Source: Rugalucina vietnamica (Eukaryota > Mollusca > Bivalvia > Lucinida > Lucinidae). From it: a DNA stretch of 64,000 bases. The notes under the pieces are model-generated. The model did not search any database, had not been told where the DNA came from, and was given only the letters and a program-made list of their open reading frames with translations. Within the stretch, counting starts at the first letter, position 1. Each line of letters begins with the position of its first letter. The translations under genes were made by a program, and so were the position numbers. Shown in pieces: positions 1 to 64,000 of this stretch. The stretch spans positions 64,794,866 through 64,858,865 of the forward strand of contig OZ024871.1 of NCBI GenBank assembly GCA_964017185.1, in the 5' to 3' direction.

Positions 1-174
1 CTGCAATTGTAGTCCTGGTCAATTTTTCTCAAATTTACCTCAGATGTCCTCTGACTAAGACTCTGTTCTTTGTTCTGTTCATTTGAGAATCAAATGGTAC
101 CTCAAAGTACTGAAATAAAAATACAAACATTTTATAGGCAGTTTTCTCCAATTTACATAAAAAGAGACAGACAC

Positions 175-390
175 AGTAAATTCAGAAATTTTATGAGAAC
201 TTAATTTTTGCTAATATTCGTGAATTAGTTGCCTCGCGAATTCAAAGTTCTCGCTAACAAAGAGTTTCAATAAGCCTTTAATACAGACTACACGAGAACT
301 TACTCGCGAATTAAAAAAGTCGCTAATAATTTGAAAACTGAAAAATCGCAAAATAAAAGTCATGCGAAAATTTCCAAATTTACAGTAGTT
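175..390. repeat. MITE family D copy (TTCGCGAATT-rich), COX10 intron 3
   Basis: Ends are TAAATTCAGAAATTTT and an inverse AAATTTCCAAATTTA. The inside is a degenerate palindrome of TCGCGAATT and GAGAACTT phrases. The same family occurs at 19201 and 33480. Confidence 0.7.
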
Positions 391-580
391 TGTCTTTATT
401 AAGTTAGGATGTACAGTAGTCAACAACATTTGCCTAGAACAAGCTTCTTCATTGTCATTGCAAGGCAAAATGGCAAATTAATATATTCATTAGACCACTA
501 CAGCCATAAAATTTGTGTCATGAAAGATATATGCCATATGTACGGTAATTTTGATCTTGGGTCTATGTCAATACAAACCA

Positions 581-1078
581 TTACGAAAACACATCCATGT
601 TATTGTAATATACAGATTTTTCTGAGGTTGTAAAAATTGAAAATTTTCAGTAGAATTTTTTTTTCATATTTTTGCTCAAAACATAGATTGTGGGTATACA
701 TTAGAGGCGATTCTAGCGAGAACCCACAATCTATGTTTTGGACCAAAAAGTAGGTATACTCCTGCACACCACAGTTTTGCTCGATAAAATGGGGTTGAAG
801 GGGATATATGAGCCGCGTTATGAGAAAACCGGAGTTTTGTCTATGCGAAAAAAAAGGCCCAGATCAGCCTAGCAGTTACTGCGAAGCTGATCAGCGCCTT
901 TGTTTTCGCTACACGGACAGTACAAGTCCTCTACTTTCTAAATCCAAAAATTCCACCCTCTAACCATCTTCTTTGACTGTACAGCCTGGTTTGTGTCAGA
1001 CCTGATTGGATCCCAAATTGTTGGTTTTCTCACGAACAGCCTCGCTCCTATATTAAACTGACATGTTTTCCTGATGCA
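581..1078. repeat. MITE family B copy, split by a family A insertion
   Basis: Family B is an element of about 270 bp with an internal palindrome built on CATAGATTGTGGGTAC and a right end GACATGTTTTCCTGATG. Here the left part (581-807) and the last 25 bp (about 1054-1078) flank a family A copy, so A inserted into B. Confidence 0.7.
808..1050 (+). repeat. MITE family A copy 1, COX10 intron 3
   Basis: Family A is about 230 bp with imperfect ends TGAGCCGCCTCATGAGAAAA and an internal hairpin GATCAGCTTCGCAGT. This copy is forward and inserted in a family B copy. Confidence 0.8.
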
Positions 1079-1159
1079 GACAGGCTACTTGCTGTGCTAT
1101 CTAAAATTTGGCAGACAAGCCAACTTAGAAACAATGGAGCAGCTGTAATGACAAAATAC

Positions 1160-4100
1160 CTGATTAAAAGCATTTGCTGAACATGATGTTAGCATAGTGC
1201 CAGTCGTACACAACAGAAAGGCCCCAATGTGGAAGGGAGCTGGAGCCATAGCATATCCTGCCATAGTTGTCACGACAACCAAACCTGAAGACACAACATG
1301 ATAAAAGTTTGTTTAGTGTTTACTATAAAGCCTGAAAAACTAATAAAATCTTATACAGTCTAATCATGATTTAAATTTTGCAATCAACAGGACTTTAAAC
1401 AGTTTTACATGTACATACCCAACCTTATGCTAAAGCTTCAGCAATGGACCAAAACATTGCCTTAGTTATTTTTAGTTTAATAAGACAGGCTATGACAGTC
1501 TTATTAAACTGTCTTACAGACAAGTAATATCATAAATTCTATTCATGTAAAGGTTAACCTTTTTATAACACTATCTTTGGGGTCCAGGAAAACAGACCGT
1601 TTTTTTAAATAAAACCGTGTTATAATGAGGTCATTTACAATAGACAAATAGGATAATAATTTTTGGGAGCCATGACATGGCCATGTTATATTGAAAACCG
1701 CACTTTAATGAGGCTCATTATAATGAGGTTGAACTGTATGTCAATGGCTTGCTTCTGTCGACTCAACACTCACCTGTGAGCCTAATTTTCGACAGCATGA
1801 GATAGTATTGCAACAGTTTTCTCTTGTCCAGCTTCACCACGTACCAGAACCGATCGTCCACCGACTCTATATTCTGAGAGGGATTTGTCTCATCCACCGG
1901 AATATTGTCCAACTTAACGTTTATTATAGAAGATGTGTTTGGTATATGGAAAGACACTTCTTTTGCATCAGATTTAATGTCAACGTTCAAAATCACAGAC
2001 GACTTCGGAAAATGTAAACTAAAATGCCTCATGGGGGCTTTCTGGGAACTGTTTTCATTTTTGTCAAAACTTGCAGTCTCTTGTGGACCCTGCACATTTT
2101 CAATTTTGAGAACTGTATTTGGAAGAATCTGTGTCAGCTGTTCTTCTCCAGCAGGGTTACTTCCCTTGACCTGTGTCAGCTGATCTCCTCCACATAAATT
2201 AACTCCCCTGTCTTGTATGTCTTCTGTAGCATGTTTTGTTGCATACTGTAAAAAATAAATCATACAGATTACAAATTCCTTTACACGAATAAGCAATGAT
2301 GACAGAAATAAGATTGCTTTGTACCAAATCATGTTGAGGTTGAGATGTAATAATAAAATTTTACTGGCATATTTATTTGACCAAAACTAAGGGCTTTCTT
2401 GGCTTTAAATATATGAGATTCAACGCGAGGAAACCAGTCTTCAGGTTTCTAACCAGGTCTGACACAAACCTACCTGTACAGTCATAGAAGCAACCTAAAA
2501 GCTTGAAATTTCGGATTTAAGAAGAAGAGAAATTGTACTGTCCGTGTAGTGAAAACAAAGGCGCTGATCAGCTTCACAGTTCTGCGAAGCTGATCTGCGC
2601 CTTTGTTTTCGCATAGACAAAAATCAGGTTTTCTGACTCTCACAATGCAGCTCATATTTCACAAATTCCAGTTCTTCTCTATTGTGATCTTAAAAACATG
2701 GTCTGAACTCGAGATTATAAAACTTTTTCAAGCTCAGCTCAGCATTCAAGAGCGTGAGGTCGTGGGTTCGATTCTGCGTCATACCAAAGACATTAAAAAT
2801 GGTACCAGTGGCTACCTTGCTTGGCGCTCAGCATTCATATTTAAGGCAAGCACTGGCCTCTCTTCTCTCAAAAAGATAACTTCAACAATGGGAATGCAGT
2901 AAATATGTATAGTTGATGGTTGGTTGTGGGTAGTGTAGTTCTTTCATTGGAGTCAGGGTTAAAACGAGGTGTGCCGATAAGTTAACAGCGCAACACTATA
3001 CATAGCGGTACATACATAGAGTGACAGGTCGCAGATTCGTACAGTTTTGAAAGTGTTTTCATCATAATTCTCTAATCTTTTTAAATAGCCATTTCATCTG
3101 CCGCAGCCAAAATTACACACGCTACTTATTTATTTTACTGACCCACTTTCGTTTTCGGCATTTCCCATTTGCTAGGGAGCTATCATAATCATTATTTTAG
3201 TGGATGGAAATCTAAAAATATCAGGCATCACAGTTTAAGGATACGTACACCACCAATTTGGGATAATAACGAAGAGCAAAGTTCTCTAAATAATAATTTT
3301 AGAGAGGGAAATAGATCAATTTTACCCCGCCATACAAAGTTTCATCGCTTTTTGTCCACAGTGAGGTCTGATTACTTGAATACAACTGGTATTGGGAAAA
3401 TGTAATAAATGAATAGAATAGAACAATAAGTAAATTTTTAAAGACCTATCTGCAAAGGATTTTCACCATAAATTTGAGTATAGTCTGGTAAAATACCATG
3501 AATGGAACAAAATGAAGTCTCCCCAAGGGAAATCACTCCATGAAAAGCCAGGATGACAGCGGGGATGACCCAGGGATGACAGCTGAGTGCAGAGGTCAGC
3601 GGATTGACAACCAACAGGTCTAAGAAACTCATAAATCAACATAATGATTTCAATATGTATCTAAAAGCATTTTTGTTCATTTTCATGTTTTTCTCATGAA
3701 AACAACTTTTGAAACAGCATGTATCTGTTGATCGGCAGATAGTCAGATCTGTCAAATGACAGAACTTCTGTCCTTCGACATAATTCTGTGGTTTCATGAG
3801 TTTCTCTGACCTGACCAATGTAAACAACTAATTTACACTGAAAATAATAGACAGAAATATTTAATTGAATGCTGGTGCAATCATTTTGAATCTGAATCTG
3901 AATGGTTTACTGGTGATACGCCAAATTTACAATACTTCTACAGGGGGGTGCGCCAGGAGGGAAATTAGTCCCTGACTATCTTCTTATGCGCATGCGTAAT
4001 ACTACTACAGAGGCCTAAAACTGCCGAGTATATGAATCCTTGACCTGTCACTCTACATACATACCCATGATTGTCATTTATGACATCTTTTATGATTTTT

Positions 4101-4394
4101 TTTTTCTGCCTTAAGAAAAATCGTTGAAAATCACTCGCGGAAAAAGTTGGGTTACAGTAATCAGAAAATGTACCATTTATCGGTCAATATTGGCAATGTG
4201 TTTTGGAGGGTAAAACTTACACTCGAACTACTCTTATGCCTCCTTCCACAAGGTCTTAATTCTCCAAGACTTTGAGACGTTGCTTTGCAAATGTTATGCA
4301 AACAACGGCGACTTTGCAACCGAATAGCGTCTAAATCAGTGAACCGACTACATTTAGAACAAACTGATCTGACACCACTTGTAACAGACAGCAT
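1160..4394 (-). CDS. COX10: Protoheme IX farnesyltransferase (heme O synthase), N-terminal part
   Basis: COX10 is a UbiA-family membrane enzyme of the inner mitochondrial membrane. It farnesylates heme b to heme O, the first step toward heme A for cytochrome c oxidase. Three coding exons are visible on the minus strand: 4394-4221 (58 codons, phase 0), 2245-1774 (ends phase 1) and 1284-1160 (ends phase 0), 257 residues in all. Exon 1 is rich in Arg, Ser and Cys with few acidic residues, as expected of a mitochondrial presequence. Exon 2 is a poorly conserved spacer ending in [13 protein letters not shown], the usual entry to the first membrane helix. Exon 3 carries [20 protein letters not shown] and [10 protein letters not shown], which match animal COX10. 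The Asp-rich catalytic segment and the remaining helices lie left of the window, so the gene is partial. The start is the ATG at 4394. It is head-to-head with WIPI2. Confidence 0.9.
1551..1740. repeat. Family E repeat (CATTATAATGAGGTTGAA ends), COX10 intron 2
   Basis: The right end is CATTATAATGAGGTTGAACT, with inner TTATAACAC and GCCATGACATGGCC phrases. A second, interrupted copy lies at 35806-36680. Confidence 0.6.
2412..2654 (-). repeat. MITE family A copy 2, COX10 intron 1
   Basis: Reverse orientation, diverged ends, central GATCAGCTTC palindrome intact. It begins about 170 bp upstream (in transcription order) of COX10 exon 2. Confidence 0.75.
2700..2900 (+). repeat. tRNA-derived SINE-like repeat
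   Basis: Contains AGCTCAGCATTCAAGAGCG and a B-box-like GTGGGTTCGATTC, with spacing as in tRNA-derived SINEs, followed by a non-tRNA body. It does not fold as a functional tRNA. Confidence 0.5.
3019..4053. mobile_element. Non-autonomous TIR transposon with 10-bp duplication (Mutator-like), COX10 intron 1
   Basis: 1035 bp. Inverted ends GAGTGACAGGTC continue with imperfect matching for about 22 bp. Exact 10-bp direct repeats TACATACATA flank it (3009-3018 and 4054-4063). A duplication of 9-10 bp fits the MULE group. No transposase frame is present; the small open frames inside are not convincing. Confidence 0.8.
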
Positions 4395-4556
4395 AATTTG
4401 CACACTACTTCAATTCATTTTCAGTCAAAAAGATTGTTTTCATCAAGGTTAACTTTATGTCCTCACGTTCACACTGGTCGTCGCCATTTGACAACATTTG
4501 GATTCCTTCTGTCTTTTTCCAAATCTTTTAAGGTCGAAGTAACCCGGCGGGGTTAT
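4395..4556 (-). promoter_or_regulatory. COX10 5' flank
   Basis: This 162-bp segment lies upstream of the COX10 start and runs up to the first inverted-cluster motif of the composite element. It includes a CGCCATTT stretch near 4474, similar to a YY1 site. No TATA box is obvious. With the WIPI2 flank it would form a divergent promoter of about 365 bp if the inserted DNA were absent. This is inference. Confidence 0.35.
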
Positions 4557-4659
4557 GGTCAACTCGTACTTTTTCCAACTCGTCCCTAGTCAAGTCGTAC
4601 TTTTCGGTCAACTCGTACTAACGTAAACTCGTACCTTTAGTCAACTCGTACTTTTTTCT

Positions 4660-4707
4660 CGTGTGTGTGTGGTGTGTGTGTGTGTGTGTGTGTGTGTGGG
4701 GGGGGGG
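4660..4707. repeat. GT microsatellite followed by a G run
   Basis: A TG/GT dinucleotide tract with one interruption runs into nine or more Gs. Simple repeat inside the left part of the composite element. Confidence 0.85.
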
Positions 4708-4732
4708 CGATAACTCGGAGGTAATTTTGTTT

Positions 4733-5091
4733 TGGTACGGACGTGCCGCCCGATACTTTAAAACATACCCCAATCATATATCTGGTAATCGAAAAAAGGG
4801 ACCCATTCATGTAGAATCATGCCTTCGAAAAAAGTGACCCATTCATATATTTGATTGTACAAAATTTTGACCTATACACAATTATATACAAATATTTCGA
4901 CTTTCTGAACTGTGTATGTCAGCAAAATAGTGCTCTTAAACATGGATGTCCGAAAAATTTGGTGATTCATAGACTAAATATGGAAAAATGGGGCCATTAA
5001 TATATTTTGACTTGAAAAAGGTAACCCATTCATACATGTATATCTGGCGAGGCTGAAAAAGGGGGCTATTCGGGCGGCACATCCCTACTAC
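4733..5091. mobile_element. Small non-autonomous TIR element, imperfect
   Basis: The ends carry inverted GTGCCGCCCGA (near 4743 and 5075). The inside repeats a GACCCATTCAT-like phrase several times and has no open frame. It sits inside the larger composite element. The ends are approximate. Confidence 0.5.
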
Positions 5092-5710
5092 GTTATATAT
5101 AGGTAGTTACCCCCCGTGACTTTTTTGTCAACTCGTACTTTTGAAATAATCTGATATATTTTATGAATATCTATTTGACAAATATGATGTTTTGCATTTT
5201 ATTGTGCCTTTTCTTGAAAAAAGATGTAATCACAAGCACTACATGCATGACGTATTTATGCTTTAGTTAATTAAATCATTGACCGTGTGAGCAGAATTTA
5301 TCTGAATCTCATATTCAGGCTTAGACATGCATGACGTAAATCATCACCTGAGTGAGCGGATTTTACTACATAATATTTACATTTTTATTGCAATCGCCCT
5401 AGATGAAAGTATCTTTCTTGGTGTTCTTCATTTCCCAATTAAAAACATTAAGTCACGTGATCTATGGAGGCCATGCCTATCGGCGGGGCGACGTCAAAAC
5501 CAGCCAGTGACGTTGTTTGTTTACTCTTGCTGTTGTGACGTTGGTCGCGTATCGTCATGACGTTAGGCGCGAAAATTTGATGTTTTGGCTGTTCCAAAAT
5601 TACGTTAAGTCGGATTTAATGTCAAATAACATGAACATGAGCGATGATTTGCACAATTAAAAATCTGATACCTGATTGATAATATAAAATGTAAATATAA
5701 GTACAAAATT

Positions 5711-5857
5711 GTATTGAAATTCAAATTTTAGCTTTCACTGGATGACGAAAAACATTAGTTGTTTTAATGTCTCCGAGAAGCCCTTCGGGCTTCACAGACA
5801 TTAAAACAGCTTAATGTTTTTCATCATCCAGTGAAAGCTAAAATCTGAATTTCAATC
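5711..5857. repeat. Long near-perfect hairpin (inverted repeat, about 70-bp arms)
   Basis: The arms contain TTTAGCTTTCACTGGATGA and its inverse, then a TTTTAATGTCT stem around a CCCTTCGGG centre. Only a few mismatches occur over about 70 bp, so the transcript would fold into one long stem. It lies just upstream of the reverse-transcriptase remnant. Confidence 0.75.
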
Positions 5858-5924
5858 CTTAAATAGTAACGGTTAATTGAATATTTTACCTACATTACCA
5901 TGCAAAATGGGAACGACTGGGAAA

Positions 5925-7150
5925 AATTTATGATAAGCGCGATGACTTTGATTTTGACATAGTAAATTTTCCTTTTTTGGATGGTGACGTTCCTCGTCGT
6001 GCTTCTTATGGTGAATACATTTCGCAACTTATTAGGTTTGCTAGAGTCTGCAATCCCCAGGGGGGGGGGGTACTCTCATTTTTTGTGGATACATAGGCGA
6101 GGCCCGAGCTTCTACCCCCAAACCCAAAAAATTACTGAGATTTGCTGACCACCCCCCCCAAAAATACCAGTCCTATCAGGCATACCCCAAAAAATACTTG
6201 AACTTTTAGCTTACCCCAAAAAATTACATGTATTCATCTTTTTTATGCCTATTGATGAAATTTTATCACATCCATATGATCTAAGCTGTTGGTGGGACGT
6301 TAAATCCCAAATCAACCAACCAACAGAACACGTCACAATACAGTTAGTATATGTAGGAACTAGGAAGTAAATACCAAGTTGGATAAAATTTAAAGATTTT
6401 ATTTATTCTCAAAGTGTAAGTCTTACGATGGTTTTGATTCCATTTGATTTGCAATCCAAAAAAACATCATCATGATCAAGCTTCCAAAATTTCACCGAGA
6501 CCAGTCATAAGGCATGGTCGCAAACAAAATTGAATCTTAAGGCCTTGTAAGACATAAGTGTAAGCCACTCTTATCTTTATAGAAATAAAGAGATTTCCCA
6601 AGAAATGTGCAAAACCCAAAAAAATACTTAGAATTATAGATGACCCCAAAAAAATAATTCAGAAAAGGCATGACCCCAAAAAATATCCTTAAAAAGCTCA
6701 CTACCCTAAAAAATAACTAGTTTTTCTGAAAACCCCCAAAAATACGGAAATTCAAAATTTTGACCCCAAAAAAGTCAGCCTCGCCTATGTATACAGAGAA
6801 TTTCAGAGTACCCCCCCCCCCCCCTGGGCTGCAATCATGTTACAGACTTCAACGCTCGAAATAAATGTTTAACGGCAAAACTTCTCCAACAGGGCCATCG
6901 GTATCATAAACTTCGAAAAACCTTTACTAAATTTTATCGTAGACACTATGAATTGATTTCCAAATATAATGTTGGGTTAAAGACGCTTTTAAGTGAGGGC
7001 CTTTCGGAACCTGAATTTTATGGTGACTTGGTTTACAAATTTAAGAAACTTAAAGGAATCAACGATTTTTCTTTTCAGTTCAGAAAAATCATAACACGTT
7101 ACAGACGTATAGGTTATAACTTGAATGTTATGCGACAGTCTGCATGCTAA
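5925..7150 (+). mobile_element. Retroelement remnant: C-terminal part of a reverse-transcriptase polyprotein
   Basis: The translated stretches resemble the end of a reverse-transcriptase ORF common in bivalve and coral genomes (phrases such as IYDKRDDFDFDIVNFPFLDG and EPEFYGDLVYKFKKLKG). I cannot place it confidently among LINE, Penelope-like or other retroelements. It is a broken fossil, carrying only this end of the protein and interrupted by a separate DNA element at 6056-6828. The 3' flank, to about 8700, is AT-rich and holds two copies of a structured repeat. Confidence 0.6.
6056..6828. mobile_element. Non-autonomous TIR transposon with 8-bp target duplication
   Basis: A 773-bp element with ends CCCAGGGGGG...CCCCCCTGGG and about 45-bp inverted repeats that include TACATAGGCGAGG. 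It is flanked by an exact 8-bp duplication CTGCAATC (6048-6055 and 6829-6836). The duplication length suggests the hAT or P group. The inside repeats ACCCCAAAAAAT-like phrases more than ten times and has no transposase. It is inserted in the retroelement remnant, so it is younger than that copy. Confidence 0.85.
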
Positions 7151-7504
7151 GTTTTTAACCCAATCATGGTTGATAACTATGCTGCCTTCTTTAATTGCAC
7201 GCTGGTGGGTCGGGCGTCAGACTCTATGATGGCCCCGACTTAAAGGTATTCATTTTAGTTGGTTGGGGCCGGAGCTTCTTGTCTGTTACTTGGCCCACAG
7301 GGGTCCAACTGGTGTTTTTCTTTTGCTCCGGAGTTAGTAGGTTATTCGGCGCCCAGGGATCTCCATCGTCGGGCAGCTTACTCAATCTGTGAGTCCTGGG
7401 TTTTGATTCATCAGGATGTTTATCATGATTTATTTGTTTGTTCTTGATGATTCATTGACTAGTTAGAGATTCACCACAAGGACCAAATAACTAACTAAAT
7501 GTTA

Positions 7505-7612
7505 TGAACCACTGCAGAAGCTGAGGGTGAGGTTAGGTACCTGTAAAACCGGTTTAAGCCCCCCAGTTATTTTATAACTGACCGTACCAAGGCGGTACTG
7601 CTGTTCTGGTTC
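7505..7612 (+). ncRNA. Candidate structured RNA repeat, copy 1
   Basis: About 108 bp downstream of the reverse-transcriptase remnant. Visible pairing: an outer imperfect stem (7506-7520 with 7598-7612), a 7-bp hairpin CAGTTAT/ATAACTG at 7564-7580, and ACCG/CGGT at 7581-7596 around a CCAAG loop. The single-stranded phrase GGTTAGGTACCTGTAAAACC is identical to copy 2. Likely a 3' functional RNA of the retroelement; no known ribozyme core is seen. Confidence 0.45.
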
Positions 7613-7853
7613 ACACTTATCAAAGTTATTCCAATTACGAGTTTCATGTTGCATGTCTTTGTGACCACCCGAATATAATGGCTGTTCACTTAGCCCTCTG
7701 CATAATGCAGCATTTACTTGTTCTGTCCAAGCTAGCACTGTGACCACCTAATACCTTCAATAGCTGCTCTCTCTGCTTTCCGTTATTCATGTTAAACGTT
7801 GGTATCTATGTTTAGTATTTTCTTAATATGATTTCTTATTTCCTGTTTATCAC

Positions 7854-7963
7854 TGAACCACTACAGAAGCTGAGGGTGAGGTTAGGTACCTGTAAAACCG
7901 GTTTAAGCCCGCCAGTAACTTTGTGTTACTGATCGTTCCAAGTCGATACTTCTGTAGTGGTTC
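7854..7963 (+). ncRNA. Candidate structured RNA repeat, copy 2
   Basis: Starts about 349 bp after copy 1. The outer stem is perfect over 15 bp (GAACCACTACAGAAG with its inverse ending at 7963). The inner hairpins are CAGTAAC/GTTACTG (7913-7931) and ATCG/CGAT (7932-7947). Compared with copy 1, three base pairs have changed on both sides, so pairing is kept while the sequence differs. Confidence 0.45.
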
Positions 7964-9003
7964 TTTTTGTTTTATGTCTTGGTGTTTAAAATTTTTTGTG
8001 CTGTTGGCGCCTTATGTATGTTTTCATATTTTTAGTTAAGTTAAGGTAACTGAGTGGCCACCTATTGGGAAAATAGCTGCTCATTCGGCTTACGATATGT
8101 TTCATGGTATAAAGTACCTGATTGTTAGTTTGGTTTTTCCCACCTCGGTTTTTGGAGTGGGAATCTTTTTCTGATTGCGCCTTTTCCTGATCTTTGCCAA
8201 CTTGTACCTTTTTAAATTATTTTAAATATCAGTTAAAATTATCAGTTTTATGATTTTATCAATTTTAACTATATTTTATTTAGAGATAAATCAATATTAT
8301 TATACCTTAGAAACTAACTTTTAATGTTTTTGCTATAAATTAACTCATTTTAAGGTTGTGTCGTCGAATTATTTTAGCAAATTTATCACTCAGCTGTGTG
8401 CTTTTATCATTTTAACGGTTGTAAACTTGCTTGTGCTGGCATTAAAACTTTTTATTTAGAATTAAACATTTTTTTATATCTTAGAAAACGCACTTTTAAT
8501 TTTTGCAAAACCGTTTTAGCTAGAAACAAATTCATTTTAAAATTGAGCCCTCCAAATTGTTTTATAAAAGTAAGATTATTTGTATGATTACTTGCATAAC
8601 ACATTTTTTAGTTTGACATTTTATTATTATTTGTTTAAACTTCAGTAGAAAATAATGCTAATAAAGCTATTGTTGTACATTTTATGAAGTTGCTGATCTT
8701 TGTAACCAGTTTTGCAAGAATTAAATATATGAATAAATTCTTACTTGCTTTTATGTCTGAAAAACGTAGTCTAACCCCCAACAAAGACTCACTGATTGCT
8801 CTATAATTGGATACAATTATCTACTGTAATTAACTTCAAGATAACAAAAGGAGTGCGATTTGGCAAAAGTACGACTTGACCAATTATAAAGTACGAGATG
8901 ACCAAAGTTAAAAGTACGAGTTGACTAAGGTAAAGTGCGGTACGAGTTTTTTTTAGTACGAGTCGACCACAGTACTAGAAAAAAAAAGTACGAGTTGACC
9001 AGC

Positions 9004-9205
9004 ACTCGTTTCATCTCTACCTTAACCATGATATGACGTCATATGGTTTCACCAATCAAATATTGCGTTACAAATTGATGCACAAATGTCAGATTGGAGA
9101 ATAAAGCAAAATAAAAGTCTTGAAAGAATGAAAAATCTGTGCTAAAAACACTATTGCAGAGTGGATTACATCTATACTGGGGTGTCCCAAGGCTTGACAG
9201 GACTA
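9004..9205 (+). promoter_or_regulatory. WIPI2 5' flank with CRE and CCAAT boxes
   Basis: This 202-bp segment lies between the end of the composite element and the WIPI2 ATG. It holds a perfect CRE palindrome TGACGTCA at 9034-9041, a CCAAT box at 9052-9056 and an inverted one (ATTGG) at 9093-9097. That arrangement is typical of TATA-less housekeeping or divergent promoters. No TATA box is obvious. The transcription start is not defined. Confidence 0.45.
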
Positions 9206-12200
9206 ATGAATCTCGCGGGTCAAGCTGCGGACCACCCGTCCGATTTATTGTTCGTTAATTTTAACCAAGACTGCACGTAAGGGCTTCCAGCTTTTGTTAT
9301 GGTCCTACGTAGATTCCATATTTAGAACAAGTTTTGTAACTGTCATTGCTATAAACGTATCGTTTGTCATATTTTGCTTCAAACTAGTTTTATGTAACTG
9401 GTACACCATGTGGCATGGTAGCTCAGTTGGCAGATTGCTCACCGCGGGTGCATGAACAGCAAGACAGAGGGGGTGAGACAGAGGTGCTACTTGTGGGTTT
9501 GAGCATACATGTGATATCTCCCGACTGATCGTGAATCTCCCGATATTCTTGTCCCTTTTCCGCTGACCCGATATAGGAACGAAAAACCCGACGAAGAAAA
9601 AAATCCTATCACGTTTTTCCCCAACCATCAATTTATGTATTTTTACTGAAAAGATCGAGTAGTAGTTTACAGCGCCTAACTAACAGTGAACTTAAAGTAG
9701 AGTGTTTACAGCACCTAACTAACAGTGAACTGACACAGTGTTATCATCATAAGGTGTCAGATTGAGAAGGTGTTATGTGAAGGTTGAGCAATGTTGCGTA
9801 ACATTGCGTCGATAAGTAGCTTTGTTTCCAAATCACTGATCCAAATAATTCCCAAGCAGGTTATTGTATTGTTTGACAAAACATGTTTTCACAATAGTGA
9901 AGTCAGTTAAAACAGTAATCTAATTAATACAGCCTATCTGTCACACTATGGTGGCAAGGAGATAAAAAGAAATTGCTTTTGGTCAAAAAGAATTCACCAC
10001 GAAACTATGATCTATTTTATTTTCTCATCATTAATGATTATCACATACAGAACCAGTTATAAAACAGAACCTTGTTGAATGCCTTAGAAACAATCTTTAT
10101 TCTTCACATCAACAATAAGCAAATATCAATTCAAACAATAAATTTAACACTTTAACATTGTTTGACATTTTATACACAGTATTTTGCACATCAGGAATTT
10201 AAAATTTACATGCAGTACCCAATATTGAGGAAACTATTTACATCCGGATAAATTTGTGTGGTGAAAGCTTTACTGAAACACCATTTAGGTTTGAGCATGC
10301 GCACCAGTAAAATTTACTTTCGTTTTGGATAGCCTGTTGACATGTTGAAATTGTATGAATAAGGGGATGTTTTATCGTTTGTAAAGTGATTTGAAATAAA
10401 TGGAACATAGAATTACACTAAACTTGACTTGATTTAGTCTTTTGAGGTGGGTTGTTATACTTTTCATTTATTTTACCCAGTAAATGCACCATTCATATGC
10501 TTCCCCACCCACATGCACTCCTACAGAAACTGTATCTGTCAATCGCTATATATACATTTTTTTATGTGTGTGTGTGGGGGGGGGGGGGGGTCTTTTTTGC
10601 ATAATATGCAGTGGTCAGGAATAAAATACTAAAGTGTGCATATGATCAGATCATTTTGGAAATTCTGTCCTTAGAATTTATTGCTTTGCCACGTTAAAAT
10701 ATCGTTTAATTTTGTCGATAAAAACCTCCCTATTTCAGACCCAAATCTCCCTACCAAAAAATTCAAATCTCCCTATTTGGCATCCATGATGTAGTATCAC
10801 ATGTATGAGTTTGAGTCTCTGTCATCTGGTCTGCGTCGTCTGGTCGTATGATACTCTTTTTCTGCCTGTAACATTTACATCAGTTGTTCGCAAGAATTAT
10901 TCAATTTCAGCGTGTAGAGTAGAAGCAGTAAGAACACAGACTAAAATACAAATAGAACCAGCCCATACAGCAGCTACACATGATGTAAACCATTTTAGCG
11001 GTGTGTTCCTTTACCGGAATGGACCTGATTACCGGAATGGACTACTGGAATGGACATTTTTATGTGTCCTTGAGTATTTTTCATTTTGTTTTTGAGGACA
11101 GATTGGTCTAGAATATAAACTGATAGTGATTAGTTCGAGAATCATGTGGTTTAAGTGCAGTTAAATTGTGTTCTGTACGGTCGGGTAGGCTAGGCCAGGT
11201 GCTCATATATGCTTATATAGGTCCCTGTCACAGTGCCAGCACATTTTACTTATTTCTACTTCTATTCATCCCTGTGTTTGCTATAGAACAACCACTGGTG
11301 ATCTCGATATATTTCATTCAAAGAAACCTCTGGACAGTGGTCCTACCCTGCACCCCGCCACTGAGCTACCCTAACCACCATGGGAAGTCTATTTTGCTAT
11401 ATACTGAGATGAATTTTATCTTATGCAAACTATTCATATGACTATAGAAGTACAGTACATTTTATGCAGATAAAATACATTTAATGCATGTCCATTCCGG
11501 TAGTCCATTCCGGTAAAGGAACGCATCCCCATTTTAGTCGTTTCATGAGAAAACCAAAAATGTGGTTTCCGATCAGGTTTGACAAAAACTGAGCTGTACA
11601 AGCACAGGAGATGGCTAGAGGCTTAAAATTTTAGATTTAGAAAGTAGAGGAATAGTACCATCCAGTGCTTTAGCTAGAATAAATTAGCAGGGCGCATCAT
11701 CTGTTGCCCTTTTCCAGCGCCCTGTCGTGCCCTTTTCATGCAGTTTGCACCCTGCCTTTTAATTTTGTAAAAAATATCATAAAAACCAGACAAAAATTAA
11801 GAAAGATACAGTTTTTTTTAAGTTTGAAGGCTGGAGTAGCCAACAGTGCAGCTCTAGTTGCAGTCTTATAACTGCATGGTTAACTTCTTCAACCCTTTTT
11901 GGATTGTAAGTATTTCATAGACTAAAAAGTGCCCTTTTTGCTCGTTGCCGCACGCTGAAAGTGCCCTTTTTGCTCGTTGCCGCACGCTGAAAGTGCCCTT
12001 TTTGCTCGTTGCCACTTGCTGAAGGTGCCCTTTTCAAAAACAGTCAGCACTGCCCTTTTCAAATCCTAGCTGGAGCACTGCTATCCTTCTGGCAAAAACA
12101 AAGGCGCTGATCAGTTTCGCAGTTACTGCGAAGCTGATCTGTGTCTCTGTTTTCGTATTAGCGAAATGTTGTTTTTCTCATGACGTGGCTCATTTAGGTA

Positions 12201-13461
12201 AATGACATATAAACCAGTGTCCTTTCCAACTGATTGTAAATTTCTCTGTACATGTTCTTTTTCAGTTCACTAGCAGTAGGGACCAAGTTTGGGTACAAGT
12301 TGTTCTCTCTCAGCTCTGTGGAGAAGTTGGATCAGATATACGACAATGGTGAGATACACGTCTTATGTAAATGATTATAAATTGCAGTATGGTATATAAA
12401 GGCAAGAAATTGAACAAAATTTGTTCAGCCAGCTTCTTAGGTTATCTTGGTTCTTAATCTCTTTCAAAACATATCTATGCAGCATTTCTGGACATATTTA
12501 TCACGGTAGGTAACTAAAACGGATCCTTTCAGAGGAAATATGCGTTTCCCGTTCCTTTCGGAGGAAGGGACGGTTCCTTTCAGAGGAAATTGGTAGACGA
12601 AGACTCTTAGACGCTAGAAACATAATCAACCGTCGGGTGATATCCTCAGATAAATAGTCCACGTAATGCACAACAAAACGAATTTGGTAGCTGAAGCGAA
12701 AATTCGCAATGTGCTCCTTTGTTTTCGCCGTTTTAAATGAAATAAGTACCCTTCTTTAAGAATGCGACAGTACAGGCTGCTCTCAAAACCGCTTTTTTAA
12801 TCGCAAATGAAGATACTTGCAACGAAATGTCTTCGAAATACAATATGAAATATATTTTTTGTACTACCACACAGTAAAACTCAATCAAAATACACTCATT
12901 CGCTCACAAAAAGTAAAATATTAACAATCACCAGAAAGTCATGTAGAAACGGATCCTTTCGGAGCACACCTGAAGTTGTAATTTTTGGGCACCGGCTTTG
13001 ATCCGAGTATCTGGCACCGGATCCTTTGGGAGAAATTTTACCACTAAAGCATATCTTGATGGCATATTCACTAGCTATTCTTTTCTGTAAGATCTTTTAT
13101 AGCCACTGATACCGTCATTCCATTCAAGTTGCCGCAAAGTCCTAAATGCGCCAATCAAGGAGAAAGCAAATCATTTGTGTGTAGACACCTACAATCCAGC
13201 AATACCGTCCAGTGGGTCCCTAAGGCATGCTCCACGAAAGGCTTGATCAAAAACATGAAATGGTAGAATTACTTCCTTGTGTACCGAAAAATAAACATTT
13301 AAGGGGCTGTGCGTTTAGTCTTATTGCCATATTTTCTATTTGCACTGTCTAGCAAACCTGCACTTCGTGACCTCGCTCCTTTAGTTGCATTTAAACAAAA
13401 GTCGAACTGATTGTGGATTTTGTAGCTTTACCTGTAGCTGCATTATTTTCGTGTTAATCGT

Positions 13462-13495
<34 letters not shown>

Positions 13496-16400
13496 CAGCA
13501 GCAAAAAACTTCCAGTAAAAACATTAAATAGCCTACAAAACTAGTAAAATCAAACGATTTTCGGCTTTGAGTCGCTAATTCTACTATTGTTTTCCCTGAT
13601 CTATTTATATACATATGCAGTTCCTGGACCTTCTTTACTTACTTCCAGTCCTTAAAGTTTACAAATAAAACTCGTTTGTTACAATGCGGAATGCTTACGT
13701 ATTAAAAAGAATTTGGAGTAATGAAAATATCATAAAGTGTTCTTTTTTCCGACCTTATTTTTGATAAACTAGCAGAAACACTCTTAATTTTACACGTCTA
13801 AGTTATTTACAGTGCATAGGTGTAGTACCAAACATTTTGTTACCCGTCATCATTTTCGGTGATTGAAATAATAGTAACTCTGAAGTGGTATCATCATGTG
13901 AAGGTAATGCATGTAAGCACATTTCCTCCTGAAGGATCCATAGCCTCAGCTCCGAAAGGATCCTGTGTCTGTCTCCTTGAGGAACCGTTACCACCAACAG
14001 AAGTTGTTTTTCACGTTTATTTATCAAGTACAAGTATATTACCACTTTATTCATTTAATTTCAGATTGGCAAATACAATATCTAGGGACAAGAAGTGCTA
14101 AAACGTTTTGATCAATGGCATTTTCCCCAAATATTTAAGGGTATTCGCCTGCCTGTCGTCACAAAATACAGTTCTCGGCCAACATTTTTATCTCGTAAAC
14201 AATTACGAAATAGTTGTGCACATAAAGAAAGCGCTGAGATTGTACCTTGATTACAACGTCATTACGTGCGCACACGTTTTGTACTTATTGTTCACGATAA
14301 AACCTCAGAAAATCGTTTCTCTAAACACAACGACGACGATATTGACGATTTCCTCTGAAAGGAACCATCCCTTCATCCGAAAGGAACCGGCAACACACAT
14401 TTCCTCTGAAAGGATCCGTTTTGGTTACCTACCGTGTTTATATGTTCTCTCGGACAGTTCAAAAGTAACATAAACATTGTATATACTAGAAGAGAAAACC
14501 TCTCTATTTTGAAGTTACGACTAGCTTCCAAAGTGTATTTGTGACTACTTGGAATGTTTAAAAAATGCACATTTCACTTTTGTTATAAATTTGTCGGGGA
14601 CAAATAAAAAGTACTAAGCGTTACTGAAACAAGAACGCTTCAATTTGTTATATTTGATGGTTATACACTATAATACATGAACATGATGAAGATGGCATTA
14701 TGTTAAAATTAACATTTTATTAGTTTTATCATTTAGTATAAATGATCTTGAACTTGAAATGCTTTCTTAAACTATTAACCAGTCTTGTCAGGAAAATGTT
14801 TGGCAATACAGATACAGTTAGAAAAATAATCGCATGAAGTGGTCATTTTTGAGCAAATTTTCTGAAATCGGACTTATATTCCTCACTGATTGAACGAGGC
14901 TTAAACATGTTAAAGCCATGCCAATTTGAACCTTAAAAGTTTGAATCTAAGAATGGGAAGGATAATACTTTCTGAACAATGATTATAGTACTGATGAGAC
15001 CGCTAAGGAAACATTTGCAAGTTTAATTAGTAAATTACCATTTCTGTCATTGACTCATTGCCTTCAGGACTAGTATCAGTAGGGCTCTCATAGTCAGACT
15101 CATATTCTGGATTGCAAATATATCGGGTGCAAAAGGCCTTTTTTCACATAGCTTGAATAACATGTATCTTTGCATTTGAGAGTCATAAAGTGGTTACAAA
15201 CAGGGATAATTTTGAAAAAGGCCATTTGCCAAAATGCTGTGTTATTTTCAAAATGTATAAATGGCCCCTTCATTGGAAAGCATGGGCCATTTTTAAAATG
15301 TTTTTAGCTCACTTGAGCCGAAGTCTCAAAGGGAGCTTATAGGATAGGAAGGCACCCGGCGTCAGTCCGTCGTCGTCGTCCACCATTTTCAAAGATCTTC
15401 TTCTCTGAAACTGCTTGGCCAATCAAAGCCAAATTTTATATGAAGCATCTATAGGAAGGGGGAACCAATGTGTATATAAATAATTTAGGTCACATGACCA
15501 AGATGGCCGCCATGCCCATATATAGTAAAAACCCTTTAAAAATCTTCTTCTCTGGAACCACCTGACCAATTTCTACGAAACTTGGCATGAAGCATCAATG
15601 ACTCAAGTACTACAATGTATATATAAATCATGACCCTGTGATGACCTTGACCTATTTTACGGCAAGGTCAACATAGGTCGCCAATGCATTTCAATGGTGA
15701 AAACTTTTAAAATGCCATTTAAAGTGATTGTCTTTCAGGAAATGGGCAGTAGGACTGAATATTAATGATTCTGAAAAAAATTGGACCCCAGGGGCTCATC
15801 TGCCCCTACCTGGGGGTAATATACATGTATATTTCCATAATATTCAAACTTCTCCTCTGAAACCGCTTGGCCAATCAAAGCCAAATTTTATGTGAAGCAT
15901 CAATAGGAAGGGGTAACCAATGTGTATATAAATAATCTAGGTCACATGACCAAGATGGCCGCCATGCCCATATATGGTAAAAACCCTTAAAAAATCTTCT
16001 TCTCTAGAACCAGTGGACTGATTTCAATGAAACTTGGCATGAAACATCGATGGCTCAAGCACTATAATGTGTATATAAATCATGACCCTGTGATGACCTT
16101 GACCTATTTTACGGCAAGGTCAACATAGGTCACCAATGCATTTGAATGGTGAAAACTTTTAAAATGTCATTTAAAGTGATCGTCTTGCAGGAAATGGGCA
16201 GTAGGACTGAATATTAATGATTCTGAAAAAAATTGGACCCCAGGGGCTCATCTGCCCCCACCCCGGGGCAATATACATGTATATTTCCATAATATTCAAA
16301 CTTCTTCTCCTCTGAAACCGCTTGGCCAATCAAAGCCAAATTTTATGTGAAGCATCAATAGGAAGGGGTAACCAATGTATATATAAATAATCCAGGTCAC

Positions 16401-19400
16401 ATGACTAATATGGCCGCCATGCCCATATATGGTAAAAACCCTTAAAAAATCCTTTTCTCTAGAACTGGTGGACCGATTTCAATGAAACTTGGCATGAAGT
16501 ATTGATGGCTCAAGTACTACAATGTATATATAAATCATGACCCTGAGATGACCTTGACCTATTTTACAGCAAGGTCAGCATAGGTCACCAATGCATTTGA
16601 ATGGAGCAAAACTTTTTAAAAGTCATTTAAAGTGAAAGTCTTGTAGAAAATGGGCAGTAGGACTTAATGATTCTGAAAAAAAATTGACCCCAGGGCTAAT
16701 ATGGCCCCCACCCTGGGGCAATATACATGTATATTGCCATAATATTCAAACATCTACTCCTCTGAAACCCCTTGGCCAATCAAAGCCAAATTTTATGTGA
16801 AGCATCCATAGAATGGGGGAATCAATGTGTATATAAACAATTAGGTCACATGACCAAGATGGCCGCCATGCCCATATACAGTAAAAACCACTCAAAAATA
16901 TTCTTCTCGGAACTGGTGGACCGATTTCAAAGAAACTTGGCATGAAGCAGCAATGGCTTAAGTACTACAATGTGTAAATAAATCATGACCCTGTGGTGAC
17001 CTTGACCTATTTTACGACAAGGTCAACATAGGTCGCCTATGCATTTGAATGGGGAAAACTGTTAAAATATCATTTGAAGGGAAAAGCCAGCAGGAAATTG
17101 GCAAATGGACAGAATATTGATTATTTTGAAAAAAGAAAATGGCCTAAGGGCTTCATCTGCCCCTGCACTGGGTATATATACAAAAATATTCAAACATGTT
17201 TATTGGTATATGCAGCAAATCTCAGGTGAGCGTTTACAGGACCATTGGTCCTCTGGTTTAAGTTTAAGGAGATAGTGGATGATATTTCGAAAATATATTT
17301 TTCGAAATGGTCATTTACGTTTTTAAAGCCAACAGTAATCCTAGCTGTATATTTATCATGAAGTTGCAACAAATTGCAATTACAGAAACGGAGGATATCT
17401 GTATTGTGGAGCGGCTGTTCTCCAGTAGCCTGGTTGCCATAGTGAGTCTCTCGTCACCACGGAAACTGAAGGTGTGCCACTTCAAGAAGGGTACAGAGAT
17501 ATGTAACTACAGCTATTCCAACTCAATACTCGCTGTCAAGCTGAATAGACAGGTTTGTACCATTACGAAAACTTTCCCATGCAATGAACAGATATTATTT
17601 GAGCTTTAAAAATTGCAAATTTTCAGCTGAAAAATTTTGATATTTTTCTTATTTTTGCTCAAAAACATAGATTGTGGGTACACGTTAGAACTGCCTCAGC
17701 GAGGCAGTTCTAACGAGTACCCACAATCTATGTTTTGGAGCAAAAATAAGAAAAATAGGTATACCCCCGCATACCCCAGTGTTTCTATATAAAAGTGGGG
17801 TTTAAGGGGGTATACATGTTTTCCTGATGCAACACGCACAGTATTCCTGGGGCCAGTTGTTCGAAATTAACAATGCTGTTAGTCAATGATTCGTTTAAAT
17901 TTCAAATGGCAATATTACAAATACACTGTAACTTACTTTTTGTTGAAAAAATGTGAAAATTATTTGCAGTGCAAAGGATTCTCACATTTTTTTTTCAACA
18001 AAAAATAACAGTGTGTGCTTTTGAAGTCGACATATAGTTAACAAATTGAAGACTTAACGACAGCATTAAGCTCATGAAGTTTTGAACAACTAGGCCCTGC
18101 TTGTTATGTTTATTGAATTTAATTGAATTCACAGAATATTGAAAACGAGACGATTAGACAACAGATGATCTTGTAACATTCTTACAATTGCTTAGGTAAA
18201 AATTTGTGGTGCATTTGCTAAAGACTGGGTTAAAAAAGGAACAAATCATTAGGAAAACACACCCATGCAATGTAAAGAGATTTTTAAAGTTGTGAAAAAT
18301 GAAAATTTTCCGTAGAAAAAATTGACATTTTTCCTGTTTTTGCTCAAAACATAAATTGTGGGTACACGTCAGAACCGCCTAACGAGTACCCACAATCTAT
18401 GTTTTGGATCAAAAGTAAGAAAATAGGTTTATCTTGGCCAACACCAGATTTTCTGTATAAAATTGGGATTTAAGGGGGTATTTATTTCATGGACATGTTT
18501 TCCTGATGGGCTTTATGTTTTCCTGATGGGTTACAAAACAGAACTAAAAACTCTTAATCATCCTTACGTAAAAACACCACAATGACAGACCGCTTGAGTA
18601 TATTTTTGTTAACATATATATGCAATGTTACAACCTTTTAATCAGACATGATAGTTATCTTATTTGTCAAATTTTAGTTAAATTTTAAATGAGCCTCTTC
18701 ATGAGAAAACCAACAATTTGCATATGCAAAAACAAAGACGCAGATCAGCTGTGTAGTTACTGCACAGCTGATCAGCGCCTTTGTTTTCGCTACACGGATA
18801 GTACAATTACTCTTCTACGTATATACAAAGTTTCAAGCTCCTATCTTTCTGCTGTTACTATACAGACTTGGTCGGAATCCCAAATTGTTGGTTTTCTCAT
18901 GCAGCGGCTCAAATAATGTTTTTTGTCTCCCTTTTCAGCGGTTGATTGTTTGTCTAGAAGAAAGCTTGTATATACACAACATTAGAGATATGAAAGTGCT
19001 ACACACTATAAGAGATACACCCCCTAACCCCCATGGACTTTGTGCCCTCTCTATAAACAATGAAAACTGTTTCTTAGCTTATCCCGGTAGTAATTTAATA
19101 GGAGAAGTTCAAATATTTGATACCATAAACTTGGTAAGTTCTAAGTTTTTTGCATTTGAATCCAAGTATTAGTGAAAATAAATTTTAGCTTTGAACTTGT
19201 TACTGTAAATTCGGAAATATTCGTGAGAACTTAATTTTCGCTAATATTCGCGAATTTGCTGCCTCACGAATTCAAAAATCTCACTAATAAAGAGTTACAA
19301 TAAGCTATATAGACTATAAAAAAAAAAAAAGTTTAAACTTTATTTATTTTACTTCAATTACACAGGAAGCTCTCATTGAACTTATAAACGCATTCTTGAA

Positions 19401-22400
19401 GGCGCGGATTTTGGCGTTATGTGGTCAAACGTGGTGGAGGAAACCGGAGAACCCGGGGAAAACCACCGAACCTGGACGGGCGACCACTACCCTGCCACAT
19501 GCCTTGACCCGGATATAGACTATACAGGTACTGGCTGGCGAATTCAAGAACTCGCTAATAGTTTGGAAATAGAAAGACACGCAAAAATTTCCGAACTTAC
19601 AGTATCAAGAATTTAAGTGCAGAAAAAGTATATTTAAACTGTTTTTGGATTTCTCAATACCTGAAAGTGTTGCATTTGTGTTCAGTGATGTTTAACAAAT
19701 ATAGTAAAAATTACTCATCGGTTCAAACAGAATTGTATATCTAAGATGGCTCTTGGCTCAATTCAAAATGCAATATTCATTACTTTTCGCTTTCAAGGTC
19801 ACACATAAATTTATTAGCTCGCCTGCACGAAGTGCACAGAGCTATTGTTGTCACCTCGGTCGTCCCCGTTTACGTGTACGTTTACATACGCGTCCGCGTC
19901 ACACTTTCGGTTAAAGTTTTTAAAATTGTTATATCTTGATAGTCACTGACCAGAAATCATTCATATTTGGAACATTGCTGCATATGAGGGTCCTCTGTGA
20001 TTTAATGTGAAGGGACCCGTGGGGTCATGCCTGGGGGCTGGGCTAGAGGTCAATATCTAGAACACCTTTGTACAATGCTCAGATGCTGTGCTAGTTTCTC
20101 ATCAACTGTAAAGCCTAGAACTGTCAAACCTTACATAAGGCTTCTCCTTGATGTCCCGACTCGGCACCCACATTGACCTACTGACCTTGACCTATATTTT
20201 ATGCTCCAGTGACTTTGTCATTTTTTAAGCCAACCCTTAATATCTCATCAACTATATTAAAAGCCTACAACCATCAAACCTTGCATATGGCTTCTCCTTG
20301 ATGTCCCGACTTTGCACCCACATTGATCTAGTGACCTTGACCTATATTTCATGCTCTAGTGACTTTGTCATTTTTGAAGCCAACTCTTAATATCTCATCA
20401 ACTATAAAGCCTACAACCATCAAACCTTGCATATGACTTCTCCTCGATGTCCCGACTCGGCACCCACATTGACCTACTGACCTTGACCTATATTTCGTGC
20501 TCTAGTGACTTTGTCATTTTTTAAGCCAACCCTTAATATCTCATCAACTATAAAGCCTACAACCATCAAACCTTGCATATGACTTCTCCTCGATGTCCCG
20601 ACTTTGCACCCACATTGATCTAGTGACCTTGACCTATATTTCGTGCTCTAGTGACTTTGTCATTGTTGAAGCCAACTCTTAATATCTCATCAACTATAAA
20701 GCCTACAACCATCAAACCTTGCATATGACTTCTCCTCGATGTCCCGACTCGGCACCCACATTCACCTAGTGACCTTGACCTATATTTCGTGCTCTAGTGA
20801 CTTTGTGATTTTTTCAAGCCAACCCTTAATATCTCATCAACTATAAAGCCTACAACCATCAAACCTTGCATATAGCTTCTCCTCGATGTCCCGACTTTGC
20901 ACCCACGTTGATCTAGTGACCTTGGCCTATATTTCGTGCTCTAGTGACTTTGTCATTTTTGAAGCCAACTCTTAATATCTCATCAACTATAAAGCCTACA
21001 ACCATCAAACCTTGCATATGACTTCTCCTCGATGTCCCAACTCGGCACCCACATTCACTTAGTGACCTTGACCTATATTTCGTGCTCTAGTGACTTTGTC
21101 ATTTTGGAAGCCAACTCTTAATATCTCATCAACTATAAAGCCTAAAACCATCAAACCTTGCATATGACTTCTCCTCGATGTCGCGACTCGGCACCCACAT
21201 TCACCTAGTGACCTTGACCTATATTTCGTGCTCTAGTGACTTTGTCATTTTTGAAGCCAACCCTTAATATCTCATAAATTATAAAGCCTACAACCATCAA
21301 ACCTTGCATATGGCTTCTCCTCGATGTCCCGACTTTGCACCCACATTGATCTAGTGACCGTGACCTATATTTTGTGCGCTAGTGTCCAGTGATGTAGATA
21401 ATTATTTAATTATTTTTCACAATGCGTACTGTACGCATCAAAATAAATGCACACTGCGTACCGACAATACAACTGTGTACACGTTTTCTGAGGATTCTTA
21501 TTCTATTAGAATCAATTGAACTTATAGATATGTGTACACGTATGGGTAAGACACTTTATTCAAGTAATGAAAATTCAAGTAAATTGGTTAAGAATCCTGT
21601 AATTACATGTTATTCTAATATTTAGGCATGTTAAACCATACTTTTGTCTCCTGCAAAGATAATAAGAGAGAAAAAATTAGGAAAACATGATAAACTGGGC
21701 TGGCTGTAGAACATGGAATACATCAAGTTTTAAATTAAAAACAATGACCAGAACTCGATGCAAAATGCCTATTCAATGAACAAAAGTGACACACTAAACT
21801 TCATAAATAAATCTTTGGTAAAAAATTTGTCTGGCTGAGGAACTGAACGGAGAGCATGTGAAGATACATACTATATCGCATGATATGTTAATACAGAACG
21901 AACAAAAGCTACATTAATATTGTAACTACTTTTCCATTGTTGACAGAGCAGCTAGAAAAAAACTAGTTTAAAATTGTCATTTTGTGATAATTTTAAAGTG
22001 ATAATTTTAAAGATTTTTTTTTATCTGAGTACGCATAAAACCGAAAACTGTCTGCGTACCGCTGATTTTTACTGCATACATGGTACGCACAGGTCCAAAT
22101 TTTTTATGCGTACAGAGCGGAAAATCGTGCGTACATACGCAGTACGCATCGTTATCTATTTCGCTGGTGTCTTTGTCATTTTTTAAGCCAACCCTTAATA
22201 TCTCATCAACTATAAAGCCTACAACCATCAAACCTTGCATATGGCTTCTCCTCGATGTCCCGACTCGGCACCCACATTGACCTAGTAACCTTGACCTATA
22301 TTTCGTGCTATAGTGACTTTGTCATTTTTTGAAGCCAACCCTTAAAATATCTCATCAACTATAAAGCCTACAACCATCAAACCTTGCATATGGCTTCTCG

Positions 22401-25400
22401 ATGTCCCGACTCGGCACCCACATTGACCTACTGACCTTGACCTATATTTCACGCTCCAGTGACTTTGTGATCAATGTGTTCATTGTTAGCTTATGTATGC
22501 AAATAGCTCCCTATACAAAATACATCTACCGGCAAGGTCAAGGTCACGGGTCATAGATTTTAACAAATTTAGTGGCAAAGCACAAGTCAGGCGAGCTACG
22601 CTGTCCTGCGACAGCTCTTATTTTGAAATGAGCCGCCGCATGGGAAAACCAACAATTTGCATAGGCGAAAACAAAGGCGCAGATCAGCTTCGCAGTAACT
22701 GCGAAGCTGATCAGTGCCTTTGTTTTCGCTACACGGATAGTACAATTTCTCTACTTTCTAAACCCAAAATTCCAGCCTCTAACCATCTGTGAGTGTACAG
22801 CTTGGTTTGTGTCAAACCTTGTCGGAACCCAAATTGTTGGTTTTCTCACTCACAGGCCCAATTAAAAATGTTTTACGAGTCTCATCGCAGAGTGTTTGTA
22901 ATCTTTCTGCAGAGAGCGGTGACCATGATTCCTGCACATGATAACCCTCTAGCTGCCATTGCCTTTAACGCTCAAGGCACCAAAATAGCTACTGCTTCAG
23001 AAAAAGTAAGTATCTTAGATATTTATGTCATCAGTATGTTCATATTTGAGCCACTTCATAAGAAAATCAACCTTTTGCATATGCGAAAACAAAGGCGCAG
23101 ATCAGCCTCGCAGTAACATCGAAGCTGATCAGCACCTTTGCTTAAGCTACACGGATAGTACTTTTCCTCTACTTAAAAAAAATTTCCAGCCTCTAGCCAT
23201 CTTCTGTGCTTGTACAGCTGGGTTGATGTCGGACCTGTTTGGAAACCACATTGTTTGTTTGGGTGTCGCGGCTCATTTATTTAAGGCTGCTCATGCATAT
23301 AATCAAAAGTTGTTCAAATTGGTGGCTGTGAGACATAGGGAGTACAGTAAGTCTAGTGTGGGGTACAGTGAGACATTGGTAGGACAGTAAGACTAATGTG
23401 GGGTACAGCGAGACATTGGAAGTACAGTAAGCCTAGTGTGGGGTACAGTGAGATGTTTGGAGGACAGTAAGCCTAGTGTGGGGTACAGTGAGACATTTTG
23501 GGAGTACAGTAAGCCTAGTGTGGGGTACAGTGAGACATTTTGGGAGTACAGTAAGCCTAGTGTGGGGTACAGTGAGACATAGGGAGTACAGTAAGCCTAG
23601 TGTGGGGTACAGTGAGATGTTTGGAATACAGTAAGCCTAGTGTGGGGTACAGTGAGACTTTGGGAGTACAGTTAGCCTAGTGTGGGGTACAGTAAGACAT
23701 TGGGAGGACAGTAAGCCTAGTGTGGGGTACAGTGGGACATTGAGAGTACAGTAAGCCTAGTGTGGGGTACAGTGAGGCATTGGGAGGACAGTAAGCCTAG
23801 TGTTGGGTAGAGTGGGACATTGGGAGGACAGTAAGCCTAGTGTGGGGTACAGTGAGACATTGGGAGTACAGTAAGCCTAGTGTGGGGTACAGTGAAGCAT
23901 TGGGAGAACAGTAAGCCTACTGTGGGTACAGTGAGACATTGGGAGGACAGTAAGCCTAGTGTGGGGTACAGTGAGGCATTGGGAGGACAGTAAGCCTAGT
24001 GTGGGGTACAGTGAGGCATTGGAAGGACAGTAAGCCTAGTGTTGGGTACAGTGAAACATTGGGAGTACAGTAAGCCTAGTGTGGGGTACAGTGAGGCATT
24101 GGAAGGACAGTAAGCCTAGTGTTGGGTACAGTGAGACATTGGGAGTACAGTAAGCCTAGTGTGGGGTACAGTGAGACATTGGGAGGACAGTAAGCCTAGT
24201 GTGGGGTACAGTGAGGCATTGGGAGTACAGTAAGCCTAGTGTGGGGTACAGTGAGGCATTGGAAGGACAGTAAGCCGCCTAGTGTGGGGTACAGTGAGGC
24301 ATTGGGAGTACAGTAAGCCTAGTGTGGGGTACAGTGAGACATTGGGAGTACAGTAAGCCTAGTGTGGGGTACAGTGAGGCATTGGGAGGACAGTAAGCCT
24401 AGTGTGGGGTACAGTGAGGCATTGGGAGAACAGTAAGCCTAGTGTGGGTACAGTGAGACATTGGGAGGACAGTAAGCCTAGTGTGGGGTACAGTGAGGCA
24501 TTGGGAGTACAGTAAGCCTAGTGTGGGGTACAGTGAGGCATTGGAAGGACAGTAAGCCTAGTGTTGGGTACAGTGAGACATTGGGAGTACAGTAAGCCTA
24601 GTGTGGGGTACAGTGAGGCATTGGAAGGACAGTAAGCCTAGTGTTGGGTACAGTGAGACATTGGGAGTACAGTAAGCCTAGTGTGGGGTACAGTGAGACA
24701 TTGGGAGGACAGTAAGCCTAGTGTGGGGTACAGTGAGGCATTGGGAGTACAGTAAGCCTAGTGTGGGGTACAGTGAGGCATTGGAAGGACAGTAAGCCGC
24801 CTAGTGTGGGGTACAGTGAGGCATTGGGAGTACAGTAAGCCTAGTGTGGGGTACAGTGAGACATTGGGAGTACAGTAAGCCTAGTGTGGGGTACAGTGAG
24901 GCATTGGGAGGACAGTAAGCCTAGTGTTGGGTACAGTGGGACATTGGGAGTACAGTAAGCCTAGTGTGGGGTACAGTGAGGCATTGGGAGGACAGTAAGC
25001 ATTATACAGAGATTTATTCAGAAGAAAAAAAATGTAAATTTTATTGGAAAAAAAAAGATTTTTTTTTTAATATTTTCGCTCAAACCATACAATATGGGTA
25101 CATGTTAGAACCGCCTCACCCGGTGAGGCAGTTCTAACGAGTACCCACAATGTATGTTTTGGATCAAAAATTATAAATAAGAAAACCAGGTATACCCCTG
25201 CAAACGTCAGTTTTTCTTTATAAAAGTGGGGTTTAAGGGGGTATGCATTTAACAGACATGTTTTTGTGATGACCTAGTGTGGGATACAAGGCACAGGAAA
25301 AGGGAGACAACCAGTCTGACACAACCATTACTGTTTACATCATCAAAAACAAAATCTGCCAGAACTGAGAAAACAAGGTTATGTTATATGTTGGGTTGAT

Positions 25401-28400
25401 AAAAACTCTGACACTGATTTTGGTTCAAGATAAACAGAGAGAAAAGTTCCTTGTAACTAGTAAGGTTTTCTGTAACTTAAGCAGGTTTTGCATGCTCTTC
25501 ATACAGCAGTGATTGAGAATGTGTCAATCTTTTATACAGGGTACTGTGATACGTGTATTTTCTGTTCCTGATGGACAAAAACTATTTGAATTTAGAAGAG
25601 GTGTAAAAAGGTATGCATTAAGATTTCTTATTTATGCAAATTTTCATATTGTTACACATATGCTAAGTTGTTCCTATTTCTCTTTGAGATAGATTAAGGT
25701 AAATGATCCAGACTTTATTGACTCTTGATCAGGTGCATCACACTTTGCTGTGGCTTTACGAAAACATGCCCATGCAATACACAGAAATTGTTAAGGTTGT
25801 AAAAAATCTAAAATTAAATTTCATTGGAAATTTTTTTATTTTTTTTTTTTTAATTTTTGCTCAAAACATAGATTGTGGGTACATGTTAGAACCGCCTCAG
25901 TGAGGCGGCTCTAACGAGTACCCACAATACATGTATATGTTTTGGAGCGAAAATAAGAAAATAGGTATACCCCTGCATAACCCAGTTTTGCTATATAGAA
26001 GTGGGGTATAGGGGGATATATATTACATGGATATGTTATGCTGATAGTGTTTTATTCATTTTGCAATTGATGTCTTTGATTGAAGAAGGAAATACATTTA
26101 CACACACATGCATGATCATGATCGTCTTGAATAAAGAGAAATCTGAGATTTGAATCTCCTAGCCTTCTTTTATAGCTGACCGGTTTGGTCGTGGTCATAT
26201 GGTCATGGTTTGTGTTGCACTTGGCAAAAATCCCCTTAGGCATGTTTTCTCATGACACGCTTTGCCATTTGTATTTCAGATGTGTTCATATATATTCTCT
26301 GGCATTTAGTTCGGACTCCATGTATTTATCAGCATCTAGTAACACAGAAACAGTCCATGTTTTTAAATTAGAAGTTCATAAAGATAGGTAAGATTTTTGC
26401 TGGGTGGGAATATAGGTACCCGCCCATTAGGGCCGAAAGAAGTAGATGGACTGCTTGTGCCTCCAGGCAAAGCATATACACTACTGACTGGCCATTTGAT
26501 TATTGGTAAACGGCTCTGGTTTGAGCCTGGCCAGGAAAAGTGGTTCAAGTCAATCCATCCATACATTTAAAGCCTTTGTGGCTTACTTGGATGGTTATAT
26601 TTTAAGCACTTGTTGAATGTCATTACATCTTCATTTTGGGTAAAAGTCCCATAAAAAGGAGGCAACATCCCGACATGACCATAGCTCTTGACTGGGACGT
26701 TAAGTGTCACTTCAAACAAACAAACAATCGGCTGAGACACAATCAGGGTTGCCTTTTGTGTTGCACTTGAGGCAAAAAAGTAACCTCTTTGTATTTTCAT
26801 TTTTCTTGGTTTATAATAATGTATGACCTATCAGGTTTATATTCCAGTAATAATTCTTTTGGCTCTCGCGTTTTTCAAATTTCACCATAGTGGGAAATGG
26901 GAATAGTTCAGAAAAGGAGCTTCAAGCCAGTGTTTTGGGCTGCTTAAATAAGATCATACGCAGCCTAGATAAGTCATTGTTCCATGCTGCAGTTAATTTA
27001 ATACAATGTAACATGTGTGGTTGCATATGAAAAATTGAAGGAAACCTTGACTGCAACACACATTTTATTTCTAGGGTGTCTCTTAACATGGGGCTACGGA
27101 CTCTACAGGCCATAGAAAAAATTAATTGTGCTATATCTTCTGTCCTTAATAATTTCTGGAGATATCATTTTGATGGGTTGTACTAGACCACAGTCTGAAA
27201 AACAATCAGGCCATATCATCTCATTTAATAGGAACCTTATCTTTTAATCTCATTTCAAACATAGGGGCTACGGACTCTACATAAAAAATGACTATTTTTT
27301 GAAAATCATTGCTCTTCTCTGAGAAGTTAATTTCAATTTTTGTTGATTCTAATCTGTCATTTGGCTTCATCAAGAAAGACTAAATACAAAATAAAACTAT
27401 TTAAAGCATTTGTCCAATTATTTCAACATGTGAACTGTAAACACCATGAAAATCTTAAAAATACTACAAATGAACAGTTTCACTTCATTCTCCATATTTT
27501 CATTAATTTTAGTCCAAATGCAAAGCCGTAAAAAGTATATTACAGGGGACATATGTCTCCTTGGCTCTAGAGCCATATGCAACATATTTCATTCATGAAC
27601 ATTAAAGCAAACATGTTTACAAAACACCCAAAATAAAAGTGCAACATCATAACATGTGAAAAACATTGTTTTTTTTAGCATATAATCTCTCCCTGACGCA
27701 AAATATTGTACACAATATGGTATCATTATATATCGCCAGAAAGCTTATTATCCCAGTGTTATAATATAATAAAAACATTAGGTATTGGATAATATCCCAC
27801 TGAATTACAGATGCATAACATGACCAAGGTAGTAAAGGCAACCCTGATTGTGTCTCAGCCGAATGTTTAATTATGGAACGCCAAAGCTGTCTGATGGTAA
27901 GGAATAAAAACATTTGATTCATCATCGTCATTATATCCTGCTCACATTTGATTATATGTTGTATAGTGTGCATTATATAATGAGAAAAGTCCATTATATG
28001 TTGGACCAGGTTCTTTATATTATGTAAATTTTCATTATATGATGAGTAAACATCTTTATATTATGGAAGACTTACATTATATGATGAGTAAACATCTTTA
28101 TATTATGGTAGACTTACATTATATGCTGATATAACGACATTATATTATGTATGTTTCTCATAATATGAGCCTTTCCGGATAGAAATCGACCTTATGACAT
28201 AAAAAATCGATTTTCAGTTTTTGATATATCAAGAAAGTAGAGTACTTAATGAGCATTTTGCAATTTATTTTACCTTTCTAACGTAATTATTAAAGATTTT
28301 ATGGGGTTTTGAAACAAGGAGGCATCAACGTAAAGACACTCTTTAATGACGTTGCGTTGTAACGTCGCATTAATTTTTAACGTTTGGACACACAGAAAAC

Positions 28401-31400
28401 ATTGCAAAACATTTTGTTTAAAAATATTCAACTTCATCGAACCAAGGAGTTTAATTTCAGCAAAATTTTTGCTTTTTATTTACATGTCAAGGGAAATCAC
28501 TCAAACATTTCTCCTCTGAAACGCCGAGATAAACGAGTCCCTTAAGTCCCCTGGATAAAAAGTCTCATTTCTGAGTCCAGATAACTTCTTACGATCAGCT
28601 GATGTTCCCGTCGGTGTTCCGTGAATCCTCTCAACACAGATTTAGTGGACCGAGGACAAGAAGTGAAACGGAGAGCGGGTAAGCTATTCGATCTAATGAG
28701 AGACCAGCGGAAAGGATGACATCCGGGTGCCCGCCTCGAAGACGTCGACCGTACGTGGTCATGCCGTCTTTCAACGAAAGACTGGGATCCGTCACTCTGA
28801 CTCAGCATCATTCAAACCGACTACAGCATACACATAACTCAGCGTTCTTCACGTGCCGTGAATCATAAGTGGCGAAACTTCCCAATGCCACGCATGGTGA
28901 AAAACAGAGACAAAATAATGCTTCCCATTGATCCACGCAAGCCACTGATTTTATCTAGAGTTTTATACCGCTTTCTCATATTGCACCTTGCCTATATGTC
29001 AACAACCTGGCAAGTTGGACCACGTTATTGATGGTCCTTTTTCTTAGCAAACTTCGCGGCATATAAACACTTGGTGTGTCCGTCTATTGTGTGTACATGT
29101 CTTTCATTATTCGAGATGTCATATGGACCCATATATAGTTACTCGAAAAACGGAACTCTGCAAAACAAATCCAAAACAACTTGGACTTATACAACCGCTT
29201 ACCAAGTCTTGAAGCGCAGACCAAAAAAAAAATAAATAAAAAAAAAAAAAAAATAAAAAAAAAAAATAAAAATGTGTTTAACGTTATTCCTCTTTTGCAG
29301 CTAGATGTATTAGAAGTATCTGAAACTTGGAAATGTCGTACAACGACGTGCAGCACGTGAATTAATTGAGCCGCCTATGCAATCATGCGATAATGGTACC
29401 TAGTTTTTTTTTTTTTTTAAGTTTGCAAGCGTCAAATTTTATTTTCTCTCCGAAAAATTCCAAAAATTTTCCCAGTTCGTTTCATCAGGAGGATTAGGAA
29501 TTTCTTATGATTTTAATAATGATATTTGATGAAACTGAGAACAAGTTTTCGTGCCTGGTTGCATTTTAGCGTGTTGTTGGTTTTGTTGCATGACAGTCCG
29601 TTCGGCATATTAAGACGCACGCAATAAGAATAATTTGCAGTTTAAGGAGATTTTGAATCCCCCAAAAGAATCATCGGATGTCCCCTAAACCATCTACTTT
29701 CATCTGAGTTACCACTGGGTGGTGCTTCTGAAGATAAGCAGCCGATTTAAAACCTGATTTTGTCACATACATTCTAAAATGTTTCTTATGTCATAGCTGT
29801 AGTCTTCCATCCCAACTGTCAAAGGTCTGGTGATATGTCTGAAACAAGCTTATGAAAACGGACATTGATTCTCGACATGATATCAACTGTTCTCTATGAG
29901 CATAACATAATGGTTAAACGTTTCTGAACTTTTGCGACCCAATAGGCTGTCACCAATAACCTTAATATGGTGAGAATCGGGTATTTGGGTGTCTCGAGTT
30001 ATAGCATACTTAATCATGAATTTGCGTAACCATCAGAATAAAGTTGACACTAACTTAACTCAGTTTTGCCACCACGGATCAGAATTCAACGGCTGATCGT
30101 GGCGTGTGCCAGAAAGGCAGGGAGATTCGTAACGATAAAAAAAAAAAAAAAAATAGAACTGAGATAAGCCACTCGCATTGGAAACCAAGTTGTGGCTTCG
30201 ATCACGATCCTGGCTAGCCTTTTGGACGAAACATTTAATCGAAGACAACGAAAAACTGTTAAATCGGTCGTAAAAACTCAATATTGATCCCTGGCCTATT
30301 CATCCCCAATCTCCCCTACAAGTTTATATATATATATATATATATAGTTTTTTTTTCAAGGGAAATAATTCATCAAATATAGTTATTTATTCTTTATTTT
30401 GACAAAATCCGGATAGATTTACTTGATTTCACTCTTTTATATATATATATTTTTTTTAATAAATTAAGTATTATGGTATAGAAATTACACGCACTAAAGG
30501 TACACTTTCTATAATTTTTGAAGAAATAAAGTTTAAGAGAGAAATGTAAATTCACAAGCCTAATTATTTTAATTTTTATCAATGACGGGTATATATACTT
30601 ACATTTTTTTCGACATGTATCCCGATTGTCATCCCTAATTAAAATTATTTTGTATTTTCTCTCTCTCTCTCCCTCTCTCTCTCTCTCCCTCTCTCTCTCT
30701 CTCTCTTCAATATAGGTATCAAACATGGTTTCCATGCATTAATAGCTGCAAGGCCTCAAAAAAAAAACGAGACAATGTTTATTTCAATAAATAAAGACAA
30801 AAGCAATTAACGCAATTAGGTGTTCATTTAACCGTGGGAGAAGTCAAATACGGCAATGGAAACGCTAAATCCATTGACTATATTGTAGCAGAGGTTCCTA
30901 ACTTCAAAATAAATGCAACATTATACAAATCGGCGAATGCATAGCTTAAATAAAGCAAGAAACGTCGGAACGTATTTGTGGCAGACGACGAACAATTAGC
31001 GCGCAAAATTGCTCTGACGTAACGTCGCGTTCTCGACGTCATTTTCTCACGTTTAACGTCGTATGTCATAAGGTCGATTTCTATCCGGAAAGGCTCATAT
31101 TATGGGCTATTGTCTTTATATGCATCAAGTTGATTATATGGTTTGATAACTTCATTATAAGCTGTTTACTCATCATATAATGTAAGTCTACCATAATTTA
31201 AAGATGTTTACTCATCATATAATGAAAATTTTCATAATATAAAGAACCTGGTACAGCATATAATGGACTTATATAATGCACACTATACACACTATATTAT
31301 TCCTTACCATCAGACAGCTTTTGCATTCCATATTTAATGATATAAAATTTTGTGATATGATCAAAAGATAATTGTAATTCAAATTTTTGTTTAGAGAGCT

Positions 31401-34400
31401 TGATTAATGAATTTATTGTTGGTACAAATCCAGCAAGGGTCTTGTAAGTCAAACTTTGTGTCATTAGATAACCAAATTATATAGCCATTGGTGGGCATCT
31501 GGTTGTACTTTATCATAAACTTCATATCAAAAGGCATAAACCTGATATTTTCTATTTCTAATGCAACGACTCTATATATCGGCCTAATAAAGGGGTTTTC
31601 ATAAATTATCGTTTAACTGAGCTAGTGACCAAATAAAGGCCACCTCTACAGACTAAATAAAAACTGTGTTGCGGTTCTGTCTAACGCACCAGAAAGAAGC
31701 GCACCATTGACATCAATTTTAGTGACGTTTTGTGACGTCGTCCGCCTTTGTTATGCAGCGTTTCGTAGATTAAACAAACGACAAGAAAAATATAGATTAT
31801 CAACAAAATGTATTGCTATGGTGGCGAATTTTTAGGAGTCCTTCCGCAGAGTGATTGCTGAGCCGTTGGAAAGCAAATCGCCTCACATCAGCTGAGTTTT
31901 TTCGCAAAAATTGTCGACTTTTGTCGCTTACCCTTCAAAAATAAACCGATTTATCACGCTTGGACCTTAAACAGATGAAATGGCTCGCTGAAAGCTCGCC
32001 ATTTCACCTGTTTACTAATCCTAGCATGATTAATCGATTTACTTTTGGTTTATTGGGTAGTTAATACTATTTATTTGTTTAGTAAACCACAAGAAGACTC
32101 ATCAAGTTGGATGGGGTACTTTGGTCAGGCATTGAAGACTTCCGCTAACTATTTACCTACACAAGTTACAGAGATGTTTAACCAAGGAAGAGCATTTGCC
32201 GTGTCCAAACTCCCCTCTCAAGGCCTTAAAAATGTCTGTGCAATAGCAACGTAAGTATGACAGCATGTGCACTTTGCCCCTGTATTTTGAACATGGTTTA
32301 TATGAAGTGCAACTAGTGTGGGGTAAGGCAGATCTAATGAATGTCCACAAGTTACCTCAAATGTCAAATTTTCTTCGTGAATATATCATAAATCTATTTA
32401 TGCAGTACTGTATAGGCATACTAAAGTAATGGCAATTCGTTCTTTAATACTTCCGTTTTGGTGTATTGATCAGTTTACTTAGGCAATGTATGAGTATTAT
32501 GCTAGTCTTCAATATACAGGCCTTCTTCGCTATCTTGAAATCAAGGGGAATGGAGAAACCACTTCGAGTTTTCCGAAGTTCGAGATAAGCAAATTGATAC
32601 CAGCCAAGGTTCTTAGAAAATCTCAACTCTTTTACATATGCGGACTGGGTGGTCCTCCTTTTGTTTTCCACCATGTTTACCCCATCGATAGTGATTTCAA
32701 ACATATATTCCCCGATCTGACACATGTCAAAACGTTCTTTAACAATTCCAGTGATGAAAGGTTGTGTGTAGATACCAAATCGGTACAGACCGATTTTTGA
32801 CTTCGAAGTTCGACACAGGCATGGTGAAACTAATGTTCTTTTTTCTGTGGGGTAGCGAATTATCACTTCGACAAAGCCGAGTTTTCATCATAACTGAGTT
32901 CGACACAAGCAAGGTTGAAATACAATAACATATAGGGAGAGACGCTCGGGAGTGAGGGATCAATTCGACATAAGTGGGGTTTTCGAGACAACCGAGTTTG
33001 AGATAGCGCAGGTGGCCTGTATATGGCTCAATTGAAGAACAGTGAATGATGTAATTCACCTTTGCGAACAGAAAAATCTAACTGTTACAGCTTTTTAATA
33101 TGGTACAATAATTTTTCTAGAGTTGATGAGTATTATGAAGAAACAAGGTAGTATCTCAGAACAAAAACTCATTCTGACATGAACCATTTTCTTCTATATT
33201 CAAAATTATTTTAGAAACTTCTGTACTGTTATTTTTCTCATGCTAAACTTTGGCTGTTTAAAAAGCCTGTGGTTTAGGAGGCAGTTACCTTTCCTTTTCT
33301 GTTGATTTGATTCCATATTGCATGTTTTATCTTTTAATAAAACCATTCTTCAGAACTGCTGTTGTACAATATTCGTTTTCTTAAACAACTTCCACAATTT
33401 TGCAAATGTTGAGCTGTGAAGTGCTGCAAAAAAGTGGGATTTTTTGTTGCCTTTTAATGCAGCTTGTGTGAGTTGAGAACTATAAATTCGGAAATTTTCA
33501 TGTGACTTTTATTTCGCGAATTTTCTATTTCTGAATTATTTGTGAGGTCTTAAAGACAGATGTACGTAATTGAAGGTGCTCAAAGGAACGTGCGTATCTA
33601 AGGGTCAAAACGTCATTTTTACGCCGCATTCGTAACGTCAGTTTTCGCTCGAAACGTCACTTCTAGCGTCAGTTTACGTTCGGAATACGAAACTATATCC
33701 ATACAATTACACAGAGGACTTCAGAAATGTAAAAGTTTGATATTATTTATTATTTTTGCTCAAAATATAGATTGTGGACATGTTATCCCAAAGAAAACAA
33801 CATTTCCGCGACAGTTAGCAATATTGAATACTAAACAGTGTCGGAAATTTTGGCGCAAAATCGACGTCGCACGTAAAATGTACTGAATTCAGCAACGACT
33901 ACCTCTCTTCGCACGCCTATAGCAGGAAAACGAATCCGGTAACTAAGGACTTTCTCGTTACCTATATGTAGTTCAGGAATTTCTTTAATACATATCAGTT
34001 TTTTAAAAAATCCTACCTTGGATTTTTTGAAATATATAAAAAAATTTAACAAAAATGGGGTCTAAAAATCGCATTTTACGTTGACGTCAATGTATTTTCG
34101 CTCTCAAATTTGACGATTTTGAAGGCCGATATCTCGAAAACAAGCTCGGAACGGTATCGATTTCTTTTCATTTTCGTATGTAGGACATCAAAATACACTC
34201 ACATGCAAAAAATTAAAAAATTCTACCGTGAGGTCAATTACGTACGTCTGGCTTTAAATTCGCAAACGAATGTTTGTGTAGTCTTATGGCATATAGTTAC
34301 ATTTGTATTCTATATATAAGCGAGAACTTGGAATTCGCAAGGCATCAAATTCGCGAATATTTGCGAAAATAAAGTTCTCTTGAATATTTCCGAACTTACA

Positions 34401-37400
34401 GTATATCATGATGGTAACCGATAGTTTTGTATATATCCAAAAATAAGCTGCTTTAAATGATTTTGCTCTTATGTTGAAGTTTCAAACATTCTTCTCTTTC
34501 AGCCTTAATTCTTTTGCCTCACAATCGAGCAAAATTTTGTTGGCTGCATAATCTTGTGGCCAGAGTCTTTGGAATATTGTCAGTACATTTCTAGCATGAT
34601 GTTTACGAGACACTCATTACCAAAACTTGCCCATGCAATAAACAGAGAATTTTCGAGCTTTAAAAATTAAAAATTTTCAGCTGAAAAAGTTTGATATTTT
34701 TTCTTATTTTTGCTCAAAACATAGATTGTGGGTACAAGTCTAACGAGTACCCACAATCTATGTTTTGGAGCAAAAATAAGAAAAATAGGTAAACCCCTGC
34801 ATACCCCAGTTTTGCTATATAAAAGCCCAGTTCAAGGGGTATACGTTACACGGACATGTTTTCGTGATATCATGTACTGTCATAGTTAATCTGTCATCTT
34901 TTATATTGATATGTTAAAAGAAATAAACAAACAAGATTAAAACAAAAAGGGCACAAGACTTATTCAGTTTGTCTACTGAAAGATAATGTTCCAAGATGTC
35001 ACTTCAATATTCTCATGAATATTAATATCTGGCCTAAAGCCCCAGAGGTGCATCCAAAAAAGCATGGCTGGCACTTTTTTGTCTGCTCCATAAATGCATG
35101 CATATCTAGTAAAAAGGTGTGGCATTATACTATTTATGTTGCAGAACCAAAGATTTTTATTAAATATTTACTGCACAGCCGATCGGTGCCATAGTTTTTG
35201 AATCTGGTAATAGTAGGTACTCTTTTGATGTTGCTCTTATAATTTCCAGAATCCAGAAAGTCCCCAGACTGCTGGTAGCATCCCAGGATGGCTATCTGTA
35301 TATATACAACCTGGACCCGAATGACGGGGGAGAATGTATGTTACTACGGCAACATAGGTAAATATTTTAGATGTGATTTACATGTCATTGTCTCATTTGC
35401 AGTCTTCCAAGGAGCTACTCTTCTTAATTGTTACAAGGTCAATTTAAAACATAACAATTTAGATAACTAGATCATTTTCAGTAGACTTGGATAGCTAGTT
35501 CATTTGCAATGGACTAGTAAAACAATTTAGGTTACTAGATCATTTGCAATCAACTAGTAAAACCACTTAGATTACTAGTTTATTTGCAGTAGACTAGTAA
35601 AACAATTTAGATTCCTAGATCATTTGCAATCGACTAGTAAAACCACTTAGATTACTAGATCTTTTGCAATAGACTAGTAAAATTGTAAACAATTTAGACT
35701 TCTAGTTCATTTGCAATAGACTAGTAAAACAATGCCTTCAGAATTTAAGAAACAATACCTCCTTAATTAGAGGCACATGCAATTAAAAGGCCATATAAAT
35801 TGTATTACACTTCAACCTCATTATATATTGAACAAAAAAAGAAACGCAACAATAGGCCACCAAGGATTTTCGAGTTTAACAGCAAAACGTTGATTATTTC
35901 AGGTCTGTTGCTGTATGATTCACATTCATGGGATGTTAGGGTATATCATGCAAAAATCTGACTTTCATTTCGATAAAAATTGAACGAGATTTTTTTTCTC
36001 GTCTTAAATAGTACAAATCGGATAATATTTGCTCTGCGCATGCGCACACTTTTGAACCTCTAAATCATCAAGAAACAATGTCAGCTGCTCCCTTATTAAA
36101 ATTCATGAAAAAATAATAAAGTTACGCGACACACAAGCTCGTAATTAAAACCATCAAAATCCCTATATTTTTAATTGAAAGGGGGATAATTTCAATTTTA
36201 TTTGCTTTATTTCTTTACCGTGTGAGTTATCTGCTGAGTGGTACATTGCGATTTTGAATGGTGGTTTATAGCGGATTTAAATCCTACCATAACTTTAATG
36301 CTTGCACATGCGCACTGTGAGGTATACTACTTTCAACATGCCTATGGTCGTCATCGAATAACTCCGTAAATACTCAACAAAATGAAAATCGGTTTGTTGC
36401 ATTCGGAAGCCTAATATCTCATGCAGAAGTAGAAAATGCAATGATTTCTGATTGTATCACAGTTTGCTCAAAATTTTGTGGAATATAATAGTTGTGTTTC
36501 TTATTTTGTTCAGTATAGTATGCTTCAATATGATGAGGTTTTCAATATTAAGGCCATGTCATGGCTCCCAAGTTGTTTATTTTGCTGTATGTCTATAGTA
36601 AGTCTTATTATAACACAGTTTCACTGATAACAGGGTCTGCTTCTATGGACCCTAATAGCATTATAATGAGGTTGACATGTACTGGTTTTCTGAGTTGACC
36701 TTGGGATCTTTAGAAAGCTTATAACATGCCACTGAAAATGGAAAAGTGGCCTTATCACTTAAAATGGAAAAGTGGCCTTATCACTTAAAATGGAAAAGTG
36801 GCCTTACCACTTAAAATGGAAAAGTGGCCTTATCACTTAAAATGGAAAAGTGGCCTTATCAGCCGTTACTTTGTTTTAACTGTTACAGCAAGAAAAAGAT
36901 AGAAAGCTATCCCAATTCCTCAAGAAAATATTCACCCTGCTTTGATGGCCATTTTTGGTTGCTGTATGAACTGTCGCATAAGAAAGCCAACAATCTGCAT
37001 ATGCGAAATCAAAGGTGCAGGTCAGCTTCGCAGTAACTGCGAAGCTGATCAGGACCTTTGTTTTCACTACTCGGATAGTACAATTCCTCTTCTGCATGAA
37101 TTCAAAATTTACAGCCTCTAGCCATACTTCTGTGCTTGTGCAGCTCAGTTTGTGTCGGACCTGTTCGAAAACCACATTGTTGGTTTTCTCATGACGCGGC
37201 TCATAATGAACAACCATATTGGCATGTTTCACAACTTTTGCAGATTTTCTTACAGCTTGGATGGTAAACATGCAGAGGGCCAAGTATCAGAACCACCATC
37301 ATCGCAAGAGAAACCACTCACACATCCCTCAAACCCCATATCCTACGCTGGCACGGTAAAGCGCCCAGAGACAACCAGCGAGGGGACGCCACCACCCTCA

Positions 37401-40400
37401 GCAGGTAAGACCCCCGGGGGAGCCATGCGTCTGTTATCAACCTCACCACCCACGGGACTCCTCTCCACCTCTCCGTCAAAGCTTGAGAGTTACGCGGGAA
37501 TAGTCCGCGGACAGGGTGGGCCTCAGGACATTGCGTTGGATACCGTGGATGTGCCGACTATTATAGGAGTGATACTAGCAGGGAGAGGTAACTCAAGTAC
37601 TATTGTACTGGACGATGCATCTAATATTTAGTTTTATTTATTGTGGTCTTTTGTTAGAAGTGCAAGAAACAGATTCATTGACATTAACATCTTTAAATTT
37701 AATCTTGATTTTTGGACTTTATTAAGCGATTTGTGATTGATAAAAATGAATCGTTATCAAAGAGTTTGGCCTTTAAGAATCGATATTTGTGTTTTAAACA
37801 ATTTGTTTAGACTGCACATTTTAAGTAATTAGTCCAATATGGGCCTCTGATTTTGTCTGCTCGTCCGAAAGCTAAAGCTCAGACCTAAAGAAGAATAGAG
37901 AATATTAATCACTGATAGTTTTGCATTGATTTGTTTCTTGCATTTTGGTTATGGCTTGAGTTAACAATTTCCAGGAGAAAACAAAGACAGATTCTTCTTC
38001 AGAAACTTAACATTCTGACTTATTTTGTCTATAAGATAGGGGAACTGCATGTATCTAATATGGCTTAATTCTAACAAACAACAGACAGTTCAGAAGAGAT
38101 ATTACAGCAAATATCTTAAAAAAATTTTAAGCTTCATTTTCTTCCTGTCACTATTTATATTGCTGGCATCAGCAGTGAACCTGCTAATGCTGTTTCAATG
38201 TCCCTTGGTGTTGTGTAGCTGAGGGTTAAGTGAATGAAATGGGATGGTCTTCATCTTCATTAGTGAGATTATGTGAAATAACAGATCATCTTCAACACAA
38301 TGCTCTACAACTTATACAACTTAAAGCAAATTCCATAAGTAATTGACAATAAAAAAAAACAACAAAAAAACAACAAAATATGGCTCTTATTTTTTTGGAA
38401 TCTGTCATTGTCAGATCCTTTTATAACTCTTATTAGCCAGTGTAGGTCATTAGTTTATATAGCTTCTTGATCTGCACGTTGTTACCCCTTCCACCTCTCT
38501 TGCCTGTTGGTATCACTCAAGTTTTAATTCAGCAGGGATATGTTTTTGCCTTTGGTGTTAAAAGGCCAACATTCATTATGTTTTTTTCTCCATTTTTTGT
38601 TTGTTTTGTGGTTTAACATCCAAGTAAAAAAATTTTCAGTTATGTCGGGACAGAGTCACCTCTTAGTTCCTTTGGTATGAACTGATACTATGGGAGCTGC
38701 ACCATTAGAAAACAGGATTTTCCCCTGTGCGAAAACAAAGGCGAAGATCAGCTGTTCAGTATCTGCACAGCTGATCAGCACCTTTGTTTTCGCTACACGG
38801 TTAGTACAATCCCTCTTCTTTGTAAAACCGAAATTTCAAGCTTCTGTCCATCTTTAGTAGCTGCACAGGCCGGTTTGTGTCAGACCTGGTTGGAAACCCC
38901 GAAGACCTGTTTTCTTGTGTCGCTCATGGGGAATTAATGTGTCTTGCTCAAGGACACAACCCCACATCAGTGGGGATTGAACTGCTGAGCCGGGACCTTT
39001 CTATCCAGTCAGAGGCTTTTACCACATGGCAGCCAGGCTCCCCAAGTTTTTAATGAGATGTAATGATTTACATCTATGGTCAACAGCCGTAGGCAAGGGG
39101 AGCACGGTCCAGGGTTTGATTCCCATTGGCGGCACTGTGTTGTGTCATTGAGCAAGGCACATTCACTCCCCAGAGTACTGGATAAAACCCAGGAAGCGAT
39201 GGCTACATCCCGACATGACTGAAAAATTGTTAACTGGGATGTTAAACCTCAATAAAAAAAAAATTAGTGTATATTCCTTTCACCATTAATAAATGACAAA
39301 CTTCATTTATGGGGTCAGTCACATGTCAAATTGAATATCAATACTGACCAAGCTACTGAGCCTGATGATAGTGAAATAATTGAGCCACAGCATCAAAAAA
39401 CTAACAATCTGCATATGCGAAAACAAAGGCACAGATCAGCTTTGCAGTAATTGCGAAGCGGATCAGTGCTTTTGTTTTCGCTACACGGATAGTACAATTC
39501 ATCTACTTTCTAAATCCATAATTTTAAGCCTCTAGCCTGCTTCAGGGACTGTACAGGCTGATTTGTGTCAGACCTGGCCGGAATCCCAAATTGTTGGTTT
39601 TCTCATGCAAAGGCTTATATGTTTTGATTATTTTTTCTATAATAGGGAAGTTGCAGATACATGTACATGCTAAATCATTTTTTAATAATCTTTAATTAGC
39701 ACTTTATTTCTCTTGTTTAATGTTATGTACCATACGTTCTGTTTTAAAAATTACTACTGTATCAAATTAAACCCACATTCTGTTAAGCTGCTCTCACTTT
39801 GCCCATATATCCCTTGCTAATTTGAAAAATTGAAATCAAGCTTATATCACCAAAAATGATGCGATTGGATGGGCGATCTGTGCGTGTTTGTGAAAGTCTT
39901 TAAGAATCAGTGTGAATCCTTAAGAATTTGTACAAATGTAACTTTTTTTCAATATTGACCTTTCCGAATTTCTCCCCAATGCTGTGCGCATGTTATGAAA
40001 GCTTGCAAATGTAGCAAAAGTCTTGCAATCATATAATGAATGAAACGACTATGGACTGAGTGCTTGCCAACGTATTGTGAAGAATTTGAACAAAAAAAGA
40101 AAAGAAGAAAAAAAAAAAAAAGAAAAACAAACCAAAAAAAAAAAATCAATCTATGTTAGCCAATACCAACCACTATGCCAAATGGCAAAAGAAAATTATG
40201 TCAGGACTGTTCTAATTCTAAAACTTGCCCATGTAATATACTGATTTTTCTAAAATTGTAAAAATTAGAAAATTTTTGATATTTTTCTTATTTTTACTCA
40301 AAACACAGATTTTTGGAGCAAAAATAAGAAAAATAGGTCTACCCCTGTAAACCCCAGGTTTACTATATGAAATTGGGGTTCAAGGGGGTATACTTTTCAT

Positions 40401-41595
40401 GGACATGTTTTCCTGATGCCTAGGCTAAAATGTAAAGCAATGTGAGAGCAGTTTTATCAGTGAGTAGTATTTTAGTTTATAACACTTAAAAAAATTATAT
40501 CTGTCACATTGCATGTGAATGTTTTATATGAAGGTATGTAATAAGTACCGGTATCATCTATACTGTAAAGGTTGACACCTACTTGTATATGAGCCTGTGC
40601 ATTAGAAAACCAACAATTTGGATTCTGAACAGGTCCGACACAAACCCGCCTGTACAGTCACAGAAGCAGGCTAGATTCTTGAAATTTTGGATTTAAGAAG
40701 AAGAGGAATTGTACTGTCTGTGTAGCGAAAACAAAGGCGCTGATCAGCTTTGCGGTTACCGTGAAGCTGGTCTGTGCCTTTGTTTTCGCATATGCAAATT
40801 GTTGGTTTTCTCATGCGGCGGCTCACATCATAGGTGGTTGTCATGTGCACTTGACAGAAATGTCCCATAGCATGTATTTTGAGATTTGAACAGAGCTGCA
40901 CAATGCTAGCTTTTTCAAATTATTATCTGTGAAAAAAATCACCTGAACCCTTTCTTTTTTCCATAGCAGATTAAACAACACCTTTAATTTATAAACAGTA
41001 TTCTAGAAATATAGGGTGTATGTCATTTTAATAGAGAAAAAGGACAATAGCCATTTCTATATAGATTTGAGATTTTATAAAATGACTCTATATTGCATAC
41101 AAGTGGAAAACAAGAGTTATCATTCTATTAGATTTACCCCTAAAGACTTATCAGCTATTTATTCTTGTGCAAATGCTTACAGCATGATTGCTTAACAGAA
41201 AGGAAAAGTTCTTAACAGAAAACAAGCTTAACTTAGGTACCATTTGAGCCGCCCCATGGGAAAACCAACAACCTGTGTAGGCGACAACAAAGGCGCAGAT
41301 CAGCTCCTTTGTTGTCGCTAAACGGATAGTACAATCCCTCTTCTACTTATATCCAAAATTTCTAGCAACTAGCACTTTTCTGTGCTTGTGCAGCTCAGTT
41401 TGTGTCGGACCTGTTCAAAAACCACATTGTTGGGTTTTCCACGAGGTGGCTCATTTTTATCTCCTTCTCATTTCAGATTCACAGCCATTCCAGGAGTTTG
41501 AACAAGGGGCCACAGGTGGTGATGGGGCGGGGCTTAATGCATTACGATTGGATGATGACAATGAGTTTCCACCAATGACACACAAGGTGGACTGA
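9206..41595 (+). CDS. WIPI2: WD-repeat phosphoinositide-interacting protein 2 (PROPPIN, autophagy)
   Basis: WIPI2 is a seven-bladed beta-propeller that reads PI3P on the phagophore and recruits ATG16L1 for LC3 lipidation. Exons: 9206-9276, 12266-12348, 17386-17552, 18939-19133, 22913-23005, 25540-25610, 26280-26387, 32083-32250, 35250-35357, 37256-37404 (or to 37587) and 41477-41595. All joins are GT-AG and phase-consistent. The product is 443 residues, or 504 with the longer exon 10 (human about 454). The start gives [10 protein letters not shown], like vertebrate MNLAS. The lipid-binding FRRG motif is at about residues 221-224 in exon 6. Arg106 and Arg123 correspond to human Arg108 and Arg125, of which Arg108 is needed for ATG16L1 binding. 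The C-terminus [15 protein letters not shown] is also conserved. Nothing in the coding sequence looks broken. Near identity in blades 1-4 favours WIPI2 over WIPI1. Confidence 0.96.
9411..9525 (+). repeat. tRNA-derived SINE-like fragment, WIPI2 intron 1
   Basis: An A-box-like TGGTAGCTCAGTTGGCAGA and a B-box-like GGTTTGAGC lie about 70 bp apart. The acceptor stem does not pair, so it is a SINE head and not a tRNA gene. Confidence 0.5.
10999..11528. mobile_element. Non-autonomous TIR element with 9-bp duplication, WIPI2 intron 1
   Basis: 530 bp. The ends share GTTCCTTTACCGGAATGGAC in inverse orientation, and each end repeats ACCGGAATGGAC two or three times. It is flanked by CCATTTTAG at 10990-10998 and 11529-11537. 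The 9-bp duplication again suggests a Mutator-like origin. Confidence 0.8.
11541..12197 (-). repeat. MITE family A copy 3, interrupted, just before WIPI2 exon 2
   Basis: The two halves (11541-11662 and 12081-12197) flank a hAT-like element. The end CTCATGACGTGGCTCAT lies about 70 bp upstream of the exon 2 acceptor at 12265. Confidence 0.75.
11663..12080. mobile_element. hAT-like MITE inserted in a family A copy
   Basis: 418 bp. TIRs are CAGTGCTTTAGCTAGAAT and its near-inverse ATCCTAGCTGGAGCACTG. The inside has three tandem copies of a 32-bp unit containing GCCCTTTTTGCTCGTTGCC. Flanks CCATC and CTATC may be a 5-bp duplication with one change. Confidence 0.7.
12502..14436. mobile_element. Non-autonomous TIR transposon, WIPI2 intron 2
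   Basis: 1935 bp. It begins CACGGTAGGTAACTAAAACG and ends with the inverse; the TIRs match over about 100 bp with indels. It is flanked by TTTAT at 12497-12501 and 14437-14441. GGATCCTTTC(A/G)GAG phrases recur at both ends and inside, as subterminal binding arrays would. It holds a poly-T run (13462-13493) and no transposase frame. Confidence 0.8.
14442..15302. other. WIPI2 intron 2, unique-looking AT-rich DNA
   Basis: I see no gene, TIR or array in this stretch. Confidence 0.4.
15303..17258. mobile_element. AGCTCACYTGAG-ended repeat with four tandem units of about 452 bp, WIPI2 intron 2
   Basis: The left end is TTTAGCTCACTTGAGCC and the right end CTCAGGTGAGCG (inverse). The body has four tandem units (around 15.4, 15.85, 16.3 and 16.75 kb), each with CATGACCAAGATGGCCGCCA-like and TGACCTTGACCT phrases; the latter start at 15642, 16094, 16549 and 16997. 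No protein is encoded. A related element lies at 45790-47700. Confidence 0.7.
17563..17829 (+). repeat. MITE family B copy 2, starting 10 bp after the WIPI2 exon 3 donor
   Basis: A nearly intact copy with full palindrome (GAACTGCCTCAGCGAGGCAG centre) and right end CATGTTTTCCTGATG. Its left end lies within the first dozen bases of intron 3. Confidence 0.8.
17849..18098. repeat. MITE family C copy (GGGGCCAGTTGTTCGAA ends)
   Basis: Inverted ends GGGCCAGTTGTTC and GAACAACTAGGCCC. A central imperfect palindrome surrounds GTGAGAATCC-like phrases. Other copies at 58878 and 60151. Confidence 0.75.
18249..18508 (+). repeat. MITE family B copy 3, WIPI2 intron 3
   Basis: The palindrome is shortened (GTACACGTCAGAACCGCCTA, then CGAGTACCCACAATC). 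Both ends are recognisable. Confidence 0.75.
18689..18912 (+). repeat. MITE family A copy 4, 26 bp before WIPI2 exon 4
   Basis: Forward copy with both ends. Its last base lies 26 bp upstream of the first base of exon 4 (18939), so the MITE supplies or borders the branch-point region. Confidence 0.85.
19201..19604. repeat. MITE family D copy interrupted by a SINE-like insert, WIPI2 intron 4
   Basis: The halves at 19201-19318 and 19513-19604 match the copy at 175-390 and flank the insert. Confidence 0.7.
19319..19512 (-). mobile_element. SINE-like insertion with 12-bp target duplication
   Basis: Flanked by ATATAGACTATA at 19307-19318 and 19513-19524. It begins with a run of A on the plus strand and contains GGAGAACCCGGGGAAAACC, a phrase typical of a conserved SINE core. 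The A-run may be the 3' tail of the plus strand read at the insertion edge, so orientation is uncertain. Confidence 0.65.
19814..22622. mobile_element. AGCTCGCCTG-ended repeat with 146-bp tandem array, WIPI2 intron 4
   Basis: Ends AGCTCGCCTG and CAGGCGAGCT are inverted. The body is about eleven tandem units of close to 146 bp (TGACCTTGACCT starts at 20182, 20332, 20478, 20624, 20770, 21063, 21209 and 22432, with degenerate units between). Each unit carries CTCATCAACTATAAAGCC and GATGTCCCGACT. It is interrupted by a hAT-like element at 21387-22166. No protein. Confidence 0.75.
21387..22166. mobile_element. hAT-like non-autonomous element inserted in the 146-bp array
   Basis: 780 bp. TIRs CAGTGATGTAGATAA and TTATCTATTTCGCTG. 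It is flanked by GTGTC at 21382-21386 and 22167-22171, a 5-bp duplication as in the hAT5 group. GCGTAC/GTACGC phrases cluster near both ends. No transposase. Confidence 0.75.
22626..22860 (+). repeat. MITE family A copy 5, about 50 bp before WIPI2 exon 5
   Basis: Forward copy starting right after the array. It ends roughly 52 bp upstream of exon 5 (22913). Confidence 0.8.
23046..23276 (+). repeat. MITE family A copy 6, WIPI2 intron 5
   Basis: Forward copy starting 40 bp after the exon 5 donor. Central palindrome partly decayed. Confidence 0.8.
23331..25000. repeat. Minisatellite, about 40-bp unit, about 41 copies, WIPI2 intron 5
   Basis: The unit reads GTACAGTAAGCCTAGTGTGG plus GGTACAGTGAGACATTGGGA, with A/G variants. 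A variant with an extra CCG (AAGCCGCCTAG) recurs about 520 bp apart (near 24270 and 24793). This shows a higher-order duplication of 13 units. One broken unit continues after the family B insertion (25271-25290). Confidence 0.95.
25001..25270 (+). repeat. MITE family B copy 4, inserted at the end of the minisatellite
   Basis: Palindrome centre CCGCCTCACCCGGTGAGGCAG. The sequence after it resumes a minisatellite unit (CCTAGTGTGGGATACA), so the copy lies within the array. Confidence 0.75.
25756..26045 (+). repeat. MITE family B copy 5, WIPI2 intron 6
   Basis: Full-length, with an inner CATGTATATG expansion in the right palindrome arm. Confidence 0.75.
26402..26722 (-). repeat. SINE-like repeat (GGGACGTTAA tail family), WIPI2 intron 7
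   Basis: Contains CCGACATGACC, GACTGGGACGTTAAG and GCCTCCAGGCAAAGC, phrases shared with the copies at 48190, 49735 and 51015. It starts about 15 bp after the exon 7 donor. Confidence 0.6.
26728..27862. mobile_element. Non-autonomous TIR element with 29-bp perfect inverted ends, WIPI2 intron 7
   Basis: The TIRs at 26728-26756 and 27834-27862 begin TCGGCTGAGACACAATCAGG and are identical. The duplication is unclear (AAT on both sides at most). GGGGCTACGGACTCTACA occurs twice inside. No transposase. It abuts the next large element. Confidence 0.75.
27871..31333. mobile_element. Large element with about 320-bp inverted repeats and TTAA flanks, WIPI2 intron 7
   Basis: The left arm 27871-28200 and right arm 31065-31333 are inverse copies, full of TTATATGATGAGTAAACATC phrases and ending inside at CGGATAGAAATCGACCTTAT. 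TTAA lies at 27867-27870 and 31334-31337, as for piggyBac or Kolobok elements. The interior is nearly 2.9 kb, with A-, TA- and CT-rich tracts and a GC-richer block (28500-28900), but no recognisable transposase. Confidence 0.75.
30660..30708. repeat. CT microsatellite
   Basis: A (CT)n tract with CCCT interruptions. It yields a spurious Glu-Arg open frame on the minus strand. Confidence 0.9.
32515..33021. mobile_element. Tc1/mariner-type MITE with TA duplication, WIPI2 intron 8
   Basis: 507 bp. TIRs begin TACAGGCC and share GCTATCT(T/C)(G/A)AA over about 28 bp. TA lies at each side (32513-32514 and 33022-33023). TTCGACA-type phrases recur inside. The open frames on both strands are not protein-like. 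Confidence 0.65.
33480..34401. repeat. MITE family D copy interrupted by a TTAA element, WIPI2 intron 8
   Basis: The halves at 33480-33553 and 34254-34401 match family D ends and flank the insert. Confidence 0.7.
33554..34253. mobile_element. Non-autonomous TTAA element inserted in family D
   Basis: 700 bp. TIRs AGACAGATGTACGTAATTGA and inverse of AGCCAGACGTACGTAATTGA. TTAA lies on both sides (33550-33553 and 34254-34257). It contains a fragment resembling family B (33735-33780). piggyBac or Kolobok type by duplication. Confidence 0.8.
34617..34868 (+). repeat. MITE family B copy 6, WIPI2 intron 8
   Basis: The loop of the palindrome is reduced to GTACAAGTCTAACGAGTAC. Ends intact. Confidence 0.75.
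35455..35735. repeat. Degenerate tandem repeat, about 40-bp unit, WIPI2 intron 9
   Basis: Six to seven units with ACTAGATCATTTGCAAT and GACTAGTAAAAC phrases. Confidence 0.8.
35806..36680. repeat. Family E repeat interrupted by a mariner-type MITE, WIPI2 intron 9
   Basis: The left end is ACTTCAACCTCATTATA and the right end ATTATAATGAGGTTGACA. The right part contains GGCCATGTCATGGCTCC as in the 1551-1740 copy. Confidence 0.6.
35826..36515. mobile_element. Tc1/mariner-type MITE with TA duplication
   Basis: 690 bp. TIRs TATTGAACAAAAAAAGAAAC and inverse of TACTGAACAAAATAAGAAAC. TA at 35824-35825 and 36516-36517. No transposase frame. Inserted in a family E copy. Confidence 0.75.
36731..36860. 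repeat. 26-bp tandem repeat, five copies
   Basis: Unit ACTTAAAATGGAAAAGTGGC plus CTTATC, nearly identical copies, so recent expansion. Confidence 0.95.
36968..37205 (+). repeat. MITE family A copy 7, about 40-50 bp before WIPI2 exon 10
   Basis: Forward copy. The end CTCATGACGCGGCTCAT is 38 or 50 bp upstream of the two possible exon 10 starts (37244 or 37256). Confidence 0.85.
37405..37587 (+). CDS. WIPI2: Alternative in-frame extension of WIPI2 exon 10
   Basis: Exon 10 has two good 5' splice sites, GTAAGA after 37404 and GTAACT after 37587. Both leave phase 1 and both join in frame to exon 11. The 183-nt segment between them is open (61 codons) and rich in Ser, Pro, Thr and Gly. It contains SYAGIVRG, echoing SYAGTVKRP in the constitutive part of the exon. 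This suggests a longer isoform with an extended disordered C-terminal tail after blade 7, the region where human WIPI2 isoforms also differ. Without the second site the frame runs on to a stop at 37629-37631, so intron retention would also give a plausible end. Use of either site is inferred. Confidence 0.55.
37632..38690. other. WIPI2 intron 10, no feature recognised
   Basis: AT-rich DNA with a short A/CAA-rich tract near 38350. No TIR, array or gene seen. Confidence 0.4.
38691..38930 (+). repeat. MITE family A copy 8, diverged, WIPI2 intron 10
   Basis: The central GATCAGCTG palindrome and CGCTACACGGTTAGTAC are clear; the ends are decayed. Confidence 0.7.
39055..39265 (+). repeat. tRNA-derived SINE with A-rich tail, WIPI2 intron 10
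   Basis: B-box-like GGGTTTGATTCCC near 39115, then GAGCAAGGCAC, CATCCCGACATGACTG and TTAACTGGGATGTTAAACC followed by a run of A. The tail matches the GGGACGTTAA SINE family. Confidence 0.65.
39376..39611 (+). repeat. MITE family A copy 9, WIPI2 intron 10
   Basis: Forward copy with complete ends. Confidence 0.8.
40218..40418 (+). repeat. MITE family B copy 7, palindrome mostly deleted
   Basis: The central GTGGGTAC palindrome is lost. CTTATTTTTACTCAAAACAC joins directly to GGAGCAAAAATAAG. Confidence 0.7.
40590..40829 (-). repeat. MITE family A copy 10, WIPI2 intron 10
   Basis: Reverse copy with complete ends (TGAGCCTGTGCATTAGAAAA and CTCATGCGGCGGCTCA). Confidence 0.8.
41246..41456 (+). repeat. 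MITE family A copy 11, 20 bp before WIPI2 exon 11
   Basis: Forward copy with a shortened central palindrome. Its end GTGGCTCATTT lies about 20 bp upstream of exon 11 (41477), so the MITE makes up most of the acceptor-proximal intron. Confidence 0.85.
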
Positions 41596-41722
41596 TCATG
41601 TGACTGATTTGATTGGCTGATATAATCACATGATTTTAAATAGACCACCACAAACACAGATGCCAGCAACATCAGATGTATTGTCATGAAAAAAGATTGG
41701 AGATGAGACTTTACAATGCAAA

Positions 41723-41728
41723 AATAAA
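41723..41728 (+). terminator. WIPI2 polyadenylation signal AATAAA
   Basis: A canonical AATAAA lies 128 bp after the WIPI2 stop codon, in DNA free of recognised repeats. The cleavage site was not determined. Confidence 0.5.
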
Positions 41729-41862
41729 ATATGGATATTGAAAAATATATACACTTGGAAAACTGCTGAATTACTCATAAATAAGCTTAATTCAGTAAAG
41801 TGGAGGAAAGGAAATTGTTACTTTGAAAGAGAATCAGTATATAGAGGTTGTGATAATTATTA

Positions 41863-42115
41863 GACCAGGCCTTGAGGTTATAAAACTTTTTTCATGCTCA
41901 GCTCAGCTGAGACTAAAATTTATCCTGCTCATTAATGTTAAAATGCCAACAATTGTTGGCATTTTAACATTTATTAGCAGGATAAATTACAGGCTTTGGA
42001 GTTCTAAACTTTCAATTTCAATATATTTGGGCTATTTTGGTATTTATGAGCAGTTTAAATTTTATGTTCACCTGAGATGAGCATGAAAAATGTTTTATAA
42101 CCTCGGGGCCCAGGT
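41863..42115. repeat. Palindromic MITE (GACCAGGCCTTGAGGTTATA ends), intergenic
   Basis: Inverted ends GAGGTTATAAAACTTTTTTC and GTTTTATAACCTC. A central perfect palindrome runs through AAAATGCCAACAATTGTTGGC. Confidence 0.75.
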
Positions 42116-42372
42116 CATTTAGAGACCCTGACCAGGTAAAACTTGAAATTTATTTAATTTGCTTTCCATTCAAAGTTGCGTGTCAGACTGCTTGGATGTG
42201 AAACCTAACTTTTGCCATATCATTCTTTTAATGACATGGCACATTCATAGAATCTATGAGATGGTATTAGGGTATAAGATATGTAATTTAAGAGATGATT
42301 TATAGTTTGGTACCATTACTCTCATTTCAAATTATGAATGATTTATAGAGCCATAATTCCTTCCACTATAAT

Positions 42373-42612
42373 ATGAGCCGCGAAGCAAGAAAACCAGTCT
42401 TCGGGGTTTCCGACAAGGTCTGACACAAACAGGCCTATGCAGCTACAGAAGATTGCTAGAGGCTAGAAATCCTGGATTTAGAAAGTAGAGGAATCGTTCT
42501 ATCCATGTAGAGAAAACAAAAGTGCTGATCAGCTTCGCAGTTACTGCGCAGCTGATCCGCGCCTTTGTTTTAGCATAGACAGAAATCCGGTTTTCTCATG
42601 TTGTGGCTCATA
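42373..42612 (-). repeat. MITE family A copy 12, intergenic
   Basis: Reverse copy, full length. Confidence 0.8.
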
Positions 42613-42755
42613 TTAGTAAGGTAGTGTGGTTTATTGATAGAGGTGATGGTAGGAGAGAGTTATCACTGTCTGGCAATGTATGAACCCTGGTGAAAGAAAG
42701 CCTGTCCTTTGGTTTGACTTGGCTGGTCTTTATCAGCATTTTCAGCTTAGGACTT

Positions 42756-42987
42756 TATGAAAACATGCCCAAGTAATACCTGTATACAATTTTTTCTGAA
42801 GTTGTAAAAATTCAGATTTTTCAAAGGATTTTTCAATAGATTTTTTTTTTTTTTTTACGTTTTCTTATTTTTGCTCAAAACTTAGATTGGGGATACACAT
42901 TAGAACCGCCTCACCGAGGCATTTCTAACGAGTACCCACAATCTATGTTTAAGGGGGTATACATTTCACTGACATATTTTCCTGATG
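42756..42987 (+). repeat. MITE family B copy 8, intergenic
   Basis: Left end to palindrome clear; part of the right half is missing before GTTTAAGGGGGTATAC. Confidence 0.7.
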
Positions 42988-43558
42988 GAGACCAGCTAGA
43001 TTGTATCTTTTCTAGGCAAAGAGTGACTGTGAGGCTTATCTTTATTTTGTAAAAACTACCCATTCTAAAAAAAATCAAAAGGCTTTTTTTCCAGTACTGA
43101 CGTGATGCAGATCAAAACTTATTGAAAAAATTCTTTGGTTATTGTTATTGCCCCAACATTGCAATATCACCCTTTTTGCCCCAAATTTTCCCAAATTTTT
43201 TCACAAAGTCTTTGAAATGATACTAAATTATTATACCAAGGATACTATTAGAAATAAAACATTCTATTTTATCATAAAATTTACAAAAAAAAAAAAAAAA
43301 AAAAAAAAAACAGGACAGGTAGTGCAAGACTTTTTGATTTTCAGTATAGTTTACAAAGGAGCATGAATTATTGGCATATTATTGGAGGAAGTACATGTAC
43401 TACATTGTATTTGTCATTCGGCTGCTTTTCATGGTTCAGCTTATAATTCTGTGTTAGGTAATGATGAAAATATATGTGTTATAAATATGCATACTCTTAA
43501 CATTTCTAAGTGATTATTTATTTTGCATTTTCAGTCATGCACATTAAGCATTATTAAT

Positions 43559-43796
43559 ATGAGCCGCCTCGTGGGAAAACCAACAATGTGGTTTTCGAAC
43601 AGGTCCGACACAAACTAACCTGTACAAGCACAGAAAAGAGCTAGAAGCTTGAAATTTCGGATTTAAGTAGAAGAGGAATTGTACTATCCAAGTAGCGAAA
43701 ACAAAGGCGCTGATCAGCTTCGCGATTACCGCGAAGCTGATCTGCGCCTTTGTTTTCGCCGTTGCAAATTGTTGGTTTTCCCCATGTGGTGGCTCA
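43559..43796 (-). repeat. MITE family A copy 13, intergenic
   Basis: Reverse copy, well preserved, with a perfect GCTGATCAGCTTCGCG palindrome arm. Confidence 0.85.
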
Positions 43797-43990
43797 TTTC
43801 TTGGGATGGTGTGTCCATTCTTCCCAACCTATGATCAAACCAATATGTTTAAGTGATATGTACATATTTTCATGTTAATTGTTGGTCTCTGGTGTTGTTA
43901 ATTCCTACATGATGTGGTGTGTACCTTACTTGATGTATCAACTTGTACAAATGTGTCTAATTGAGTAGGTATGGCACTTATTTTTGTATT

Positions 43991-44224
43991 TGAGCCACCT
44001 CATTGGAAAACCAACAATGTCGTTTTCAAACAGGTCTGACACAAACTGGCCTGTACAGTCACAGAAGATGGCTAGAGGCTTGAAATTTTGGATGTTAGTA
44101 GGAGAGGAATTGTACTGAGTAACAAAAACAAGGGCGCTGATCACCTTTACAGTTTTTGCAAAGCTGATCTGCATCTTTGTTTTCGCATATGCAGATAGTT
44201 GGTTTTCTCATGACATGGCTCATT
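43991..44224 (-). repeat. MITE family A copy 14, intergenic
   Basis: Reverse copy about 195 bp after copy 13, more diverged from the family than copy 13. Confidence 0.8.
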
Positions 44225-44316
44225 TGTTAATTTTCAGTTTGAAAGGATATTTCTGCTTGTTCTGTCATGAAATCTAGATTGTTGATGCACAGTAAAATTG
44301 CTGTGGCAGGATGATC

Positions 44317-44546
44317 TTAACCCATATTTGACAACTGGATTTTCCAATCATTATCAATTGGGTGAGTCTACTTTCATTTTAGGGGCTTCAGGTGTGATTT
44401 TGAAATTTTATATCATTTTTTCAATGAAAATCCTCTTAGCAAACAGAATAGCCCCAGATGGGACGCCGCGTTCTGTGGCATCACATCTGGGGCTATGCTG
44501 TTTGCTTATGTCCCATAAAAAAGGATGCCATGCTTAAATGAGTTAA
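44317..44546. repeat. Hairpin MITE family F copy 1 with TTAA edges
   Basis: Runs from TTAACCCATATTTGAC to AAATGAGTTAA. The central hairpin contains CCAGATGGGACGCCGCG and inverse. The same family in opposite orientation lies at 50180. Confidence 0.75.
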
Positions 44547-45387
44547 TATGCACCTACATTAGAGTTTTATAGAAGAATTAACAATCATCTTTGAGTGGCC
44601 AACTTTCCAGAGAAACTAAAATTAATCCTGCTCATTCGCGCAAGTGTCAGCAATTGACATTTAAGTATATGTGAGCCAGACAAATGACTGACAAATGTGA
44701 TTTAAGCCTAAAATATTTCTATGATTCTAATGCATGTTTATACCAGTTGTGCTAATGAAATTTCATGCTAATCTTTATTGAAGATGAAAGCTTGATGCCT
44801 GGACTTTTGATGAGGTACACAAAACTATATACACTTCAGCAGACAACCTGATAAAGGGGGTATTTGATGAAAATTGAGAGATGTATTGTACATTTTTGTT
44901 AATTTTTCGTAAAGCCTATGTTGTGGTGCTATTTAGCATTGCCTCATGAGGCGATTCTAATGTGCACATGGATTTTTATATGAAGAAATAAATTTATACC
45001 TTAATTATCACCAATTATTATCAGATAGTCCTTGTATTTTGTCTGTGTGAGGAGGAGGCCAGCGACAGAGTTTAAAGAAGAAAAAAGTTAAATTACTTTT
45101 ACAAAATAAACTCTTACATGTAAAACCATTTGTTTGTTATGTTTTTGTTTTTCTGTTGTAATCATAAAATGTGTTTTTTCTTTGAGGATAGTAATATTAT
45201 GCCTGTTGATGATTTTTACTATTTGTTACATGTACATGTAGTATTATTATTCCAATTATTTTTGGTGCATGGTTACTCAACATCAGCAAAAAACAAAACA
45301 ACAATGCACTTCTTTGTATCATTTTTCATGTAAGAAATAAATTTTAATCATTTGAGCTTGTTTGCATTTTCCTTTACTTTCAAAGCC
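44547..45387. other. Intergenic AT-rich DNA with a decayed family B fragment
   Basis: Around 44850-44975 a GCCTATGTTGTGGTGCTATT stretch and CGATTCTAATGTGCAC resemble a decayed family B palindrome. Nothing else is recognised. Confidence 0.35.
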
Positions 45388-45645
45388 CATCAGGAAAACA
45401 TGTCCGTGAAATGAATACCCCCTTGAACCCCACTTTTATATAGCAAAACTGGGGTATGCAGGGGTATACCTATTTTTTTTATTTTTGCTCCAAAACATAG
45501 ATTTTGGATACTCGTTAGAACCGCCTCAGCAAGGCGGTTCTAACTTGTACCCGCAAAAATAAGAAAAATATCAAACATTTTCAGCTGAAATTTTTTTAAT
45601 TTTTAAAGCTATAAAAATCTCTGTATATTGCATGCGCAAGTTCTC
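45388..45645 (-). repeat. MITE family B copy 9, intergenic
   Basis: Reverse copy, near full length, centre GAACCGCCTCAGCAAGGCGG. Confidence 0.75.
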
Positions 45646-45707
45646 CCAATGCCATGGTCCTTTGAATATCCATCTGATTGCTTGAACAAGTTGCTAAATC
45701 TGTAGTA

Positions 45708-47852
45708 CATCAGGATAACATGTCCATGAAAAGTTAACTCTCATAAACTGTTAACCCCACTTTAATAAATTAAAGCTATACCTATTTTTTAGCTCACCTG
45801 AGCCGAAGGCTCACAAGGTGAGCTTATAGTATAGTAGTCGACCCGGCGTCCGTGCGTCGTCCGTTGTCGTCCGTCATCATCGTCAACATTTTCAAACGAC
45901 TTCTCCTCTGAATCTTTTCATATTTCACATATAGCATCTACATAAAACATTTTTTACAGGGGGGGGGGGGGGAACGAATATTTGTGTTTTTTATTTCGTT
46001 CGGATAAGAACTCTGGTTGCTATGGCAACTCGAAGTTTCCATTGACTTGTATGGAGAAAAAGTTCCGCTGTCAGGTTGGGGATATTTGAATTTTGTTTTT
46101 ACATAAATGTTTATTGAGTAGTTCTTCACGTTTAAGGCAACTTTTGTAAAAATCACTATTCGTTTTGTTGCTATAGCAACATAAAGGGTAAATTTTCGAA
46201 AAAAATATTCAAAAATCTTCTTCTCAGAAGCCGTATAGGGGATGAAGGTGAAATTTAGCATACATGCTTATGACATAAGCCTGTACAAAGTTTGTGTTTT
46301 TTATTGTCTTTGTCCAACTACATGTACTTTGGTTGCTATGGTAACTTGAAGTTTCCATTGACTTACAAGGCAAAAAGTGGAAATTTGTAATTTCTGCCAT
46401 TTCATTGAGGATATTGAAATTTTGTTTTTACATAAATGTTTATTGAGTAGTCCTCCCCGTTTTAGGCAACTTTTGTCAAAATGGCTTTATTCGTTTGGTT
46501 GCTATAGCAATTTGAAGGGTAAATTTTCGAAAAAATATTCAAACATTTTCTTCTCAGAAGCTGTAAGGCGGATGAAGCTGAAACTTTGCATACATGCTTA
46601 TGATATTAGCCTCTACAAAAGTTGTGTTTTTTATTGTCCTTGTCCCACTACTTTGGTTGCTATGGCAACTTAAAGTTTCCATTGACTTATAAAAGCGGAA
46701 AATTGCAATTTCTACCATTTCGCTTGAAATATTTGAGTTTTGTTTTTATGTAAATGTTTGTTGACTAGTCCTAGCATCTGTAGGAAGTTGGAACCAATGT
46801 ATATATAAATAATCCAGGATACACGACCAAGATGGCCGCCATGTGCTAAAAACCCTTCAAAAATCTTCTCTGGAACCAGTGGACCGATTTCAACGAAACT
46901 TGGCATGAAGCATCTATGACTCAAGTTCTACAATGTATATAAAATCATGACCCTGCGATGACCTTGATCTATTTTATTGCAAGGTCAATTTTGGAAACAT
47001 TGGCTTTGACATGGGAAAAATTGAAAACTATGGATTTTATGAAAACTATTGCAGCCTGAGACCTGAAAAGTGGTAGATGCACACAACTACTGGATTAGAT
47101 GAAGGTATATGATTAATTTAGGTCAAGGTCATCTCTTGACCTTGGTCGGTCTGTCGTCCATACACACTTTTCAAAGATCTTCTGAAGGAAGTTGGAACCA
47201 ATGTATATATTAATAATCCAGGATACAGGACCAAGATGGCCGTCATGCCCATATATGGTAAAAACCCTTCAAAAATCTTCTCTGGAACCGGTAGACCGAT
47301 TTCAATGAAACTTGGCATGAAGCATCTATGACTCGAGTACTACAATGTGTATATAAATCATGGCCCTGCGATGGCATGACCTATTTTACGGCAAGGTCAG
47401 GTTTGGAAACATTGGCTTTTACATGGGAAAAAGTGAAAACTATGGATTTTTTGAAAAATATTGCAGCCTAAAACCTGAAAAGTGGTAGATGAAAACAACT
47501 AATGGATAAGATGAAGGTATATGATTAATTTGGGTCAAGGTCATCTCTTGACCTTGGCCGGTCCGTCGTCCATGCACACTTTTCAAAGATCTTCTCTTAA
47601 ACCGCTTGGCCAATCAAAGCCAAATTTTAACTACTTTTCTTTAGTCAAGTGACTATTTCTTGAACTCTCAGGTGAGCGATCGTTGCCCTTGGGCTACTTG
47701 TTCTTATTTTTTAACCAAAACATAGATTGTGGGCACCCACAATCTATGTTTTGAGTAAAAATAAGAAAAATGTAAAAAAAAAATTCTACTGAAAATTTTC
47801 AAGTTTTACAACTTAAGGAAAGTCTGTATATTACATGGGTGTGTTTTCGTAA
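45708..47852 (-). repeat. MITE family B copy 10, split by an AGCTCACCTGAG-ended element
   Basis: The end CATCAGGATAACATGTCCAT to CTATACCTATTTTT (45708-45788) continues at 47701-47852 with TTCTTATTTTTTAACC and the palindrome. The pieces flank a 1.9-kb insert. Confidence 0.75.
45790..47700. mobile_element. AGCTCACCTGAG-ended repeat with internal tandem units, intergenic
   Basis: The left end is TTTAGCTCACCTGAGCCGAA and the right end CTCAGGTGAGCG. Tandem units of about 320-400 bp recur (GGTTGCTATGGCAACT, GACCAAGATGGCCGCCA, AAGGTCAAGGTCA-like phrases). Related to 15303-17258. Inserted in a family B copy. Confidence 0.7.
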
Positions 47853-48189
47853 CGAGCTTTGGCTTTTAAGACTTGTTCAGTGAGTGAGTCACCAGAACCC
47901 TTTAATGACTGCAAATTAGTCTTCATCTGCCAAATTTTGGGCTTTCATTGACTAGAATATCTTTGAAAATGGTGTCCTAGTATAGTTAGAAGACTGCTGA
48001 TGTTATTCCTAACAATAGTATTTAGATTTTTCTGCTACTCAGTTTTGCTTTGAAATTGCATGTATAGTCCTCTTAAATTCTAACACAATGTTGACGAAGA
48101 CCAACCTGCATAGTGTTGGGGTATTTATTTTGTTGGCCCAAACTACCTTTCTTTGCTACTCATTTACTGATCTACAAAGTCTTACCAGG

Positions 48190-48445
48190 CCCCAGCCCAT
48201 TGGGGCCTAAAGATATAGATGGGCTGCTTGTGCCTCCAGGCAAAGCTTACAAACTACTGACTGACCATCTGATTACTGGTTAATCACTCAGGGAGCCTAG
48301 GTTTAATACTTTTTTTTCCAATCACATTTTGGGTGTCATGACATCCTAAACTTGGGTAAAAGTCCCCCCCCCCAAAATGGAGGCAACTTCTCGACATGAC
48401 CATTGCTGTTGACTGGGACGCTAAGTCACAGCTCAAACAAACTAA
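48190..48445 (-). repeat. SINE-like repeat (GGGACG tail family)
   Basis: Shares GCCTCCAGGCAAAGC and CGACATGACCATTGCTGTTG with the copy at 26402. Confidence 0.6.
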
Positions 48446-48862
48446 TTCTTAGGGTCGATGGCAGAGAAATGATCAAGATATCTCGCTAGTATGCGAAAAC
48501 TCGGATTCAATGAATATTTTGGATTCGAGCTGAAAACTATGAAACGTTCGTTAAACAACATGCCAATTACCTTCGCGACAAATGAAACAATGTTAAAGGT
48601 GTTTCCTAATTGACGGTAAACCATCCCTGATGTTATAACGGATAAATTTGGCCAGAAGAAACGGCAGATACAGTCCGTGCCCGAACGACAAAAAATCTGC
48701 AAACCAAATGCAAAGTCGTTGCATATTACAGGCATTTGACTTGCGGTGGCCATTTGCTAGTTTACAAATATTTTCAAGCCGTCTGTTCACAACAAATGTT
48801 TAAACAATAAGACAGAGTATCTATTTCAGTATTTGATTTCAAATCAATTATTGAAAACGAAC
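48446..48862. other. Repeat-free segment, possible promoter of the death-domain gene
   Basis: Slightly GC-richer than its surroundings and without recognised repeats. A 60-codon minus-strand frame from an ATG at 48753 ends at a possible donor (GTAATT near 48571); its product is not recognised. Confidence 0.3.
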
Positions 48863-48902
48863 ATGAATGCTTTTGTAGTATTTTGCTTAAAATTAATAAT
48901 GG
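48863..48902 (+). CDS. Possible first coding exon of the death-domain gene
   Basis: An ATG at 48863 opens a 13-codon frame (MNAFVVFCLKLIM) that ends in phase 1 directly at a consensus donor, GTAAGT. Phase 1 is what the death-domain exon at 51474 needs, and the 48446-48862 stretch before it is free of recognised repeats, as a promoter and 5' UTR would be. The peptide is short and hydrophobic and has no family resemblance, so the call rests on phase, donor quality and position only. Confidence 0.25.
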
Positions 48903-49267
48903 GTAAGTGTTGTTTTATTACATGTATTTTCTCCCTCTTTCTTGTATAAATTAACTTTTCATGCTCATGCCTTTAAAACTGTTGCAAAGTATGTGACCAT
49001 TTCTGTGTGCAGAGCTTTGTTCAAAGAGTTAATCCCGTTCGTGGTCACATTTTAGCATTTCACATGAAAAAGAGTGATAAAGTTTCAAAAAGCGGATACG
49101 AATATCTGGAAAATATAGATTCAGCCAAACCATAAATTCACATTTCAAAATACGTACATTAAATTTGATTTGACAGGAAATGAAATTAACCAACTAAACC
49201 AACATTTTTAACTCGCCAGATAGGACACATTTAAAAACGGACCTGTTTAAATGGTCTCGCTTTTATT

Positions 49268-49545
49268 CATCAGGAAAACAAGTCCGTGAAATAAATACCC
49301 CCTTATACCCCACTTTTATATAGTAAAACTGGGGTTTGCAGGGGTATACCTATTTTTCTTATTTTTGCTCAAAAACATAGATTGTGGGTACTCGTTAGAA
49401 CCGCCTCAGCGAGGCGGTTCTAACGTGTACCCACAATCTATGTTTTGAGCAAAAATAAGAAAAATATCAATTTTTTTCTGATGAAATTTTCAATTTTTAC
49501 AGGTGAAAAAAAAACTATATATTGCATGGACATGTTTTCGTAATG
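49268..49545 (-). repeat. MITE family B copy 11, full length
   Basis: The best-preserved copy here: the centre GTTAGAACCGCCTCAGCGAG pairs with its inverse, and both ends are present. Confidence 0.8.
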
Positions 49546-49734
49546 GCAGGCGAGGACAGTCTTGACACCATCATGATATAGGGGGTCGGTGTTAGGGGAT
49601 GGACAGAAGTCGATCTGCTGGACCGTTCGTAGCCGTACCTGTAGAAGGTAGGGAAAGTACAAGTCACATGCCCACGGGTTTCTGACTTGCAGGTCCGACA
49701 AAATCAATCACAAACTAAGGCTCTGAATTTTGGA

Positions 49735-49990
49735 TTTTCACATACAAATCTGCCTCTACTATAGTAGAGATGTGACAGGGTTGGAATGCAAGCTCCGTCC
49801 ATTTGGGCCATAATAAATAGATGGGCTGATTTAGCCACCAATTGACCGGCCACCTGTCAAACCATCTACACATATAAACTTTGTTTACTTGGGTGGTTTT
49901 ATTTTCATTAAAACACTTGTCATGACATTCTATTGTTGGCCAGAATTCCCACATTAATATGGAAACAACGTTGATGCAAATGGATGGCAA
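49735..49990 (-). repeat. SINE-like repeat, diverged
   Basis: AATAGATGGGCTGATTTAGCC and ACTTGGGTGGTTTTATTTT resemble the 26402 copy. The 49556-49734 segment before it is GC-richer and unclassified. Confidence 0.45.
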
Positions 49991-50179
49991 TTATAATAAT
50001 TAAAAAAATTGAAGTGATTATCCATGCAGATATCAAGACTGTGCTTTGCCTGCATCAATAGCCAGTGAATTTCTCAAGCAAACACAAAAACAGAATTGAT
50101 CAGAATACAAAATATTTAATAGTTCCTTCCACAATATATATGTTTAACAAAATGACCTATAAAATGTATTTGTGCAATA

Positions 50180-50410
50180 TTAACTCATTTAAACCTGGCG
50201 TCTCTTTTATGGGACATAGGCAAACAGAATAGTCCCAGATGTGACGCCGCAGAACGCGGCGTCCCATCTGGAGCTATTCTGTTTGCTTAAAACGAAAATT
50301 CATCGAAAAATGGGATAAAAATTAAAAATCACTCCTAAAGCCCCTAAAAATGAAAGTGGACTCTTCCAAATGATAATGATGGAAAAATTCATTCGTCAAA
50401 TATGGGTTAA
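50180..50410. repeat. Hairpin MITE family F copy 2 with TTAA edges
   Basis: Inverse orientation to the copy at 44317. Perfect central hairpin GACGCCGCAGAACGCGGCGTC. Confidence 0.75.
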
Positions 50411-51014
50411 TCATACTTGTAAGTTAATGAGTTCAAGGAAAAGTCAATGGGTGTCACTTTCAATAAAGTTAATGCCATGAAAGGTAGTGAATGGACGAGT
50501 CAATAATATTGTTGTTTTATCTCATGTCATCTTAATTTTAATCCAAATACAAAGTGTAAAAACATTTTGAAGTGCCTTCTTAATATTAAATGATTTATCA
50601 TCGATCTGTTTGATTTATGCTTTATCGAAAAACTTTCTTCACTTCAACGAAAATAATTTTTAAGTATGTGGTCTTTATGTGGAGAATTAATCATATTTTC
50701 ATTCGTGATCTATTTGCAAATTTTTACGAACCAAGTAATATTAAATAAATGGAATGAGTTTTAATCATATATTAAGTTCTCCACGCGTTGGAAATTGTAG
50801 CGATCCGGTGCTAAGATCTGAAATTTCGGATAGCGTATGGCTTTTTGGTGAGTTGAGGGTTTATTTTGAAGGGCTCCTAATTTGACTGGGAGTGTGTTTG
50901 ATGTGGAGCCTTTAGTAAAAGTGCTACATCTTATTTTTGTTGCAATGCGGTCACAAGGAGAAACGTTTTCTAAAAGAGACAAGTTATGCTTGCAGAAGAT
51001 CAAACTTGTTTGTT

Positions 51015-51250
51015 TGAACTGATGCTTAACGCCCCAGTCAAGAGCTATGGTCATGTCAGGACGTTGCCTCCACTGTATGGAAGTTTTACCCAAAATGAGG
51101 ATGTCATGGCTTTCAACAAGTGCTAATAATATAACCATCCAAGTAGGCCACATGGATGGTTTGACTTTAACCACTTTTCCTGGGCAGGCTCAAACCAGTG
51201 CGGTTTTACCAGTAATAAGATGGCCAGTCAGTAGTGTATAAGCTTTGCCT
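51015..51250 (+). repeat. SINE-like repeat, opposite orientation to 26402
   Basis: Begins TTGAACTGATGCTTAACGCC and holds GAGCTATGGTCATGTC and GATGGCCAGTCAGTAGTGTA, the inverse of the other copies. Confidence 0.6.
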
Positions 51251-51473
51251 ATCAACTTTTTGTATCTCAAAAATTACGTATATGCTACAACCTACTGACT
51301 TTAGTTGTGGACAGTTTCCGAAATTTGAACAACAACGCGACTGATCACAGTTGTTTGAAATTACCGCAGCTCACAGCTTCTGTGCTTGATTTCTGGTTTT
51401 GGGATGGGGTGTCCCAGAGCAAAAGTACGACGTAGCTATCTTTGATCATCTTTTTTATGTTACTCTTTTGTAG

Positions 51474-54400
51474 ATATCCGGGGCGTCTGCAAAAAGATTG
51501 CCCCATACATTGTCCACCAATGGCGTGACGTCTGCGAGGAGCTAGGAGTTCTGGACGAAGATCTTGATCACATCGAGGCTGAAGCGGAAAAGGCGGGGAC
51601 CAGGAAGTCAGACTTGGCGTTCCATGGCTTGGCGTTGTGGTTTGAAAAAGTTGGAAGGGCGGCTAACAAAGATAAACTTTTGAGGGTAGTTCAGAATCTT
51701 GGATTGAGACGAGCTGAAGGTATTTATAACGCTTTTGTGAAACGCTAACAGATTTGCCGACTTAAAGGCACACATCTACCCACATCTGGCGCATCAGCGT
51801 ACACCGGATATAGCGATTTTAAATGGCAAGATTGATCTCATGGGTCAGTTTTTTTGTTTTTTTTTTACGAAATCACATCCATGACAATATAATTATTTAC
51901 TTTTTTTTTCGACAAATAATCAACACGGATGTTGGTCAAAATCGGGTGATTAACAAATGTATGCTAATCTTGAGGCAAAACATTAATGACACATATATGT
52001 ATTAGACTGGCATGACGGGCATGTATGCAAGTCTCTGCTCATGCGTAACTCCCACGTCGTAAAACTTATACACGTGCAATCGAATCCTGCAAATACATGC
52101 AGGCCAAACTATTTTTAATTTATTCGTTACAGATGAGCTGCAAAGAATCAGCCAGAAGAACACAGTTAACGCCCTTGCTAGGCCGATGACTGCTATCTCT
52201 CAGGTCTCGCAACAAGTCGAGATTAAACTAAGTAAACAACAGAAACAGAAAGGTATGTTAGCACACCGCGTTCTTCTCATTCTTTCTATCTGTTACGAGC
52301 ATGCGCATGATAGCTGCGCTATCTCTAAATAATAGTGATGACATTTCTTAGGAAAAATCGCTATACCCACCAGGCAAGCATACCATTCTAGTAGAGCTCT
52401 GATAAAAGCCTGGCATTGTCTGCCTCCAGCACCTATCACTGTAAATAGGCCCATAAATCAGTCTTGAAAAGTCGATCATTGATAACTTCTGAAGAGCAGC
52501 TTGAAAGAAATCCCAGTCAAAGATAACATTATTTTCTCTCAGGCATTTAAATTGTTTTTTTTTTTTTTCAGCCATGGCCGAGCGTTTATCCCGCCCCAGG
52601 TCCCAAGTGACGGAGCCAACAGTCCACAAACTTCACCCACCAGGGTCTGCACCAGGGAAAATAAAGAAACCCGGACCTCAGATCGAAACACAGGCAGCGA
52701 AACCCGTGAACAAAAATAGCTTGTGTAAGTTCGTGTACGTGTATGTATATAGGCGAAATCCATTCGTTAGATCATCAGTTTCCTATTTAAAAAAAGAAAA
52801 AGAAACACGATGCATGATAAATTGCATTAGAAAGGAATAAATTTCGTGACTTAGTTTTACCATCGATGAGGTCGAGAAAGATGTTCTTAAGCCCGTGCAT
52901 GCTACAGTCAATTAGTGTAACCCGCTCTGTAAGCCCGTGGCAATTTTTTGCTAAAAGTAGGAAACATGCATTTTCCCGTAGAAATATATATTCCATTTAG
53001 AAAAAAAGATGTTTCCAATTTTTTTTTATGACGTTTTAACGTCATTGTGATGTCACATAAGATGGTACCCATTTTTGCGGAGTAAAATGCCTATAAATGG
53101 AGTTGAATGAACCCATAAATAGTAAATATTGGACATAATTTGTATATTTTGATCAGTTGTGCTAATATTGTAAAGATGACATCATGTTTGTTTATTACAA
53201 ATTTATGCAATTTTGAATTATTTGAGAGTAATAATGACGTAAAAATGACGTTAGTATGTGAAATACATGTTGCTATGTAGTCTTGTTTTCATTTTTGGTA
53301 AAAGGTTGAAAATTTGAAAGTTGATTTCATGTTATACGTCGGTCAACAGCTAAGATGAATGGAGACGGGACCTGGTTTAAATTCGCGCCCGAAAGACTGA
53401 AGAATGCTGTGATTGAACCCATGACCCCTGGTTTACAAGGCGAGTGGCTTAAGATACTGGATAATATAACATGTCTGTTTATACATGATTCTATTTCAGG
53501 TGAAGTCAAAGTCAAGATAACTGTGAGTGGTGTACAAAGGTCAGATCAGACCGAGATTCATTCGACTCGTGACGACTTCCAGTCGACAAAGAACGACTAT
53601 AAACATACGTGCCATACCTTCGTCAAACTCGTCATGTCGAAACAAAACGAACACTTTAGAACACTAAAACAACTCCTGGGCTTCAGTGGAATTTCGATGC
53701 AACGAATGAACAAGATGGGTTTCAATATAAATTGTTTTATTTTATGTTCGAGCCTGGGCTCGTTCGAAGTTCTTTACCAGGCGTATAAAAGTGGACGTTT
53801 GAAACGCATATGCCAGACGGTGTTTGTTACGCCAGAGTGCCTCCAAAAACTTGACGCTACGCACGTTGATCTCAGTGTTCAGATAGAGGACCGTATGGTA
53901 AACGAGTACCGGGATATACTATTGCTGCGAGGTCTTGCCGAGAACTCACAGCAGACGCACCCAGCGGATGATTTAAAACTTCCAGAGAAAGTTATATGTC
54001 GATTTCAAAATTCGACAGAAGAAAATCAAGGTAAGTTTTTTCTGTGTAACACATTAGTAACAATTTATTACCTTGTACCGACACAATATTCACGAAAATC
54101 AGAAGGCCTATGCAAAATCATAGTCATACGGGTGCTATATACATCTGCTGAGCATGTATTTATCAGTTAAAAGAACATCACATACCAAGTTAAGTGTATT
54201 TTTTCGAGCAAGTGAAGATTCTAATAGGTCATAGGCATGGGGCCGACGATTTCTTAGGCCTACGTCTTCATTTTCATGTTTTTATCTTTCTTTCAGCTGA
54301 CGAAAACTTCGAACTGAAGGTATGGCACGCAAAGATAAAAACTGACATTGAAAATCTGAATTACAGATTTCAAAGTTTCAACGAAAACGCCCTCGAGTTT

Positions 54401-54979
54401 CTCAGAACACTGAGGATTATAAAACCGGAAGAGAAAAAGCCAGTCGCGAGCCTAAATGACGTCATTTCCTATCTAAAGTTTCTGCTGAAAAGTCGTGCAG
54501 TAGCTTCCGGTGTAAGGATTGACCTCATCCGTGAATTCATTGCCATAGTTAACCAAATACGCCTCAAATTCGAACAAATTCAACAAGACGAAATCAAAAT
54601 TTCGTTTGATATTTTATTGTCGTCTGAGGGATGTGAACAATTTCATTCGTGTTTAGAAAAGCTCGAGGCCATGTTGAACCCCGCGTACATTTTCGAACCA
54701 AACGAGAAATTGTTGACTCATTCTTTATCCGTTATGGAGAAGGACTTGTTTGCCAATTTACTGACATACATCCCGAACTTGCTGAGCGTTTTATTCTCGT
54801 TGAGTGATGCTTTGACGCTATTGCGAACCGAGGAAGAAATTGAAAGGATAATCAATTTTGTCGACCCTGTCGAAAGTGAAATACGCGCTGCCGAAAAAGA
54901 GCGGGAAATTGAACGAAAGGCAAAACAGGAAGAAGAGGCTGCGGAGAGGGCATTTTTCCGGGGTTTTGACCAATTTTAA
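51474..54979 (+). CDS. Death-domain protein with probable TRADD-like N-type domain and C-terminal helical region
   Basis: Five exons: 51474-51719, 52133-52252, 52572-52724, 53350-54030 and 54297-54979 (stop at 54977-54979). Every intron is phase 1, giving about 627 residues from the first visible exon. Exon 1 here is a death domain: HQWRDVCEELGV carries the helix-1 Trp and LALWFEKVGRAANKDKLLRV the helix-4/5 signature. The next two exons are a basic, Pro/Gln/Lys-rich linker. The long fourth exon resembles the TRADD-like N-terminal fold of lophotrochozoan death-domain proteins (CSSLGSFEVLYQAYKSGRLK, then a VFVTPECLQKL turn). The last exon is mostly helical and ends in an EKEREIERKAKQEEEAAERA coiled coil. 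The likely role is a cytosolic adaptor in apoptotic or innate immune signalling. The TRADD-like call is from memory of the family. The 5' end is not firmly located. Confidence 0.78.
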
Positions 54980-55553
54980 ACGTTTAGAATGCAGAATATT
55001 TTTACAAATTTGAAACATACACGCATGGTGCCTCAAACATTTGCCAAAATCACTTCTTAATGTGCTTTAAGCGGCTTGATTATTGAGGCGTACATCATGG
55101 CGCATTTGATATTCGACACTGTTTCGCGTTCATGGTAACCAGCTGAGTTTAATTGGGACGTTTTTACTTTTTCGAACAACACTTTTCCTGGACGGATTAA
55201 AGCCAGAGTTATTAACCATAACTCATTTCTGCAGCAACAGAAACCATGAACAAATGTAAGAATAGGCCGCTGCTAGGAAATAAGCATAAAAAATTAACAG
55301 CAAGCCATCTCCCCTCTGTACAGACCGGACTGGTCTTATTGGTTCTTCTGATTCCAAATAAAGCTTCATATAAGGGTACCTGTATTCAACATGTGGATGT
55401 GAAAAAAGAAACCACGAAAACTGTTCAACTAATAGAAATTTTATTCAATGCTACGAAAATACACTAACATATAAAGTGTAAAAATATAAGTTAGTGGTTA
55501 TGAGCGAATATATACAATATGCAAGCATATAAAACTAGAGAAATATCACTAAA
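54980..55553 (+). other. 3' flank of the death-domain gene
   Basis: Probable 3' UTR then intergenic DNA. Nothing else recognised. Confidence 0.4.
55357..55362 (+). terminator. Candidate polyadenylation signal of the death-domain gene
   Basis: This is the first canonical AATAAA I see after the stop at 54979, 377 bp downstream. It is a plausible 3' UTR end, with no other support. Confidence 0.35.
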
Positions 55554-55790
55554 TTAGCCGCCGCGTGGGAAAATCAACAATCTGCATATGCGAAAACAAA
55601 GACGCAGATCAGCTTCGCAGTAACTGCGAAGCTGATCAGCGCCTTTGTTTTCGCTACTCGGATAGTACAATTCCTGTACTTTCTAAATCCAGAATTTCCA
55701 GTCTCTAGCTATCTTCTGTGATAGTACAGCCTGCTTTGTGTCCGACCTGGTCGGAAACCACATTGTTGGTTTTCCCACGAGGGGCTCAAA
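55554..55790 (+). repeat. MITE family A copy 15, intergenic
   Basis: Forward copy, very well preserved: the GCTTCGCAGTAACTGCGAAGC palindrome is perfect. Confidence 0.85.
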
Positions 55791-56980
55791 TTACAACATG
55801 TACACATTAAAAAAAGAGTATACGCGTCACTGGGCCCACAAGGTAAAAAACTGGTCAAAATGCACAGCTGAAGCAGGCTTCCCCTACATAGTACAGGAAC
55901 TATATAGCTCGCCAAGCACTGATGACCAATGATTATAAAAGGTAAAAATGATAAAAGCAGCATAAAAATAAAACTAGAAAATATTCACCATGCTTTAATA
56001 TGGCATTTTATATAAAAGAAAAAAATATAGGAAATAATTGCCAGAAAATGATAAAAAATAAGATTCCAAACACCAGATCATCCATATACGAGTTCGAAAC
56101 CCTCAGTACAATGCAGTTAACACACTGCAGTGAATGCTATTTCATAGATTTGTACTCTTATAAAAGAGATATAAGTAAAAATGACCGATTTTCAGGGTCG
56201 CATGTACATGTATCAAGAATCAAAGTTTTTAGTTGAACACCATGAATTTTAGTGTGTTTTCTCGAGTCAAGAGAATACACGATTTTGAATTTTACTGCAA
56301 GAGTATGCATGCTTAGAATTATGCTGTTAGTAGTTTTCCAAGAACAATGTTGATAGAATAAAATGAAAGGTGATCTTGCAAACTTATGATTTAATTGCAC
56401 CATACAACCTATATGTTATAAAAGATAAAACTTGAATATGAAGAAAATGCCTTGGTTTGGTGTTGGTACTTTCAAAATATGACTTTCATTTAATTCATTT
56501 TTACTTCCATTCACGCAAACTTTTATATTACATGTACATTAGTAGCGAGGGGCAGCATGTATACAACACCAAAATTAGCCTATGTGCTCAGGGTATCACC
56601 ACATTCTTGCATGGCACATTACTGAATTAGAGGCGGCAATCACATATGCAGGTGAAATGAATGAACAAAATTTGGCTCACAGATGCTATTGTTTCTTACA
56701 ACTTTAACTCCAGTAGTTAATACTGACCCATATAGGGATGTTTGACTGTGACCTATGACCTTTTAAGGGTCAAAAGTCAAACAGTCCTAGATGGGTCGTA
56801 CTATCTACTCATTCCATTTTCAAAGATTCTGCATGATGTGATGTTAATGTATGAGATACCATAAATGGATTGGTTTGTAGACATTCATTTTATTTACTTA
56901 TTTACTGCAACAAACACACTTTTCAGTGAAAAATACCGACTTCGCAACTATGAGTTTGCCCATGTCACAGACATACATTT
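55791..56980. other. Intergenic DNA, nothing recognised
   Basis: AT-rich, no long convincing frame, no TIR seen. Confidence 0.4.
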
Positions 56981-57286
56981 GACATCTCCCGATCTAGACG
57001 TATTTTCCCCATATCTTGACATCTTCCGATATAGGCATATTTACCCGATATCTAGACATCTTGACATCTCCCGATCTAGGCGTATTTACCCGATATCTAG
57101 ACATCTTGACATCTCCCGATCTAGGCGTATTTACCCGATATCTAGACATCTTGACATCTCCCGATCTAGGCGTATTTTCCCGATATCTCGACATCTTGAC
57201 ATCTCCCAATCTAGGCGTATTTACCCAATATCTAGACATCTTGACATCTCCCGATCCAGGCGTATTTACCCGATATCTAGACAGTA
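56981..57286. repeat. 45-bp minisatellite, about 6.5 copies
   Basis: Unit CTTGACATCTCCCGATCTAG plus GCGTATTTACCCGATATCTA plus GACAT. As 45 is a multiple of 3, frames stay open on both strands; the resulting peptides are not evidence of a gene. Confidence 0.95.
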
Positions 57287-57309
57287 TTGAGTGAGCCTAT
57301 TTCTCTAGC

Positions 57310-57668
57310 TCTCTTCCAATTTTCTTATCTCACATCATATGTCTTATCTCACACCATATGTCTTCTTTAATTAATAATTGTAATTCATTCTTATCTCACA
57401 CCATGTGTCTTCTTTAATTAATAACTGTGATTCATTCTTCTCTCACAACATATGTCTTCTTTAATAAATAATTGTAAAATCATTCTTATCTCACCATATA
57501 TCTTCTTTAATTAATTATTGTGATTCAATCTTATCTCACACCACATATCTTCTTTAATTGATAATAATGGTTCATTCTTATCTCACACCATATTTCTTCT
57601 TTAATTAATAATAATGATTCATTCTTATCTCACACCATATGTCTTCTTCAATTAATAATTGTGATTCA
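57310..57668. repeat. Tandem repeat, about 48-bp unit, about 7 copies
   Basis: Units of TTCATTCTTATCTCACACCA and TATGTCTTCTTTAATTAATA with small variants. Confidence 0.9.
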
Positions 57669-57768
57669 TAGAGATCTTAAAAAATACAAAAATACAGTTG
57701 AATTACCAATAATACAGTCTAAGTCTGTAGCACTTAATAATATGTTAATCTTACTTCCATAACCTAAA

Positions 57769-57850
57769 TTTGTTAACCTAAATTTGTGAATCTAACTGAC
57801 CTAAATATGTGAATCTAACTTCCATGACCTAAATTTGTCAATCTAACTTC
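57769..57850. repeat. Short tandem repeat, about 30-bp unit
   Basis: Three units of ACCTAAATTTGTGAATCTAA. Confidence 0.7.
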
Positions 57851-57996
57851 CATGCCCTAATCTAATCCACGGTTCTAACCTAAAGATAGCCCTTGTGTAT
57901 AGGGTTACTAGGCACAAGCAACAAATAATGCCACAAAGTTTTTCAAGTTTTCTTGAAAGGCAAGCTTTGAATCACAATTCCATAACCCTATAGTTC

Positions 57997-60900
57997 TTAA
58001 ATAGAGAACTGGATTTTTCCAAGCGTTTGCAAAGATGACAAAATAACATATAGCACCCACAGAAAGATCATGAATATTCCACAGATCATCTTGGGGATCT
58101 GGGGTCCACCCAGCTCCGCCTTACCAAACATGGGTAGGTAGTGACGGGCCACGAGTAGACACAGAGCAGCAATGGCACATACACTGTACACGATCACGCT
58201 GAAGCCTAGGGATCCTGCAGGGACATCGAACTGTTGCCCCTGAAATAAAGTTTGAACATTTCCTGATCATTGCCTACTTGTACCTTTTTTTAGTTCGAAG
58301 ACATCACTCAAAAAGACGCAGATTATTTAAAGAGCAGCATTTTCAGTTCATAAAATTCTGTTAGTTTAATCTTAAAATGAGCCGCCTCATGAGAAATTAA
58401 TGTGGTTTCCGAACAGGTCCGAGCTGTACAAGCACAGGGGGAGAAATTGTGGATTTAGAAAGTAGAGAAATTGTTCTATTCTTGTTGCGAATCTGCTTCG
58501 CATTTACTGCAAAGCTGATCTGCGCCTTTGTTTTCGCATATGCAAAATGTTGAGTTTCTCATGATGCGGCTCAAATGGTGACAAGTTATGATGGGAAAAC
58601 TTGTCTAAAATATTAAAATAAAGTGGACTGTATAGGCTACAGACGAAAACTAAGTATGAAAATGGATATTGTACACAAACCTATGATTAACGTTATGTGT
58701 TTGATTTTCAAAAGTTAGGCATGTCCAGTTGTTTGATTTTCAAAAGTTCGGCATGTCCAGTTGTTTGATTTTCAAAAGTTCGGCATGTCCAGTTATGTTT
58801 GATTTTCAAAAGTTAAGCATGTCCAGTTTACTGTTATGTTTGATTTTCAAAAGTTAGGCATGTCCATCGTAGACACAAGGGCCAGTTGCTCAAAATTAAC
58901 GATGTCGTTAGTTAACGATTCGTTAAAATTTCAAATGACAATATTAGAAACACACTGTTATTTTTTGTTTGAAAAAAAATGTGAGAATCCCTTGCAGTGC
59001 ATGTGATAAGCCTTTGCAATGCAATTCGGGATTCTCCCATTCTTTTAAACTAAAAATAACAACTGTATTTGCTCTTGGACTTGGTATATACTTAACAAAT
59101 TGAGGACTTAACTAATGAAGTTTTGAACAACTGGGTCCTGATTGCTCTGGCTAGCTTGTGACGCCAATGATTCGCGCTTAGATGGTCATATTGTTACAAG
59201 CAAAATGAAGCAAAAGATTGAATAGATACCTTTGCCGCCCAGTAGATACTAGCGATGACCCATGGCAGTCCAAGACCCAAGAACACGTTCACCGAGTTAC
59301 TGCCATTGACATTCCCGACCGAACTGTCGGCTGTCTTCTCCATAATGGCGGCGGTTTTGCTAGCAAACGTATCCGGCATACTGGTTCCTAACGCCACAAA
59401 CGTAATAGCAGTAATGGGCTTCGGTAGACCGATCAAGCAGCCGAAAATTCCCGCCAAATCTCCGATAATGGCGGTCAGGAAACCGATCATAGAGAGGGAT
59501 ATGATAAATGTTGGCCAGCCACCCAGGAGATGGGCAGGAGGGATGAAGGCAAAGATGATCTGGAAAAGGGAAACACATTGAATTAGTTGGGAATTACGTT
59601 CTGGACATTCCACTGCATACATGAAAGCCCCTCAAAAATATATTGGACAATTATGATGATAAAAAGTTGATTGTCTTAATATTTCAAAACGAAATCTGGC
59701 GACCATCTTGGACTTGTGCAAATTATGATCAAGCGTGGTCAGATACATGTTTCTAACACTTATGCCAACTGGATACAATTGAACAGTCTAAAATAAACAT
59801 ACCTTCCAACCAAATGTGAGGAAATGCAGAATATAATCCAAGAACGTAGCATTCTCTAGGTCTCCACCGTTGACATTCATGGCCTCCCGGAACTGTTGAA
59901 CCCAGGAGGAGGATTCGAGCTCGAGATAGTCCAGATTGGCCTTGGTTAGGTTCACAAGTCGACTAACAATACCGTTATACTCTGGAAATGAAAGTGCATT
60001 TGAGGTACGTACAAAATTGGCCCGTTTAAAAATGCTCCACATTTACCCACCAAAAGTCGTTTTAATGTGGGACTGTGGACAACTATCCATCTGATCCAAG
60101 CTTATTGATCACCCCTAGTAAAAATCTGTCCAGAAGGCTTACAATGATCAGGGGCCAGTTGTTCAAAACTTTGTTAGCTTAAAGCCATCGTTAAGACCTC
60201 AACTCGTTAAGTAAGTGCGACTATATAAGCAAATACACTGTGTATTTGTAGTATACATGTTTGAAATTTTAACGAATCATTAACTAACGACATCGTTAAT
60301 TATGAACAACTGGTCCCAGGACGACAAGGTAGACAGCGTTCAAATGTTGCAAAATGTTACCATCTCTATAAAAATACGTTCATTTAAACACATGCTTGCT
60401 ACAGAAATATTTAGTGAGTAACAAAACATAATTCCAGTTTGAAACTCAGATGTATATGGATTATACGCTATATAGGTCAAAACTGAACTATGCGTAGAGT
60501 TCTTGTTGTTGTTTTCACCTACCGTCATCAGTTACTATGGTAACGATACATTTCTTGAACCTGGCTAGCTGTGCTCCGCCGTCCGTCTCTCCTAGCTCAA
60601 TAGCAAAACAATCGTCCTGCTCAACTTTCTGTAAAACATTAGGCAACATTTTCATGAAATATACATATTCTTTTATTTGTAAAAAATGAAAATTTTCAGT
60701 ATGTATCCAAGTTTTATTGTATAAAGTTATGTGTAAGGTGGTAGCCGGGGGTATGCTCTTTAGGGACATGTCCTGGTGATAACTTCAAGAATGGCAAAGA
60801 GCAAAGTTCTCGTTTTTTGTTCCTTGCAATACTATTTCATATATCAAAAAGGGCTTGGCATAAACATGTCAACAATTAAAGATCCTTTCATATGCAAGTG

Positions 60901-63900
60901 AGATTGTCATACTCACACTTTCCGTCTGCAACCTGGAAACCCAAATGTAAGGGTCCCATGCGTCCCCACTTCCACAAACGCAATAAGATCAATCGCAATC
61001 AGTGAAAATCAGAACAATGTAAAAGTAATTACATTACTCACTTCATTATCTTTGATAGGTATTTCAATGACTTTCGACGTTTCTTGGTTGTCAAATTCCA
61101 GTAGCCCTTCTCCACCTTCATAGTCCCGTCCTTGGACTGCAGAGATGTCAGTGGTTTTCCATTTGACGCTCACGTGACCGTCGCAACCTCCAACTCGATT
61201 GACAGGTATCCTAGCAACGTAATAGCTACCCTTTACCACCAAGCTTGGTTTGGCGAATTCAAGATTTCCGGGCTCTGAAATCAGAGAAAAGGGAATGAAC
61301 TGCACTTGGAAAACTACACAAAAACGAACTGACTAGTCTTAGGCGAGAAATTCTGCAAAACATCAGTTTTATAGAATGCTAATTTGGATAATAGAAATAA
61401 ACAAGTACCGACATACCATCGTCATTCAGTATAGTGATCGTGCAAATAGAAACATTTCCCAGTGCGATGTGGTCCTCACACGGTTCACGCAACTTCACGT
61501 GAAATTCCTCGTCCGGTTCCCACTCGTAATCGTCGACAATTTCGATGTAGATCGACTTTAGACTTTCATTTTTCTCAAAAACTATTTCTTCGTCGAACGG
61601 TATGTAGTCCTCGCCGGCCACAGCTGAACCGTTCACCGTCTTAACACTAAAATTTAATGGATACTATTTCACTGGGTGCTTCCTTCGTCCCGATATAAAA
61701 AGGTTTTGTTTGACTTTTTCTATAGGTCCCGATAGGATTTGGTTTTGTTTGATTCTGGTATCAGATTTTTTTCTACAATAATTCCTAGAATTTGGTCGAA
61801 GATTTGATTTGATTCTTATTTATGACGTCATTGAAAGAATTTCAAATCATAATTATAGTGCTTTCAATGCAATTTTATAGTAAGATTCCATTTGATTCGT
61901 TAAAAATGAAGTAATTTAAGCAATTTATGTTATAATCGACTCTATTTTGTGGAGATTTACTGTGTTAAAGAAGTAGAACAAAATCCGTTACCAAAAAGTC
62001 AAACATAACCTTTTTTATATCAGGACCAAGGAAGCATCCAGTGATTTGATAATGATGATAGCAAAACTTAAATTTTCATCAGGAAAACATGTCCGTGAAA
62101 TAAATGGCCCCTTATACCAAAATTTTATATAGTAAAACTGGGGTATGCAGGGGCATACCTATTTTTCTTATTTTTGCTCAAAAACATAGATTGAACAGCT
62201 GTAAATAAGATAACAGCACATGCCATACATGGGATCATGAACACTAAAACTTTAGTACTAAAAAGTAATTTTACGCATCCTCCACAAAACTATTAGGGGT
62301 GGTCCGTTATCGGGGGTGAGAGCACATACAAGAGTTTTATTTTAAAACATGGACATATTGCAATTGTCACAGCTGATTTGTATCCCCATTCTTATTACTG
62401 TTAAAATTACGACATAAAATAATTAAATAGATACGTTTAATAAGACTTAATAATTTCTAAATTTAAGCTAATACCATAACCACCCATATTCACGTAAAAC
62501 CGTCAGTAATGACAGGCATACTAAGACTTTGTTTTCGCTACACGGATAGTACAATTCCTCTACTTTCTAAATCCAAAATTTCCAGCCTCTAACCATCTAC
62601 TGTGACTGTACAGTCCGATTTGTGTCGGACCTGATCGGAACCTATATTGTTAGTTTTCTCCATATGTTCTTATGGTACTTACTGAACTTTGACCTCACAA
62701 TCCATTCTCCCAAATCGCCTGATGCCAACACGAACTTTCTTTTCATTTTCAAGAACGGCAATGGCCGACGTCGAGAACTCGACACAAGCTTTCGTGCCCC
62801 CGGCAGTGTGGTCGTAGGATTTTAGCGCCACTGGTTTGGCCGCACGTTCTTCCGGTGTCAGCTGGATTGTGTCGTACAGCTGAAATAAAATGGTTTCAAC
62901 GTGACGTATTTAGTATTTATTTTATACTTAGCAGTGAAATTAATGTATATAAAAAATGGATAAAAGTGATATTTTCACTGCAGAATTGATATTGATATTT
63001 TCACCAGTGATTGATATCAGCCGATATTTTCACTGTAGAGTTTGGATTACTTCTGACGTTTCCATTCACTTGACGTCATTAAATGTGCCTCACTTCAGAA
63101 ATTCAAATGCCTATAACTCCGTTATTTACGAACGAAAACATAAAGTGTGGGTATTCATTTTCTTAGTTAGAACGTCAGGAACAATGTGGTACCAAAATTA
63201 TTTGTGTTTTCAAAAATTTTTGGTTTTTGCATTTTCACCGCCTGCTTTGCGAATAGGAAAATGCCCGTGTATTGTATAAAATAAAAAGAAAGTTTACTTT
63301 TTATCGGTAAATACCAAATATGTTTCATCTCGTGACTTGAAAACATCTAAATTTTCACTCGTGCTACGCACTCGTGAAAATTTTTATGTTTTCAGCTCAC
63401 TCGATGAAATATATTTGGTATTCACCTCAAAAAAAGTAAATATCCTCTATTTATTCCCGATTTGTTCGTACTCCATGTACGTAACAGTTTTAATAGCTGT
63501 CCCCAGGCGTCACTATAGCGCATTTTGAATAGGCTATTTTTTATCTATCATGTATAGTATACTCCCATAACAACTGATAGTTGGGACACTTGACCATGCT
63601 CAAAATTGAGTTTTGGTAAAAAATGCAGTTGTGAACGTTGTAAAATCGGCTGCATCGATGTTCCATTAATTCATTTTAAAAAAATCGACGCGCACAGTAA
63701 TACCCGATTTGGCGTTAAAGTGAAACGCCAACTTTTAGACAGATAAGATACAACTTATTTAAACTAGTCAAATATTCTATCAGTTACCTGTTGGAAGGTA
63801 GTGAGTACTTTCGGCGTGAGTTTCCTCCCACCGGACAGCCCCCTGATAGCATTGACACGGTACCAGCCCCGGTCGTGGGACTCCCCCTCCGCAATCTTGG

Positions 63901-63964
63901 CGGCCGCTAACCTGGCAGCTTCCTTTTCATCAATATCCTTGTCGCGGACATCGTGGCCTAGATC
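57997..63964 (-). CDS. Sodium/calcium exchanger (NCX, SLC8 family), C-terminal part
   Basis: This is a plasma-membrane antiporter that expels Ca2+ against Na+ entry. Eight exons on the minus strand: 63964-63788, 62879-62683, 61646-61417, 61274-61042, 60628-60523, 59981-59803, 59559-59230 and 58239-57997 (stop at 57999-57997), giving 564 residues. They encode the end of the cytoplasmic loop before CBD1, Calx-beta 1 (GSAVAGEDY, then DDYEWEPDEEF, acidic Ca2+-binding residues), Calx-beta 2 (AVQGRDYEGGEGLLEF, IPIKDNE), the short loop to the membrane (FLDYILHFLTFGWK), the alpha-2 repeat (ALGTSMPDTFASK, GSNSVNVFLGLGLPW) and the last two helices. All phases agree. The N-terminal helices and alpha-1 repeat lie beyond the window. 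The loop inside CBD2 that vertebrates enlarge with alternative exons is short here and sits in one 106-nt exon. The paralog cannot be told. Confidence 0.94.
58377..58575 (-). repeat. MITE family A copy 16, NCX intron
   Basis: Reverse copy with part of the left arm and central palindrome missing. Confidence 0.75.
58690..58867. repeat. Tandem repeat, about 31-44-bp unit, five copies, NCX intron
   Basis: Units of TTTGATTTTCAAAAGTT(A/C)G and GGCATGTCCAGTT. Confidence 0.9.
58878..59139. repeat. MITE family C copy 2, NCX intron
   Basis: Ends GGGCCAGTTGCTCAAAATTA and TTTTGAACAACTGGGTCC. Ends 91 bp from the alpha-2 repeat exon. Confidence 0.75.
60151..60318. repeat. MITE family C copy 3, NCX intron
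   Basis: Shortened copy: GGGGCCAGTTGTTCAAAACT to ATGAACAACTGGTCCC. Confidence 0.75.
60635..60778 (+). repeat. Decayed family B fragment, NCX intron
   Basis: AAAAATGAAAATTTTCAGT and GGGGGTATGCTCTTTAGGGA, then CATGTCCTGGTGAT, match family B ends without the palindrome. Confidence 0.5.
62077..62193 (-). repeat. MITE family B copy 12, truncated, NCX intron
   Basis: The end CATCAGGAAAACATGTCCGT through CAAAAACATAGATTG is present; the palindrome and other half are absent. Confidence 0.75.
62528..62662 (+). repeat. MITE family A copy 17, right half only, NCX intron
   Basis: Starts at TTTGTTTTCGCTACACGGAT and ends TTAGTTTTCTC about 20 bp after the donor (in NCX orientation) of the exon ending at 62683. 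Confidence 0.75.
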
Positions 63965-64000
63965 CTGGAACAGAATAGAGAATATGTTGTATATAAGCAT

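Follow-up and report, generated by a model that had tools for sequence, protein, structure and literature searches.

We find that two tandem copies of a structured RNA, each of ~109 nt, at positions 7505–7612 and 7854–7963 of a 64,000-nucleotide stretch of the Rugalucina vietnamica genome (hereafter the window), have the anatomy of a circularly permuted, type-P5 twister ribozyme, with GAGG, UAA, P2, P3, P4 with a CCAAG loop, P5, and possible pseudoknots. They are twister-like by this anatomy and by covariation; the missing P1 and the low score keep us from filing them under the Rfam twister families. The sequence, the covariation and the presence of these RNAs in two element classes are established. 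We consider it probable, from the sequence, that each copy is a self-cleaving ribozyme working like a type-P5 twister, and that it closes as a dimer. A broader proposal, on which we are evenly divided, is that the copies belong to a twister-like family in which P1 has given way to two palindromes, which would be active only as a homodimer, and which retroelements of two unrelated classes, a Penelope-like element and LTR retrozymes, would have spread within a single animal genome.

Both copies are on the forward strand and start 349 nt apart. In copy 1, the closing stem P5 (7506–7520/7598–7612) is followed by P2′ GGGT and the L1 3′ strand GAGGT (7525–7533, as aligned to the Rfam Twister-P5 consensus), palindrome 1 (AGGTACCT, 7535–7542), a GTAA spacer (7543–7546), palindrome 2 (AACCGGTT, 7547–7554), and UAA, P2 GCCC and the L2 5′ strand CC, part of pseudoknot T2 (7555–7563). 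The remainder, 7564–7596, holds the P3 hairpin (7564–7580) and P4 (ACCG/CGGT), which encloses L4 (TACCAAGG, 7585–7592); the GG of GAGGT can pair with the CC of L4, forming pseudoknot T1. Copy 2 has P5 at 7855–7869/7949–7963, the same palindromes (AGGTACCT at 7884–7891 and AACCGGTT at 7896–7903), and then, within 7904–7947, UAA, P2, L2 GC, the P3 hairpin (7913–7931) and P4 (7932–7935/7944–7947) closing L4 (TTCCAAGT). The predicted cuts are U7555^A7556 and U7904^A7905.

An earlier note, made by inspection of this DNA, had placed two copies here, and they are present as it described. So are the differences it reported between them: CAGTTAT/ATAACTG has become CAGTAAC/GTTACTG through two compensated pairs and ACCG/CGGT has become ATCG/CGAT through one, the CCAAG loop is constant, and the closing stem of copy 2 is a perfect 15 bp; that of copy 1 is paired at 12 of 15 positions. 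A further compensated pair emerges on the assumption that twister pseudoknot T2 forms, C-G in copy 1 and G-U in copy 2, where the Rfam consensus has G-C. The predicted fold of copy 2 (with 2–3 nt of flank) beats 200 of 200 shuffles (z −5.1) and that of copy 1 is modest (z −1.4, with 20 of 200 shuffles equally good). With up to 3 mismatches allowed, a 20-nt core piece matches the window at these two sites only, and has no match in 100 shuffles. There is also a probable old, degenerate copy of the ribozyme 5′ half and its upstream flank at 1390–1471 on the reverse strand (72% identity), in which the palindrome 1 position reads ATGTACAT.

Twister ribozymes cut at a U-A step, and type-P5 twisters are already known. 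We took the type-P5 consensus from Rfam matches in viral contigs, in which a generic type-P5 pattern found eight loci, two of them scoring 55.5 bits as Rfam Twister-P5; these two canonical twisters (L002, 1575–1645, and L004, 4240–4310) have an identical ribozyme stretch. The consensus reads cGCA, GAGgG, hairpin P1, UAA, UGCg, GC, an optional P3, cCG, GUCcCAAGCC and CGg, and the window copies read GGGU, GAGGU, 21 nt, UAA, GCCC, (C or G)C, a P3 hairpin, AYC, GUWCCAAGKC and GRU. The two agree segment by segment in GAGG(G), UAA, a 4-bp P2, a 2-nt L2, and P4 around an 8-nt CAAG loop; the P4 loop has CAAG at the fixed length and differs from the consensus at 2 of 10 positions. The L1 strands GAG and UAA beside P2 are present in all six sequences tabulated, and their positions are nearly invariant (≥90%) in the alignment of 44 genomic sequences described below. 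A canonical P1 helix between GAGgG and UAA was not found in that alignment, with 41.3% of cells paired and no covariation.

At Rfam gathering thresholds there is no match in the window. With a cut-off of E 10, copy 2 matches type-P1 twister at 20.2 bits (E 0.23 for 1,101 bases), and when cut to 7866–7946, a trimming decided after the first match was known, it matches twister-P1 positions 1–49 at 29.4 bits (E 4e-5 for 81 bases); both scores are to be set against a type-P1 gathering score of 67.2 bits. The higher score of the trimmed sequence is expected if the 3′ third of the model sits upstream in the permuted form. Copy 1 has no twister match at E 10, and an Rfam scan of two LTR loci, L099 and L100, gave none at that cut-off either. 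The type-P5 model was reported for no copy, and in copy 2 the type-P1 match could mask it, since one match per clan is shown. Matches of the copies to SECIS_4, JPX, sR10 and hammerheads were judged to be chance. The earlier note could see no hammerhead core, and here too there is no hammerhead match at gathering in the window, and one at chance level (HH9 to copy 1, E 5.9).

We also searched the window with two descriptors, both composed after the copies were known. The first, based on type P5, left free the loop positions that differ between the copies, which favors them; it matches the two copies only, and matched one of 150 first-order Markov windows. The second, less tuned, was drawn from the Rfam type-P5 consensus and allows any two loop mismatches; it too finds only the two copies, and matched three of 200 simulated windows. 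These results bear on whether the RNA could be a self-cleaving ribozyme class of its own, its likeness to twister arising by convergence or very distant descent. The absence of an Rfam gathering match, the lack of any twister match in copy 1, L099 and L100, the missing P1 hairpin and the partly mismatched T2 speak for a separate class; however, GAGG(G), UAA, the L4 sequence and the lengths within the core are those of the type-P5 consensus and the descriptor is rare by chance, and we think a separate class unlikely.

To these we add genomic copies. In the 1.09-Gb, 47-contig genome of the same species, two queries gave 1,624–1,784 first-look candidates, of which 40 were scored for each. Starting from 47 distinct full-length sequences, we aligned 44 distinct ones, leaving out four with large rearrangements (L034 325, L017 1840, L061 2818 and L014 2976) and adding L062 3006, whose row is off by one position from the CTA segment to the GAGGG segment. 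Over the 35 pairs of P5, P2, P3, P4, T1 and T2, 91.8% of cells are paired. Both-side changes occur in 11 of the 35 stem and pseudoknot pairs versus 2.6 in shuffles, and 33 cells are changed on both sides versus 8.8 when shuffled; the rows are related, so that these counts are not of independent events. Pairing is uneven in places: the third pair of P2 is unpaired in 12 of 44 rows, the first and second pairs of T1 each form in 43 and its third in one, and the inner pair of T2 forms in 43 with the outer unpaired in 22. The proposal in the earlier note that selection acts on an RNA fold is thus supported by compensated changes in further copies. That the copies are similar and short might suggest recent duplication only, with a fold arisen by chance, a reading made extremely improbable by the compensated changes seen among 44 distinct sequences and in both element classes.

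Between GAGGUU and UAA, where type-P5 twisters have a P1 hairpin, two 8-mers separated by GUAA stand without gaps in 41 of the 44 rows. Both 8-mers are self-complementary (96.9% of cells paired), and six of eight palindrome pairs are altered on both sides, with 43 such cells versus 12.8 in shuffles; sliding the palindrome partners abolishes this signal. Pattern searches of the genome gave 26 matches (3 for the reversed-pattern control) and 671 matches (control 4), using patterns that fix the center of one palindrome as S or W. We analyzed 80 strings, namely all 26 from the one pattern and 54 of the 671 from the other. Palindrome 1 is perfect in 52 of the 80 listed strings, as eight different sequences (ATGGCCAT, AGAGCTCT, AGGCGCCT, AGGTACCT, AGGATCCT, GGGGCCCC, AGGGCCCT and TGGGCCCA), and when the 33 distinct strings were shuffled 5000 times, eight was never reached; among the 54-of-671 strings alone, the P value for this diversity is 0.011. 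For palindrome 2, the three distinct perfect versions (AACTAGTT, AACCGGTT and AATCGATT) among 25 are no excess over shuffles (P 0.42), although with 74 of 100 cells paired it surpasses every shuffle (maximum 71). The LTR copies contribute a further palindrome, GGGATCCC, so that palindrome 1 is known in at least nine perfect versions.

A palindrome without a loop cannot form a hairpin, and the pairing partner, whether in cis or in trans, must therefore be another copy. By analogy with dimeric hammerheads, the self-complementary stretches suggest that the ribozyme pairs with a second copy. Co-folding, in which dimers were more stable than two monomers, was set aside as it had no shuffled control and swapped the outer stems.

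The palindromes could instead act in DNA, as sites recognized or cut by a dimeric endonuclease belonging to the element, which would insert there into its own copies. In the old copies L010, L077 and L045 the ribozyme is broken at TGTAAAA/CCGG or close to it, which suggests a preferred insertion site and would fit such a role; however, a sequence-specific nuclease has no need of at least nine palindromes with self-complementarity kept, and we regard this explanation as improbable. The genomic 5′ ends cluster just upstream of the predicted cut and not cleanly on it, with an exact fit only in some. In a second set of 30 loci (window included), the leftmost match lies no more than 26 nt upstream of the predicted copy 2 site in six (L057, L063, L065, L066, L070 and L077), although in L077 this reflects an insertion within the copy and not a true 5′ end. 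L051 and L078 have an internal jump to the region of that site, and L029 and L030 have additional pieces starting at TTTAA. Four breaks (L051, L063, L065 and L077) fall on the CCGG that precedes the predicted site by seven bases. We discarded the 5′ ends as traces of cleavage, because only some are exact and insertion into old copies is a rival cause.

The window copies lie within a 5′-truncated retroelement on the forward strand (5923–8212) that ends near 8212 at a T run. Its reverse transcriptase (RT) frame ends in two pieces, 5926–6054 and 6830–7240, divided by another insertion; the C-terminal part (6830–7240) is Penelope-like by eye and has one TAA in the window copy. The insertion, at ~6055–6829, has G/C-run ends, inverted repeats and a repeated CTGCAAT on both flanks. 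Genomic copies share the end near window position 8212 before the T run, and their 5′ truncation varies. A longer copy, L040, has a 640-aa open frame with the Penelope-like motifs YWLPKLHK, GIPMGTNCAP and RYLDDLL (by eye). The RT piece and this 640-aa frame gave no meaningful relative in Pfam, NCBIfam or PDB, an RT protein search of viral contigs gave no relatives, and neither did exact core patterns in collections of viral contigs and genome contigs. Thirty loci of the 40 scored in the first query (window included), which selected for likeness to copy 1, have the ribozyme twice, L017 with a deletion, and in the second set of 30 loci, 20 have a single ribozyme in which the upstream flank of copy 1 is joined to the downstream flank of copy 2 (by eye). 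The suspected association with the 3′ end of this RT family is thus real, the ribozymes lying in the 3′ region of the retroelement in genomic copies. A 31-nt stretch at window positions 58259–58289, which matches the element's 3′ end at 93.5% identity, is perhaps an extremely truncated copy.

A SECIS-like element at 7218–7285 on the forward strand (Rfam SECIS_1, 32.9 bits against a gathering score of 35, E 2e-4 for 1,101 bases) overlaps the end and stop of the RT frame, and L040 has an in-frame TGA (nt 4636–4638) just upstream of the conserved frame. From these two sequence features, a selenoprotein is possible. Naiad elements, reportedly described by Craig and colleagues in 2021, are said to be Penelope-like elements without canonical hammerheads, some of which, in clams, encode selenoproteins. 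The SECIS-like match and the L040 TGA fit that description, in copies that stop short of the N-terminal parts, where a Naiad element would be expected to have a GIY-YIG endonuclease. If the element is of Naiad type, a twister-like RNA would fill the place of the canonical hammerheads that are reportedly missing.

The window has other repeats. A tRNA-like stretch at 9413–9480 (gtagctcagttggcagattgctcaccg) is perhaps a SINE head (by eye), and 42-bp tandem units at 28012–28168 and 31156–31245 are apparently mutual reverse complements and perhaps the ends of one element. Long tandem arrays are at 15388–17134 (452-bp units), 20097–21384 (146-bp units) and 23328–25003 (40-bp units).

Searching with L062, a divergent copy, we obtained 811 first-look candidates and scored 40; 29 of these 40 fall in 13 same-strand pairs and one triple with a period of 1,759 nt. 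By a hand count among the 40 scored, the spacing of LTR-type pairs is 1,144–1,154 or 1,640–1,761 nt. The triple is L099 (G000:C2:59206600–59210330, same genome), with three ribozymes 1,759 nt apart, and in L100, L101 and L102 the spacings are 1,148, 1,154 and 1,744 nt. L099–L102 are small elements holding repeats that have TG...CA ends and the ribozyme inside, together with a primer binding site (PBS; TGGTGGCAGCGGTGGGA) and, before the repeat, a polypurine tract (PPT) (all by eye). Presumably the PBS is complementary to the end of a tRNA-Leu; no tRNA was found in the fetched LTR loci. Stop-free frames, checked in L099 and L100, reach at most 95 and 113 aa, respectively. With direct repeats containing a ribozyme, a PBS and a PPT, and being non-coding as checked in L099 and L100, L099–L102 are LTR retrozymes by their make-up.

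These LTR copies have GGGC/GCCC as P2 and, like canonical twister, GAGGG as L1; T1 comprises three pairs and T2 two, and P5 has a different sequence in which 13 of 15 positions are still paired. Their folding is moderately better than that of shuffles (z −2.7, 3/200, and z −1.7, 11/200). The two hosts also bear on whether the RNA is non-catalytic, a signal for RT recognition, dimerization or packaging conserved as a fold. The position in the 3′ region of a retroelement would suit such a signal, and RNA dimerization is described for other retroelement RNAs. Against this, the RNA is also in LTR elements, which replicate by another type of mechanism and in which a Penelope-type 3′ signal is not expected, and the conserved unpaired letters are those of the twister core; we judge a non-catalytic signal a little less likely even than a separate ribozyme class. 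A ribozyme other than a hammerhead, with a predicted fold that matches a permuted twister, is the best reading. The earlier note is borne out in this, but it named neither twister nor the pseudoknots, the self-complementary stretches or the copies in LTR elements.

We infer cleavage, its site, a dimer as the active form and circular intermediates, and propose the following mechanism. The RNA would enter its fold through the closing stem P5 and then form P2, P3 and P4, with the core locked by two pseudoknots in which the CCAAG loop pairs with the GAGG strand and with the L2 strand. The core would close only when the palindromes of two copies pair with one another. The partners could be the tandem copies in a Penelope-like transcript, the two LTR copies in the transcript of an LTR element, or two RNAs. 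By analogy with twister, the cut would fall between the U and A of UAA. If both copies were cut, a defined unit of 349, ~1,150 or ~1,750 nt would be set free, which may be fit for circularization and reverse transcription, as in hammerhead retrozymes.

Among known systems, the closest is twister type P5 (RF02684), with which these RNAs share the order P5, P2′, GAGG, a closed P1 segment, UAA, P2, L2, P3, P4 with a CAAG loop, and P5′, as well as the core lengths and the possibility of both pseudoknots; they differ in having palindromes for P1, in scoring below all Rfam thresholds, and in their Penelope-like and LTR hosts. Non-circular twister permutations were sought and none was promising (PMC10085705). 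RTE retrotransposons with truncated twisters at their 5′ ends were announced as in preparation in PMC7761336; judged by that announcement, these twisters too lie in retrotransposons, but in another element class and at another end. For twisters in Penelope-like or LTR elements, we found no title among those listed in searches of the open-access literature (PMC), outside which most subscription papers lie.

Hammerheads offer the other comparisons. Penelope-like elements carry tandem minimal hammerheads in their repeat region that may cleave through dimers, and the role of these hammerheads is called unknown in PMC7761336. In an Anolis Penelope-like element, hammerhead mutants were without effect on insertion in vitro (PMC11167929). 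The ribozymes described here are likewise in tandem in a Penelope-like element, although their fold is different and without a hammerhead core. Plant LTR retrozymes are short non-coding LTR elements with one ribozyme per LTR, a PBS and a PPT, and the metazoan retrozymes are said to be without LTR, PBS and PPT (PMC7761336). L099–L102 share the plant plan of a ribozyme in the LTR, a PBS and a PPT, whereas the plant ribozyme is a type III hammerhead and here it is twister-like, in an animal genome. If the proposal is true, a second, unrelated ribozyme fold would occupy the same two niches, again apparently needing a second copy, which would argue that dimer-dependent cutting is itself what such elements need. 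There is precedent for closing as dimers, in hammerheads with a palindromic stem/loop III, two of which complete each other (PMC3088659), and in salamander hammerheads (PMC7229834). As in those ribozymes, a self-complementary closed segment here would allow two copies to complete one another; unlike them, there are two separate palindromes and the core is twister-like.
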